DNA from: Bugulina stolonifera
Lineage: Eukaryota > Bryozoa > Gymnolaemata > Cheilostomatida > Bugulidae
Assembly: GCA_935421135.1 (NCBI GenBank)
Contig: OW285189.1
Span: forward strand, 5,291,072-5,355,071
Reading direction: 5' to 3'
Length of the DNA: 64,000 nucleotides
Positions 1 through 64,000 of the stretch are shown piece after piece (position 1 is the stretch's first letter; every line of letters starts with the position of its first letter). The notes beneath the pieces were generated by a model. The model was given only the letters and a program-made list of their open reading frames with translations. It ran no database searches and had not been told where the DNA came from. The position numbers were made by a program, and so were the translations under genes.

Positions 1-2932
1 TGTCATGTTCTTGATGAACCTGATGGCTTTGTTTTGTACATGTTCCATTTCACTACGTGTATTGGTTCCTACTGGGCTCCACAGGACATCAGCATAATCA
101 AGAATGGGACGACAGAGGCTTGTGTATGCATGCTACTAGCTTTGCATTTTCAGGAGCATCGTGGAGTGGAGTGCTATTTAATGTTGACTTGTTGATATGG
201 GTTTGTTTTAACTCAAACTAACAGGTTCTTGTGTTGTGTTCCAGATATATAGATGAATTATTAGGACCATATAGGTAACATATTCCTGCGAACTAATCTA
301 TAATAGAGGTCATAGATTGAGATATCATTTTATTACCTAAATTCTAACTTGGTGTTTATATGCTTCAGTTTGAGGGGGTAGCTATAGGTTCTGGTGGGCT
401 ACCTACAAATTATACGAAGATGCTACACTAGATAGTCGGCTATTAGACCTATCGCTACGGAGAAGGAGCAAGGAGGCCCTGTGCATATTGTATAACCCAC
501 TCTAGTCCTCTGCTATGTATCGTCCCATTGGTAGTGGTATTTAACCATACAGTCTCAGTCAATACGATTTCCTACACTCAAATTAGTTAATTCGTAGCTC
601 CCTCCTCATTCCATTCTCAAGAAAATCAAGCTGGATAAGAAAAGTCTTCAATTGTTGCATATTATGTCAGAATGACCATGCTCACAGTATGGTCTACCTA
701 CAGCTGGCTATTCCAGCAATAAACTCCTCTGGAACTCACATTTCAAGTAATCACACTTCCCAATTATGCCATAGCATCTATGACTTGAGGATGTCTTTGG
801 AAAACCTGAGGCTTGCTTGAAATTTTTATACTGTATATGAATTGGAGACCGTCAACACAATTCACCTGCTATGTTTTTAGCTTATCAACGTCACGTAGAA
901 AATATGCCCATGTGCTCCACTTCACCCAAAGTAACATGTGGTCCAAAGGTTTATCTCCACTACACAGACAGTGAAATAGTTTCTATATCAGAAGACTTTA
1001 TAGGATTTTTGTAAGTCAAACGTCCTCTAAGGAACTTGGGTAGCATAGTAGGTAGCCGTATTATCAATGTACTTATACTTATAGTAAGCATGTAACTGTG
1101 GAGTAAACACTAGTCTGTATCTGTAGACACCTACAAGTACATGTCAGTGCATTCTGATATTTCTGATTGTGAATTACAGTGAAGGAAGTACTGCTCTATG
1201 ATAGGAGTTGGTGAACTTTGACCTCAATGTGTAATATTGATGATGAAACTAGAACTATGCTGTCAAAGCTTTGTTATGCTTCTAGTGCTGACACTAGCAA
1301 GTCTGGCAAGAGGTGAGTAGTATTACAGGCCATCCTTGGCATATAGCCAGATTAGCTATGTGGAGTCGAGATTGGCTCTAGCTTCAATGACCTTGACCGA
1401 TTCCTATCATGTGAAACTAGTTGACGGTAAAACTAAGGACTTTGATGCGAGATGTTAAAATTGCACAAGACACAAAATGGCCCACCTCCCGTTGCTTAGC
1501 ATGGGGGAAGTTTCAGCTCTTACTTCCTATTTGACCAATTAATAATTCTTTGAAGGAAGAGCCTGTGTTCTACAAAAAGTACACAGTTACTCTAGGACTA
1601 TGCAACATGGACTAGACTTGGCTTATGTTAGTTACTCCACTTGGCTCTACATGTATTTAGTACTTATAACAGGTTTATACACAGTGAGTAGATTGTAGAT
1701 CATTTATATGATCATGTGAAATGAGCATACTGCATAATAGCCTACACATAGGCCTACATATGCAACATGTTATGATAAGACCTATTGCTCAACATTCACT
1801 CTCAGATAACTAGCTACCTGTTGATGAGGCAGCCAATAAGTTTTAGGGGGACTTTTTAAATACTTTATCAGCAGAATGATGAGAAGTTTATAAACTGATC
1901 AAAGATCACAAGATTTTCGTATGTATGACTAGTGAGTATGACTAGTGAGTACTGAGGGACCCTCAGAACTCAGAGTCAAATCAGGCTTGTGACTTATACA
2001 ACCCAGCTCGTAGAATAGCCACTTACTATCTGTATGTACATGTATGTATGTATAGTTGAACCACCTTAATTCCACTACTTAAAGGTAATGCTCGTATTGG
2101 TTCATTAAACCGATGTTATCACAGAATCGTCTTCCCTGTCTATGTAATATTATATAAATCACTGAATATACTCTACATGGATATTGTATTACATCGTATA
2201 CATCTGATCCATTTTATCCACATTTACATTTTCTGCAGCAGATCTACGGTAAGGTTTAATAGTGTCCTTTGTGTGTTTCTATAATACTGGTGTCACCTGG
2301 TAGCACGTAACTCTGTAACAGCGTAGATTGTTACACTAATGCTGTTGTCAACTCTCTGCTACTGATAGCTAGTGTACTGTAAAAGTGTATTTCAGTTCAT
2401 AACTGTTACCAGTTGTAGTAGTGTATACCTTACATACCTTACTGTATTAGAAAGGCCTACGCCACATGATATCCCATTCACCGCTACTGTCTTGGTCTTT
2501 TCTCTTTTCTTCCCCATTCTATACTAGGATTGATAGTACTGGGTCACATCATATCAATGCACTGTATCCAACAAAAACCCACCCAATAAATGTACACTCC
2601 CTAAGTTTTCAGGCCTTATTTTACTGCAATAACACCACATAAAGCTATGTACTGCAATAAGGAATATAACCTACTTCAGGACATGACAACTCCAATTAGA
2701 GTGTTCAAGCTATTTGAACCAAGTGTATTCAATAGCACTAGGGGTGTAATACCTCAGTCTTATGTAATATGACGCAGTACTACTAGTTCCTTATATTATG
2801 TAGTAGACTACGCCACTTTTACTACATTGTACATGGGAGGACAATGTACATGATCACATTATAATAATATATACTTCTACCGTTAGTATGTGGTTGTAGT
2901 TTTAACTATCTGGCCCCCTGTATGTATAGCAG
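1..2932. other. Non-coding stretch left of the first recognised exon
   Basis: AT-rich DNA with no open frame that looks coding and no repeat with clear ends. It probably contains upstream intron sequence and possibly unrecognised small exons of the plus-strand membrane-protein gene, because the first exon seen (2933) begins after a splice acceptor and carries no signal peptide. A short direct repeat of 'gactagtgagtat' lies near 1927-1950. Confidence 0.4.
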
Positions 2933-5900
2933 GTAACACAGATGGGAAGTTTGAAGACCTTCCTAGATGCAGTGTTTATATCAATAGCAAGGCAGCACTG
3001 ACTGAGGACAACTTTCACTACAACTACTATTATGTGTACAATGAGAACACTAGACAAGAGGGACTAAAGCTCTCTTTCCATCTACCTATCACAGTAAGTG
3101 CTAGACCTTAGGCTATAATAGTGGACCTTAGACTATGGTGTAACATGGGGTTCAATATTAAGCTGAAGCACATGGGAGCTCGGATCTTTGAGGGCCCATA
3201 AAAGGGTAGGGTTGTGGCTGTAGAAACTTTGGGTTAAGATGTAGCCAAGGGTCATCGCAATCTAAATTTCAGGCACAGGCCAACTTGCTAAAATATTTTT
3301 CAACACGCAACGGTGTCTAAAGCAAAATCCTCATTTTCTGAGAACAACCCAGGTGTGCGGATGAGTTAGAGGTGGTTTTCTCCGGCCAAGCAAACTCCTT
3401 GGCCAATAGCTGTTTGGGCCTAGGCCAGACGGCCATCTTTGGATTTTTATTTGCGACCCAGGTAGATCCAAGAGGTCGCAAAAACACTAATTATTAGATG
3501 AGTCTTAGGCTATGGGCCATAAACATAGAACATAGGCTAATATTGGTGGACTGTCTACTAGAAAGATATACATTGTACCTAGTGACAGTGGCTTACTATG
3601 TTTTGGAAACCAAACTTATAACAATGGCACCCACGGCCTCTCTCCATGCTGACTTGTTATTGTGTATCACTCAACTTCTACCTATAGTATTGTTGTCAGG
3701 CTATTGTTCAATCTGTGTGCATGTACTTACTTACCAGTAGCCCTAATTGGTATTATATAATCAATAATATTCTGTTTAGAAGGATGTAGTCTATAATACA
3801 TGTATACTGTCAAGTAATGGAATGTTGGTCTATGTACAATAACTTGTATTGTCTACTCATACACATAATATTGGTTGTCCTTCAGCTGCACTGTAAGAGA
3901 AAGAAATAATATGTCATGTTAAATATTAACCTTGGAGTTAGCCTCCCAATTATGGCAGAATAACCAATCTGCCATGCATAAATACTACAACTGCATACCA
4001 TGCCTATCGTTTCAAATAGCAAATCTAAACTAACTTTGTGCTTACAATAGTGTGATAGTATGTTATTACAATAGTGTACATATGGACTATATTACAACCT
4101 CTTTATCTGTTGAGAAATTATGGGCTAAAATATGTATCATTTATACACATATACCCTGTAAGTTTTTATTAACAGAGGGTGCGTTATCTGTATTGGTGTG
4201 ATATTTAGTATGATATGAATTTTGAGATTATCAATCAGTCCCCTCTTTAGTTTGTGATTTCTGTTAGAGTCCACTTAGTTTGGATTGTGGAATAGAATAT
4301 TGTAATGTTTTTGAGTACTATTGCATACGAGAGCCGAGGGCTACAAGTATGTGAAGGGCTTGGAAGGTGGTAGAGGCCGACCAAGTGTACCTTCTGCTCA
4401 TTACATAAAAGAGTGAACAGTTATGGGTGCTCTTTATAGTGTAGATTGTAGATTATATCAGACGTAGGCCGATGCCGAGACTCATTGGAGCTCAGGACCG
4501 ACGTAGGTCATGTAGAGTTTATACTCCGAGGGAGTGTAGAGAAAGAATGTCTAGCCTTGAGAACCTAAGTCCGACGCTAGGTTCATTAGAACCCGGGATC
4601 GGCTTAAGCCTAAGGAGTGGATAGAGATATGCTTAGCCTAGGATGAGGTGAGCTCGAGCCGTACTGAATCCAAAGGATTCTCAGGTGGAGCTACCCGCCT
4701 AAAGAGTAAGCCTCTGTAGGTTGAGTTAGGAGATGTTGCTTTATTCAAGCGCAATCAACAACTGAATTACAACACAAAATGCACTGCCTTATATACATAA
4801 CAAACTTCTGGCCAAAAGAGCCCGACATGGTGTCGTCCATCTGACATGGGGTCGGCTCCGGAACTGACCCAACAATATGTCTGGTTCCGCCCGACTCGGC
4901 CACATAAAAGGTCGGCCTTCGCTCAAAATGTGCTTACAATAAGGAGAAACATGTCGTATATAATTATGAGCTAAATCTATAAGGTCGGCCACAAAGTTAC
5001 TATATAAAGTGGCAAAAAGACTAACAATTCACAATCAAGCAAGTACAGACAATTACTAAATAGGTATATAAGTGTGGGAAAAACCAAGTTACAATAGAAC
5101 GTAATCCCAAGGCTTGATTGCTAGTACAGATATCATCATATAACTAAAGACGAAACGGTTTACGGTCTACGGTTTACGGTCTGCGGTCTGCCATCCTCCA
5201 ATCAGATTTGGGGTCGAAAATTGGGACGATTCATATATGTTGCAATGCTGCCGGTCAGGATCTCGGCTCCGGGTGGCGCTAGGACCTTGGGACCGGGTTC
5301 CCCTACATCGCTGCCGGGGTGGGTCCCTAGCCTTAGGCCCTCGGACCCGACCTAGGGTGGGGTGGGTGCTCGACCCACCCCACCCGCCGGATAAGTGTTA
5401 GAACTCAGGCTGTGCCGGCAGCGAAGATCCTCTTAGAGACTTGATTTATATATGTTACAATGCTGCCGGTGAGGATCTTGGTTCCGGGTGGTGCTAGGAC
5501 TTTGGGACCGGGTCCCCAGGCATCGCTGCCGGGGCGGGGCCATAGCCTTAGGCCTTCAACCCTGACCAAGGGCGGGGTGGGTGCCCGACCCACCCCACCC
5601 AACTCTTTGGTGTTGGAACTCGGGCTATGGACTTGGAGTTGTCTTCTTAATGCAAGGGAGCGCAACTCCTTATGGAATCACTGCAACATGCCTGCGCCAC
5701 AAGAGGTCATGCACATGCATGACCACAGCACATGAACACAAGCCATCATTACACGCGAGCGAAGCGAGCAACTAATGTAGTGAGACTTGCGTCGCAGACC
5801 AAGCACGAAGTGCTTGTATATATATAAGACACGCAGTATATAAGATAATAGTGAATGCATAGGTGAGTATGGATAACAATGCATGGATAAGAATAGGTAA

Positions 5901-8900
5901 TTAAATGTCAGCTAATACTAATAGTACTGTCAGTGTGGCTGGCCTAGGTGCCATTACCATGGTGGCTGTTTCAGCACAATATTAGGAGATGGGGGTAAAA
6001 TTTAGTTATTAATATCTTCATTTCATTTTATATACATTTAGTTGTTAGTACAATGGTAGCCTTTTGCTTTTCTTTGTCCGTGTACATAATTGTATATACT
6101 CTAATAAATGAGTACAATGTACTACCACACGGAGTTGTCTTATCATTTTATAAACTAGAAATAAAAGACAACTCCATTAAAATCTGAACAGATCATTAGA
6201 ATACCCTTCTATTTTATATTGTATAGATTATATAATTTGTTATCAGCTTCCACCCTACTTCTACAGCATGGTAAGGAATGATTACAATGCTCTGCTTCTT
6301 TCTTTGTATTTACTGTTCAAGAATATCTTAGGGACACTTTTAGTGGATGGTAGTTTGTTCAGTAGTAGTAGCAGCTCTGTGGTCCATAGGTAATTAATTT
6401 TATATCCGTTCTTTGTAATAACATACTGATTGGTCTCAGTATGCTATTGGCCCCCTGATCAGAACTGTCCTCACATGGAGGTTAACAGTAATGAAGATCA
6501 AACTGTCAGTGAATCAAACAGGGCGCCATCTACCACCCACTTGGCTGTTCTCCATATTGTTATTTAACATTCAAACCTTATGGTCATGGTGCAGGACTGA
6601 TAAAACTGGAATATCCAAGCATAACTATTCTGTATCTATAAATCTGAAAGCGCACAGAATTTTGGAAATGTTAGCTACTGTGAAAGTTTACAAATATATT
6701 TTTATTCTTCTGATTCTATCCTATTTCCCTTTAAATGATTGTATTGGTTGACTTGTATTGATAAACTGGATAAAACTAACTCGGTGGTGTTTCACAATCG
6801 AACCCACCTACATGTTTACCTAGTATACCAGCTTACTTGTATAAATATATAGCCTTCCTTTTTCAACTTTAGGAGGATGAAGGGACGCAAAGCTACTCTC
6901 TCAGCTCGGGAGATGCTCAGTTTGTGAACTTGGCCTCCAACACGAAGATCGGACGACTGCTAAATGAGTACATATTTGCCAATGTGGAATGTGAAATAAG
7001 TGATGGTATCTGTGTATTTAACCATACCTTCTATAACACCTCCATTCCGTCACTTAACACTCCAGAGATTCAGAGTAGAGTGACTGATCACCTGGTAGTT
7101 GTCTCTGTCGGGATAAACGTCTGCGAACTTGACCTGGTAGTTTTGAAGTGTAAGTAATGTTATTATTCCTTCTCCTTTATCTGTACACATTGCACTATAC
7201 CAAAATCTTTACAGGAACTCTAAGTGAAACTACCTTTTCTTTGTGGCTAATCGGTGTGAGCACAATTAGTGAGTCCACTTCTACTTTTAATCATCAGCTG
7301 TTATTTATCGGATCTCACTCTGACTGTTAAACGAAACTAACTTTCCAAACCACATGTTGCTCGACTTAGTTAAAACTACAAAACTAGCAGATATCATTTA
7401 ACCTATATATATGTCCTTTCATAGCCTCGCTCTTCAGGATTTGTTGTGCAATAAATAGATAATAGTAGGTATAAAGGCAATTGACTGCAAAAAGTTAGAC
7501 TAAGTATGCCTCGTCCTGGAGTGAAACGACACTTTCTTTGCGCTTCCAAGCAGAGACCTGCATAAGCTGACAGACAGGCACTATGCCTGTGTAACCAGTG
7601 CAATGGACAATGGAACTGGCTATCAACAAGTCAATTGTTCATATTTGATATTACGAGTGGAACCTGAGCACCCAAAACTCAATGGCAGCTCAATCATGGT
7701 CCTAGACAAAGTATCTGACTGGGTAACACCCACTCATAATATGCCTTTTACTAGTGTAGAACTACTACACTATTTTGAATGCTAATGACAAAGTTGAAGA
7801 GTGCCCACTATGTTGAAGAGCGTGGAACTGAGGGTAATCTCTCTGAACAAACTACTGGGTCTACTTACCCTTCTATATATTATGTAGATCCTGAGGCCAT
7901 AGAGTTGGATTTTAAATGGATTCACTTTAGCAACTTGACTAGTAAACTCGACGTGACCGTGCTCAAAGGTTTTCCTTTACCTGTTAAGTTGGATGACCTG
8001 GTGTGTGATGGACAGGAAGTGGATGGCGTTGATAAAGTCTATGGTATGTAATGAGTTGTATTATTATATTATATCCAGTCTCATATTTTGTTTGTCAGAT
8101 GATAATGCAATTAGCCAACCTGTACTTCACATTGCATGTACTATAAAACGTAGTGTAATCTCCCTATGTTAATTTCGGAAAATAAAGCATGAACCTATGC
8201 TAATTTGTAATATCGATGGTACATTCCAGTCTTGTAGTATTTGTTATTATTCTGTGTATCCTCCTCCATTGTATACATGTAATATTGTAGACGGGTATCA
8301 CATCAAAAACGATCAACTCCGTAAGTATACCGAGTGTACGGTGAAAGCCTTCAATGATTTTCCCAAATTCAGAGTGAGTCAAGTAGTCAAAGTTAGCTTG
8401 CCAGACATACCAGAGGAGGTTACTAATTCTGATGTTGTCACTAAACAGGAGTCGGAAAATCCATCTAACGATCCTCTTGTCATTGGACTGAGCGTAGGAG
8501 TGACGCTTCTAGGTTTGATTATCTTGGGCGCATTACTAGTGTATAAATGGCGTCGTAATAGTAACCAACCTGCCAATGAACCAACCAATCAACCAGCTAC
8601 CTCATTTCATGTACATAATTACTGCAACAGTCATGGTCAAGGAACACCTGAGCAGGCAGATGTGGACACTGATGGAGTGCCTAACCACATCCCTGCTCAA
8701 CCAACTTCATTGGCTGATAGTGATACAGCCAGCTCTGGGTTTGATGAGTCCCACCTCCAGATCGATTGTGCAGTTGGGGATGATGACCTGTCCAGTTGTG
8801 GCTCTGGTGCTGATAATAATAACATCAGGCCTACATGTGTGCACCCAACAGCCGAGTCTGGAGCTGAGGCTATCAACAATGACTATACCACTGAAGCAAC

Positions 8901-8988
8901 AGAGGGAGACTTGTCTACCCCGTGCTCTAACAATATTGATCACCCAACCGGTGAATATAAAGTCCACAATCTAGATGAGACGAAATAG
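2933..8988 (+). CDS. Type I membrane protein of unknown family, five exons, 5' partial
   Basis: Five exons can be joined in phase: 2933-3093, 6873-7149, 7574-7722, 7800-8043 and 8291-8988 (stop TAG). Donors are GTAAGT-like for the first two and GTATGT for the fourth. The product is about 509 residues without its start. The extracellular part has several N-x-S/T sites and scattered cysteines but no domain I recognise. A single membrane segment (IGLSVGVTLLGLIILGALLV) lies near 8490-8545 and is followed by the basic stop-transfer KWRR and a cytoplasmic tail of about 145 residues rich in Asp, Ser, Asn and Thr. The short 77-nt intron 7723-7799 is the weakest junction: it has a branch-like ctaatgac but little pyrimidine tract. 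Without it the frame is broken near 7780. A receptor or adhesion role is only inferred. Signal peptide and first exons were not found. Confidence 0.6.
3268..3486. repeat. Dispersed foldback repeat, copy 1 (diverged)
   Basis: This copy shares a core with 10555-10823 and 25587-25812: 'gcaaaatcctc.ttttc', 'ccaagcaaa', 'ccaatagc', 'ggccatctt' and a right end like 'ccaagaggtcgcaaaaacac'. The left end has decayed, so its start is approximate. It lies in the 3.8-kb intron of the membrane-protein gene. Confidence 0.6.
4320..5010. other. Unclassified repeat-like segment with higher GC
   Basis: The stretch is rich in 'ggtcgg', 'gccga' and 'gaccga' motifs, unlike the AT-rich surroundings, and has no credible coding frame. 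It reads like the remains of a mobile element or LTR, but I see no terminal repeats or target duplications, so it stays unclassified. Confidence 0.3.
5223..5640. repeat. Two tandem copies of a GC-rich unit, period about 215 bp
   Basis: The segments starting near 5223 and 5438 are similar throughout: 'tgctgccggt', 'ccgggtgg.gctagga', 'gggaccggg', 'catcgctgccgggg', 'tagccttaggcc' and 'cgacccaccccaccc'. The word tgctgccggt occurs at 5246 and 5461, giving the period of 215 bp. The GC content is far above that of the flanks. Open frames on both strands here result from composition and are not genes. Confidence 0.75.
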
Positions 8989-9333
8989 GTATATTTTATC
9001 CTAAACTGTAATATGGTGTCATGATATAACTAATGTATGTTATAGTTGATAATACCAAATTCTAGATTTTGTATATTACATTATATTATTTTGTTATACA
9101 CACTGCACGTACACCTACTCACTGTATATAGTGACAGAATTAATATATTTTTTATATTTACTTGCTGCAGCATCTGCTATACTCATATATTCATTAGCTG
9201 CAGCATGTGTTATGCTCACATGTTGCCTCTAGACAATCATCTACTGTACCTTCAATGCCAGTGTATTTTATTGGATTTTCATTTTGGGGAGATAATCTTT
9301 GTTGCAACCAAATAGAAATTTTAATAAAGTATT
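8989..9333. other. 3' flank of the membrane-protein gene
   Basis: AT-rich sequence downstream of the stop codon at 8988, likely 3' UTR followed by intergenic DNA. It contains a short tandem pair of 'tgctatactcatatattca'-like words near 9174-9215. No gene was seen. Confidence 0.4.
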
Positions 9334-9724
9334 CAGGGCTCTCAAGTTCTCGGATTTTCCCCGAGCAGTTCGCTCGGATTTTGGGAGATTTTCTCACATT
9401 AGCTATATTCTGTATTGAAATGCTTTAAAATCTCCAAATTAATCTTCAGTTTATCTCATAGCTTGTGAGTTGCTTAGAAAAAAGCTACTAATTCTATTAC
9501 TTTTCAAGGGCAAAGACTGAATTACATGTATGTACTGGGATTATTAGGCTGTGAGAAATTACTTAGGCTAACTCTGCAGAGCAATAGAGATGTGCATGTA
9601 AGTGACCAACAGCTTTATTTATATATCTGACCAACTGTTGGTAGAGTAATACTGCTACACTGCTTACACTGCAGTACATTGTACATTTGCTCAGATTTTT
9701 TGACTGAGCAACTTGAGAGCCCTG
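9334..9724. mobile_element. Short hAT-like non-autonomous element (6-bp target duplication)
   Basis: The element is 391 bp, starts CAGGGCTCTCAAGTT and ends with the inverse AACTTGAGAGCCCTG. AGTATT flanks it directly on both sides (9328-9333 and 9725-9730). CAGGG ends and a duplication of 5 to 8 bp are typical of hAT-type elements. It has no open frame for a transposase, so it is a MITE mobilised in trans. Confidence 0.85.
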
Positions 9725-9730
9725 AGTATT

Positions 9731-10554
9731 TGTTTTGAACACTTGGCAGCTTTTATTCTTACACGATACTATACTAAATAATCCATCTGAAATAAACAAT
9801 ATTATATATTCATAAAAATATTACTTTCTTATTTGTATTCCAGTAAATAAACAATAACTATTGTTGATTGTATGTGTAACCACTGTCAGCAGTCAGTACA
9901 GAATTGATGTTGCTAATTGTAATTATTGTACAAGCCTGTGCTCCAAGGCCTAACAAATGAGCTGGTAAATAACCAGTCCAGCAGCAGAAGAGCCATTGAT
10001 GGCTGGCTCTAAGCAGTAGTAATGAGACTAGAAAAGGAGAGAGCAAACCTATCAACATCTGCTTTGAATTTGGTCCATGCTATGAAAATTAAGGAAGGAT
10101 AACTTCTAATTATGATCAATAACTTATGATCCTAAATGACTGGCCTTGTTGGTAAAAATCCACCTCTGTAAGGTGAACTAAACGCATATAATATGGTAGG
10201 CTGAGCTCCCAACTTTAACTATAGAAATTATGGCTACTGGTTATGTTCTGCAGTGTATTGCCTATGCCCTAGTGAGTAGCATTCCATGAAAGCTGAACCT
10301 GGGTGTAGTTTCAGCACACATTTTAGGTCAAGTGCTACAGACAGTAAACGATATACAATGATTGTATCTCTAACTAATGCTTCTCCAGGGACTGTAGAGA
10401 TTTCTATTTGTTTTGATTATGCCTTCTCACTCATCCTTCCTTCTACATAAATGCTCCTCCACATGCTATTGGTTATAATGTGAAGTTGCCTTCTCTCTTT
10501 TCTTCATCCCGTAGCTACATGTACCTAGCCAGTATATCAGTGTAGGTGCCAATA
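9731..10554. other. Intergenic AT-rich DNA
   Basis: No coding frame, RNA gene or repeat with defined ends was recognised between the 391-bp hAT-like element and the foldback repeat that begins at 10555. Confidence 0.4.
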
Positions 10555-10823
10555 GGTGTCTTCGTGACCTGAGCTTCAGACCCAGGCCGATTTACGAAAA
10601 TATTTTCCGGCACACATCTGTCACAGGGTCGCTAACACACCGGCCTGGGCCAAAAGCAAAATCCTCGTTTTCGCACGAAGAAATCAGGTGTGCCGATGAG
10701 CTAGGGATGGTCTCGTCCTACCAAGCAAAATTCCAGGCCAATAGCCCTTCTGGCCTTGGTCGGACGGCCATCTTGTGATTTTTATTTGCGACCTGGGTCT
10801 GTCCAAGAGGTCGCGAAGACACC
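10555..10823. mobile_element. Foldback repeat with GGTGTCTTCG ends (best copy of a 3-copy family)
   Basis: This 269-bp unit begins GGTGTCTTCGTGACCT and ends AGGTCGCGAAGACACC, near-perfect inverted repeats that extend inwards with more matches. Diverged copies lie at about 3268-3486 and 25587-25812. No clear target duplication was seen and there is no coding capacity. It is most likely an old MITE or foldback family. Confidence 0.75.
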
Positions 10824-11837
10824 TTATGACTTGCATCTGCAGCAATTAATTTCAAGGTCAAATAACCTAAGAATAGAAGAATTAACACTCTTATGAAAAA
10901 CTCTGCTCAAATTGTCAGCACCAGAGTTTTTATTAATACATTGTATAATCATTGTGGTAATAAAACAGTGGCTCATGAAGGATGCCATCGAGGGAGGATG
11001 GAAGACAAAGTCCTAGAGGGAGAGTGAGCATGATGATCTATGAAATGAAAGAGATATCTGAGTCCAAAGAGAGGTGCAGAGAATAGAGAATATTGAAGAG
11101 TGCAGAACTCAGAAGAGAAAGAATGATATTTTGGCAAACGTCTACAGAGCAGTAGTAGGCAGAAATGTTCAATTGTCTTTGAATGGAACACTGTAGTACA
11201 ATACATCCGTTCATTACACAACAAGTAACAGCACTTTTATTTGAATCAATAGTTTAATGGCTCCATAAGGGAATTAATTTGTTGAAATATTGAGTTGAAA
11301 TTGTAAGCAGTTTTCATTTTTGTTGAGCTAAAACAAACAATGCATGTATGTATTCTAACCCATCATTGATTTATCATGACTTCAATAGCTTTCACACACT
11401 AAGCATAGTGTAATATATACTGACGTGTTACTTGTGCATCAATATATCTTTGGACATTTTACTGAAGTCCATCACCACAAGCTGTAGTATTCACTGATTC
11501 TATGACAGCAACTGTAAGTCAATTTCATACTTCATAGAATACAATATTATATACACGGTGCATTTACGTGTTACTTTCACCAAAATAATACTATACATTG
11601 TAGCTGAGGCTAACAAAGCTAGGCATCTACATGCACATATAAATACACTTGACCTTGTAACACAAAAGTAGGTTAGGAGCTTTATTAATATAGAATATGG
11701 TAAGTGGTTTCTATGTATAATATAATTATACAAGTAGTATATACATTATAACTATACTATATGTTGTATTATAATTTTATATATATATTATATCTTATAA
11801 TATACATGTAACATGATTATATTACACCTAGTATATT
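10824..11837. other. Intergenic AT-rich DNA
   Basis: No gene was recognised. A purine-rich stretch (10975-11110) gives a minus-strand open frame of 83 codons without protein-like features. Confidence 0.4.
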
Positions 11838-11938
11838 ATATGTATGTTATGTTATACATGTACATGTATGTATATGTATGTATTATGTATGCATATGTAT
11901 GTAGATGTATGTATATGTATGTATTATGTATGTATATG
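11838..11938. repeat. TATG/TATATG microsatellite, left part
   Basis: Tandem 'tatgtatatg' and related words. The array stops abruptly at the end of a hAT-like element at 11939 and resumes with the same motif at 13143. The two parts were therefore one array before the insertion. Confidence 0.9.
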
Positions 11939-13142
11939 CAGGGCCGTAGCGCCCTAAGAAATGTTGGTGGGGCCAAAATATTAGGCCGGGGGCCCAGGGG
12001 GCCGCCCAGGCCGCCGGCGCCCTGAGAGTGTTTTTCAGAAAAATAGAGCAAATTTGAAGCAGTTCAGGTTTATGAAATATACCTGTGTAATAATATTAAA
12101 TATAACCCAGCCTCATACATATATATGCATGTACATGTATACATTGTATCTGTTCACAATTATGACTGAACATAAATCGCAAATACTTTACTCCTTTACA
12201 ATGATGAAAAACATGCAATGAAATGAAGTAGAGCTAACGAATCTACAAAAAGCAGCTGAAAGCATGTGTTTCTTTCCTACCATACAGTGGTCAAAGTTGG
12301 GGAGGTCGTGGGGGGACGCAGTCTCCCACCATAAATTTCAAGGAGTCCCTCAGACTGATAGACCCCCTACAGATTGCTGTTATAAAAAATCAAATGTGGT
12401 CACATTTATTTTCCTTGTTTCATAGCAACGAAATTTCCTCTTAAAATCTTAAGATCTTAGAAAATATTTTAACCTGAGGTTCTTGGATTTTGCACCATTT
12501 CGATGTCTAATTTTGATAAAGTTTCCAATTTATGGGAGGGTGCTCAGGCGCCCCTATCGGACCCTCCCCCACCAGCGCACCGTTCGGGAGCTTCGATGTC
12601 TGCTATCCTAGAGAGTAGAGACCCCCCACCACTTTTCTTAGACTTTGACCACTGCTACCATAGAGATATTTCTTATTTCTCCCTATAAGATTGAATGCCT
12701 AAGTAAATATATTGACAACAATGTAGGGCAGACAGATAGCCGAATCCAAAAAAGTTTGTTCAATTGAAAACTAATATAATTGTTTAGATTTTCAAGGTTT
12801 ATATTTTTAACACACCCAGTACATGGACTGTGTATACTTCTTATACTGTATACTGAAATAGTCTTGAGATTTAGATTTATCTCCCCCGACAGTTATTCAA
12901 TATCTAAAATGTTACATAATTGTAGTTAAGTACGGTAGTATTTAGAGTTTCCTGATATAAAAATGTTTAGCACACTTATTATCACCATATCCTTACATAT
13001 TTTGTAAACGCCGCAAAAAGGAAAGTGGAAGAAACTTTAAACACTGATCTGACCATGGTATTAAATTGACTACATTTTGACTTTGCAATGCCACAAGTTG
13101 AGACGGCCAAGCCGCACGGCCGTATAGGGCACTACGGCCCTA
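11939..13142. mobile_element. hAT-like non-autonomous element inserted in a microsatellite (8-bp duplication)
   Basis: The ends are inverse of each other: CAGGGCCGTAGCGCCCTA at the left and TAGGGCACTACGGCCCTA at the right. TGTATATG flanks both sides (11931-11938 and 13143-13150), although the target is itself repetitive, which weakens that evidence. The length is 1,204 bp including a nested element at 12285-12654. There is no transposase frame. The extreme right base (A instead of G) differs from the perfect inverse. Confidence 0.75.
12285..12654. mobile_element. Nested hAT-like MITE with perfect 8-bp target duplication
   Basis: It begins CAGTGGTCAAAGT and ends ACTTTGACCACTG. CTACCATA occurs directly on each side (12277-12284 and 12655-12662). 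The 370-bp body lacks a transposase and has extended inverted matches (GGGGGG near 12310 against CCCCCC near 12623). It lies wholly within the element at 11939-13142 and so inserted later. Confidence 0.88.
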
Positions 13143-13930
13143 TGTATATGTATGTATATGTATGTATGTGTATGTATGTGTATGTATGTGTATGTATGTG
13201 TATGTATGTGTATGTATGTGTATGTATGTGTATGTATGTGTATGTATGTGTATGTATGTGTATGTATGTGTATGTATGTGTATGTATGTGTATGTATATG
13301 TATGTATATGTATGTATATATATGTATATGTATGTATATATATGTATATGTATGTATATGTACTCAATCTGCATACAGTGTACTGTTTCGGTGTGTATAT
13401 GTGTGTATATGTATGTATATGTATGTATATGTAGGTATATGTATGTATATGTAGGTATATGTATATGTATGTATATGTATGTATGTATATGTATGTATGT
13501 ATATGTATGTATATGTATGTATGTATATGTATGTATGTATATGTATGTATGTATATGTAGGTATATGTATGTATATGTATGTATGTATATGTATGTATAT
13601 GTATGTATATGTATGTATATGTATGTATATGTATGTATGTATATGTATGTATATGTATGTATATGTATGTATATGTATGTATATGTATGTATATGTAGGT
13701 ATATGTAGGTATATGTAGGTATATGTGTGTATATGTATGTATATGTATGTATATGTATGTATGTGTATGTATGTGTATGTATGTGTATGTATGTGTATGT
13801 ATGTGTATGTATGTGTATGTATGTGTATGTATGTGTATGTATGTGTATGTATGTGTATGTATGTGTATGTATGTGTATGTATGTGTATGTATGTGTATGT
13901 ATGTGTATGTATATGTATGTATTATAAATA
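13143..13930. repeat. Long TATGTATGTG / TATGTATATG microsatellite
   Basis: About 790 bp of alternating blocks of a 10-bp unit: 'tatgtatgtg' in 13160-13290 and 13760-13905, 'tatgtatatg' between. A short unique interruption lies near 13361-13395. Because the 10-bp unit has no stop in most frames, long open frames appear on both strands; they are artefacts. Confidence 0.97.
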
Positions 13931-14421
13931 TGTTACAATACATTGTATGTATTATGACTTGAACCCAACTTCACCTGAGTGGGCCCTTGTTTTCTACTTT
14001 CTCACAGAATTTAATAGTGATTTGAACTAATGCACTTCCCTAAATAAACATTCTAACATTAGTACAGACTCAACACATTGTAACCTACATGTACATGTAC
14101 TATTAGGAGTTAGCTGTTTGGTCGTATCAGGTCCACAGCCCAATCCTCAATTACTTCCAATAATTATATATGTTTGGCAAACAAACCGAGTGATAGCCAA
14201 GGCAGCAGCAAGTCACTCTTGATATGATCTGTGTCGATCTTTTTTATCTAAAGCGCATATCAGGCAGTACTTATCAGATAACTTGTTTAACTTGAGGGTC
14301 TGTTGGTTGCAGGAAGATTAAATTGATTCTGGCTTAAGCACCATCATGATAATATAGACAGCAACACTCAATGCTGCCTCCCTTCTAGTGCTTAATTTAC
14401 ATTTTCTGTCAGATAGTCAAG
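13931..14421. promoter_or_regulatory. Upstream region of the calcyphosin-like gene
   Basis: This non-coding interval separates the microsatellite from the ATG at 14422. It must hold at least part of the 5' UTR and perhaps the promoter, but no TATA box or other element could be assigned with confidence. Confidence 0.3.
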
Positions 14422-16552
14422 ATGTCTGCCCAAGAAGACTCAGTTGAAAGCAGGGAAGCTCTCACAACTTCAGAGATTATTGACAAAGTGAGAGAGAAAT
14501 GTCTCACCCATGGATTTTCCAGCCTCAAATGTTTCAGCGCCGCCTTCAGACAGTTTGATAAGGACTTTAGTGATTCAATTTCTTTCGATGAGTTTAAACT
14601 TGGTCTTCAACAGTACGATGTTCATATAACTAGGGAACAGGAGAAGGTTGTCTTCCAGGATTTTGACAAAGATGGGTAAGTTAAACGATTACTGCAATCA
14701 TGTACATTGCCTCTATTATATGCGATAGAGCTGTCTGCAAATAGTGGTTGATAACAACATGATTAGCAACTGACTTAGCAGCTGGGGTTTGGGGTTGAAT
14801 GAGGCCATTAGTTGTAGTTTGCATACTTGATGGTTTATTACTAAGAAATACTTCCAGTGTTGAACTCCGACTGCCGACTCTGTGTTACTTGGTTGGAGTT
14901 ATTCCTACACTAAAAATGAGTAAAATGTATGTAGTTACTGTAAAATTATACCAAAAGTAAAATGGTTGAACTAAAATCCACACTGCGTTGTCTCTGAGTT
15001 TATGCTGTGAATATTACATGTACACTGGATGTTGTTTAGTTTCAAACTTCCAATCAAGATATAGCAATAAGTTATAATTTATAGATGATTATTGAATATC
15101 GCAAAAGCCAGTAATTTATAGATGATTATTGAATATGTCAAAAGCTAATAATGTGCAGACGTTATTTAATATGTCAAAATAGCCTGGTGTGAACAATAAA
15201 CAAAAAATGATGCCAGCTAAATAAAACCTAAAAGTTTAGTTTACTTTTCAGTACTTTGCTCTAGCCCTATTCCTAGTCCCAACTTTAGCCTTAGCTCTGA
15301 ATTTATAGTCCAAAAGTTGCAAGTCATTAAAAAGAACTAATGTTCTCATAACTGTATGTAGAGTGATTATATTTTGTACAATATTATTGTTATGATATTA
15401 GGCTAATAATATGTAGTATTGATTCTTTATTTTATACACTGTAAATATTTGTGTGTATGTGTGCATGATACCACATAGGCTATGGCTTGCGTACTTAAGG
15501 ATTACATTACATTAGATATTAGATTATTTTTATCTTCTGGCCTCAGGAAATAAAGGGAAATGTAGCTGACATACCTATTATGTAGCCTACGTATTGTATC
15601 GTCTCTCTATAGAAGAAAAACATTTTTACAAGAAAAAATTTTATACTCACTACCAACTATTTAATAGCATTGTACTGTGTACAGATCAGGTCTAATAGAC
15701 TTTCAAGAGTTCCACCACAGACTGATCCCAGAGTTGAAAGGAAAGAGACTGGAGGTGGTGAGAGAGGTGTTCAATCAGCTCGATGTTAACAATGATGGAG
15801 TGCTCCAGAATGCTGACTTGTACAGTAAGCAAGGCTCATCAAACTTTGATCCCTATCAGTTTTATAGGAATGAAAAAGTATTTTCGTATAATGTTATACA
15901 AAAGTAACCCATAATTCTACACCCATTTTTGTATTTCATAACAAATTCATGCCGGTTTAATACTGAACCCATTTTCTCAACTGTCCAGTAATTGCTTTAA
16001 ACCTTACACTCTTTGGTGTGGGAACAAACAATTTGCCTCTCTGAGATGCTGATAAACATGATCTGCAACATTTCCTAGTATTCTTATTTACTGCATGCCT
16101 GTGCCTCATATGACTTTTTATTAATAGTAGTGCGATTTTCAAAAGCTAAAAATATGTTTTTATGCAAATGAGAATATTTATGCTGCTCAGCAGCTTAATA
16201 AAGTTGATGGAGCATCTTTCAAACAGCCCCCCCCCCCCAGTTATTTTCCCATCTTAGTTTCAGTATAAATTTCCTTGTTGTTGGTTGTTAACTAACCACT
16301 AGCCTCATATTTCTCTATTTGACAGGTATATTTTCGAGCAGAGCCAAGCTCCATCCAAAGTATCTCAGTGGAGAATGGACAACCACAGAGGTGATAAATC
16401 GCCTGATATCATCGTTTGAGGAGGCAGGTGTGAAGGATGGAGTTATCTCCCTTCAAGAATTTGAGAATTATTACTGTGTCGTTAGTTCTTATGTCCAAGA
16501 TGATTTCAGTTTTGAAGAGCATTTAAAGAGTTGTTGGGGTGTCAGTGAATGA
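14422..16552 (+). CDS. Calcyphosin-like EF-hand calcium-binding protein
   Basis: Three exons join in phase: 14422-14675, 15685-15824 and 16326-16552, coding for 206 residues, close to the length of animal CAPSL. EF-hand loops are visible. The first (DKDFSDSISFDE, about residues 49-60) and second (DKDGSGLIDFQE, spanning the first intron) have acidic positions at both ends. The third (DVNNDGVLQNAD) is less regular, and the fourth (around KDGVISLQEFENYY) is reduced. The segment HPKYLSGEWTTTEV before the last EF hand is characteristic of the calcyphosin family. Donors are GTAAGT and GTAAGC. The protein should act as a cytosolic or ciliary calcium sensor by family; its partner is unknown. The gene looks intact and lies convergent to the kinase gene at 19050-24891. 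Confidence 0.92.
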
Positions 16553-16735
16553 CCCCTTTCCTCCATTCGCCTATTTCTACTGATGTTGGGTAGTGGCAGT
16601 CACGCTATGCTCAATTTCTGAAAAATAATCAAAAAATCTTATGCAAGGTTTTGTAGGTTTCTATATTTCAGCCTATGTATCATGTTCATTACTAGAAATC
16701 ATATTTTAATTATCCTTTTATACAGCAGGTATAAT
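16553..16735 (+). other. 3' flank of the calcyphosin-like gene
   Basis: AT-rich sequence after the TGA at 16550-16552, presumably 3' UTR. No separate gene was seen. Confidence 0.4.
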
Positions 16736-16876
16736 TTGTATTGATATTATATTACATGATGTTACATGATATTACATGATATTACATGATATTACATGAT
16801 GTTACATGATATTACATGATATTACATGATATTACATGATATTATATGATATTACATGATATTACATGATATTATA
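16736..16876. repeat. Microsatellite of about 10-bp unit ATGATATTAC
   Basis: About fourteen head-to-tail copies of 'atgatattac' with occasional G or T changes (for example 'atgatgttac'). Confidence 0.95.
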
Positions 16877-19049
16877 TTGAGGCTTCATATAAGTTCTCAT
16901 GTTGTATGTGTATTTGTATGATTTTCTCCACCATTTTGATTTCCTATGAAAGTTGATATACCATAATATTGTACAATATCGTAATCATAATGTACGTAAA
17001 TTTGACATTCTTAGTATATGTATGTTTAATAATATATTATTATAATTATGTGTGTATCTACATATATGTAATTATCATAAACTCAAGTTGTTCAGTATAA
17101 TATGTTTATGGTAATAATACATAGTATAATCTATAAGACTGTACATGGGTGCAAGTCATGGCAGTATTCTAATATATCTATAAATGTAATTATTAATTAA
17201 AGTTGAAATATAATTCTGTGTGTATTGGCATGGCTTCTAATATGATACTATCAAGAATATTTTGCATAATTACTATAATATAGGTAAGACACATACATGT
17301 AAGTGTATACATGTAAATAGAAATAATTGTATGATGTGTACTATACATTATGTAAATCTACCACAAGCAAACCTGTCTACATATCATAATGTAAAATGTT
17401 CTGTTCATATATTAAATGGCAACAGCTAAAAGCATTAGCAGTATAGTTATTAATGGTATTTCTCTTGGGACTATTTAAACTTGGTTAACACATCATCTGT
17501 GTTATTGTATATGTACAATTATCAACATATTATCAAATAACATAATCAACTTAGTAGAGATTTCTCTTCTAGAAAAGTTCACCCACTATTTGGTTATTGT
17601 TGTTGACAACCAGGTCATGGAGGTACATACCAAATGTGCAGGTCATAGAGTACTAACTTGGCTAGAGAAAGTGTTACATTGTAACACGATATACATGTAT
17701 AAAATCTATAATTTATTTAATATTAGCATATCTATCACAGACTGTATTGAACTACATGCATGGCACGATTCAGCAATATTTCACAATTGACTTGTTATGC
17801 ATCTAATTCACAAAACTTGGGATACCTACCATGCTCAAAAGAATCAGTCTTTTAACTATGTTCAGAAAAAGGTGTTGAATTTGCTGATGAAAACATACAT
17901 AGTTGTGTTGACACGATCCTATGTCCATCAACAAGAATAAACAGAAAAAAGCATGCGTCTATTCTAAATTAGTAAAACAGATGCAAAGACATACCAAGTT
18001 TATAAATATGTCTTTAAGTATTATAACAAAGGCTATTGCTTGTATGATGTACCTGTGTTTATCCCAATGCCCACTAGCTCATTTCTCAAATCTTACATTT
18101 TCCATATTTATCAGTTAAAGTTTCTATAAACTTGGGTCTTGGATTTTTTGACCTGAACTAGATAACACCAGTATATTGTAGCCTGTAGTTTAGGATACAG
18201 TGTTGTGAAGTTTGTAAAGAGCTGGATTGAAAATAAGAGAACACAATTTCAAAGAGTGATCACATGTTATACTCTGTTCTTATTACAGCTGCCAGCACTG
18301 CAGTGCTAACTATAGGTTCAAACTAGAGCTATTTGTAATAATATGCCTAAGGGATAGACATTCATACTGGTGCCTCACTGGAGCGATGGGTTGAAAGTTC
18401 AACATTTTCAATTCTTTTTACCCTCATCCCTTACTAAAGCATGACAGTACAATGTATATGCTAGATCCATGGTTAGTGACAGCAGCTATAGCTGGTGGCT
18501 GTAATATTACATTAAAAGGTAAAAGATGTGGAAAAGAGATTTCTGCAACATGGTACATACAATTCAGAACTTATTTAACCTTTGGGGCGGCAAGGTTTTA
18601 GATTCTGTGTGCTCAATGTCCAGATTATACAGGGCCAATTCCTTCTGAGCCTAAGTCCCATGTACAGCTAGCTGATATAACAACCTACTAATACTAGATG
18701 CAAGCTCAGAGTTCAAAGGTCATTGGAGTGGCACATGTTTATTTAAGGTTGGTAATCAATCACCATTAGGCAGGAAAAATATGAAAAGCACAAACCATTT
18801 TAATTCCTGTTATATACTAGCATAACATTAAATTAAAAAATCAAAATATAATTAAATCGTTTAACACCCCTGATAATTGGCACATGAGAGGGATAATAAT
18901 TAGTGTGTTACAGTTTAGATTGTGATAACACAATCCATAGGGTTATTTTCTATGACACAATCAAAATAAATTCTCAAAGCGTATTCCCAAATAATTCAAT
19001 ACCCAATTACTCCAAATGTAGAACAATCAAACTCAGAGTTTTGTCTATT
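16877..19049. other. Gene-poor interval between two convergent genes
   Basis: AT-rich, with many short open frames but none with protein-like composition or splice context. It must contain the 3' UTRs of the calcyphosin-like gene (from the left) and the kinase gene (from the right). No repeat with clear ends was recognised. Confidence 0.45.
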
Positions 19050-20520
19050 TCAGTCAATGAGAGTCAATTGAGCAAAGCCGAGTAGTGACCTGTCGCAGGG
19101 AGCCTCGTTAGGCCCACATCCTGAGTTAAGTCTAAATATTTGCTGCTTCTCGCGCTTCTCGATCACCTTGTCCAAGTTGGCGGCCATGATGATGAGATCT
19201 TGTCCGTCTACAAGACCTGCTTCCACCAGCTCTCTGGACACAGTCTCTGACGTGTCCTTACCGATGGTGAAGTCAAACTTTATATCATGTAACTCTCTCT
19301 GCTCATTCCTTAGCCTCAGTACCAGGTGTAGCTCCTCCCCTTCAGGTTCCTCTGCAATGTTTGTCTCCTTAGCTACAGGAGCCAGGTTGTCTGGGTTGTC
19401 TGTGGAAGTGATGGTTAGGGAAGACTTTTCATCTGGTAGGTCAGTTTCTCCACCTGTGGACACCATTGATACACACAAGGTAAGATAACTCTAGTATACA
19501 CAACAGGCTATGCCTCCCTACACCTTTGCACCAATTCATAGGAAATAGTCAGAGTCTAAAACTATCCATATACTCTCACGAGCTTAATATGGAACTCATC
19601 TACGGAGACAGAGGCACTACAGAAGTAGGAATTCCATGATATTAAATACACAATATATTTTTAAAATACTTCAAGTACAAATACATGTATAGGTGTACAA
19701 AGCATGTAATGTTAGTAGTACTAGCATATATACCGCGTATTGTATATACTGTAAAAATACCCATGAATATTGTCTACAAACTTTCGGCACCACACTCACC
19801 TGATCCTGCAGCATTGACCTTCGACTCCTGAGACAGACGTTTCTTCAAATCTTTAGCTAGTGCCTGTCTTTCCTCAACTCTGGGAGTTCGCTCACTCTGT
19901 GCTGCCAGCCCTGTCCAGCCAGAACACAAACATTATACACTCAAATGTAAGCTATTTCACTACCGTTGCACATCAGATCTTAGCAAGAAGTTGTTCCCAC
20001 ATATGCTGCACACCAAGAAGCTTCGACCCTTGTACTACATATTAAACTGTATAAGGAGTTGTCCACGCATGTCCTATACTACTACTAACACTGTATAAGG
20101 AGTTATCTACACATGTACAGTACTATATGGAGTAATGCACGTGTTTATGCACTGCTGAATCTCAGTCAAAGTGCTCAATGTTTACAACAGAGCTAATTAA
20201 TATTTGGTAGAATCTCACTGTTCTATCTATTTTATTACTATTAGTTTCATGATATATACTGGAATGAAATATATAGCAATCATGTACAGTACTATACTAC
20301 TACTAACACTGTATAAGAAGTTATCCACACATGTACTATATACATATCAGCTTACCTTCAGGACTCTCTGAATCCATGTCATCGTCTGACCACTCCCATG
20401 TCCCATCTTCTGTTTTATGCAGTCTACCGCTAGAACCAGGGACACGCCTCACTTTTTGTGGATTAACTGCAGAACCGCTATCTGATACCAGTGTTTTCAG
20501 TATGTAAGCCTGATAAAACA

Positions 20521-20767
20521 TACAAACTAATTACAAGATTGCAACAAAGTTACTCTGATACAACAATAATATTAATAATCACTCTAGAATATCATGGTGG
20601 TATAATTTGGGAGTTATCGCATCTTGTATATAATACTACTGAACTCCAATACAGGAAATTGGTGGGAGGGGCAACACTGCAGCCTCTCTGACACATTCAA
20701 GAGACAGAACTATGCAACCATCAGCTAAACTAATAATTCACTTCACAATATTAGATTCATGTTTAAC
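20521..20767 (-). other. Intron of the SPAK/OSR1 gene
   Basis: The intron between the last kinase-domain exon and the exon that carries the VRRVPGSSG motif. Nothing else was recognised in it. Confidence 0.7.
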
Positions 20768-21132
20768 CTTATCTTTAGCTTTCCTAGTAAAGAAGTCATG
20801 TTTAAGCAGTTCTTTAGCCGTCGGTCTTTCCTGTGGATCTTTCCTCAGACACTGGTTTATCATTTTCCTGAGGGTCTTTCCATAGTTCCTATATTGATGC
20901 TCATCTTCAGCTCCGCTGTCTATGGTGGGCGGATCATTCTGTAGCGTTAGCATCAGTACCTTCATGGGAGGATACTTATGATAGGGAGCAGTACCTGGTA
21001 CACGCAATATCAGTTATTAGAAAGAAAAGCACATACAGAGTGGAACTAACATCAGACAGTGAGTTAGCATAATTATCACATTAGAATTTGTTGAACAAGA
21101 CTGGTGAAGAAGTTTGTACTGCAAGAGGGTCA

Positions 21133-21444
<312 letters not shown>

Positions 21445-21784
21445 TCAACAGCCATATAAGCTATGATACCAAACTTGGACTATACTTGCAACAAGCAACA
21501 ACAAATACAAAAACAAATCACAGGGAGTTGTAGATGAGTTACATAAGATAGCACAACACCATTCCAAGCTCTCACACAATGGTAGCAACTTTCATGGCAA
21601 TAATGCAATTATAATAAATCATATACTGTACACTGGGTATATAAAACGCCAATAAAAGATAATGATCTTGATAAAAAATGGGCTTGAGAAGGGCATAACG
21701 CGATTTTAATTTAATGAGCCCCACCAAAAATCGATTTCAATTTAACGACCACAAAAGTACAGGATTGTGGTAAAATGTGGTAAG

Positions 21785-21890
21785 GTGCTGGTGGCCGAGT
21801 GGTCTAGTGCTAGTCACTCTGGTCTTGGAGCAATGATGCAAGTTATCTGCAAGGGCGTGGGTTTGAGTCCCACCAATGACCTGGAGGTTT
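21785..21890 (+). repeat. tRNA-derived SINE head (Leu/Ser-type)
   Basis: A box-like TGGCCGAGTGG is followed by a long variable-arm region and B box-like GGGTTTGAGTCCCACC, as in leucine or serine tRNAs. The following sequence continues without a normal tRNA 3' end, and the arms do not fold as a canonical tRNA. It is most likely a SINE rather than a working tRNA gene. It lies in an intron of the SPAK/OSR1 gene. Confidence 0.6.
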
Positions 21891-22199
21891 TCGTCCTGAA
21901 GAAGGTTTTCTCTCTGTGCCATATCGAACTATAATAATGTCTAGCTCTAGGAGCCGTGGTGGCCCCTCGACTAGCTCTGCTATTGGGCAGCCACGTTAAA
22001 GATTTGTGTTTGGCGCCACGGATATTAAGGCAAAATTACAACTTTAAACCGATCTTCTGGCTCATAAGAAGTATATTTACCCCTTTTTATTATCTCACAT
22101 GTATAGTCGAATATAGAATTGCACTTGCAGTAATCCTATCTTACAGTTACAGATGAGATTAGTATTGCATAGCTAATCTTATGGTAGGCAACAATTGAA

Positions 22200-22290
22200 A
22201 AAAAATTTAGTCCTCTAGAGGGATTCGAACCCATGTCCATTGGATTGATAGTCGAGCACTCTACCCATTACACTATCAGATCAGCAGGGG
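22200..22290 (-). repeat. tRNA-like sequence on the minus strand, probable SINE or tRNA pseudogene
   Basis: Read on the minus strand it has TAGTGTAATGGGTAGAG (A box-like) and GGGTTCGAATCCC (B box). The acceptor-stem halves do not pair well, so I do not call a functional tRNA. It lies in the same intron as the SINE head at 21785. A perfect 10-bp stem TTTAACGAGT/ACTCGTTAAA follows at 22419-22446. Confidence 0.5.
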
Positions 22291-23118
22291 TTTTGCGTAA
22301 AAACCAACCATCATATTTGTAATCAACCGCGGTAATACTTTACTCGTAGTGTTGCTACAGCTAATGAAAACAACACGTGCATATGTTTAACTAATAGTTT
22401 AGTAATACAAATTATACTTTAACGAGTTTGATCCACTCGTTAAAATGCTAAATTAAATCACGCGAATGAAACCCAGTGTACAGTATGTAATTGTATGTAA
22501 ACAGCAAAGTTCCTGAGAAAACCTGAAGAAAATTCTGTTGGGCTACATTTCAGTAACAGGAATTTGATGATTGACTTTGGTGATACTGAAGCCTTCCAGT
22601 ATTTTACTAAAACCTTATTATAGGCCTATAGTATGATAGTGTTACTCACACTGGAGGTCACCACAAAAACAACCTACATTTAGACTACACTATACTAAAC
22701 GACTGATCTAGTAGGGATAGGCTACTCTAATGACAAAAAAGTCTGAGTTAATTGCAAATTTATTACCAACTATAGGCTATGTATGTAGGCCTAAGCCTAA
22801 ATGCAAGTAGAAAATTTCAAGTAGAATTTATTGAAAGTAAAGTGACAAAAAGAAAAATAAAGTAATGTAGCAACTAGACTTACCAACAAAAGTGTGCCTG
22901 ACCGTATCTCTGGCCATGTCTTTGCCGACTGCAAGCCATGCACTGACACCAAAGTCAGCTATTCGAACAGTGCCATCTTTTGCCAAAAGAATATTACCAG
23001 CTTTGATATCTCTATGTATTTGACCATTGCTGTGGAAGTATTCCAGAGCCTTAAGTACTTCCTTGAGGACAGTTGCAATCGATGCCTCATCCAGCACACC
23101 ATTTTTAGTATTAGAAGT

Positions 23119-24565
23119 CAGGGGCGTAACTTTTGAAAAATTTTTGGGGTGGCTAGAAGTCGGGTGTTTATGCAGGCCATCGGCCTGCCCGAGCGCGGAG
23201 CGCGAGAGCGGGGTGGGTGCGGGAGGGGCGCAGCGCCCTCCCGCAAGGGGGGTCCGGGGGTCTCCCCCGGAAAAAAATTAGAAAATTACTACCTAGATAT
23301 GCAATTTCGGGACGTTTAAGGTGTAAAATTACTGCTCAAAATAATTGGATATTAGATATGTATAGTCAAGTAAATCAAAGTAGCACAAGACAGCTGGAAT
23401 TTTTCACGCTGTGATACATTAAACTGAGCTTTTCATAAACAGGTATAGAATAAGTTTGAGCGCCGAAAACATATAGGCTAAATTGGTTCTCTAAATAATT
23501 ATTCCTCACTACTAAAGCTTCACTAGAAATTAGACCTATATTATCTCAACTAGGCCACCTTAAGCACACTAGATCTAACATTACTAGTACTGACTAGTCT
23601 ACTTAAACTACTGACCAGGATACTTTACTATCATGATACAAAATAAAAATACAGAAACAAAAAAAAATAAACGGATAAGTCTGCTAACACTAGCACCAAA
23701 AGATTTTGCGTTTTCATTCTCCAGAAAAAATATTTTTTCCTACACTAACACTGACAAGAATAAGAATAGAATCAATTAATTAAATAATACAATATAATAA
23801 AATATATTATAATTATTATTATGATTTATTATTATAATAATAATTATTGGTGGCTACATGAGTGGGGTTTTGATATTATTAAAAATAAATATTAATAAAA
23901 TATAATAATAATAAATTAATATTTATATAATAATTATATAAATATTTATTAATAAAATATTAATTTATTATTATTATATTTTATTAATATCGATTTTTAA
24001 TAATATCAAAACCCCACTCATGTAGCCACCAAATCCAGCAACAAGTTTTGCTCACATACATGCTAACAATCTACTTGGAAGCCTATACAATGTTCATCTT
24101 TTTGTTGGAGGACGGAGGTTGTAAAGAAGCAGTTATAACTTAAAAAGTAGCAACAAGTTATTTGGTCTGTACGGAAAATTCCAAGTTATGTAGCTTGAGA
24201 TTAAAGTAATTCATGGAGCCGGTTTGGCTTTATATTCAATATAATCTACATATTATGCAACTGCAATTATAAGTAGCTACAAACCTTGGGCTAATCACCC
24301 TGATTGTAAATAATGATTGGCTATTTCTAGTAATCCGATAATTTGATTGGTTTGTGGAAAAATAGCGTGTCGCATAAACTATATTCTATACTACATCCTT
24401 AGAAATACGTAGTAAGGAAAACTTTACCGCGGCCATAGGAGAAGATAACTCTATGGCCGCCGTAGAATTGATACCCCTGAATTCAAAAACACCATTTTTG
24501 GGCCACTTTATTTTGAAATTTAGGGGCGGCCATGCCGCTCTGCCGCCCCTAAAGTTACGGCCCTG
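23119..24565. mobile_element. hAT-like element inside the kinase coding exon (5-bp duplication GAAGT)
   Basis: The element is 1,447 bp with ends CAGGGGCGTAAC and GTTACGGCCCTG. GAAGT flanks it on both sides (23114-23118 and 24566-24570). Removing the element and one GAAGT rejoins the kinase frame exactly. The same termini and a 5-bp duplication occur in the element at 44345-45016, so this is a family. There is no transposase frame. The interior has a GC-rich block (23180-23275), an AT-rich block and a large palindrome at 23847-24032. Confidence 0.93.
23847..24032. repeat. Large near-perfect palindrome within the transposon
   Basis: The left arm starts TTGGTGGCTACATGAGTGGG and the right arm ends with its inverse. 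The match continues through 'gttttgatattattaaaaat' and, less perfectly, through an AT-only centre. As RNA or single-stranded DNA it would form a hairpin of about 90 bp. It may be a MITE nested in the hAT-like element, but no target duplication is clear. Confidence 0.85.
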
Positions 24566-25586
24566 GAAGTTCTCATTCGTTGCTTAATTATGTCTAATAG
24601 GGAACCGTAGTCACACAACTGCATTATTACCCAAAGTTCATCTTTCACCACCATAGACGTGTAATATTGAACAACATTTTCGTGCTGACACTGACTCATT
24701 GCTTGTATTTCTTTTAACAACTCGTCCAGGGACGTGTTGCTCTTTTCAAGGTTTATTCTTTTAATAGCCACTTGTTCATTTCGAGGTTTACACAGCGCCC
24801 GTTGGACTACTGAGGTGGCACCAGACCCTATTACATCGCCAAGTTCGTAGTCATCGCGGTTAGTAGACCACACCACCTTTTCTGAAGCCATTATTCAGCC
24901 AACACCTTTCCCTTTCCAACAAGCTTTTCATGAACTTTTCCCCATAAAGTGTGCCTAGCCCTTGTGTCTAGACCGGGCCTTTGGATGAATCGAGATTCGA
25001 CGTATAAAAACAATGTTTTTATCCATATAATTGATCGTCAGTGCTCCAAGATTTGTGCTATGTCGAGGTTATAATTGTTGTTGAATCACGTAATTTTCTA
25101 TTTAGTTTCTGCGCATCGTGTCATTCATGAGAAGAAAACTACAATTAGCATATTGCAATCCACCAAAGAGTTGTCTAATAACTACGTAAGATGTGTTTTT
25201 ACATGTGGTACGTCACATGCACATAGTTATGCATGTACATGTACACTTCGAGTAGCTGTTAGCCCTAAATAAAAAAACATGTCCACTAAAACAAGCTTTA
25301 CTAGTACATGTACATTGCACATTCTGGCACTGAATCACAGCATCTCCTCATGTAGCAATAAAATAAAAAAATAATAGACACTAGGAGATCTTACACAGAT
25401 GTACATCCTTTACTGTATTTATTTTGGTCAGCAAAATTTAAAAAATGACTATGAGATCAACATAGAATATTTTTTTGCACTTTCCATGAAACCCAAAATA
25501 TGATACTGATATTTATTACATGGACACTGTATTGTGTTGCACATTAAATAAAGTTATATATATTATATACATAAAACTTGTATACC

Positions 25587-25812
25587 GTTTTTGCGACCTA
25601 GATTTTCCAGGTTGACTTACTAAAAAGTTTTCTGGCACACATCAATAACCGAGTTGCAAACACACCGGCCTGGGCCGAAGGCAAAATCCTCATTTTCGTG
25701 CTAGGGATTGTTCCTTCCAAGCAAAAGTCCAGGTCAATAGCCCTTTTGGCCTAGGCTAGATGGCCATCTTGGAATTTTGATTTGCAACCGGGGTTCGTCT
25801 AAGAGATCAAAA
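25587..25812. repeat. Dispersed foldback repeat, copy 3
   Basis: Shares with 10555-10823 the words 'cggcctgggccgaaggcaaa', 'tcctcattttcg', 'ccaagcaaa', 'aatagccctt' and 'ggccatctt'. The terminal inverted repeats have decayed ('tttttgcgacct' at the left, 'aagagatcaaa' at the right). Confidence 0.7.
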
Positions 25813-26332
25813 TTTAAGAAATAGGATGCAATTCCTTCTACACTTTTCCCCTCTTCTATCTATCCACAATTTCTAAAGTCATTGAATGGAACATACATAT
25901 ACATACATGTATTACATGTACACCTATTCCTATTAATAATGATCAATGCTATTAAACTCTTGGAGCATAGGCACTCCTCAACTAACAACCAAAACAAATG
26001 TTTTATATTCATTTAGACCGGTTGGAGGCAACTTGTTGTTATTCTTGTTAGTTCCTGAGAGTAAATGATTATAACTGAAAGAGTGCTGTATTGTAATGGT
26101 TCAGGACATTTGTATATACGACTCCAGCCACCCTGATGGACCTTATAGCACACTAAGTGCCTAGTAGTTGCCACAGCACTACTCATCTAACACTTGTTCT
26201 CTTGCACTTAGCTGTTCTTATACTTATACTTGTCTTATATTGCATGTCTAACCATACATTCGATAATTACATACCTGTATATAGCATTACTGAGACATTG
26301 TACTGTTTTTATACCCATGTAAAGAGGCCCTT

Positions 26333-26397
26333 TATATTTATAGCAAATGAATGATGACAATAATAATAATTATTGTCTCATTCATTCGCTATAAATA
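26333..26397. repeat. Hairpin downstream of the Roco-caspase stop codon
   Basis: The left arm TTTATAGCAAATGAATGATG is mirrored by the right arm CATTCATTCGCTATAAATA around an AT centre. It lies about 220-285 bp beyond the stop codon, so it may sit in the 3' UTR or be a tiny MITE. Confidence 0.65.
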
Positions 26398-26616
26398 TTA
26401 TGTAATACGAGTAAAATAATAAAAAAGAATAATCCAAATTCTGGTAAAATTGAAAATATATTTGTCAAAAGAAGCAATTGTAAGTGTATTGTAATTGGTG
26501 TGATAAGAGCTACACGCATATGTACTTGCGACATGTACAATCAAACTATATGTATACTTAGAGTTGTATAGCCTACATTTGTCTTAACACTGTATCATTG
26601 AGTAATCTAAATACAG

Positions 26617-29600
26617 TTACTTTGGAGGACATCCAGGAAAGAGATAAAGTTTCTTCAAGTTTGTGAATGTACATCGACCATCAGGTACACATCCTCCTAC
26701 TGGTTTACCTGTAGACTTTGTATAAGATATGCTCACCTTTCGAACTCTGTCTTGTATCTATTAATTATGTACAATAATAACCAAGTATTACAATGAAGTA
26801 ACTAATAAAGGTGAACAGAATAAAGTAGGAGTTGTCCTTTCTCAAGTGTCTCACAAGAGGTGACAACTCTGTCTTGTATCCATTAAACATCTACATGTAC
26901 TTGGATACAATAATATTGTAACTAAGTCGTACAGCACAGTGGATAAGTAGCTACATTTTTATACTCTCTGCATGTATATGAACACTGCAACTACATCGTA
27001 GTCATGATTGTAGTAAGTGGCAAGCAGGAGTCGTCCAGTCTCATTAGATTATATGATGAGGGAAGATAACTACCGATTTAATTTTGAAATAGAACAGCTA
27101 AACTTATACAGTAGCTAAACTTATTGCAGTGTAGTGCTCGTGCTAACTAGTTAACAGTAAACAGTTACAAAGCAGTATCTCACAGTTGCCACCCCTTAGT
27201 TAAAAGTTCAGTAATCAACAATCTTGTCACAGACAACAGGAATATAATACTCACAATCTTAAACAACTCCTCAATGTGTCTATGGCAGCTGTGCTTATAG
27301 AATGTAGCTACAAGGATTCTAATGAACCAGGAACCATGGGTGGCAAATCTAACAGCTTTGTATGCTGAAATAAAACGAATAATATATCTACATGTAGTTA
27401 TGGAGGGAACACGTGTCTTAGTACACAGGGTAGTAGCCTACATTTATAATTCAATTTGCATCATATAGCCAGATCCCGCATGCATAGCAAAGCATGTAAA
27501 GCAAGGTATATACATTATACAGTTGGTATGTAGTAGGTATGGGTATGTATAGTATGGATTGTATAGGAAGACATGCTTAATAAGGTATTTATAGTAAAGT
27601 ATGTATAGTATGGTATGTAAATATAGTAAGGTTATGTATAATAGTAAGGCATGTATGGTATGGTATACATAGTATGGTATGCATAGTATGGTATGTATAG
27701 TATGGTACATGTATGTATGGTATGGTATGCATAGTATGGTACATGTATGTATAGTATGGTACATGTATGTATGGTATGCAATGCATAGTATGGTACATGT
27801 ATGTATAGTATGGTACATGTATGTATAGTATGGTACATGTATGTATAGTATGCAATGCATAGTATGGTACATGTATGTATAGTATGGTATGCATAGTATG
27901 GTACATGTATATATAGTATACAGTGCATAGTATGGTACATGTATGTATAGTATGCAGACTTTACTGTACAGTACAACCTGTACTATAGTAACAACAGAAA
28001 GAACTAACACTCAGTAGAAGATTTCATGATAAAGAAATCATCAGCATTGAGAGTATCGAGATGAGACAAGTCACCAAACTCTCCTCTATAAGTCTGTCCT
28101 GTTTCTATCCCTCTGATCGGTTCCAGCTGAGTTTTCTTCTTCTCTGGCTGCTGATTGGCTGCTACTGTTGGTGTTGGTGAAGGGAGTTGGGTAGCAGACA
28201 CACTACCAAGATCTATACGCTCTACAATTGCAGTGGGAACACAATTCTCATTAATGATACAAACCCCCAAATATGTTGCTATCACATCCATCACAAGATA
28301 TAACTTGCTAACCAATTGTAGGTCGATTGGAAGCACGGAAGAATAATATCTCATCCACAGTTTGTTAATTACGTATGTAGGTGAGATCAATAGTATATAG
28401 AGAGTCATACATTATTAGTTAATTCAGCTAGCACTAGCAGCAAGTGCTTGCTGGTGCTTGCTGGTGGTTAGGTCTAGTTATTTGCAGTAACTTACCTCCT
28501 GAACAAGCCTGTATGATAACAAGTTTAGGTTTTCCCTTCATTGCTGGAAAGTTACTTGGAGAGAGCAAGCCTTTAATCTTCACTAAATCTACAAGCTGAT
28601 AGTTACAGTCATACAGATAGTCTCCCCTTGAACCATGAGACATCAACACAAGACAAAACATGTTGTAGTTGTGATGCTCATCGCGCTCTGTTTCCTGTTT
28701 AATCTCAGAGTAAATCTCCTGAAAATGAAACAATGAAGGCTTGTATATATTATTACAGGGGGTAGAGATGATGGTAGCCAATGTAGTACATGGTACAGTG
28801 GACGCCTACATACATTATACCAACAATGGTACAGTGGACACCTACATACATTATATCAACATAATTATGGTAAGGCGCCACCTACATACATTATATCAAC
28901 ATATGGTACAGTGAACGCCTACATACATTATACCAACATATGGTACGGTGAACATCAACATGCATTATACCAACTATTTGTATTTTGTATTTTGTTACTG
29001 TCAAGCCCCTTGGCCATCCTATTTAACGGACCGCTCAGAAGTATGAAACTTGTATGAGCGACAGGAGCACCTTTCACAATAGGAGTGCATGGTCAGTGAC
29101 CACTACATCAACCTGCCACCCCAATGTGGTCACATACCCCGCCAGAATCTGGCTTCTCTTTGCGAATCAGGGCAGAGGTGGATCATCAACATGCGTGTTT
29201 TTGATGTAGACACAACACAGGACCTCCTGTATTATTTATACGCCCTGATCCAAACAGGCGCAGCTAGGGTGAAAGGCTTGCTGAAGGCCTTTGCCAGAAA
29301 TGACACAGCTCGGGGGTTTGAACTCACAAACTCTTGGTTTGTGTGCATGTATGCCACCAACTGTGCCACCCTGACACCCAATATGGTACAGTGGACACCC
29401 ACATACACCAACCAACAAATGGTACAGTGAGAATCTGAGCCAACACATGGTACAGTGAACACCTGTACCAATGATTGATTATTGAACATCATATATCCCC
29501 AAATAAATTCACTGCAAATGACACTTGTCACTAACCTCTGCCTTCAAGTCACTCAGCTCAGCACTAGACTTTACCATCTCAAACCTCAGTTGTTTGAATA

Positions 29601-32600
29601 AAGTAGAGAGATTAGCGCAGTCGCACTCTGAACCATTTCTAGTGTCCTGTAGCTTACCATCTTGATAGAACTGTCTATTATTTATGATCATAACTCTACC
29701 TCTTACTGGGTCACTCATCTTGTACACCTTCAAGTAGTGAATGCAATGTAGCATATATACTAGAGTAGTACAGAGTAATTCAAACTCTAAGGGGTCATCA
29801 TAAGTGGTTTGAATTAGGCATGAGTTTGAATTGTGTGATCACTTCAATTTGTAAACATGGCTTGGATGCCTACTTCACACATAATACGATGCATGAAACT
29901 TTCTTTGCTCCAACTGTGAAATTTAAAGTTTTAACATGGCAGCTCCCTGGTCAATAGAACTTGTGCTGTCTATTACACTCAAAAGTACAACAGATCGGCA
30001 GTAATGAATCACTAGTACATGACAACAGTATGAAAACGCATTTAGCTATGGAACAGCAAATAAATTAGTGTTTCCTCTGCATTAGAGCTCGAGCAGAAAT
30101 TGTGTTGTCAATGCTATCAACATAACCCAGTAGTTGAATGCAACGTTAGTGCTCAGATGTGACTAATGCATGTTGTAAAAGGGAGTCTCCATTGTAATAA
30201 CAAATAATTATTAGCACAGATCTCTATACATTGCACAATAAATTCATTAGAAGTCTAAGAAAATAGGGTAAGTATTTGAAATGTACATAGTAAATCCGAA
30301 TTGGTAGAAGCCACTTCTATAGTATTCAGCTGAGACCAAAGCCAATAGCTAGGCATTAGAATTATCCAGGGTCAAATTAGGTATGTTCCACAGTGTATAC
30401 GGTGACATAATAGTATCATCTGTAGACTAACTACAAGTACCTTGTTGGGATTGTCAAACAGAACCAGGATTTTCTTGCTTCTTGTGGGTTGAAGTCTGAG
30501 AGATATTTCAGGTCGTGATGTGGTCAAGTCAACGTATCCTTCCTCTTCTACATCAGAGATATCACTCTCATCACTTGGAGCTGATGCAGTAGCCACACCT
30601 ACATGTATATTGTAACATAAAGTATAGTGATGAACAGTTGCTCCACATGGCGTATGATAATGAAAAACAACTCCAAGTTATTGTTAGTAATAATACTAGT
30701 ATTAGTACACGCAGATGTACATGTAACTGTATATATGTGAAGATGCAATGAAAGTCTACACATTAAGTGTCTTCCCGACCTGGTAGACCAATCATAATTG
30801 CTACTGATTTCCCCAACATTGAAACAGGGCCTGCGCCATACCAGCCCTTTATTTGTTCAAAACCAACCATCATGAGCTTATCAACAACAGGTTTATTGCA
30901 CTATAGGGTGACCCCGCGGCCTCTTTGGCCGGCCAAATAAAATTAGCAAATGGCCCATCGATCTAAACTAAAAGAGCCAATGACCCACAGTTTTGCTTTG
31001 CCAAAGCAAACCATCCCAAGCTCTTCAGAAGAAAATAAGGTTTTGCATTTGACTCAGACATCTGGTTTCATGGACCAATTGTTCTTTTTTGGCCAATCTA
31101 GTATTGTTGTTAATCTTTTCAGTCCCTAGTGTCATTACCTCTCGTGGAGCCGAGCATTTAATGTACGTGTGGGGTGGGATGTTTTTGACCAAACTAGACC
31201 GGGCCTGAAACTTTGTTTGCAAAGACCGCTATAGACTTGCAAAAGTATACAACCTGTGCACCATAAGATGTTTGGGCAGTTCCAGCTATTGCAGAAAATT
31301 ACCTGAAGGTATGGAGAGAAGACGTCTCTGTTCTAATCTAACAAGGTATCGCTTTAATTTGACAGTCTCTTCCTCAGTCAGCCGAAAACCTATAATTATC
31401 CAGAGGCCAAATAATTACTTTCAGCGTGATAGGAAATGGTACAAGTGCGGCAGCAGTATGAGATTATCCTAACTATTCATACTCCAGAATTAACTTAGTG
31501 ACGCTAGACTACAGAACTAACAAGATGAAAAAATAAGCCAAACGTTTTGTCTATATAGAATTATTCAAGATCACTACTAAACAAGATTTTCCAGATATTA
31601 AGTTCTAGCTCGATAAAATCCTGCCCAATTCAGACAGTACCAAGCTAGCACTATAGTCTGCGTACATGATCGTGCATTCTCATCGAATTATATAAACAAA
31701 TGTGGAATTTTTTCAAGAAGTGAATTTCCAGAATGAAAATAAGTCAAACGTTTGTGAACCCAAAGCTGGAATAATAACCACACAAAAGTTTTTACAAACC
31801 AACAACACTAGAAAACACTAGAAACATTTGCTTACATGGAAAACGAAGAGGTTTAGGAACTGTAAGCTCTCCTGTAGAGTTGGTATCAGCATTACAACAA
31901 GCTACTGGTTCTATCCCTGTGAAGCTGGTGGTAGAGGAGAGAGGATTACCATCTGAATCATGTCGGTGAGGTGATCTGAACCAATTTGGATTTACTTCTT
32001 GATCAGCATTGTCTGCTCTGGTGAAGAGACAGTGAGAACAGTAGAATGATGTGACTGGACGAGTAGCTTTCCATACTTCTGTTGTCTTGTCTAGAATGTA
32101 CCGGGTGAACTCTATCAGACGCTGCCATGAGGCACCGAGCTCCTCCACAGGGGTTGATATCTGTAGTGTAACCTTTCTCTTGCTGTGATCATGTACTAGG
32201 TGTGTAGCTCTTCTACCGTGTAGCCTGGTAACTCCATCTTGAGCTACTTTAACTGTGTCAGTCAGTTCAGGGTAGAATCTCAAGGCAGCAACTGTCATCA
32301 GCTGGTAGACATACTGTGGCAAAGAGAGTCCATTAAACAAGATATCAGCCCGTAATTGTATATAGCCATTGGTTTCCCACTCTTCAGACATAGACTTAGA
32401 TGAAAAGGAAGGTATGATGTATGTATCTATACCTTTGTGCTGTATGGGTCCATGGATGATATAGAATGAGCGCAACAGTTCAACAGCCACTTCAACTGTG
32501 AAGTTTGTTTCAGTTTTTAGCAACCCGGCCAGGAGGACCTCATCCATTAAGCCTCGTACTCTAAACTGCCGCACTAAATGTCTGAACGTTTCCTTTTCAA

Positions 32601-35600
32601 TGACCCTTTCACCGTGTCTGAAAACCGTGAACTTTGCTATTCTCTCATCCCAAATCGTATCTTCAGAGTGATGGAATACAAGAGTGATTATCTTTACTAT
32701 TTCTGGCATTTGATGGAAAATGTAGTTGGATAGAGAAGGTATCTTCGCAAACCACAGAACTTTACCACTGTTGTGTAGGTAGCCCACGATTATATCCATG
32801 TTTTTCTCATCAGGGAACTTAGATCTGACGTCAGATAATTTTATGAAGGGTTCAGCTGTCTGTTCGTCTATGTAGGTGCTGACTTCTTCCCACATTCTTG
32901 GAATAATGACTTGGAATTGAGCACAACGTCTCTCTATACGCTCCTTGATGCTCTGCAGTGTGTTTATATTCTCATCTTTACTCAACACAAAGATATCATC
33001 TGGTTGGAACAGAGGTTTGTTGGTGTCAGACAGATTGAGAATCTGGCAGAATTCACCGTCACCTTTTGACCACTCTTCCTCTTGTAACAGCTCTGTTCTG
33101 ATAGTCTCTGAACAGGTGAGAAGCTGAGACATACGTAATGTAAACTCTTCATCAGAGAGTTTGTCCCTGTGGGTAAGAACGAGTAGAGGGGCACCAAGTT
33201 GGGGACATGCTAGGTACAGATGGGACAACCAGTCTACACACAGCAGTTTGGTTGCCTCTCTTGGTCCTCTCTCAGAGACTAGTTTATCAAACTGTTCTAA
33301 ACTAATGACAATGAGTGGTATACACTGCTGTTTTAGTGTCAGCTGGTATGCCATATGGTATACCTGGTGCCCACCGTAATCTATCAACTGAACAGATGAG
33401 TCGGTCAGATCTAAACCTTCAATGTTAAACACTTTAGTCGTCTCATCCAGCGGAGAACTTTGCTGACGGAAAGTTAATTTACGTTTTCCTTCCTTTAGGC
33501 TACGGATGAGGCTGGTTTTACCTGCTAGCATGTTACCTAGTACAGCTACTGGTACTGCAGCAACCTCTCTGCTCGCTTCCATTCTGATATCTTCAAAATA
33601 GTTCTTAATAGCAGGAAGATCTTGTTTACATACGGCATAGGGAGGAGACTGAAGAGAGTAGCAAGAGCCACAGTCTACATCCTTCAGTTTACTCAACTTG
33701 AGTATGTCACTCTCTATCTCTGTGAGTTGGTAGTTCAGCCGCATGTCTAGTGACTGAAGGTTAGACAGCTGGTATATGACTGTGGGAAGTTTACCTTCAA
33801 ACTTGTTGGACTGAACATTTAACCTCTCAAGATTCTGCAGATTGCTAAAGCTAGAAATATCAGATGTGCATGTAGAGTATATAGGATATACACGTAGAGT
33901 ATATAGGATATACACGTAGAGTATATAGGATATACACATAGAGTATATAGGATATATATACGTACAGTATATAGGATATACACGTACAGTATATAGGATA
34001 TACACGTACAGTATATAGGATATACATGTACAGCATATAGGATATACACATAGAGTATATAGAATATACATGTACAGCATATAGGATATACACGTAGAAT
34101 ATATAGGATATACACGTACAGTATATAGGAGATACACACACAGTATATAGGATATACATTGTACATTATATAGGATATACATGTATAGTATATAGGATAT
34201 ACATTGTACAGTATATAGGATATACAAGTACAGTATATAGGATATACATGTAAATGCACCACATTAGTTTTACATTATGTCGTACGGATGTCCCCTTCGG
34301 CACAATGCAGTAAAGTTACATGAACCAACACCTTCGCTTTCTCAACCTTATAACACATTTAGTTGCATATTTTTGTACAATGCTGTGCTATACTCAGTAG
34401 TATGCTACCTTTGAGGTAGATGAGTTAGTTGACATTCACACAGCTGTAGTTCCCTTAGTGATGTAATCTGTGATATCACATCAAGTAGCTCAGTTGTGCT
34501 CTCCTGCCAGTGTCTTATCTGCAAGACTTTCAACTCTGGGAGGTTCTTCAGACTAGAATAATATACAACACAAACATCATAGAGCACACTATTCAATTGA
34601 AGTTTAGTAAATACGTAAGATGTGCTAATATAACACAAGATGCTAAAAACGGCTTATGATAAGCATAGCACAATGTAAAATATACATGTAGTAGAATTAG
34701 GTATTATTAAAAACCATTCTATTATTACCGCTTTCGCTGTTTACGACACATCCATCAGATAAATTATGTTCAAACAAATTTTAAAAATAAGTTTCGAACC
34801 ATCTTGTTTGATAGGAGTCAAATGTTTTTACTAAATCCAGTTCTGCTATTACATAGATTGTATTCTATGACTTTATAACAATGAAACCACTGAGAACAGT
34901 GTACAGTAAAGGCTTGGTTCCATGAGAGGGCGTGTGCTTCGGCGGAACAACTTTGTTGTACGTTGCCATGGTTCTATACGCAAGGTGTCAGTCCACCAGT
35001 GGCCTTGATTAATATCCAGCCAATAGCCAAAGCTGATTTCTAATGAACTATATAATTTAATAGAAAATACACCTTTATGTACTGACAGTGTATACTAACC
35101 AGTTAATGATACTAGAATTTCCCCCACTCTGTGGACTACCATCTATCCTGACATGTCTGAGGTGGGGAGCTATGATATCAACTTGTGGTAGCACATTCTG
35201 TTGTAGTATACACATGTGTGTGATATAATGAGAACCAATGGATCTCATTATATCATTGTATGTGACTGGCTCTACCTTCAAATAAACATCTTCTGGGATC
35301 CCATCTATCTCTGGCTGTCCAGAGTGTCTGTACCATAAGCTGAACTCTAATAGAATGATAAACTACATGTATGATAATATAACGATCCACCAAACATGTA
35401 TGAATAGGCTGTACAAGGCCAAATACTATATTGAAATATGACACCAGTTCAAGTACTATCATGGAGAAGCCGTGGCCGAGTGATTAGAACACTAAACCTT
35501 GTTGAAGGTTCCAAGTTCGAATTCCGGTCATGGTGGTGTTAGGAAGAGTATCCAGTCACAATTGCTTCTGTGCCTCGTCGTATACATGTAAAAGTCATTG

Positions 35601-38501
35601 GCGCCATGCAAACTAGCATAGCTTCAAGGCAACTCTTCTACCCTTGACAAAAAAGGAGCCTTTCCCATAGGAAGTTGGCCAGCGCTGGCATCTGGCAGTG
35701 CAAGCGTCGTCCAGAAATGGCACAACAAGATGGCAGCCGGAAGGCCGACCCAAAATAGGTCAGCCATAACAAAAGTTGCTTAAAAACATGTTAATCATGT
35801 ACAAAATCAATTACAGCTATTTCTGAGAGGTCGACCCCAGTTACATAGATATAAAAGGGTATAAATGCTCAGTAATGCACATAACAGGTAAGTATAAGAC
35901 AAGTTATGTTTCTGCACAGGCTAGTCAACATACATAAATAAGGTATGAATTGTCCATGACAATGCGATTCAGTACGAGTGGCTATGTCTATAGGGCTACG
36001 TTTACCACTACAACAGTATAGTACTCAAAGTACCCAGAGCACAGCACCAACTTCTGGTACCTACAGAATATATGGTGCACAGTAGGCCTGCACCGGTGTT
36101 GCCTCCCCACTGATATTCGGTTTTTGGGGTGGTGGTAATCAAACACCGGTTGACACCGGTTCTCTTGTGCCTAGTCTCATTCGGTGTCAACCGATGCCAA
36201 ATTTGGATCGATATACCGAACCGCACCGGACCCCTTGATCCTGGTCTCAAGCGGTGTTCGACGGTGTCAACTTTGGTTCGATATACCGGATCGAACTGGT
36301 CCAGGAGCTAGTTCGCCTAATAGAGTTGTCCCATCATGCCCGTTCAATACAAGGGAACAAAAATCCTCAACACTTTCTTGCAACATGAGTTCATGCCAAT
36401 CATTGTTTATTTTATTTTCAGGTATGGCAGGCAGACAGGGCTTCATTAAAACATAGTATATGTATATTATTTTATTTAAGTGGCTATTGGGCTAATGAAA
36501 GTAATCAGTGCTTACTCCTACTCCCAAGATTTTGTATTTGCCCATGTAGTCTAGTGAGTCTTAAGTTGCATTGGGTCTTACTTCACCTATTTTATGTAAT
36601 TTTAATAAATATAAAAACATGAGGCTGGACACACACCCAACTGACTACATATAATTTATTAGATTTATTACTGATTGTGACCAAATTACAGAAGAAAAAC
36701 AGCAAACATTGTTTCCACCACACTCGTACCACTGACACAAAAAGATAACAAATTAAAAATGACATGGGCTAACTTCATATCACAAGAGAAAGAAAAAACG
36801 CTAGCATAGCTGCATATGATGTAATGATATTGTAGGGAATCTTTCTTGCAAGCTTTCTTGATAGATTGCTGATTTGGTATAATTCAGTGTGTCCACCGAT
36901 TGAATCTAGCAGATTTGTCTTCAGATGGGATATTACGATGGCTCAGTCCGATGAATTCTACCTACAAAATATTGATTGAACATTAGTATTAGCTTATTTT
37001 AAATAAATAAAGAGCTGGTGCTTACCAAAAGCATAACTTAACGACACAACAATTTTAAATTAAAAAGCCATAATTAATAATGATTAACTATTATAAGCAT
37101 TGTAGCTATTCTTAGTTACAAGCGAATATAACCAAACTTAAACATTAGTAGTAGATTAATTATAATAGAAATAATTAATCCAATGGTATGTTTAAATTTA
37201 ATTATATTATAATTATTTATAAAATTTAATATAATCCATTATATTCGATCGTATACTACTGTTCTATTTCAGCACACTATTCATGAACAAAGCAATCATA
37301 TGCAAACGATAGAATATAATATACCAGAATCTGCTAAGTTACGTAATTAATGAATCAATTTAGTATAATTTAATAATAATTATTACCTCCACAACATTGA
37401 TAATCAATCACAGCCACGATGGCAGTTAATATTGAAACGGATTAGCGAAGGTATGCAACCTAGTTTGAAGTGAGGTAAACAAGAACACGTGATATTAGAC
37501 CGCATGAATATTGAATGACTACTGGCATAGCGGTCCGGTTCGATAACATCGAACTACACCGAACCATTGATATATCGTTTGGGCACGGTGCCGGTGCGAT
37601 TCGGTGCATAAAAAATTTGCCGATGTGTAACACCGAGGGTTCACACACCGTTTACATCGTTTGAAACCGAAACACCGTGCAGGCCTAGTGCACAGGCTCA
37701 GGCTCATCAGTAGCCTACCTTGTTTTACGTTGAATCATTATAAGCCGTGTGTCACAAATTCTGAGATATGATATATTTTACCAACTAACACATTATTTTG
37801 CTACATGCTATACAAATTATATGATATAGGGAAGAAGCCTGCATACCAATGTATGACGTCATTATTAAATGTAAACAATATTTAGTAATATTCTAATTAT
37901 AGTGTGACTCAATATGTTGTTGTGAAATACATAGGCCTACTAGAATGTTCTTACTGAATAACTATGTTATACTATAATACTGTTTTCTAGAACATTCTTA
38001 CATGACAAATTTATTATGAAATCTGTGCAATCTGTTTTTAGAAAGTTCTTGCTATTTTTATCAATGGAATATTCTAGATTATAATGTTTACTATATAAGC
38101 AGAGGCATTAGAAGTATAGTGGAGAATACTGTAGCTTTTGGTGAAGGAATAATAAAGGATATTACACATGTAGGATCAGCAAATATACTTCAGTGCTTAT
38201 ATCACTATAGCAATACCAGCAGTATACGATCGGATTACAAAGGAACCCTTCGACCACTAACTATTTACCGAACCTGTAACATTACCTCATCAGTAGTTTT
38301 GTGACACCGTGTAATTCTAAATTTGTACTACATGTATTTCCAACACTAGGGGGAGAAAACTTCATCATAGAGAAACAACATAAAATCTACTACATGAACA
38401 TGATAGACAGCGTGCAACTTACTTGGCTCTTTATCTAATACTTGGTAGATGCTTGGTCTTCCATCTAGTATAGGTGAATGGCTGCTAAATTTATTCCCCA
38501 T
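26617..38501 (-). CDS. LRR-ROC-COR-caspase fusion protein (Roco caspase)
   Basis: Eleven minus-strand coding exons agree in splice phase at every junction: 38423-38501, 35100-35346, 34409-34552, 31836-33850, 31303-31389, 30441-30598, 29536-29727, 28496-28718, 28009-28221, 27255-27364 and 26617-26757. Together they are 3,609 nt, predicting 1,202 residues. The start MGNKFSS fits N-myristoylation (Gly2, Ser6). Leucine-rich repeats fill about residues 100-235. The ROC GTPase follows, with P-loop GNMLAGKTS (262-270), DYGGH for the G3 motif and THRD for G4. A COR domain lies at about 440-650, then a CSHC-containing tail. An acidic linker (SDESDISD) leads to a caspase domain at about 911-1202: VYKMSDPVRGRVMIINN, pocket Arg in TRNGSECD, catalytic His1002 in LMSHGSRGD, catalytic Cys1046 in QACSG, an intersubunit linker, and a small subunit with AVRFATHGSWF. 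Roco proteins act as GTP-regulated dimers and caspases are activated by proximity, so a one-chain sensor-protease is plausible. The role is inferred. An upstream coding exon cannot be excluded. Confidence 0.88.
27530..27955. repeat. Minisatellite of about 20-bp unit in the caspase intron
   Basis: Repeated 'tagtatggtacatgtatgta' and 'tagtatggtatgca' words fill most of the intron between the intersubunit-linker exon and the first small-subunit exon (27365-28008). Minus-strand open frames full of Tyr, His, Thr and Ile are products of the repeat. Confidence 0.92.
28792..29465. repeat. Tandem repeat of about 36 bp interrupted by a SINE
   Basis: Units such as 'ggtacagtggacacctacat' plus 'acattataccaaca' recur at 28792-28975 and again at 29382-29465. 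The stretch between is a minus-strand SINE, which evidently inserted within the array. The whole lies in an intron of the caspase part of the Roco-caspase gene. Confidence 0.8.
28980..29385 (-). mobile_element. tRNA-derived SINE
   Basis: On the minus strand, A box-like TGGCACAGTTGG and B box-like GAGTTCAAACCC are spaced as in a tRNA promoter. An unrelated body of about 300 bp follows and ends in a simple tail, 'aaaatacaaaatacaaa'. This is the standard build of a SINE. Its host site is a tandem repeat, so the target duplication cannot be resolved. Confidence 0.75.
30599..31302 (-). other. Intron of the Roco-caspase gene, between the two linker exons
   Basis: It contains 'ggccggccaaa' and 'ggcccatcgatc' words (30920-31000) that look like an old dispersed repeat without clear ends. 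No other coding sequence was recognised. Confidence 0.5.
33868..34254. repeat. Minisatellite of about 22-bp unit in the LRR/ROC intron
   Basis: About seventeen copies of 'gtagagtatataggatatacac' and variants fill the intron between the third LRR exon (34409-34552) and the large ROC-COR exon. The array has no stop codon in several minus frames, so it makes the large exon appear to extend to 34227 or beyond. The acceptor TTTCTAG at 33851 marks the real exon start. Confidence 0.93.
35462..35850 (+). mobile_element. tRNA-derived SINE in the first large intron of the Roco-caspase gene
   Basis: The head is GCCGTGGCCGAGTGATTAG (A box) and AAGTTCGAATTCCGG (B box), with the long variable arm of Leu/Ser tRNAs. 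A non-tRNA body follows that contains 'gtgcctcgtcgtatacatgt' and 'ggcgccatgcaaactagc'. The 3' end is not sharply defined. The head resembles the one at 21785. Confidence 0.72.
36083..37687. mobile_element. hAT-like non-autonomous element, TAGGCCTGCAC ends, perfect 8-bp duplication
   Basis: The ends are TAGGCCTGCACCGGTGTT and AACACCGTGCAGGCCTA. GTGCACAG flanks both sides perfectly (36075-36082 and 37688-37695). It is 1,605 bp, with subterminal repeats of 'cggtgt', 'ggttcgatataccg' and 'accgaac' type on both sides and an AT-rich core. No transposase was seen. It lies in the intron 35347-38422 of the Roco-caspase gene. Confidence 0.9.
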
Positions 38502-38532
38502 TCTACACCAATGACTGATGTGTAACTTTGAT

Positions 38533-39340
38533 CTAAACAAAACAGAAAGAGAAATTCGGCCTACACAATAAACTCCTCCAATAGAAATAAAACAGAATAG
38601 ACAAAGCTATAATTGTGACATTACATCTATACACCTACATGCAGTACTCATGTACATGTAGGTAATACATGTAACAGGGATGTTGTTGTGCCCAGCGTCA
38701 GACACATACCATACAAACAGTGACATTTCACTATTGCCTTACCTTGTTGTACCTTGAATGCATTGAAGTGTGATTTTTATATGTTGTATTGGCATTTGTA
38801 ACGATTGTATGCTTATCTTTCATCACTCTTACTGATGCCTGTGGTGATTGCACTTACATTGTATGTATTGTGCTAGTTTATCCCTTTGTAAACTGTCCTT
38901 TTTGATTAATATGTAACATTGCCTTTTCACACTACGATCCGAGACCATTTTGTACGACTTGTAACTCGGATCCCTTTCGGCCCGAGACCAACCTTTAGTA
39001 TTTATTAACCTTTTGACCTCAGTCTGTAACAATTTTGCATTCTTACTTCAGTTGTCTATAAGCTATTGTTCAATCAAGTTATCTTACTAACTGAACTATA
39101 CAGTCTCTTACTGCTAACAGTAGGATATCAGGTACTCTCCCGTGGCTTTGGGTCTTCCCAAATACAGTCTCATGGATGCTATCAGGACCCAGCACTCCAA
39201 CCCCTCCATACAACAGTACATGTAGGTGCCGCTTCTGCTAGTCCAGCCTAGCTATAGAAGTCACACGACTTCTACACAATTTCTGCATGACTACTCACAC
39301 CTCTGCAAAAATCCAAGGGTTTAGTGACCAATACACGGGT
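38533..39340. other. Region upstream of the Roco-caspase gene
   Basis: The first coding exon appears to begin after an acceptor at 38533-38535, so a 5' UTR exon or further coding exon may lie here. I could not define a promoter. Short open frames have no protein-like features. Confidence 0.35.
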
Positions 39341-41064
39341 GTCGGGGCTTAAGGTGGTCCAAGGACAAGACGGTCAATACGGATGAATGAGAGAGGAAGC
39401 CCCAAGAAATGTGAATTGTTCAGTGTGTGGGAAATTGATAAGTCACTACTACTCTGTGGCAGGGTGGCTCAGACCTGCTTGCAGCTATTTGAAGCGTCAA
39501 ACGAATAGAATTGGGTGGGGGCATTCCAGGACATGCGAAGGTGCTGTTTGAAGAAGTTATAAGCAAGGTATCCCACCATGACCCAGTGATTGGTACTTGA
39601 AGTGTAAAAGGTGCTTCAGAGTGTTGTGTGGAGTGATAGAAGTAGTTTGACTGTCAGATGCTGTTTGAAAGTTGAAGGTAGTATTGTGGAAGAAGTGACG
39701 TGGCTTAGAAAGAGTGATGGGTCACACATTAATGTAGCAGACTTAACAGCTATAACTAAAGGTTTGAATATGGCATTACATTGTGGTACAGCTGGACCGC
39801 GAAATTTTACTGAAAAGTAGTGTCTATTGTTGGGTTCAGTAGATATTAGAGAATAGCAAGAGACCAAAGGTCAGTGACCTCAGTGAGATGGTAATAAGCC
39901 GTTGACTGGAAATAATTTGTGAACTGATTAAAGAGTATGGCACACACATGACTATTCTGCTGGTGCCTTCTGCATCAAACAAGGCAGATGTGCTAACTTG
40001 AGCTCTGCAAAGATGGCTCCAGAGTTAGTGCCTGGCAATGATCATGCCATGTAACAAAATGAAAGATGAGATGCAGTAAATGCATGCCAAGCATCACCTG
40101 GGAGTGAAGAGAACCTCATACCTGTCTTGGAAAGTGTATGGAGATGACGCAAAGGAAGTTATTGTGCAGCAAGTGGTGGGTTCCTACAATATATGTCGGA
40201 GCATGGACCCTGACCTGGTCAAGTAGAACCAGGGGCAGTTGTCTGTAGACAATGTTTAGTAACGGTTGGCAATGAATATAGCACATGTCAACAAACGGCC
40301 ATCTATGACCTTGATTGACCGTGGACCAAGTAGATTTGCAATCTGTAGAGGCTTGTTAAATGAAACTGCTGGTGCTGTGGCTAACGAGCTGAGACAGATA
40401 TTTCTAGAGCGAGGGATTCCTGATGAAGTCCTCTGTGACAATTATGGTCAATGCTTCAGAAGCTGTGAGACAACCAGGTTTCTTGAAAAGTGGAAGTTAC
40501 ACAAAGGTTTTGTTGTGTGTATAGGCAATCAGGAAACGGCATCATAGAGAGAAACTACCACAGAATCAAGAGAATGGTAGCTCGGAATGGTGGCAAAGTA
40601 GAAGACATGCTGTACTGATACAATAACCCACTCAACTCTGAGAACAAAGTTCCTGCAAAAGCAGTGCATCAGTATGAGGCCAGATTGCCAGAAGCACCCA
40701 AGGCTACCAAGCAACCAAGAGTTCTGGGGGATGCTAACTCCAACCCTCATTAGATTGGTGATGTAGTTTTTATAAACCTAGGAACGTTAGAAGTGACACT
40801 GTGTGGAAGAAGTCAACAGTAACCAGAATAGTAGCAGATAACATGGTAGAGGTAGATGGGGCCAATCATCATGCTGCTGATGTGCAAAAAGCTGCCTTTA
40901 ACACACACCCAGTTAAAAAAATGTGTTTGAGCAGATGTTCCAGGTGTACCTGTAGAATGTGAAAGTAACAATGGTTGAGCAGCATAGTGACATTGATACT
41001 GCTGATAGTGATGTCAATGTTTATGATAGTGATAGGAGTGAGAACGGCGACTCAGGTGATGATT
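39340..41064 (+). pseudogene. Decayed retroelement pol (RNase H to integrase)
   Basis: Fragments in shifting plus-strand frames resemble retroelement polyprotein. Around 39450 a segment reads CGKLISHY, and 39700-39775 reads HINVADLTAITKGLNMAL, typical of an RNase H domain. An integrase core follows at 40290-40500, with LIDRGPSRFAI around the first catalytic Asp and GIPDEVLCDNYGQ around the second. An acidic tail ends near 41064. Stops and frameshifts interrupt it many times and no terminal repeats were found, so it is an old fossil, unrelated in detail to the Gypsy element at 46341. Confidence 0.7.
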
Positions 41065-42288
41065 AAATGCTTCCTCCAACGAGAGACGGGCAGCCATCTC
41101 ATTGGCTAGCATATTTTTATGTTGATTGATTTGGCAATGCGATCTAAAGATCAAATGGGTGTGTAGATGTAATATCACGCTTGGCTACAAGCTACCAATT
41201 GTTATATTGTAAATAATTATATTTGCAGAATCCTTAGTAGGCCTACTATTCATTGCTGTCCAGCTTGTTGTACTATGTAATATTATGTTTGTAATATTTT
41301 TGGTATTATTCATTGATGTTGTACATCCTGCATGTTCCATTAGCTCATAGTAGAGTAGGCTGTCATACACTATTATAATATAACTATGGTAACTTAGTTG
41401 TTTTTGTACTACTTGGTTGTTAATAATAATACTCTCTTGAATCAGCGTGTAGAGTGAAGAATAAAGTTACTAGAAAGTGTTAAGTGATATGAGAATAGAT
41501 AATAGACAGTTGATGATTATACTTGTATAATTATCGAAACTACAGGTTAACTTGATACCATAGAGATTCTAACTCCTCTAATATGCTCACTGTGTTGTGA
41601 CTTGTGGTACATTGCTGTCACCCATCAGTGATTGAATAGTCTTCAACTTTTCAATGCCAATGTAGTCAATACATTTATAAATATAAGACAACAGTATACT
41701 CGACATGTTGATTTCTTCACAGAGTGATTTATTGTGCTCTTGTTGTAGCCAATGGTGACCAGTAGTTAGCCAATGTAGGTATGAATATAAGTACATCAAT
41801 AGTAATTGAGTTGCCAGCTTTTATAACGCTGATTTTAGCATTACCGTCATTAACAACGAGACTTCTACCTTTTGCCCTCCCACATTAAACGTGTATCCAG
41901 TTCCAGTTCCTGTTTAGTTTACCGGCTTTTGTGCACATGTTTAATCACCATGTTGTTTATGCAATACCAACACTGATACATCATGTAGTTACATAATTCT
42001 GGTTGGTTAATGCTTGTGACCTTTTGACTTGCCATATAAGGCAGCTACAATAGCTGCCAGTCTCTTTGAATGCTTTGTGCTCTTTCGACTAAGGCCTGTT
42101 TTGTTTGATTACGTGCATTCAATATGACCCTGTGATCGACTGTGTATGTAAGGTGTGAGGTTCTGCGCACATTTGTATTTGTGTGGGAGAGTTTGAGATT
42201 GGTCCATCATCCCTATACTTATGCACCAAGTAAAAGACAAGATTTTACTAGCATACTAGCACGAGCTACTTGTTGTTTACTGGCATGA
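41065..42288. other. Intergenic AT-rich DNA
   Basis: No gene, RNA or repeat with defined ends was recognised between the pol fossil and the hAT-like element. Confidence 0.45.
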
Positions 42289-42296
42289 CCCATAGG

Positions 42297-42993
42297 CAGG
42301 GTTGGGAATCGCCAATAGCATTCGATATTCAATGGCGATTTTCGTTGGTCTATTCACCATCGATTCCACCTAATCGTTGGTTTCCAACAAAGCCATCGAA
42401 ATGCATGTATTCGTTGGTTTTATAGGGTTACAGCTGCATTCGATTGTTACTAAGCTGCTAATTGATCTGCTAGTAATGTTTAGTACAAGAAATAAATAAA
42501 AAGCCTCGTAGCTTAGTTCTTATCTTTTTAATAAAAAAATGATGATAAACTGTTTTATTTAATAATAAAATAATAGCCACTATTTGCAAGCTAGGATGAA
42601 ATGTGAGTGGCTAGCAATAAATAAGAAATAATAGCCTGGTATTTCTGGCTAAGATTTGCTACGCGTATAAATATTTGGAGGCTAAAAAGAAACATGTAGG
42701 TAGAGGAGATAACTCTGAGCTATGAGAAAATGCAAATAAAACTGGTAATATTAGGCACGTTTGTTATAACATTTTAAAGTAATAGACAAAATTAGTAAAG
42801 ACAATAAATTTCTCTATTTTTACAAAAAATTATACCCATATACATGTGCATTTTCTAGAATCGTCACCGATTGTAAAATTGATTGAAGTACAATCATTGA
42901 TTTGGTAAAGTAACAATCGAATGCTTGTATTCTTTGGTTTAATCAGCATAATCGAAAATCGAATGCAAAAGTAGATCAAAGTTCCCAACCCTG
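42297..42993. mobile_element. hAT-like MITE with perfect 8-bp duplication CCCATAGG
   Basis: It begins CAGGGTTGGGAA and ends TTCCCAACCCTG, flanked by CCCATAGG at 42289-42296 and 42994-43001. The 697-bp body is AT-rich, with subterminal 'attcgat' and 'aatcgaa' words in opposite orientation and no transposase. The precise duplication indicates a fairly young insertion. Confidence 0.93.
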
Positions 42994-43674
42994 CCCATAG
43001 GTCCGAGCTTGTTCCTTCATACTTGTAACTTCATAGATGCGACCCTATCCTAGTTGCTCTGGCTTCCGGTGCCCTGGGGGGGGGAGGGGGGGGGACTAGG
43101 AGATCAGTCCGATGCAAAATTATTTGTCCTCCCAAGAGTACCAATAATTGCTACTAAAAATCATGATAAATCATGTGCATCATTGGAAAAACATAATCAA
43201 CTTACTAAATCTATATTTAAAAGAACTACATGTAGCTGGCCATCAGCCCTGTACATTACTCAGGGTCCGGGGAGACATCGGGAGGGAGGGATGGCTCATT
43301 ATGAACCGTCCCTCTATGGGAGCTGGGCTATTATCTCTCCATGCACGAGTCATGCATAATAACAAGCCCGAGGGTCCATTACTAAAATGGTCGGCCCTAC
43401 ATAAGTTGAATGTAGATTAAAATATAATAATACACATATCATAATATACTCGGACCTCGGCACAAAATACACTACTAATTATAACATATTATACAAAAGC
43501 ACACATCACATATTATTAAGCAAAAGATAATGGTAAATCAATGTTAACCATTCTCACAGGTGGCTCGTCATCGGAATGTGTATGTATAGAGTAAAACTAT
43601 ATATATAAATTTTAGTTGTTATTAGAATTAACCATAGATATAATATAAAGGCTAGATAGGACACCCTGCATTAA

Positions 43675-44245
43675 AGGGGTTATGCCACGTGTTTTCAGGT
43701 AGCATTAAGACGCACTCAGCTATCTAGTGGCACAATAATATTGAGTGCCTAGATATTTACTATTCTAGTACTGTTAGTTATCCTATGCTTGCGGCTTCCG
43801 GGCTATATTTAGAACAACTAGACCACAACGCAATGTATAGGCATGTAGAATAATGCAATGATAGCCGCTGTATACAGTGTGGCCAAATGAAATACCGGAC
43901 CTACCAATGAAGGCAGCTAGTTATTGCCAGCAAAAGTAAAGCCCAGAAAAATTCAAAAACTTGCACAAGTTATCCTACTGCTATATTAGTAAATCCTGTG
44001 AAATCATTTGTTCAGTACTGTTCTCTTTCTATGCAAACAGCTTGAATTCAACAATTTTCTCTATATGACATAAAGCACGCAGTTGCATCTTCATAACAAA
44101 GTTGCGTTTGGATCAGCATCCAATAGTGTTAATGAGTCAAGCATGGGCAAGAGGACACAACTCTGCTTATAGTAGCACAAATGCAATAAACCTAAGTAAG
44201 AGATGCTGCTTTGAACATAGACATAAACCACATGTCATAACCCCT
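43675..44245. mobile_element. Nested element at a TTAA target
   Basis: It begins AGGGGTTATGCCACGTG and ends CATGTCATAACCCCT, with TTAA on both sides (43671-43674 and 44246-44249). The undisturbed opposite arm of the host element shows a single TTAA at the matching place. TTAA duplication is the signature of piggyBac-type transposition, though the AGGGG start differs from the usual CCC start. No transposase was seen. Confidence 0.8.
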
Positions 44246-44344
44246 TTAATGCTCCAATGTCTTATTAATTGTTGGGAAAATCAACAACGTAATGTAATCT
44301 AACCATGGTACTGCAGCCGTTCAATGATGGCTCACACTATATAT

Positions 44345-45016
44345 CATGGCCGTAACTATCTAGGCGGCTCAGGCGGCCCCAGCCGCCTGAACTTTTTGTT
44401 AAAAGAAGAAAATCTTTTTTCATTTTAGTAATTCACTCAATTTGTTAGCTATACAGTGACAATTATACTAATCTCATCTGTAAGATAGGATCACTGCATC
44501 TGTAATTCTGTATTCAACAATAGGAAATGCCCTAAGATTGCATGCACAGTGTTCCCACCCATCTCATTTGTTCCACTTCGAACACTGTTCTTCAGGGTTT
44601 GCGAACCCTAGAATACCACTCTCCATCTCTATCCATCAACTAAATTTGCACTATTTCCCCTCTTATTAATGTGTGTACATTTTTAGGCCTAAGTCATGTA
44701 ATAATGTAAAGGACTACAATGGTATACGTCATGGCCAAGCCAAACAGAGAAGCACTATTTTGCAGTATACTAATTTGAAGTTTACTATTTGCAGATTACT
44801 ATGCAACATTTTGTACTTTTGTACCATCACATATAGCTCAAATATGCATGAAATATGCATCAAAATGGCTGTTTTTGTGTGAATTTTCAAAAACTTTCTT
44901 GTGGGAGGTGCCCCACCCTCCTTCTTCCCCCATCCCGCACGCACCCTCCCCACACCGCTACTGTTAGCCAGTCCAATTTTGGCCGCCTCAACTTTTTCAG
45001 GAAAGTTACCCCCCTG
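44345..45016. mobile_element. Nested hAT-like element of the family found in the kinase exon (5-bp duplication)
   Basis: The ends CATGGCCGTAAC and GTTACCCCCCTG match those of 23119-24565 apart from a few changes, and TATAT flanks both sides (44340-44344 and 45017-45021). It interrupts the left arm of the 43633-45530 element. The 672-bp interior has GC-rich words ('ggcggc' near the left end and 'gccgcctcaactttt' in opposite orientation near the right end) and no transposase. Confidence 0.85.
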
Positions 45017-45538
45017 TATATTATAATGGAATACTGCAGCATAAACTGGCCACTTTGGTTTAAATCAAACACTGCTGCCATAATACTGATGACTGATGAC
45101 GTATGCGAATAGTGCAGTACCTGATGACAGCAGGTACTATACTATTCGCAAGGACAAGGACTTTGGAAACTTATTGAAGTATACATCATGTTCACATTAG
45201 CAATTTTGAGTACTTTTAGACAGCTGATAGGCGTTCATGTGGTAATGTGCCATGTAGTCATCAATTTGCCAGGACACCAGTATTATAGCAGCAGTGTTTG
45301 ATTTAAACCAAAGTGGAGCCAGTTTATGCTGCAGTATTCCATTACAATATATAGTGTGAGCCATCATTGAATGGCTGCAGTACCATGGATAGATTACGTT
45401 ACGTTGTTGGTTTTCTCAAGGAATTCCCAAGAGTCTCTTACTCCTTGGTTTTCCCAACAATTAAATAAGACATTTGGGCATTGGAGCGTTAACACAGGGT
45501 GTCCTATCTAGTCCTTATATTATATCTATGAAATTAAC

Positions 45539-46340
45539 GCTGTTGCTAATTAGTTCTAATTTGAGCTTAGTAATGGTATCTGCTAGATCAAATATTTAAA
45601 TTAAATTTAAAATAAAAATTAGTAGTTTCAAGTACACGTTTAGGTTTAATTAAATCAGCATTCAATTTGGAATTCATTCTATTTTTTTTAGTTATTTAGT
45701 TATCAGTGTTATTATTATGCATACTAAACCATTCAGTCAGGGGCGATTATTATCATTATGATAGATTATGATTATCTTTCTTTACAACTCCTTCTTTTAA
45801 TAATAAAAAAGAAAAATGTGCATGTACATTGTATATTAAAATTCATTAACTATAATTTAATGGTTACTTACTAACAGGTGTACATTACTAAATGACACTT
45901 TTATGTAATACGAATAAGCTCCGTACAAGACAAATTTTAAATTATTATTTTACAAAAGTTCAAGTACTGTGATGGAGCTGCAGTGGCAAAACACCGGAAG
46001 CGGGATTTCCTCCGATAAGTGGCATATAATTGGACGCAGAGCCATTGAGATGGCTCTGATTGGACGAAGAAAAATATGGTTCGTCTTGATTGGTCGACTG
46101 ATGGTATGTTACTGTATTGGAATTTCCATAGTAGGCGACGGAGATTTCCAGGTTACGATGGAAAATTTCCAGGTTACGATGGGAAATTTTCAGGGTACGA
46201 TGGGAAATCCCAGAGCTTGTTGCGAGCTTCCTGTAAAAATTGAGAGGGCAACTTTAATTACAGTTTATGATTGCTAACTTGGGATGGGAGTGCACTGGCA
46301 TGGAAGAATTACCATAAGAATACATCCTCATACCTCATAG
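45539..46340. other. Non-coding DNA left of the Gypsy element
   Basis: AT-rich. Three short tandem copies of 'tttccaggttacgatggaaa' and variants lie at 46143-46210 inside a 102-codon open frame that I do not consider a gene. Confidence 0.45.
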
Positions 46341-46815
46341 TGTTATAGACATGCTCCTGAGCACTGACAAAGGACCCTTGAGGCTACTAGTTAAGGCTCA
46401 GCTAATTATATAATCCTCACTCTAGTATTATGTAATCGGTGTCTGTAGCCAATTATAGTACTTCACTACTAGCCGTTACTTTTGTGAACGGCCTTATTGT
46501 TATATATATAAACGACTTTATGCCAACGGCCTACTATTAATGTGAACGACACTGTTCGTCCTTTGTTTAGTATAAAAGCAGTTGAATACCGCTTATCTTT
46601 CTCTTTATGCTGCATGCTTTTGTGCTGTGAACATCTATCCTATTCAATACACTATTGCACACAGTAATGAAGCCAGTATTGTTTAGCCTTAGACAGTAAC
46701 AGTATCTAAAGAGCAGTTGCCTCTCAAGTGTATGCACATAGGTAGTCTCGTTGATTGCTTTGCTACGGCCGTTGGTGGTTGGTGTACACTGGGTCGCGTG
46801 TACACATCCACAACA
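46341..46815 (+). repeat. 5' LTR of the Gypsy element
   Basis: Starts TGTTATAGAC and ends CACAACA. A TATA box (TATAAAA, 46571-46577) can drive the transcript. By eye it matches the 3' LTR at all positions. Confidence 0.95.
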
Positions 46816-46868
46816 TTGGTGGCAGCGGTGGGATTGGATGAATCCCGAGCGGCTATAGCATTGTAACA

Positions 46869-49800
46869 ATGTCAAGACTGAACCTAAGGAGTGGGTGTAC
46901 GAAGAATGCGTCCGTACAGAAGGGAGACAAAGATGTCAACGGACTTGTGGCTCTAGCGGAGCGCTTGTTGCTGGTACCCCGTCCAGCAGGACAGGCCTTC
47001 ACGGCTCCCTGCTTTGACGGATCCGGTGATGTTGAGCTCTTCATTCACCAGTTCCAGGCCGTTGCATGCGCCAACGGCTGGGACCAGGCCGCCACATTTC
47101 TGCACATCCGAGCCTCCCTTAAGAAAGAAGCTCAGGAATGTGGTCATTCACCAACCACAGCAGGGATCCTAGCAGCTCTCCGGGCCAGGTACAGCGTGTC
47201 ACCCCAGGTGGCACGGATACGCCTGGGCCAGATCCAGAAAGATAATCAGACCTCGTTGCCGAAATATGCGACTGAAATACAGAGGCTGGTTGATCTGGCA
47301 TATGGGGAGCTGCCCAGGCAACATAGGATTACCCTGGCCCTGGAATTCTTCATACATACACTGGAAGACACCAGTCTTCAGAGGCACCTTCTGGCGGTAG
47401 GCGCACCAGACCTGGAGACAGCTGTACAGGCAGGTTGTGACTATTTGCAATCGGTACAGGCTGAACCTACCAGGACGGCCAGAGGTACAGCTACCTCTGC
47501 CATGAGAATGGTGGATGCCCCGTCAGAAGAGGAGATAAGAGCTAGAGAGATGGCCGTCTTGGAGGAACGGCTGGGATTGGAGAAGGGAATGCAGGCCCTT
47601 TCTCAGTTGATTACACGGCTCAACCAAGAGCTGGTCGAGCCGACAGGAAAGCCGACGAGCTGGGTTGACCACCACAAGGTGGACGACCCACAGAGTCAGG
47701 CAAAGCAGGTGCGGCGGCATTTGAGGTCGTACACTTGGGGAAAAAAGCTAACGGACCGGACCCGTCGCCATAAGGCGAACGGCCCACCGATCCAGGCTGC
47801 CCAAGTGCCACGGAGCTTCAGGCCGTCCACCGAGCTGAGAGGGGAGCCGACGAGCTGGGTTGGCCACCGCAAGGTGGACGACTCACAGAGTCAGGCAAAA
47901 CAGGTGCGGCGGCAATTGGGGTCGTTCACTTGGGGACAAAAGCAAACGGACCGGACCCGTCGCCATCAGGCGAACGGCCCACCGGTTCAGGCTGCCCAAG
48001 TGCCACGGAGCTTCAGGCCGCCCACTGAAGGAGGACAGCAGGCGGACCTCGTCGTCCATCCCAGGGTGGGTGATTGCAAGGTGCCGACTGCAGAGGCAGA
48101 ACAGAAGCGACGTCAACCGAGGCCGTCCACTTTGGGAAAAAAGCTAACGGACCGGACCCGTCGCTGCAAGGCGAACGGCCCACTGGTTCAGGCTGCCCAA
48201 GTGCCACGAAACTTCGGGCCGTCCACAGGAGTACAACAGACGGACCGAGTCGGTCACCGAAAGGTGGACGACTCTAAGGTTCCGGCTGTAAAAACAGAGC
48301 AGGAGGTAAGGCCGTCCCCGGAAGGAAGAAAGCCAACGGCCCAGACGAGTCACCGCAAGGTAGACGACTCCCGGGCTCTGGCTAAGAAGGGGACCCCTTT
48401 ACTGCCCAGGGGAAATAGAAACCCAGACCAGGCGGGCTGGCAGAGGCCGCGGCGGCACTGCTCAAAGCCAGACCCTCCCCCCACACCAACCTTTCAGACC
48501 TGGAACCCCTTCCAGGCCCTGGAAGAGTGTGAGGAAGCAGACACGGGGTCTGTTAGTACAGGGTCGTCCTTGCCCGGGTCGTCAAGGAGATACAAGAAGC
48601 AGAGACAGACGGACAAGTCTGCCAATGCTCCAGAGGGGACGACACCGGTGCAACTCAGAAATACCCAAGAGGTGGGTAAGCCATACCAACCCAGCTACTT
48701 CCTGCCCGGGAAGACGGCTGGCCAAGCCGTCCACTTTCTGGTGGACACCGGATGCACGACTAACCTTCTAAACAAGGCTGTCTATGACAGGCTACCACCT
48801 GGCATCAGAGAACGGATGGTGACGTGTGACTCCCATGGGCTCATGGCGGACGGCACCCAACTTCCCTTTTACGGAGTTATACAGCTGAAGGTCCAGGTCA
48901 GGAATGTCCAGACGGAAGGGACATTTGTGGTATGTCGCATCAATGAGGATGCAATACTAGGCATGCCCTTCCTTTCCCAACACCAATGCCAGATAGGTTT
49001 TGATAAGCCGGTGGTTACGGTGGCGGGACGGGACCTGACGTGCACCGACCGCCATGGACGGCCACTCTTGGGCCGAGTCCAGCTGGTCAGAGCTACTGTC
49101 ATCCCTCCAAATACAGAGATGGTCCTGCAGGGGCGAGTCAACCTGCAGAACCTGCCCCCACTAGGCCTAGTGGAAGCAATGGAAGGCGGACTCATGGTGG
49201 CAGCCAGCCTCAATCGGCCAGATGCCAAAGGACGGTTGTTGGTGCGCTGCATAAACCCCTCTGGCCAGCCCTTGTCACTGACGGCGGGGGTACCTCTGGG
49301 CTCCTACCTAGGGGTTGAGGAGCTGGCCGTCGAGGACGGCCAGGGACAAGATCTTGTTGCTAAACGAGCTGTCCGGCGGGTGCAGACGGAGGCCTCCGCT
49401 GCACTGGAGTCGGGTGGAGGATGCACATCACCTCTACCCGTACCCGAGCACATGCAGAAGCTATACCAAGAGGCCCTACCCCACTGCGAGGGAAAGGCCG
49501 GCGAGAGGGACCTGGCGGAGCTATTGACAGAGTATAGCTCTGTCTTTAGCACAGGAGAGCAGGACTATGGGCAGACCACACTGGTAGCGCACAGTATCCC
49601 AGTGGCAGAAGGGACCCGACCCATCAGACAGCCTCCACACCGCCTGGGGCCGGAGAAAGAGGCCGAGGCTGAACGGCAGGTTCAGCAGCTGCTAGAGAAA
49701 GGGCTTATCACCCCAGCGGAAGGTGCCTGGAGCTCTCCGGTAGTCTTGGTGCGAAAAAAGGACTCGTCTTGGAGGTTCTGTGTGGACTACCGGAGACTCA

Positions 49801-52115
49801 ATGCCGTCACCAGTCAGGATGCCTACCCATTACCCAGAATCGACGAGAGTCTAGATGCTTTAGCTGGCAGCCGCCTCTTTAGTACTCTAGATCTCGTCAG
49901 CGGGTATTGGCAGGTGCCCCTGGATGAAGACGCGCAAGAAAAGGCGGCCTTCGTTACCAGATCTGGTTTCTGGAAATGGAAGGTCCTTCCGTTTGGGTTG
50001 ACATCTGCACCAGCCACATTCCAGCGACTCATGGAGAAAGTGCTCCACGGGTTGCATTGGAAGACGCTGCTCCTGTACCTGGACGACATAGTGGTCATTT
50101 CACCTGACTTCAGTAGCCACCTCTCACGGCTTCGAGAAGTGCTGCAGCGCCTCAGGTCTGCAGGACTTAAACTCAAGCCTGGGAAATGTGAACTCCTGAA
50201 ACCAAGGGTTAAATACCTGGGTCACATTGTCGGTCAGGAAGGAGTGTCTACAGATCCCGAGAAGGTGTCCGCCGTGCAGAGTTGGCCGACCCCAAGGAAC
50301 CTGAAACAGCTACAGGCTTTCTTGGGAACGGTAGGTTACTACCGACAATATATCCCTGACCTTGCCACGGTAGCCAAGCCCCTGACCCGGCTGACGACCA
50401 AGGGATCGGAATGGAAGTGGGACGGAGCCACACAGGAAGCCTTTGAGGCACTTCAGAAGCGGTTGGTCCAAGCACCAATTCTGGGGTACCCCATGCCTAA
50501 GCTCCCATACATCCTGGACACGGACGCTAGTGCCGACGGAGTCGGGGCTGTGCTATCCCAGGTTCAGGATGGAAAAGAGCGAGTGATTGCTTATTTCAGC
50601 AAGACGTTATCCCCAGCAGAACGGAACTACTGCGTCACCCGGAGAGAGCTATTGGCGGTCGTCAAGGCCGTCAAACACTTCCGTCCCTACCTGTATGGAC
50701 AAGAGTTCCGCCTTCGGACGGATCACGCGTCTTTACAATGGTTAAGCCGGCGGAAGGAACCCTCTCATCAGGTGGCCCGGTGGTTGGAGATCCTGGCAGA
50801 GTTTAGATATAAGCTAGAGCATCGGGCTGGCCCTAAGCATGGAAATGCGGACGGGCTGAGTCGTCAGGCCTGCTTCATGTGTAAACAGTGTGTCAGGATT
50901 GAGGAGCGGGACGGGGGTCCGTCCCGTTGGCCGGTCTGCAAAAACTCTGCGCTAGACAATGAGCAGACGTTGCTGTCCTCGCCAGAGGAGGACCAACGGT
51001 TGCAGCGAGTGGACCAGGCGGGAGATCTGGTCCGGCTGCAACAAGAGGGACAGGAGCCTGTAGCACTCATCTACCGAGCCCTTGCGACAGGAGAGCCCCT
51101 GTCAGACGAGTGTGTGGAGGCTGGGCCCCTGGAGTTGAAGGAGCTACACCAGAGGATGGGAGCGATGGAGATCCACGGTGGCATACTAAAGATGCGCATG
51201 TATGTCCGTGGGCTCGCAAGGTGGTGCACAGTCTGCCCTGCCGCCTTACGACTGGCCACCATCTGGAGGACTCATGATCTGGCCCACGCTGGTGTGTCCA
51301 AGACCACTCAGCGTCTGCAGCTGAACTGGTACTGGCCTGGACTCTCCAGCCAAGTGAGGCGAGTGATTAGAACTTGTGAAATCTGTCAGGCGGCGAAGCA
51401 TGGAGGAGCCAAACCCTCCGCCAGTCGGCAGAGGCTCTATGCCGGCCGTCCCTGGCAGAAAGTAGCAGTTGACCTGGTCGGACCCATGCCTCGAACCCCT
51501 CGAGGTAACCAGTGGATCTTGGTGCTGACGGACCACTTTAGTCGTTGGCAGGACGCTATTGCGTTGCCCGACGCAACGGCCCCCGTGGTAGCAGCTACCT
51601 TGGACGAGCGGGTCTTCTGCTACTTTGGCTTACCCGAGCAAATCCACACCGATCAAGGAGCGCAATTTGAGTCCCGACTGATGGCAGAGCTTTGTCGGCT
51701 GTGGAAGGTGGATAAGACACGCACGACCCCTTACCATCCCCAGTCGAACGGTATTGTGGAGCGAGGAAATAGAGGACTGGGCGACTCCTTGCGGGCACTC
51801 CTATTGAACCAGGACCAAGGAGATTGGGATCTGCTGCTACCCCAGCTCATGAGGGCATTCCGGGGGACACCACACAGCACCACGGGAGAGACGGCCAACA
51901 TGCTCTTGCTGGGACGGGAGCTCCGGCTTCCAGATCAGCTTCAGTATAACCCCTCTCCTGCTGCTGCACAGAACCGACATGAGTATGTGTTGGGGGTACA
52001 ACGCCGGTTGGAGCAGGCACATGAGCTATTGCGGCAGGAACAGAAGGCAATCCGCCAGAACGACCAAGAGGAGCCACCCGTTTGGCGAAGGGGACTTGGT
52101 GTTGCTGCAGAATAG
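46869..52115 (+). CDS. gag-pol: Gag-Pol polyprotein of the Gypsy element
   Basis: One open frame of 1,748 residues begins at ATG 46869, just inside the primer-binding site. Residues 1-230 are Gag-like. Residues about 260-520 are basic tandem repeats of roughly 65 residues where a CCHC zinc knuckle would be expected; none is visible. Protease has VDTG (Asp626), reverse transcriptase has YLDD (1070-1073), and RNase H has DTDASADG (Asp1217). Integrase has an HHCC finger (about 1455-1510) and a D-D-E core, Asp1535, Asp1595 and Glu1631, with the canonical 35 residues between the last two. The frame ends at 52115, just after entering the integrase C-terminal region, which continues in the +1 frame. 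Gag and Pol are fused in one frame. GC content and codon use differ sharply from the host genes. Confidence 0.95.
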   Translation: MSRLNLRSGCTKNASVQKGDKDVNGLVALAERLLLVPRPAGQAFTAPCFDGSGDVELFIHQFQAVACANGWDQAATFLHIRASLKKEAQECGHSPTTAGILAALRARYSVSPQVARIRLGQIQKDNQTSLPKYATEIQRLVDLAYGELPRQHRITLALEFFIHTLEDTSLQRHLLAVGAPDLETAVQAGCDYLQSVQAEPTRTARGTATSAMRMVDAPSEEEIRAREMAVLEERLGLEKGMQALSQLITRLNQELVEPTGKPTSWVDHHKVDDPQSQAKQVRRHLRSYTWGKKLTDRTRRHKANGPPIQAAQVPRSFRPSTELRGEPTSWVGHRKVDDSQSQAKQVRRQLGSFTWGQKQTDRTRRHQANGPPVQAAQVPRSFRPPTEGGQQADLVVHPRVGDCKVPTAEAEQKRRQPRPSTLGKKLTDRTRRCKANGPLVQAAQVPRNFGPSTGVQQTDRVGHRKVDDSKVPAVKTEQEVRPSPEGRKPTAQTSHRKVDDSRALAKKGTPLLPRGNRNPDQAGWQRPRRHCSKPDPPPTPTFQTWNPFQALEECEEADTGSVSTGSSLPGSSRRYKKQRQTDKSANAPEGTTPVQLRNTQEVGKPYQPSYFLPGKTAGQAVHFLVDTGCTTNLLNKAVYDRLPPGIRERMVTCDSHGLMADGTQLPFYGVIQLKVQVRNVQTEGTFVVCRINEDAILGMPFLSQHQCQIGFDKPVVTVAGRDLTCTDRHGRPLLGRVQLVRATVIPPNTEMVLQGRVNLQNLPPLGLVEAMEGGLMVAASLNRPDAKGRLLVRCINPSGQPLSLTAGVPLGSYLGVEELAVEDGQGQDLVAKRAVRRVQTEASAALESGGGCTSPLPVPEHMQKLYQEALPHCEGKAGERDLAELLTEYSSVFSTGEQDYGQTTLVAHSIPVAEGTRPIRQPPHRLGPEKEAEAERQVQQLLEKGLITPAEGAWSSPVVLVRKKDSSWRFCVDYRRLNAVTSQDAYPLPRIDESLDALAGSRLFSTLDLVSGYWQVPLDEDAQEKAAFVTRSGFWKWKVLPFGLTSAPATFQRLMEKVLHGLHWKTLLLYLDDIVVISPDFSSHLSRLREVLQRLRSAGLKLKPGKCELLKPRVKYLGHIVGQEGVSTDPEKVSAVQSWPTPRNLKQLQAFLGTVGYYRQYIPDLATVAKPLTRLTTKGSEWKWDGATQEAFEALQKRLVQAPILGYPMPKLPYILDTDASADGVGAVLSQVQDGKERVIAYFSKTLSPAERNYCVTRRELLAVVKAVKHFRPYLYGQEFRLRTDHASLQWLSRRKEPSHQVARWLEILAEFRYKLEHRAGPKHGNADGLSRQACFMCKQCVRIEERDGGPSRWPVCKNSALDNEQTLLSSPEEDQRLQRVDQAGDLVRLQQEGQEPVALIYRALATGEPLSDECVEAGPLELKELHQRMGAMEIHGGILKMRMYVRGLARWCTVCPAALRLATIWRTHDLAHAGVSKTTQRLQLNWYWPGLSSQVRRVIRTCEICQAAKHGGAKPSASRQRLYAGRPWQKVAVDLVGPMPRTPRGNQWILVLTDHFSRWQDAIALPDATAPVVAATLDERVFCYFGLPEQIHTDQGAQFESRLMAELCRLWKVDKTRTTPYHPQSNGIVERGNRGLGDSLRALLLNQDQGDWDLLLPQLMRAFRGTPHSTTGETANMLLLGRELRLPDQLQYNPSPAAAQNRHEYVLGVQRRLEQAHELLRQEQKAIRQNDQEEPPVWRRGLGVAAE
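47650..48400 (+). repeat. Internal tandem repeats in the Gag-Pol frame
   Basis: About three to four units of roughly 190-205 nt: 'caggctgcccaagtgccacg' recurs at 47793, 47998 and 48189, and 'gccgacgagctgggtt' at 47651 and 47846. Encoded motifs include TDRTRR, KANGP and AAQVPR, all basic. Confidence 0.88.
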
Positions 52116-52698
52116 GCGCCGCCGGAAGGGAGAGAATGCCAAGCTACAGCCGAAGTTTGTGGGACCGTATGTCATTCTCCAGGCATATGGTAATCATACA
52201 TACGAGGTGGAAAGACAAGGACAAAGATCCGTGCAGAACGAGGCGCGGCTCAAGCTGTTCCAGCCCTGTTCACAGCCTGTGGGACAGGCCCCGGGGACTA
52301 AGGAGTTAGCCCAAAGACCTAACATGCGTGGAGCCCGCCGGAGGACAGAACCTGTGGCAGAACCTGATGACGGTCTGGAGTATCTGTTGCCAGAGCCCCT
52401 ACCCACAGCCACGGTTCCAGACAACCCCAGGCCACTCCCTGTACCAACGGAGACCCGAGAAGGACCAGTAGCAGCTGACCCACCGACACCCCAGCAGGAT
52501 GATAGGAGGACTGAGCCCGCCTCCCCCCCTCCCACTTTGGCTGAGAGACCCCGACGAGAGACGAAGCTGCCCGCCCGTTACCAGGACTACCAATGCTATG
52601 GTGCCGTACAGACTACCAAGGAGAGCGACCAACGACCTCAGGAGCTGGTTGCATTAGTTCGGCCCCCAGGGCCACTAATGGGGGGGAGTGTGTTATAG
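52080..52698 (+). CDS. Integrase C-terminal region in the +1 frame (frame break in pol)
   Basis: Right where the main frame runs into its stop (52113-52115), the +1 frame continues with FGEGDLVLLQNRRRRKG and LQPKFVGPYVI, the usual SH3-like integrase tail of Gypsy elements. A proline-rich stretch follows to TAG at 52696-52698, which lies eight bases inside the 3' LTR. The switch must occur near 52075-52090. It could be a one-base insertion, a sequencing error or programmed frameshifting. No chromodomain was recognised in the tail. Confidence 0.85.
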
Positions 52699-53165
52699 AC
52701 ATGCTCCTGAGCACTGACAAAGGACCCTTGAGGCTACTAGTTAAGGCTCAGCTAATTATATAATCCTCACTCTAGTATTATGTAATCGGTGTCTGTAGCC
52801 AATTATAGTACTTCACTACTAGCCGTTACTTTTGTGAACGGCCTTATTGTTATATATATAAACGACTTTATGCCAACGGCCTACTATTAATGTGAACGAC
52901 ACTGTTCGTCCTTTGTTTAGTATAAAAGCAGTTGAATACCGCTTATCTTTCTCTTTATGCTGCATGCTTTTGTGCTGTGAACATCTATCCTATTCAATAC
53001 ACTATTGCACACAGTAATGAAGCCAGTATTGTTTAGCCTTAGACAGTAACAGTATCTAAAGAGCAGTTGCCTCTCAAGTGTATGCACATAGGTAGTCTCG
53101 TTGATTGCTTTGCTACGGCCGTTGGTGGTTGGTGTACACTGGGTCGCGTGTACACATCCACAACA
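52691..53165 (+). repeat. 3' LTR of the Gypsy element
   Basis: The same 475 bp as the 5' LTR (TATA box at 52921-52927), followed by the second ATAG duplication at 53166-53169. Confidence 0.95.
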
Positions 53166-53169
53166 ATAG

Positions 53170-55163
53170 GATAGGTTATTGTGAGTCTGCGGTGTCTAAT
53201 CCTTTTTTGCTTAAAAACTTACTTTGTAGCTCCAAGAAGAAGCAGTGACAAAAAGCAAAAACAAAACAATAAGCAACCCATGCCATACACTACAGCAGGG
53301 GTGCCCAATTACTTTTGGTAATGGGTCAAACAGGAAGCTGGGTCGCAAGCCTGGGGCCAGGTATTAAGACAAGGATATACATGTCTGTGTGTTTACGCGT
53401 GTTTCAATGTGTAGTCTAAATATGCATAAAATGTAATCGAATGTGATGACATAAATGTAGGTTCCCATCAGATTTACACTTCTCAAATAAACATCTATTA
53501 CAAGTAGATCTGATCGCCAACATAATCAGCTGTACAAAAGAAGCAGTTAGTGTGGCAGGTGAAAATGGTCTTGTTTTGCAATAAAGTATTGGCAAACCAA
53601 AGCTTACTTGCACACCTTCGGCCAAACAAACTTCGTCGTAATTTGTATGAAATTTTTACACGAAAAGTAGAGGGCCTGATAAAATTAACTAGGGAGCACT
53701 ACAGTCAATCATACTAAAATGGACTTTTAGTACCCACACATATAGCGTTTTCATATATTGCGCTCCCACCCAGTGTTCCAAGCAACAAAGTTATTTATTA
53801 TATGTAAATAAAAACAAATAACTAAATCACAATACATTGCAACCATTTTGGTGCTAAGAGTACATGTAAAATATAAATTTCAATAAAAGCTCAACATGTC
53901 ATCACCAGGAAATTAATTCAATTTGGTGAAATTTTCTTCTGTTTCATATGGAAGAGAGCAAAGAATTGATTCTACATCATGTATCTACAAGTACAATGGT
54001 TATAATAGCACATCCAAAAAGTGCCACACATCGTATAAAAATTGATTGTAATACCACTCTGGATAGTGTAGGGTGCTATTGACCAAGATATACACTAGAA
54101 CCGTCCTAGTGCAGACTGCAGATTGTGTAACATATGCTTGTAGCTACTGATGACCAAGTAGAAAGCAAATCTACAAGTAAATGCAGCATGTAATATGCAA
54201 GGACTGAACTGTTATAGTAATAAAAGCTCATTTCCTGCAACATGCGAGACCTATATTACTTTGTCAGGTTGGAGTTGTTATTTATGGTAGTTTCTTAACT
54301 GGTTAACAAGTATTAGTATAGCACTGGTAGCTGATGAATATGATTGTCCAAAGATTTTGATCATAATCGGAGTCGCCTTCTCTTAGTACCATCCCACATC
54401 TGATAGGACAACTCCTAACCTAATCAAAAGTCTTTGGACAGTCATACTCATACATGCAGGTACTGATTGTTATCTTAACAAATTAGCAAAAACATTTGGA
54501 AATGTGCAAGTTACTACCTTGCAACGTGAGCTATGAAAAATGAGAAGTTTGCACAGGTCTCCAACTGCTGCTCGGTAAGACATTAAATTAGATGGAGTGG
54601 TGGGAACAACATATAATACCATAATTATACTTTGTACATTGTAGTGTATTTGTGATATACATGATATAGGTAAGATAAAAATTATAGCTCTAGCAACACA
54701 GCTCAATGTTTCCAGTATAATAGTTTATATTAAAATAAATATTTAGTGTATAAGTGAAAACAGCTAACATACCATGGTATACATGCAACTGTAGCTAACA
54801 AAAAAGGGGTTATAAGCTACCAATAAATATGCCAATACACAAGAGATGAGTAGGCAACTCCAGATTCATTATTTGACATAAGCAAAACATATTGTAATAG
54901 CCTACACACAATACTATTGCAGTGGATACATCACATATATATTATTATATGATGCATTGACTATAGTAAGTTGATATGACGACCAAATATAAATTGAGTT
55001 TAAAATAAACAATCAGAATGATAACACAATGTAAAGATACCAACATGACCATTTAATACTACTGGCTACTTACAAAATATAATTCATTTCATCATGATAT
55101 TATTGCAATGAGAACAAGTTAAAGTATAAGTATATGTAACACCAAGCATAAGGAAAAATATAG
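53170..55163. other. Intergenic DNA downstream of the RhoGAP gene
   Basis: AT-rich. It contains a hairpin at 54339-54446 and must hold the 3' UTR of the minus-strand RhoGAP gene near its right edge. No gene was recognised. Confidence 0.45.
54339..54446. repeat. Short hairpin of about 108 bp
   Basis: The left arm TATGATTGTCCAAAGATTTT and the right arm AAAGTCTTTGGACAGTCATA are near-perfect inverses. An inner pair, 'ggagtcg' and 'acaactcc', extends the structure. It may be a small MITE or a structured transcript segment. No target duplication was identified. Confidence 0.65.
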
Positions 55164-58100
55164 TTACACAAATTTAGGTTCCATAGATTTCTTTTTCATG
55201 GATTGAGTATGAAAGATGGCCTTACCCTGGCCCCTCTGTGTAGGGGATTCATATGTATATGATATTTTACTATCGTATAGAGGGGTTGACCTTGACATAC
55301 TTCCTGATACACTACCCAGACTTGGTCTCCTCTCATTCTGTATCAGCTCATCTGTAATATCTGGAGCCCCAATATCTGGCAACACGTGCAGCTGCCCATT
55401 GTCATGTTTATTAAGGGAGGGGTTTGGGCGTCCCAATGAGTGGGGCGTGTAGAACAGAGGGTTATTGTTCGACAACTGTTTCTTAGCCGTTGAGTTAGCT
55501 TCTGTATCTTTACTAGTGTGCTGAAGGATTGTGGGTAAGTTAACAGTGTACGGAAGATTCGGAGGTTGTCTCCCAGAGTTGGATGCCATTTTGAATTCAA
55601 GGGACGGCGATTTCTCTACACCCTGTGAGCCATGGGTGTTGGGAACCTTCTGGAAAGGCATGCTAGCAGATCTGACCACTTGAGTATGATAAACACTCAC
55701 TTTACTAGCGTCTAAAAAATGGAACGAATGAACAAATTTAACATAACAAACTAAAGTGTTTTAATTGAGGGGAGGGTCTGAATTAAACATTGAATGCACA
55801 TGTGTTTCAACCAGATATTGTAATATATTGGACATCGTATGCTTGCCAATCATATAATGATATTGTAACAGAATCTTCCATTGTTTAGAGAATAACATGA
55901 GACAGTATAATAGTATAGTGATCATGCAGGGAGGAGCCTAAAGGAAGCGCATGCTGACTATTAAAACAAATGGCATGCAGCAGTTAAAGGTGAGCAAATA
56001 CACAAATCAAGTTATTACTTTCAGATACGCCAGCGTCTGTGCTGCCAAACTAAAAGAAAATAATACATATATATATACATAATTTATATTAACACTACTA
56101 GATTAAAGTGTTATGAACTATATTAGCAAAATAGAAACACTTATTTTAAGAGCGTCTATCTATGAGAAGTGCAGACAACTCTAAAGACTAAGTGACAGGA
56201 GAAATATGATTAACTGTGAAGTTAGCAAATTTGTGCCAATCTGAGTAAGATTTCTAGAGTAACGGAATTAATTAGAAATCAAAAGAATACAAGAATATGG
56301 CCATCAGAAAAGTATAATAATAAACTAATGGATAAATAATTGATATTAAAAGAAGACTGGTAACGAGACAAACAGACAGAGCGAGCAGTTTAGCCTGTGA
56401 ATTACCTTACTATAACCAGAGTACCACCTACTCAGCACAGGTAGTGTTATACGTCAAAGTTACAAGACTGTGCAATAGACATTCCTAAAATATGCACTGT
56501 AAGTTAAACTAACACTAATACACCATACAACGGCAACTAATATTGTGGGGTATTGTGGGAAGGGGGGTAGATTAGATGACCACAGGCTATTCATCTTACC
56601 AACACCTCAGGCTACCGGGAGTGTTACTTAGAGAGGATCTATTAATAGAAGTAGTAACCCACAGGTGTTAGATATGGTATTAGCTAAGTACAAGTATGGT
56701 AGAGCGGGAGCTATGGACTCCATGTGCTGTATTGTATGGCTGGCTAATTACCGTGAGAGGTCACTGTACCAGAGACTATCAGAGACGTGCAGCTGTGAAA
56801 TGGTGAAAATAGTAGCTGCTAATTAAACTTGCCTAACTGGTATATTGGCTACATGTTCATTTCGAAATAACTATAGATAATTCTATACTATATTACCCTT
56901 AGTTAAGGATGCATGGAGTCACGTTTTATATCAACATAACAAGAATCGTCTTCTCCTGTATAGTACATGTTTACTTTATAAGTGACCAAGCTATGTGTAT
57001 AAAAAGAGACCATTCGTCCTTGAACAAATGTGTGCAATGTATGTGTATGAGTACAAGTAGTTTAATGTCAATTTTGGACACAAGTCAACAAGTTTCAGAG
57101 TTACAAAACGCCAGCACTATCTTAATACAGGAGAAGACAAGTCTGTATGCTGTGGAAATACTGTAGATAGATGGGTGTGATGCAACAGTAATACATTTGT
57201 AAGGTGGAGACAACCCACTACAATATAATCTGTAGCTAAACGTAACAAATACAAAATGTTAGGAGAGTCCCTCATGGGTATACTAATGTGTTATAGTAGT
57301 CATGCAGGTATGTTACATAATAGAATATATATGAGGTATGTTATATGTTCTAATGAAAATAGCTCAACTGAACAGTAATATTATAGTAGATACAGTAGAT
57401 AGTACAGTACACACATTATAGCAAGTAGTAAGTATTGCGGAGTAGACCAAGTAAGTACATGATAAGTATATTCTGGTGTATATGTGTGGCACGTCATGTA
57501 ATACTTACCACCATGAGACAGATGAATATTGTGTAGGTCAGTGGAGGTTGTCTCAAGGTCAGAATCATCACTGTCACTCTCCATGGAGATGGCATCTGAT
57601 TGGTCAATAGAGAGACAAACATAACATGTGGTACACTGGGTAAGTGGGCAGGCAGGTATAGCCATGCATGCCTGATGCATGCAGTGTTATGTATAACAAT
57701 CAGTATAACTAAATATCGCATATCCATGTGCACTAGTAGCTTATACCTAGCACATGCAGTCTCATTCTACTGTACACTCACAATACCATCATCAGCTGTG
57801 TTATAAAGTACGAGTGCCCAGGCAATACCAACTCTACTATTCCATAACCTCTATTATTATCATGCATAGAATTTGTGGTAAGTAATATACATAATACATT
57901 GTATATACTGTACATGTACCGTGTGATATGACATACAATGTAGCTTTAGAACCATATTACGGTATTGCATGTTTTAATATCATCTGGTATAGTATAGCTT
58001 TAGTACCATGTGTAGCCATGCAATAATAACTCTTAAAAAGGGCGAACTTCAGCAAGCATATCTACAGCATGAAATAGGAAGAGGGTAACTACAGACAGAT

Positions 58101-61100
58101 AGAGAGTTAGAGCTCATTGCTGTACCTGATGGTGGTTTGTTACTCTTCTTGAGGGAAGAAATCTCTGTGATGGATTCCAAGTGTTCTTCGCTATTCTCTA
58201 TGCTCTAATAACGTAACACAACACAACGTCCCATATCGCGATCGCAGCAAATACACAAATCGTGTGACATACATAACACTATATAACAATATCTGTAACT
58301 AGAAGTTTCATGATAAAATAGATGAGATTTATAACAAATCTAAGAACCTATCAAGTTACATTCATTAGAAAGCTCCATCTACCGATGATATCTATTAGAC
58401 TAATGCAATGCATATAGACTGAAGACCAGTAGAGTCGATGAGAGAGGATGGGTGGAATGAGATACGTACCCGACCAGCAGGTTTATTCAAGGCAGTCATG
58501 ATTTCATCTTCTAGATTAGAGTCTATAGAGTTGAGTCTGTGAGATGAAGAGCCTTCACTGGAGACAGAGTCATTGTCTGAGATCTCCTCCATAATAGTTG
58601 CCTCCCTCTTTAACTTCACCAGGTCTGGTCCAAAGAGAGCCTGTAATCCAAGATGGCTGCCGATGATATGATGTAATATACAGATGCATGTGTTGAGAAA
58701 AGGCATTTCACTGAGGAACATATGCCTGTATGTAAACTTAATGAATAAGGTAAATGTACATTAGATGGCTGGGAGTGGTAGTTATCTTCACATGTATTAG
58801 TGACAGTTATCCCCACATGTACACTTATAAGTAGTCATTAGTGCTGTGGTAAGACAAACCTGAGAGTGAAGTATAAGAAGCTCAACAGCCCGGGTCTGGT
58901 GTGCCGTATCAATGAGGGAGTCTAGATTAACCGGCCCCTCACTTGGCCTCAGCAGAGTAGGACCAAAGACTATGCCAAGGTTGCTCGGGTTCATCTGATT
59001 CTCAGATTCCAGATCACTGACTCTAAATATACGAGCATTAGATACAACCTATTGCATGGGAACGAGAGTAAATACAATGTGTATGTGTGTATATGTAAGC
59101 AGCTGTTATTGATATTCCACCCTCTCAAAGTCTCAAAAATATTCTATGAATTGAAAGAATTGCCTCGCATACACAAGAATGATTCTCTGTATACAACATA
59201 GTTCAGAAGTTTGTGTAAACAAAATTCTGGCCAATATATATAATATAAATGTAAATATAGCCTGCCCTGGGCACACAGATAACCGACACGGCTATTATTT
59301 CATTGTTATCTGCACAAACAAATCTATTGCTACACGGGACAAGCACAACTACTGTTACACAGAAATGGAGGTAATTTCAGACCAACCAACCTTCTTAAGT
59401 GGTGGATGATGGTTGCAGCCGTCTTAAGGTTGGCTGCTGGAAGTTTATCTACAATATGTTTGAGACGTGAGACGAGTTCTTCCTCCGTTAGCTTACCATT
59501 AGATTGATCTCTGGCTACCTCCACAAACTCTGGGTATAGCGCCACCGTCATCAGTGGTTCTGGTAACTGCAGTCAGTATAACATAGTATGACACCTACTG
59601 ATACACAGTATGACACCTACTGATATATATATATATATAGCATGACACCTACTGATACACAGTATGACACCTACTGATGTACACTGTATAGTATGAAACC
59701 TACTGATATGCAATATGATACATACTGACCTGCCTGAGGTAGAGTTTGAGTACATTAGATATGACGTTAGGGTGATGCTCACTGAGGTTGACTTCTCCAC
59801 CAGATTCAAAGCTCTGGCAGAGTCTCTCCACCTTTGACTTAACACCTGATACTCGGTACAGACCCTTCAATATACATGTATAATGGTGTATATTTAGCAG
59901 ATCAAACTAGAGCACAGCTCGCATGGATAACAGCATAGGTTAACTATACAAGCTAAACGCTCCAATGAGCCACTATAACTCCCACTAATAGATAGATTGG
60001 TGAACAGTGAGACCACAGACCAAGTGCAATCACTATATAAAGCAAATGACCTGTTTCACCAGTCGAGCAGAGCTTCAAATGAACCGAGTTCAACCCATGG
60101 AAACACAGTGAATTGCAGTATGCATTGTGCGTCAAAGAATATAACATGGATACACATGTGCCATTAACCACTCAGCATAGATGGAACACTCACCCTGATA
60201 TCAAGACCTCTCCTGTCTATCTCAGACACGCATTGCGAGACTAGAACAGGTACCTCTACATTCATACTCTGTATATGATCATCAAATGACACACCAAATG
60301 TAGTCATACGTCTATGTGTCTGTGACATACCGCACTGCTGGGTGAGACTGGCTAGACACTTCTTGTGACAGGCTATACCACACTGAAATATTATACGCAT
60401 CGTTGTACCACTAAAACATGTACTATATTGATGCCATGTACATGGCGAGATAATAATACATGTACATGTATGTACTACTACATCTTGGTATTACAAAATA
60501 GGCATATCATATCATTATGTACATGCATATGCATGAATGCCAACTAGTTCATCAAATACATCTACATAGATTACTCCACAGTTCATATTGTAGCACTACA
60601 TTATGTTTGTAGATTTTCAAATATTCAGTTTTCAAGCCGAAGCTTATAGGAACTCTGCCTGCTATACAGGAGTGGATGAAGATTCTATATAAGAGTGGAT
60701 GGAGATTCTATACAGGAGTGGATGGAGATTCTATATAAGAGTGGATGGAGATTAAACTTGTGATCCTAAATTTTATAGTTAGCAAACCAACAATCCGCCA
60801 CCCAGTCATAAAATCCGCAAAAAAAAAAAATCAATTTTCAACAAGAAATGTTCACTTGCTGTATCACACATCAAGGCAAAGTATTACCTGTTCACACTCC
60901 ATACTGTTGAAGTAGACATAAGAGTCACAAACTCGGCATCGGGAAGGTGTGCGCAGCTTCTTGAAAGAATGGCCCGCGTGCTTCTCCGAGTCTCTTGATG
61001 TTTGTGACTTATAGCTTGGGTGTCCATCTACAGAGGAGTAGTCAGTATTAGTACAGTTATTACACAGTTTATTCTGTAATTTAATTGAATGAGTATATAC

Positions 61101-63675
61101 TAGGTCATACATAGAATCACCAACTGTCTAACACTTACCATGATTAGCTGACTGATGGTGTGTGTTGATAGATTCGAGGCGTTTAGAACTGTGTGGACTA
61201 GTAGATGGGGAGTTATCTCCACTTTTATTCCCTGAGCTTAAACTTTCAGATTCACTGCCGGCCTTCTCTGTTGCACTTTTAAGTTTACTGGAAGACGGGC
61301 TGTCCAGGAGACCGAGGCTACTTGACTTCCTGTTTCTAATACAAGAGAGCACAAGTGTTTATTTTCCTAACACATAACCTGAATGTATGACAAGTATGGC
61401 ATGGTAATACCTCGCACTTTAGGAATACAATTCAATAAAATTGTGAAATATCGATTATGCACTTAAGACAATAATCCAAATATTAATCTAACAAGAAATG
61501 TACAACAAAAAATTACAATATCCAAGCTTTAAGTACAATTTTTTGTCACACACATGTAATTCCATCTTACCATAGTTAATCTCCAAGCTTGACTACCCGC
61601 TCATGTACATCTATATGTCGGCTACACATTCATACCTTGCATACATGTAAAGTATATTATAGTAATGTGAGACTTACTTGCTATCGTCCAGCTTGTTGCT
61701 GCTGTATGGTTCAAATGCAAAAGGTTCGTGCTGTACGGAGTCATCAGGAGGAAGCCGTCTCACAAACTCTGAATACTGCATACCTGGCTCATAGCCTCGG
61801 CAGTTCTCACACAATGTCTGATACTGCACGGGGGCGGGGGCAGACACCGTGTGCTGTAGTTGGAAATAGGCTATGGTTGCTGCCTTCATCGTGCGCTCAC
61901 ATAGAGTGATTAACTCCCGCACTTGGCTTAGTATGACACCCTGTGGGTAAATACAGTTACAGTTATCTATTGCAGTGAGATAAGGAAACTGGCAGGAATA
62001 ATAGGCTGTGCTGATGCAATAGATGACTGGGAAGGTGTGGTAATGGATTAGCTAATAATCCCACTGATAATATAAAATTAATAATATACATGCTGTTAAA
62101 TACCTGAGTCAGGCTTTACAGGTAAATCCTACACAATTGATGCTATAAGATAGCATATAATAGTCGCAATAAAATTTCAACTCACAACCATGTTGGGGAG
62201 GTTACAACGTTATGGGGATGTGGATTTATTATAAGACTAAATATATATACATGTAGCTCTGTGTATCGAGCTAGTCTCACCTTGACTTTCTCCAGTTCAC
62301 TCTGTCGAAAGTTAGCCTCATAGACGCAAGATTTGTATGTGGTCTCCGCCTCCGTAGCCTTAGTCAGCATCTCATCTGTCATCTTTTTCTTTTTCTCCAA
62401 CTGCTTGAGAGCAGAGAGACCTGAGCTGTTACCTAATGCGTCATTCTCCAGTTTGGATGCTGTATCCTGTAGCATGGTATATAGTCACATGACATAGTGT
62501 GGTCACATGATATAAGAAGACTGATCACATGATACAACGCAGAACATGTAATAGGTCTATAACAATATAAATGGTAGCATAACCAAATTTTTCGTAATAT
62601 AATAATATGAACAATCAGGACCATAGGAAATAACTTTTCTATTTGAAACATACTTGTGGCAGATTTCCAGCTTAATGACTGTGTATTGATTGGAAAAAAA
62701 ACATCAAGTCAACTGAAGTTTGTCCGAATACCAGAGCTCTAGCTTTATCTCTGTGGTATTAAGAAGGAAGGTGAATTAGCCAACATCTCTAGATGGAATC
62801 ATGCAGATAGTAATCGCCGCGGGTGTGCCTCACAACTTTGGAAAAAGGCTTTGCAATGACTACATGGCAGAATGTTAGCGTATTATATGGGTATAGACTT
62901 ACCTTGGCTTTCTCATATTCCATGCACCGCTGGTCATAGAGCAACTTGGCCTTTTTCAAGTTGGTAATTGCGTCATTCATTCGTTTCACTTCCTTTGTCC
63001 AATCATCTCTCAGCATTTTACGAGCTTTCTCGTGTTCAGCTCTACGCTGAGATAAAGGCTCCACAAACTTTTGGCTCTGAATTAGGTTGCAAGCAGCTTG
63101 AGAAGTGTTTGCAAAATCCTTATCCTAAATAATAACAATAATAGTTAGAAACAATGCAGGGATTACAGTGGTACAATGCAACTCCGATGCTGCCACAGCT
63201 GCTGCCGTGGTGAAGGCACCGTACCCATGATGATGAAAAGTATACACAAAACTGACAGTCACAAATAGCTGTTCCAAGTATGCTTGAGTGATGTACAATT
63301 GTGCACACAGTACTTGTAGTACAATTACATACGTAACGTACATAAAATTTCATGTACATGTATATCTATAATCTTTATCTATATCACAACATATGACTGT
63401 GATAATTTATTTGTATGATGTTATATGACAGTCCTGTGATCATTAGGTAGAGTGAGTAATATATAAATATACACTGTATATACATGTACATATATGTATA
63501 GTGAATCAGTGTTGGAATTCCCAGCGAAGTGTAAACATAAACGGTACTTCCTCCTGCACTGGTATTTCCAATGTATGATGTAATACCATACAGCTAACAG
63601 TTACAGTATTAATACTATTAAATTGTAGATACTAGAGTGACTAGTTACCTGATCCAGTGCTGTACCAAATATAGA
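55164..63675 (-). CDS. F-BAR/C1/RhoGAP protein of the ARHGAP29/HMHA1(ARHGAP45)/GMIP family, 5' partial
   Basis: Minus-strand exons: 63649-63675, 62903-63124, 62281-62466, 61678-61940, 61139-61335, 60888-61027, 60194-60382, 59730-59864, 59391-59566, 58860-59022, 58470-58640, 58126-58204, 57509-57595, probably 56019-56049, and 55164-55711 (stop TAA). Phases agree from the first to 57509; between 57509 and 56019 they do not, so a short exon is probably missing there. The F-BAR coiled region comes first (AEHEKARKMLRDDWTKEVKR). A C1 zinc domain follows (HSFKKLRTPSRCRVC through CEQCGIACHKKC). The RhoGAP domain has GLYRVSG with the catalytic arginine finger, LKLYLRQLPEPL and NPSNLGIVFGPTLLRP. The family binds curved membranes and inactivates Rho GTPases. 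The C-terminal tail of about 300 residues is Ser-rich and not recognised. The gene's start lies beyond 64000. Confidence 0.93.
59575..59715. repeat. Short tandem repeat in a RhoGAP intron
   Basis: Five or so copies of 'atgacacctactgatacaca'-type units within the intron 59567-59729. Confidence 0.85.
60655..60756. repeat. Minisatellite of about 23-bp unit in a RhoGAP intron
   Basis: Four copies of 'agagtggatggagattctat' with small changes, in the intron 60383-60887. Confidence 0.88.
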
Positions 63676-64000
63676 CTGGAAGGGGAGAAAACTCTACAAA
63701 TATAAACGCACATCAATTTAAAATACAAGTAAAAAGATAGTACAAAGAAAAATGGTTTACTCTGATCAAAACCTGTTCCTTACCCGCCCACATCAGACAT
63801 CCGGATTAGACAAGGAGTTGTTCTACCATTAGATACAATGTGCTATCCCTGTAATGTTAACGTGGACTAAGTGGAGATGCTTCTTCACTACGGCCCCACA
63901 CAAGCCATCCATATATAATGGGAATAATACAAGCTGCTACATATTATAAAGAGAGGAAGAAGAAGCGGAGCTATGACAGCTCAGGTATATATATATATTA
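63676..64000 (-). other. Intron of the RhoGAP gene at the window edge
   Basis: Upstream intron sequence of the minus-strand RhoGAP gene. The exon at 63649-63675 begins after a CCTTCCAG acceptor, so more exons are expected to the right. No exon was recognised in this last part. Confidence 0.55.

Follow-up and report, generated by a model that had tools for sequence, protein, structure and literature searches.

The stretch of DNA analysed here, 64,000 nucleotides of the genome of the cheilostome bryozoan Bugulina stolonifera (hereafter the window), carries on its minus strand, from 38501 to 26617, an 11-exon gene, the exons of which were re-derived from the window DNA and are summarized in Table 1. 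The exons follow one another in phase, with GT donors and AG acceptors, and yield 3,609 nt encoding 1,202 aa with a single terminal stop, a total identical to that of the original prediction, which had likewise joined 11 in-phase exons without an internal stop. The encoded protein begins with an MGxxxS N-terminus and continues with leucine-rich repeats (LRRs), a Roc, and a COR, after which a bridge of 82 residues leads into a caspase whose His and Cys are intact. The limits of the last exon were set by alignment with two paralogues.

Table 1. Exons of the predicted Roco-caspase gene, in order of transcription (window positions).
Feature	Position	Strand	Content
Exon 1	38423..38501	-	Start codon and MGNKFS, predicted N-myristoylation signal (MGxxxS)
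Exon 2	35100..35346	-	N-terminal segment; LRR region begins
Exon 3	34409..34552	-	Leucine-rich repeats
Exon 4	31836..33850	-	Final LRRs, Roc GTPase (P-loop GNMLAGKTS, DYGG, THRD), COR
Exon 5	31303..31389	-	Bridging exon, 87 nt, phase 1-1
Exon 6	30441..30598	-	Bridging exon, 158 nt, acidic motif ESDISDVEEEGYVD
Exon 7	29536..29727	-	First part of caspase p20 (VYKMSDPVRGRVMIINN), first Arg of Asp pocket
Exon 8	28496..28718	-	Caspase p20, catalytic His (SHG) and Cys (QACSG)
Exon 9	28009..28221	-	p20-p10 linker; p10 begins
Exon 10	27255..27364	-	p10 (VRFATHGSWFIR, substrate pocket)
Exon 11	26617..26757	-	End of p10 (LYLFPG), stop codon

An OXSR1/STK39-like gene for a kinase, recognizable by Pkinase exons and an OSR1_C, occupies window positions 19050-24894 on the minus strand, some 1.7 kb downstream from the stop codon of the Roco-caspase gene. 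The window further contains a long open frame of a retroelement (46842-52115, plus strand), of which the piece 50001-51000 matched reverse transcriptase and RNase H, and a long simple-sequence repeat (13070-13970) with spurious open frames on both strands. Within intron 1, a segment of about 1.6 kb (36083-37687) has the inverted repeat TAGGCCTGCAC at its borders, with the 8-base repeat GTGCACAG on either side; this element, which in our judgement resembles a hAT-type DNA element, was revealed by an exact string search and not by the inverted-repeat search.

When the protein was compared with Pfam, Peptidase_C14 scored 118.6 bits against a cut-off of 21.4 and covered positions 1-214 of the 233 in the profile, and the LRR matches reached or exceeded their cut-off. 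Roc (21.9 bits) and COR-A (19.3 bits) fell below the respective cut-offs of 27 and 35.3, and thus, among the domains originally predicted, the profiles bore out LRR and Peptidase_C14 in the window protein and left Roc and COR-A under threshold. Some paralogues, however, passed both the Roc and the COR-A cut-offs, and in a family alignment of 30 members, Roc was recognized at E <= 0.01 in 29, COR-A in 21, and COR-B in 12. The hallmarks of a Roc GTPase are the P-loop, DxGG, and THxD, and the window protein possesses the corresponding GNMLAGKTS, DYGG, and THRD, by which the gene is predicted to encode a Roco-type GTPase; a COR directly following the Roc is likewise predicted for the family, and weakly so for the window protein alone. 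Among solved structures, the sensor half matched CtRoco and LRRK2, with a coverage of the LRR and Roc but not the COR, and the caspase half was nearest to caspase-3 and CED-3. The presence of both p20 and p10 and of the His-Cys dyad in SHG and QACSG identified this half as an animal-type C14 caspase. Both arginines in TRNGSECD and VRFATHGSWF, which we take to form the Asp-binding S1 pocket, aligned with those of caspase-3; the second is replaced by Lys in two (P0004 and P0033) of the nine proteins of another cheilostome, Watersipora subatra, that include this part. Neither NACHT nor NB-ARC was found among the Pfam families of the window protein, which was thus not assigned to the NLRs.

Two close copies of the gene, A and B, are present on the same chromosome and keep exons 4-11, including exon 5 with its 87 nt and exon 6 with its 158 nt, and blastn matched their introns only in short stretches adjoining the exons. 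Copy B is the sole unbroken close copy, being open throughout with both bridging exons present; in copy A, the Roc frame is broken. The dN/dS ratio was 0.15 for exon 5 (a single comparison, since A and B are identical in this exon) and 0.24-0.25 for the whole bridge, as against 0.17-0.21 for Roc and 0.22-0.26 for COR, while exon 6 alone was less constrained (0.37-0.44). The acidic motif of the bridge reads ESDISDVEEEGY in the window protein and DSDLSDVEEEGY in Watersipora P0001, and its core [ILMCV]SD was found in 18 of 19 Bugulina gene models, which were built by script from genome DNA, and was missing in L039.

These observations bear on the rival explanation that the locus consists of two adjacent genes, one for a Roco protein and one for a caspase, which duplicate as a pair but are transcribed apart. 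In line with such an arrangement, the frame of exon 4 continues beyond its donor for 13 more residues and then reaches a stop, so that an intron-retained form would be a caspase-less Roco, and four poly-A-like AATAAA/ATTAAA hexamers, one of them inside exon 5, occur between exon 4 and exon 7. Two separately transcribed genes, on the other hand, fit poorly with the conservation in phase, at the joint dN/dS given above, of exons 5 and 6, which belong to neither domain, and with the intron stretch before exon 6, which offers no in-frame ATG (one was found before exon 7).

The architecture that the original prediction proposed to seek in related genomes is present in W. subatra, for which public protein models show an identical domain order on one chain, the best being a predicted protein of 1,386 aa that aligned with 91% of the query at 45% identity. 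Among the matches listed, 11 of the 15 Watersipora relatives have the caspase domain PF00656 (only partial in P0037), and the occurrence of the two halves on one chain in these models argues against two genes. The caspase is missing from the other four, P0006, P0038, P0039, and P0061, which would be in keeping with separate genes; P0038 and P0039 stop at the exon 6/7 border, directly behind the bridge motif, and represent either incomplete models or a Roco variant that lacks the caspase. All ten caspase-bearing Watersipora proteins examined possess the [ILMCV]SD core of the bridge, as does the eleventh, P0037, and SHG or THG together with QACSG was found in all of the ten. The protein searches scored at most about 8,000 candidates sharing exact words with the query. 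With the caspase part (1,633 candidates), all ten matches were from Watersipora; with Roc-COR, 9 of the 33 matches listed were from Watersipora and 24 from short contigs; and with the whole protein, 22 of the 31 matches listed were weak ones to LRRs or to bacterial Roco proteins.

The genome of B. stolonifera (234,951,659 bases) was searched exon-wise, with the exon-4 protein as the query for Roc-COR. The 68 exon-4 matches merged into 60 Roc-COR loci, 47 of which were full-length and uninterrupted, the other 13 not being both full-length and open. An exon-8 type caspase on the same strand, no more than 15 kb downstream, accompanies 58 of the 60; for one of these, at a distance of 13.4 kb, another Roc-COR exon lies between and the caspase is that of the neighbour. 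Accordingly, 57 loci have a downstream caspase exon of their own, 56 of them within 6 kb, and the same holds for 45 of the 47 full-length loci, while two of the 60 have no caspase. Random placement of the caspase exons, with clustering ignored, would be expected to give 0.13 pairs, and chance adjacency of Roc-COR and caspase was thus rejected. An earlier, overlapping count had found 38 of 39 paired, one of them at 11 kb, in a subset of the matches (88 of 139 caspase, 30 of 112 Roc, and 18 of 20 COR matches, the Roc and COR ones chosen for long open frames), and the later count is the one relied on here. The recurrence of the identical order at 57 loci is difficult to reconcile with two independent genes, although 13 of the 70 caspase exons stand alone, with no Roc-COR within 15 kb upstream, as that explanation would allow.

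Some members of the family deviate from the intact form. In L042 the caspase has neither of its catalytic residues, and L030 lacks the P-loop; these two may be decayed or regulatory copies, and, together with the broken loci and copy A, they indicate that part of the Roco-caspase family has decayed. At C10:1160515-1162530, a Roc-COR exon is open but has no caspase nearby; it is situated approximately 34 kb upstream of an orphan caspase exon (C10:1125809-1126030), and the two are possibly one gene split by an insertion.

Trees of Roc-COR and p20, for which L030 was left out and 10 Watersipora proteins were used, had 14 of 25 splits in common, whereas none of 500 label shuffles gave more than 3, and thus the Roc-COR and caspase halves mostly descend together. 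In three copies, however, the sensor and effector halves differ in history, a further point that could be counted in favor of two genes. L031 and the window protein are 89% identical in Roc, 84% in COR, and 76% in exon 5, but then only 35% in exon 6 and 60% in p20, and the p20 of L031 is instead 85% identical to that of L032, although the identity of the two in COR is only 55%. L032, for its part, is 85% identical to L029 in Roc and 76% in COR but 56% in p20, and L033 has the p20 type of L031 and L032 at 82% identity with a COR at 42-43%. In L031, L032, and L033, QACAS or QACSS replaces QACSG, on different Roc-COR backbones, and exon 6 moves together with the caspase. The simplest account of these observations would be that exons 6-11, a bridge-plus-caspase cassette, have been exchanged by recombination or conversion with a breakpoint in intron 5.

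Taking the conservation in the paralogues, the genome-wide adjacency, and the Watersipora protein models together, the single gene, the domain order, and the bridging exons originally predicted are well supported, with the amendment that the gene is one of 57 Roc-COR/caspase pairs. We consider it likely that the locus is a single 11-exon Roco-caspase gene, a member of an expanded cheilostome family, which would be expressed as one transcript encoding a membrane-tethered LRR sensor, a Roc-COR switch, and a proximity-activated caspase; two genes transcribed apart appear highly improbable.

The predicted membrane tether resides in exon 1, whose sequence ATGGGGAATAAA is retained in copy B, where both the ATG and MGNK are conserved (MGNKSS). 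Copy A, whose first exon is uncertain, starts with MGNEIN. Watersipora P0001, P0004, and P0006 also begin with MGxxxS, which we take to be an N-myristoylation pattern, P0036 begins with MGSLQY, and the remaining Watersipora models inspected have no MG start. The Roco-caspase is thus probably tethered to the membrane through N-myristoylation.

The LRRs differ from the rest of the protein in their mode of change. Of 20 concave-face LRR positions, 15 were different in the window gene and the intact copy B, as against 11 of the 94 other positions (p = 3e-8); the 20 positions, presumed to face the ligand, were taken from the LRR consensus and fixed after the alignment had been inspected. When the window gene and copies A and B were considered together, 16 of the 20 concave positions were variable versus 15 of the 94 others. 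Non-synonymous changes between the window gene and copy B outnumbered synonymous ones by 88 to 40 in the LRR part, the remainder of the gene having 122 and 143, respectively (p = 2e-5), and the dN/dS was 0.51-0.54 in the LRR part, hence not above 1, versus 0.07 in caspase p20. Copies A and B gave 55:12 in the LRRs versus 41:67 elsewhere (p = 1e-8) and a dN/dS of 1.86 in exons 2-3, both values involving a copy with a broken Roc frame and an uncertain first exon. Judging from these comparisons, amino-acid change is concentrated at the putative ligand-facing LRR positions, with the GTPase and the caspase constrained.

As to function, the Roco-caspase would most likely serve as a compact cell-death or defence sensor. 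The fast-changing LRRs would sense a ligand, the binding of which would alter Roc-COR in its nucleotide and oligomeric state, and this change would bring two caspase domains together for their mutual activation, initiator caspases being activated by proximity. The protease may subsequently be released from the membrane by cleavage at Asp residues in the conserved acidic bridge. In such a scheme, Roc-COR would occupy the position of the CARD/DED prodomain of other initiator caspases, so that the sensor, the switch, and the killer would all reside on one chain. The GTP-regulated dimeric scaffold of the original prediction appears too simple, as GTP binding monomerises the bacterial CtRoco according to passages of the report on this protein (PMC11052575), with which a simple GTP-driven dimerisation of the caspase does not fit.

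On the basis of the predicted architecture, the best reading of the protein is that of a membrane-anchored single-chain receptor that would work like an NLR plus its caspase. Extended to the family, this suggests a private bryozoan repertoire of some 45 to 57 such receptors per genome, in which hypervariable LRRs and Roc-COR would drive a fused caspase in an NLR-like job and effector cassettes would be swapped via intron 5, a proposal that we advance tentatively and judge to fall slightly short of probable. The same single-chain protein could instead serve cell death in the life cycle of the colony, that is, polypide degeneration and brown-body formation. Bryozoan polypides are routinely degraded and then regrown, and the intact active-site residues would suit this role as well; nevertheless, a protease acting in development would not call for dozens of copies whose ligand-facing LRR positions vary, and we regard this role as unlikely. 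The host is, in addition, colonial and sessile, and the LRR diversification and the cassette exchange would be in line with an allorecognition receptor that distinguishes self from non-self and kills at colony contact. Given that no extracellular domain was found in the window protein by Pfam and that the predicted myristoylation would put the protein on the inner side of the membrane, this last assignment seems distinctly unlikely.

Among the closest parallels to the proposed receptor are the animal NLRs with caspase-1 and Apaf-1 with caspase-9, which combine sensor repeats, an NTP switch, and a proximity-activated caspase. In these systems the switch is NACHT or NB-ARC, and CARDs bring in the caspase, whereas the bryozoan protein has Roc-COR as the switch and the caspase fused to it. 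Exon-wise Pfam matches in the whole genome numbered 1 for NACHT, 0 for NB-ARC, 3 for CARD, 11 for Death, and 11 for TIR_2, but an exon-wise search can miss intron-split domains, of which the lack of NB-ARC may be an instance, and we do not claim the Roco-caspase family as a replacement for NLRs. Several of the Watersipora relatives are named MFHAS1 by NCBI, with which they share the LRR-Roc-COR half; to our knowledge, vertebrate MFHAS1 has no caspase. IPR009003 is here understood as a trypsin-like fold and not a caspase. Such a peptidase domain forms the C-terminus of the three members of group 3 of the brown-algal ROCO proteins, an expanded set of LRR-ROCO proteins regarded as candidate immune receptors, some of which end in a protease (PMC11378527).

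In animals, the cnidarian NG1, as outlined in portions of PMC5094078, joins LRR-Roc-COR to a C-terminal immune effector, which is a TIR and not a caspase, and the amphioxus LRRs-caspase and TNFR-caspase hybrid genes fuse a receptor directly to a caspase in what sections of PMC2575513 term a "shortcut"; the words Roc and COR are absent from the main text of the latter paper. In bacteria, LRR-Roc-COR proteins with C-terminal effectors including a caspase are already in print, so that the original prediction, which knew of no described Roco-caspase, holds for animals among the matches listed but not in general; in the relevant passages (PMC8195603), this LRR-AP-GTPase(Roc)-COR family resembles the bryozoan one in its LRR, Roc, COR, and caspase as effector, and comprises paralogues with differing effectors. 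The bryozoan gene would thus conform to the LRR-Roc-COR-effector order of the bacterial systems, from which it differs in being intron-rich and in having a caspase that matches animal caspase structures, the bacterial side being compared by description in parts of the same report (PMC8195603). In one figure of PMC12909245, caspase and COR are named among the domains of sponge NLR architectures, and a sponge protein may bear both. No animal Roco-caspase was found among the matches listed in the open-access PMC literature, nor was any work on such genes in Bryozoa among the literature matches listed, and as far as these go, LRR-Roc-COR-caspase in an expanded form is new to animals.

If the proposed reading is true, the family would represent an animal death receptor with sensing, NTP switch, and protease on one chain, and the control of an output domain by a Roco protein, which is open for LRRK2, would thereby become readable by a protease assay. 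The apparent movement of exons 6-11 from one backbone to another would provide a testable case of effector shuffling, and the family as a whole suggests a further route to a large animal receptor repertoire, beside the expansion of NLRs or surface receptors.
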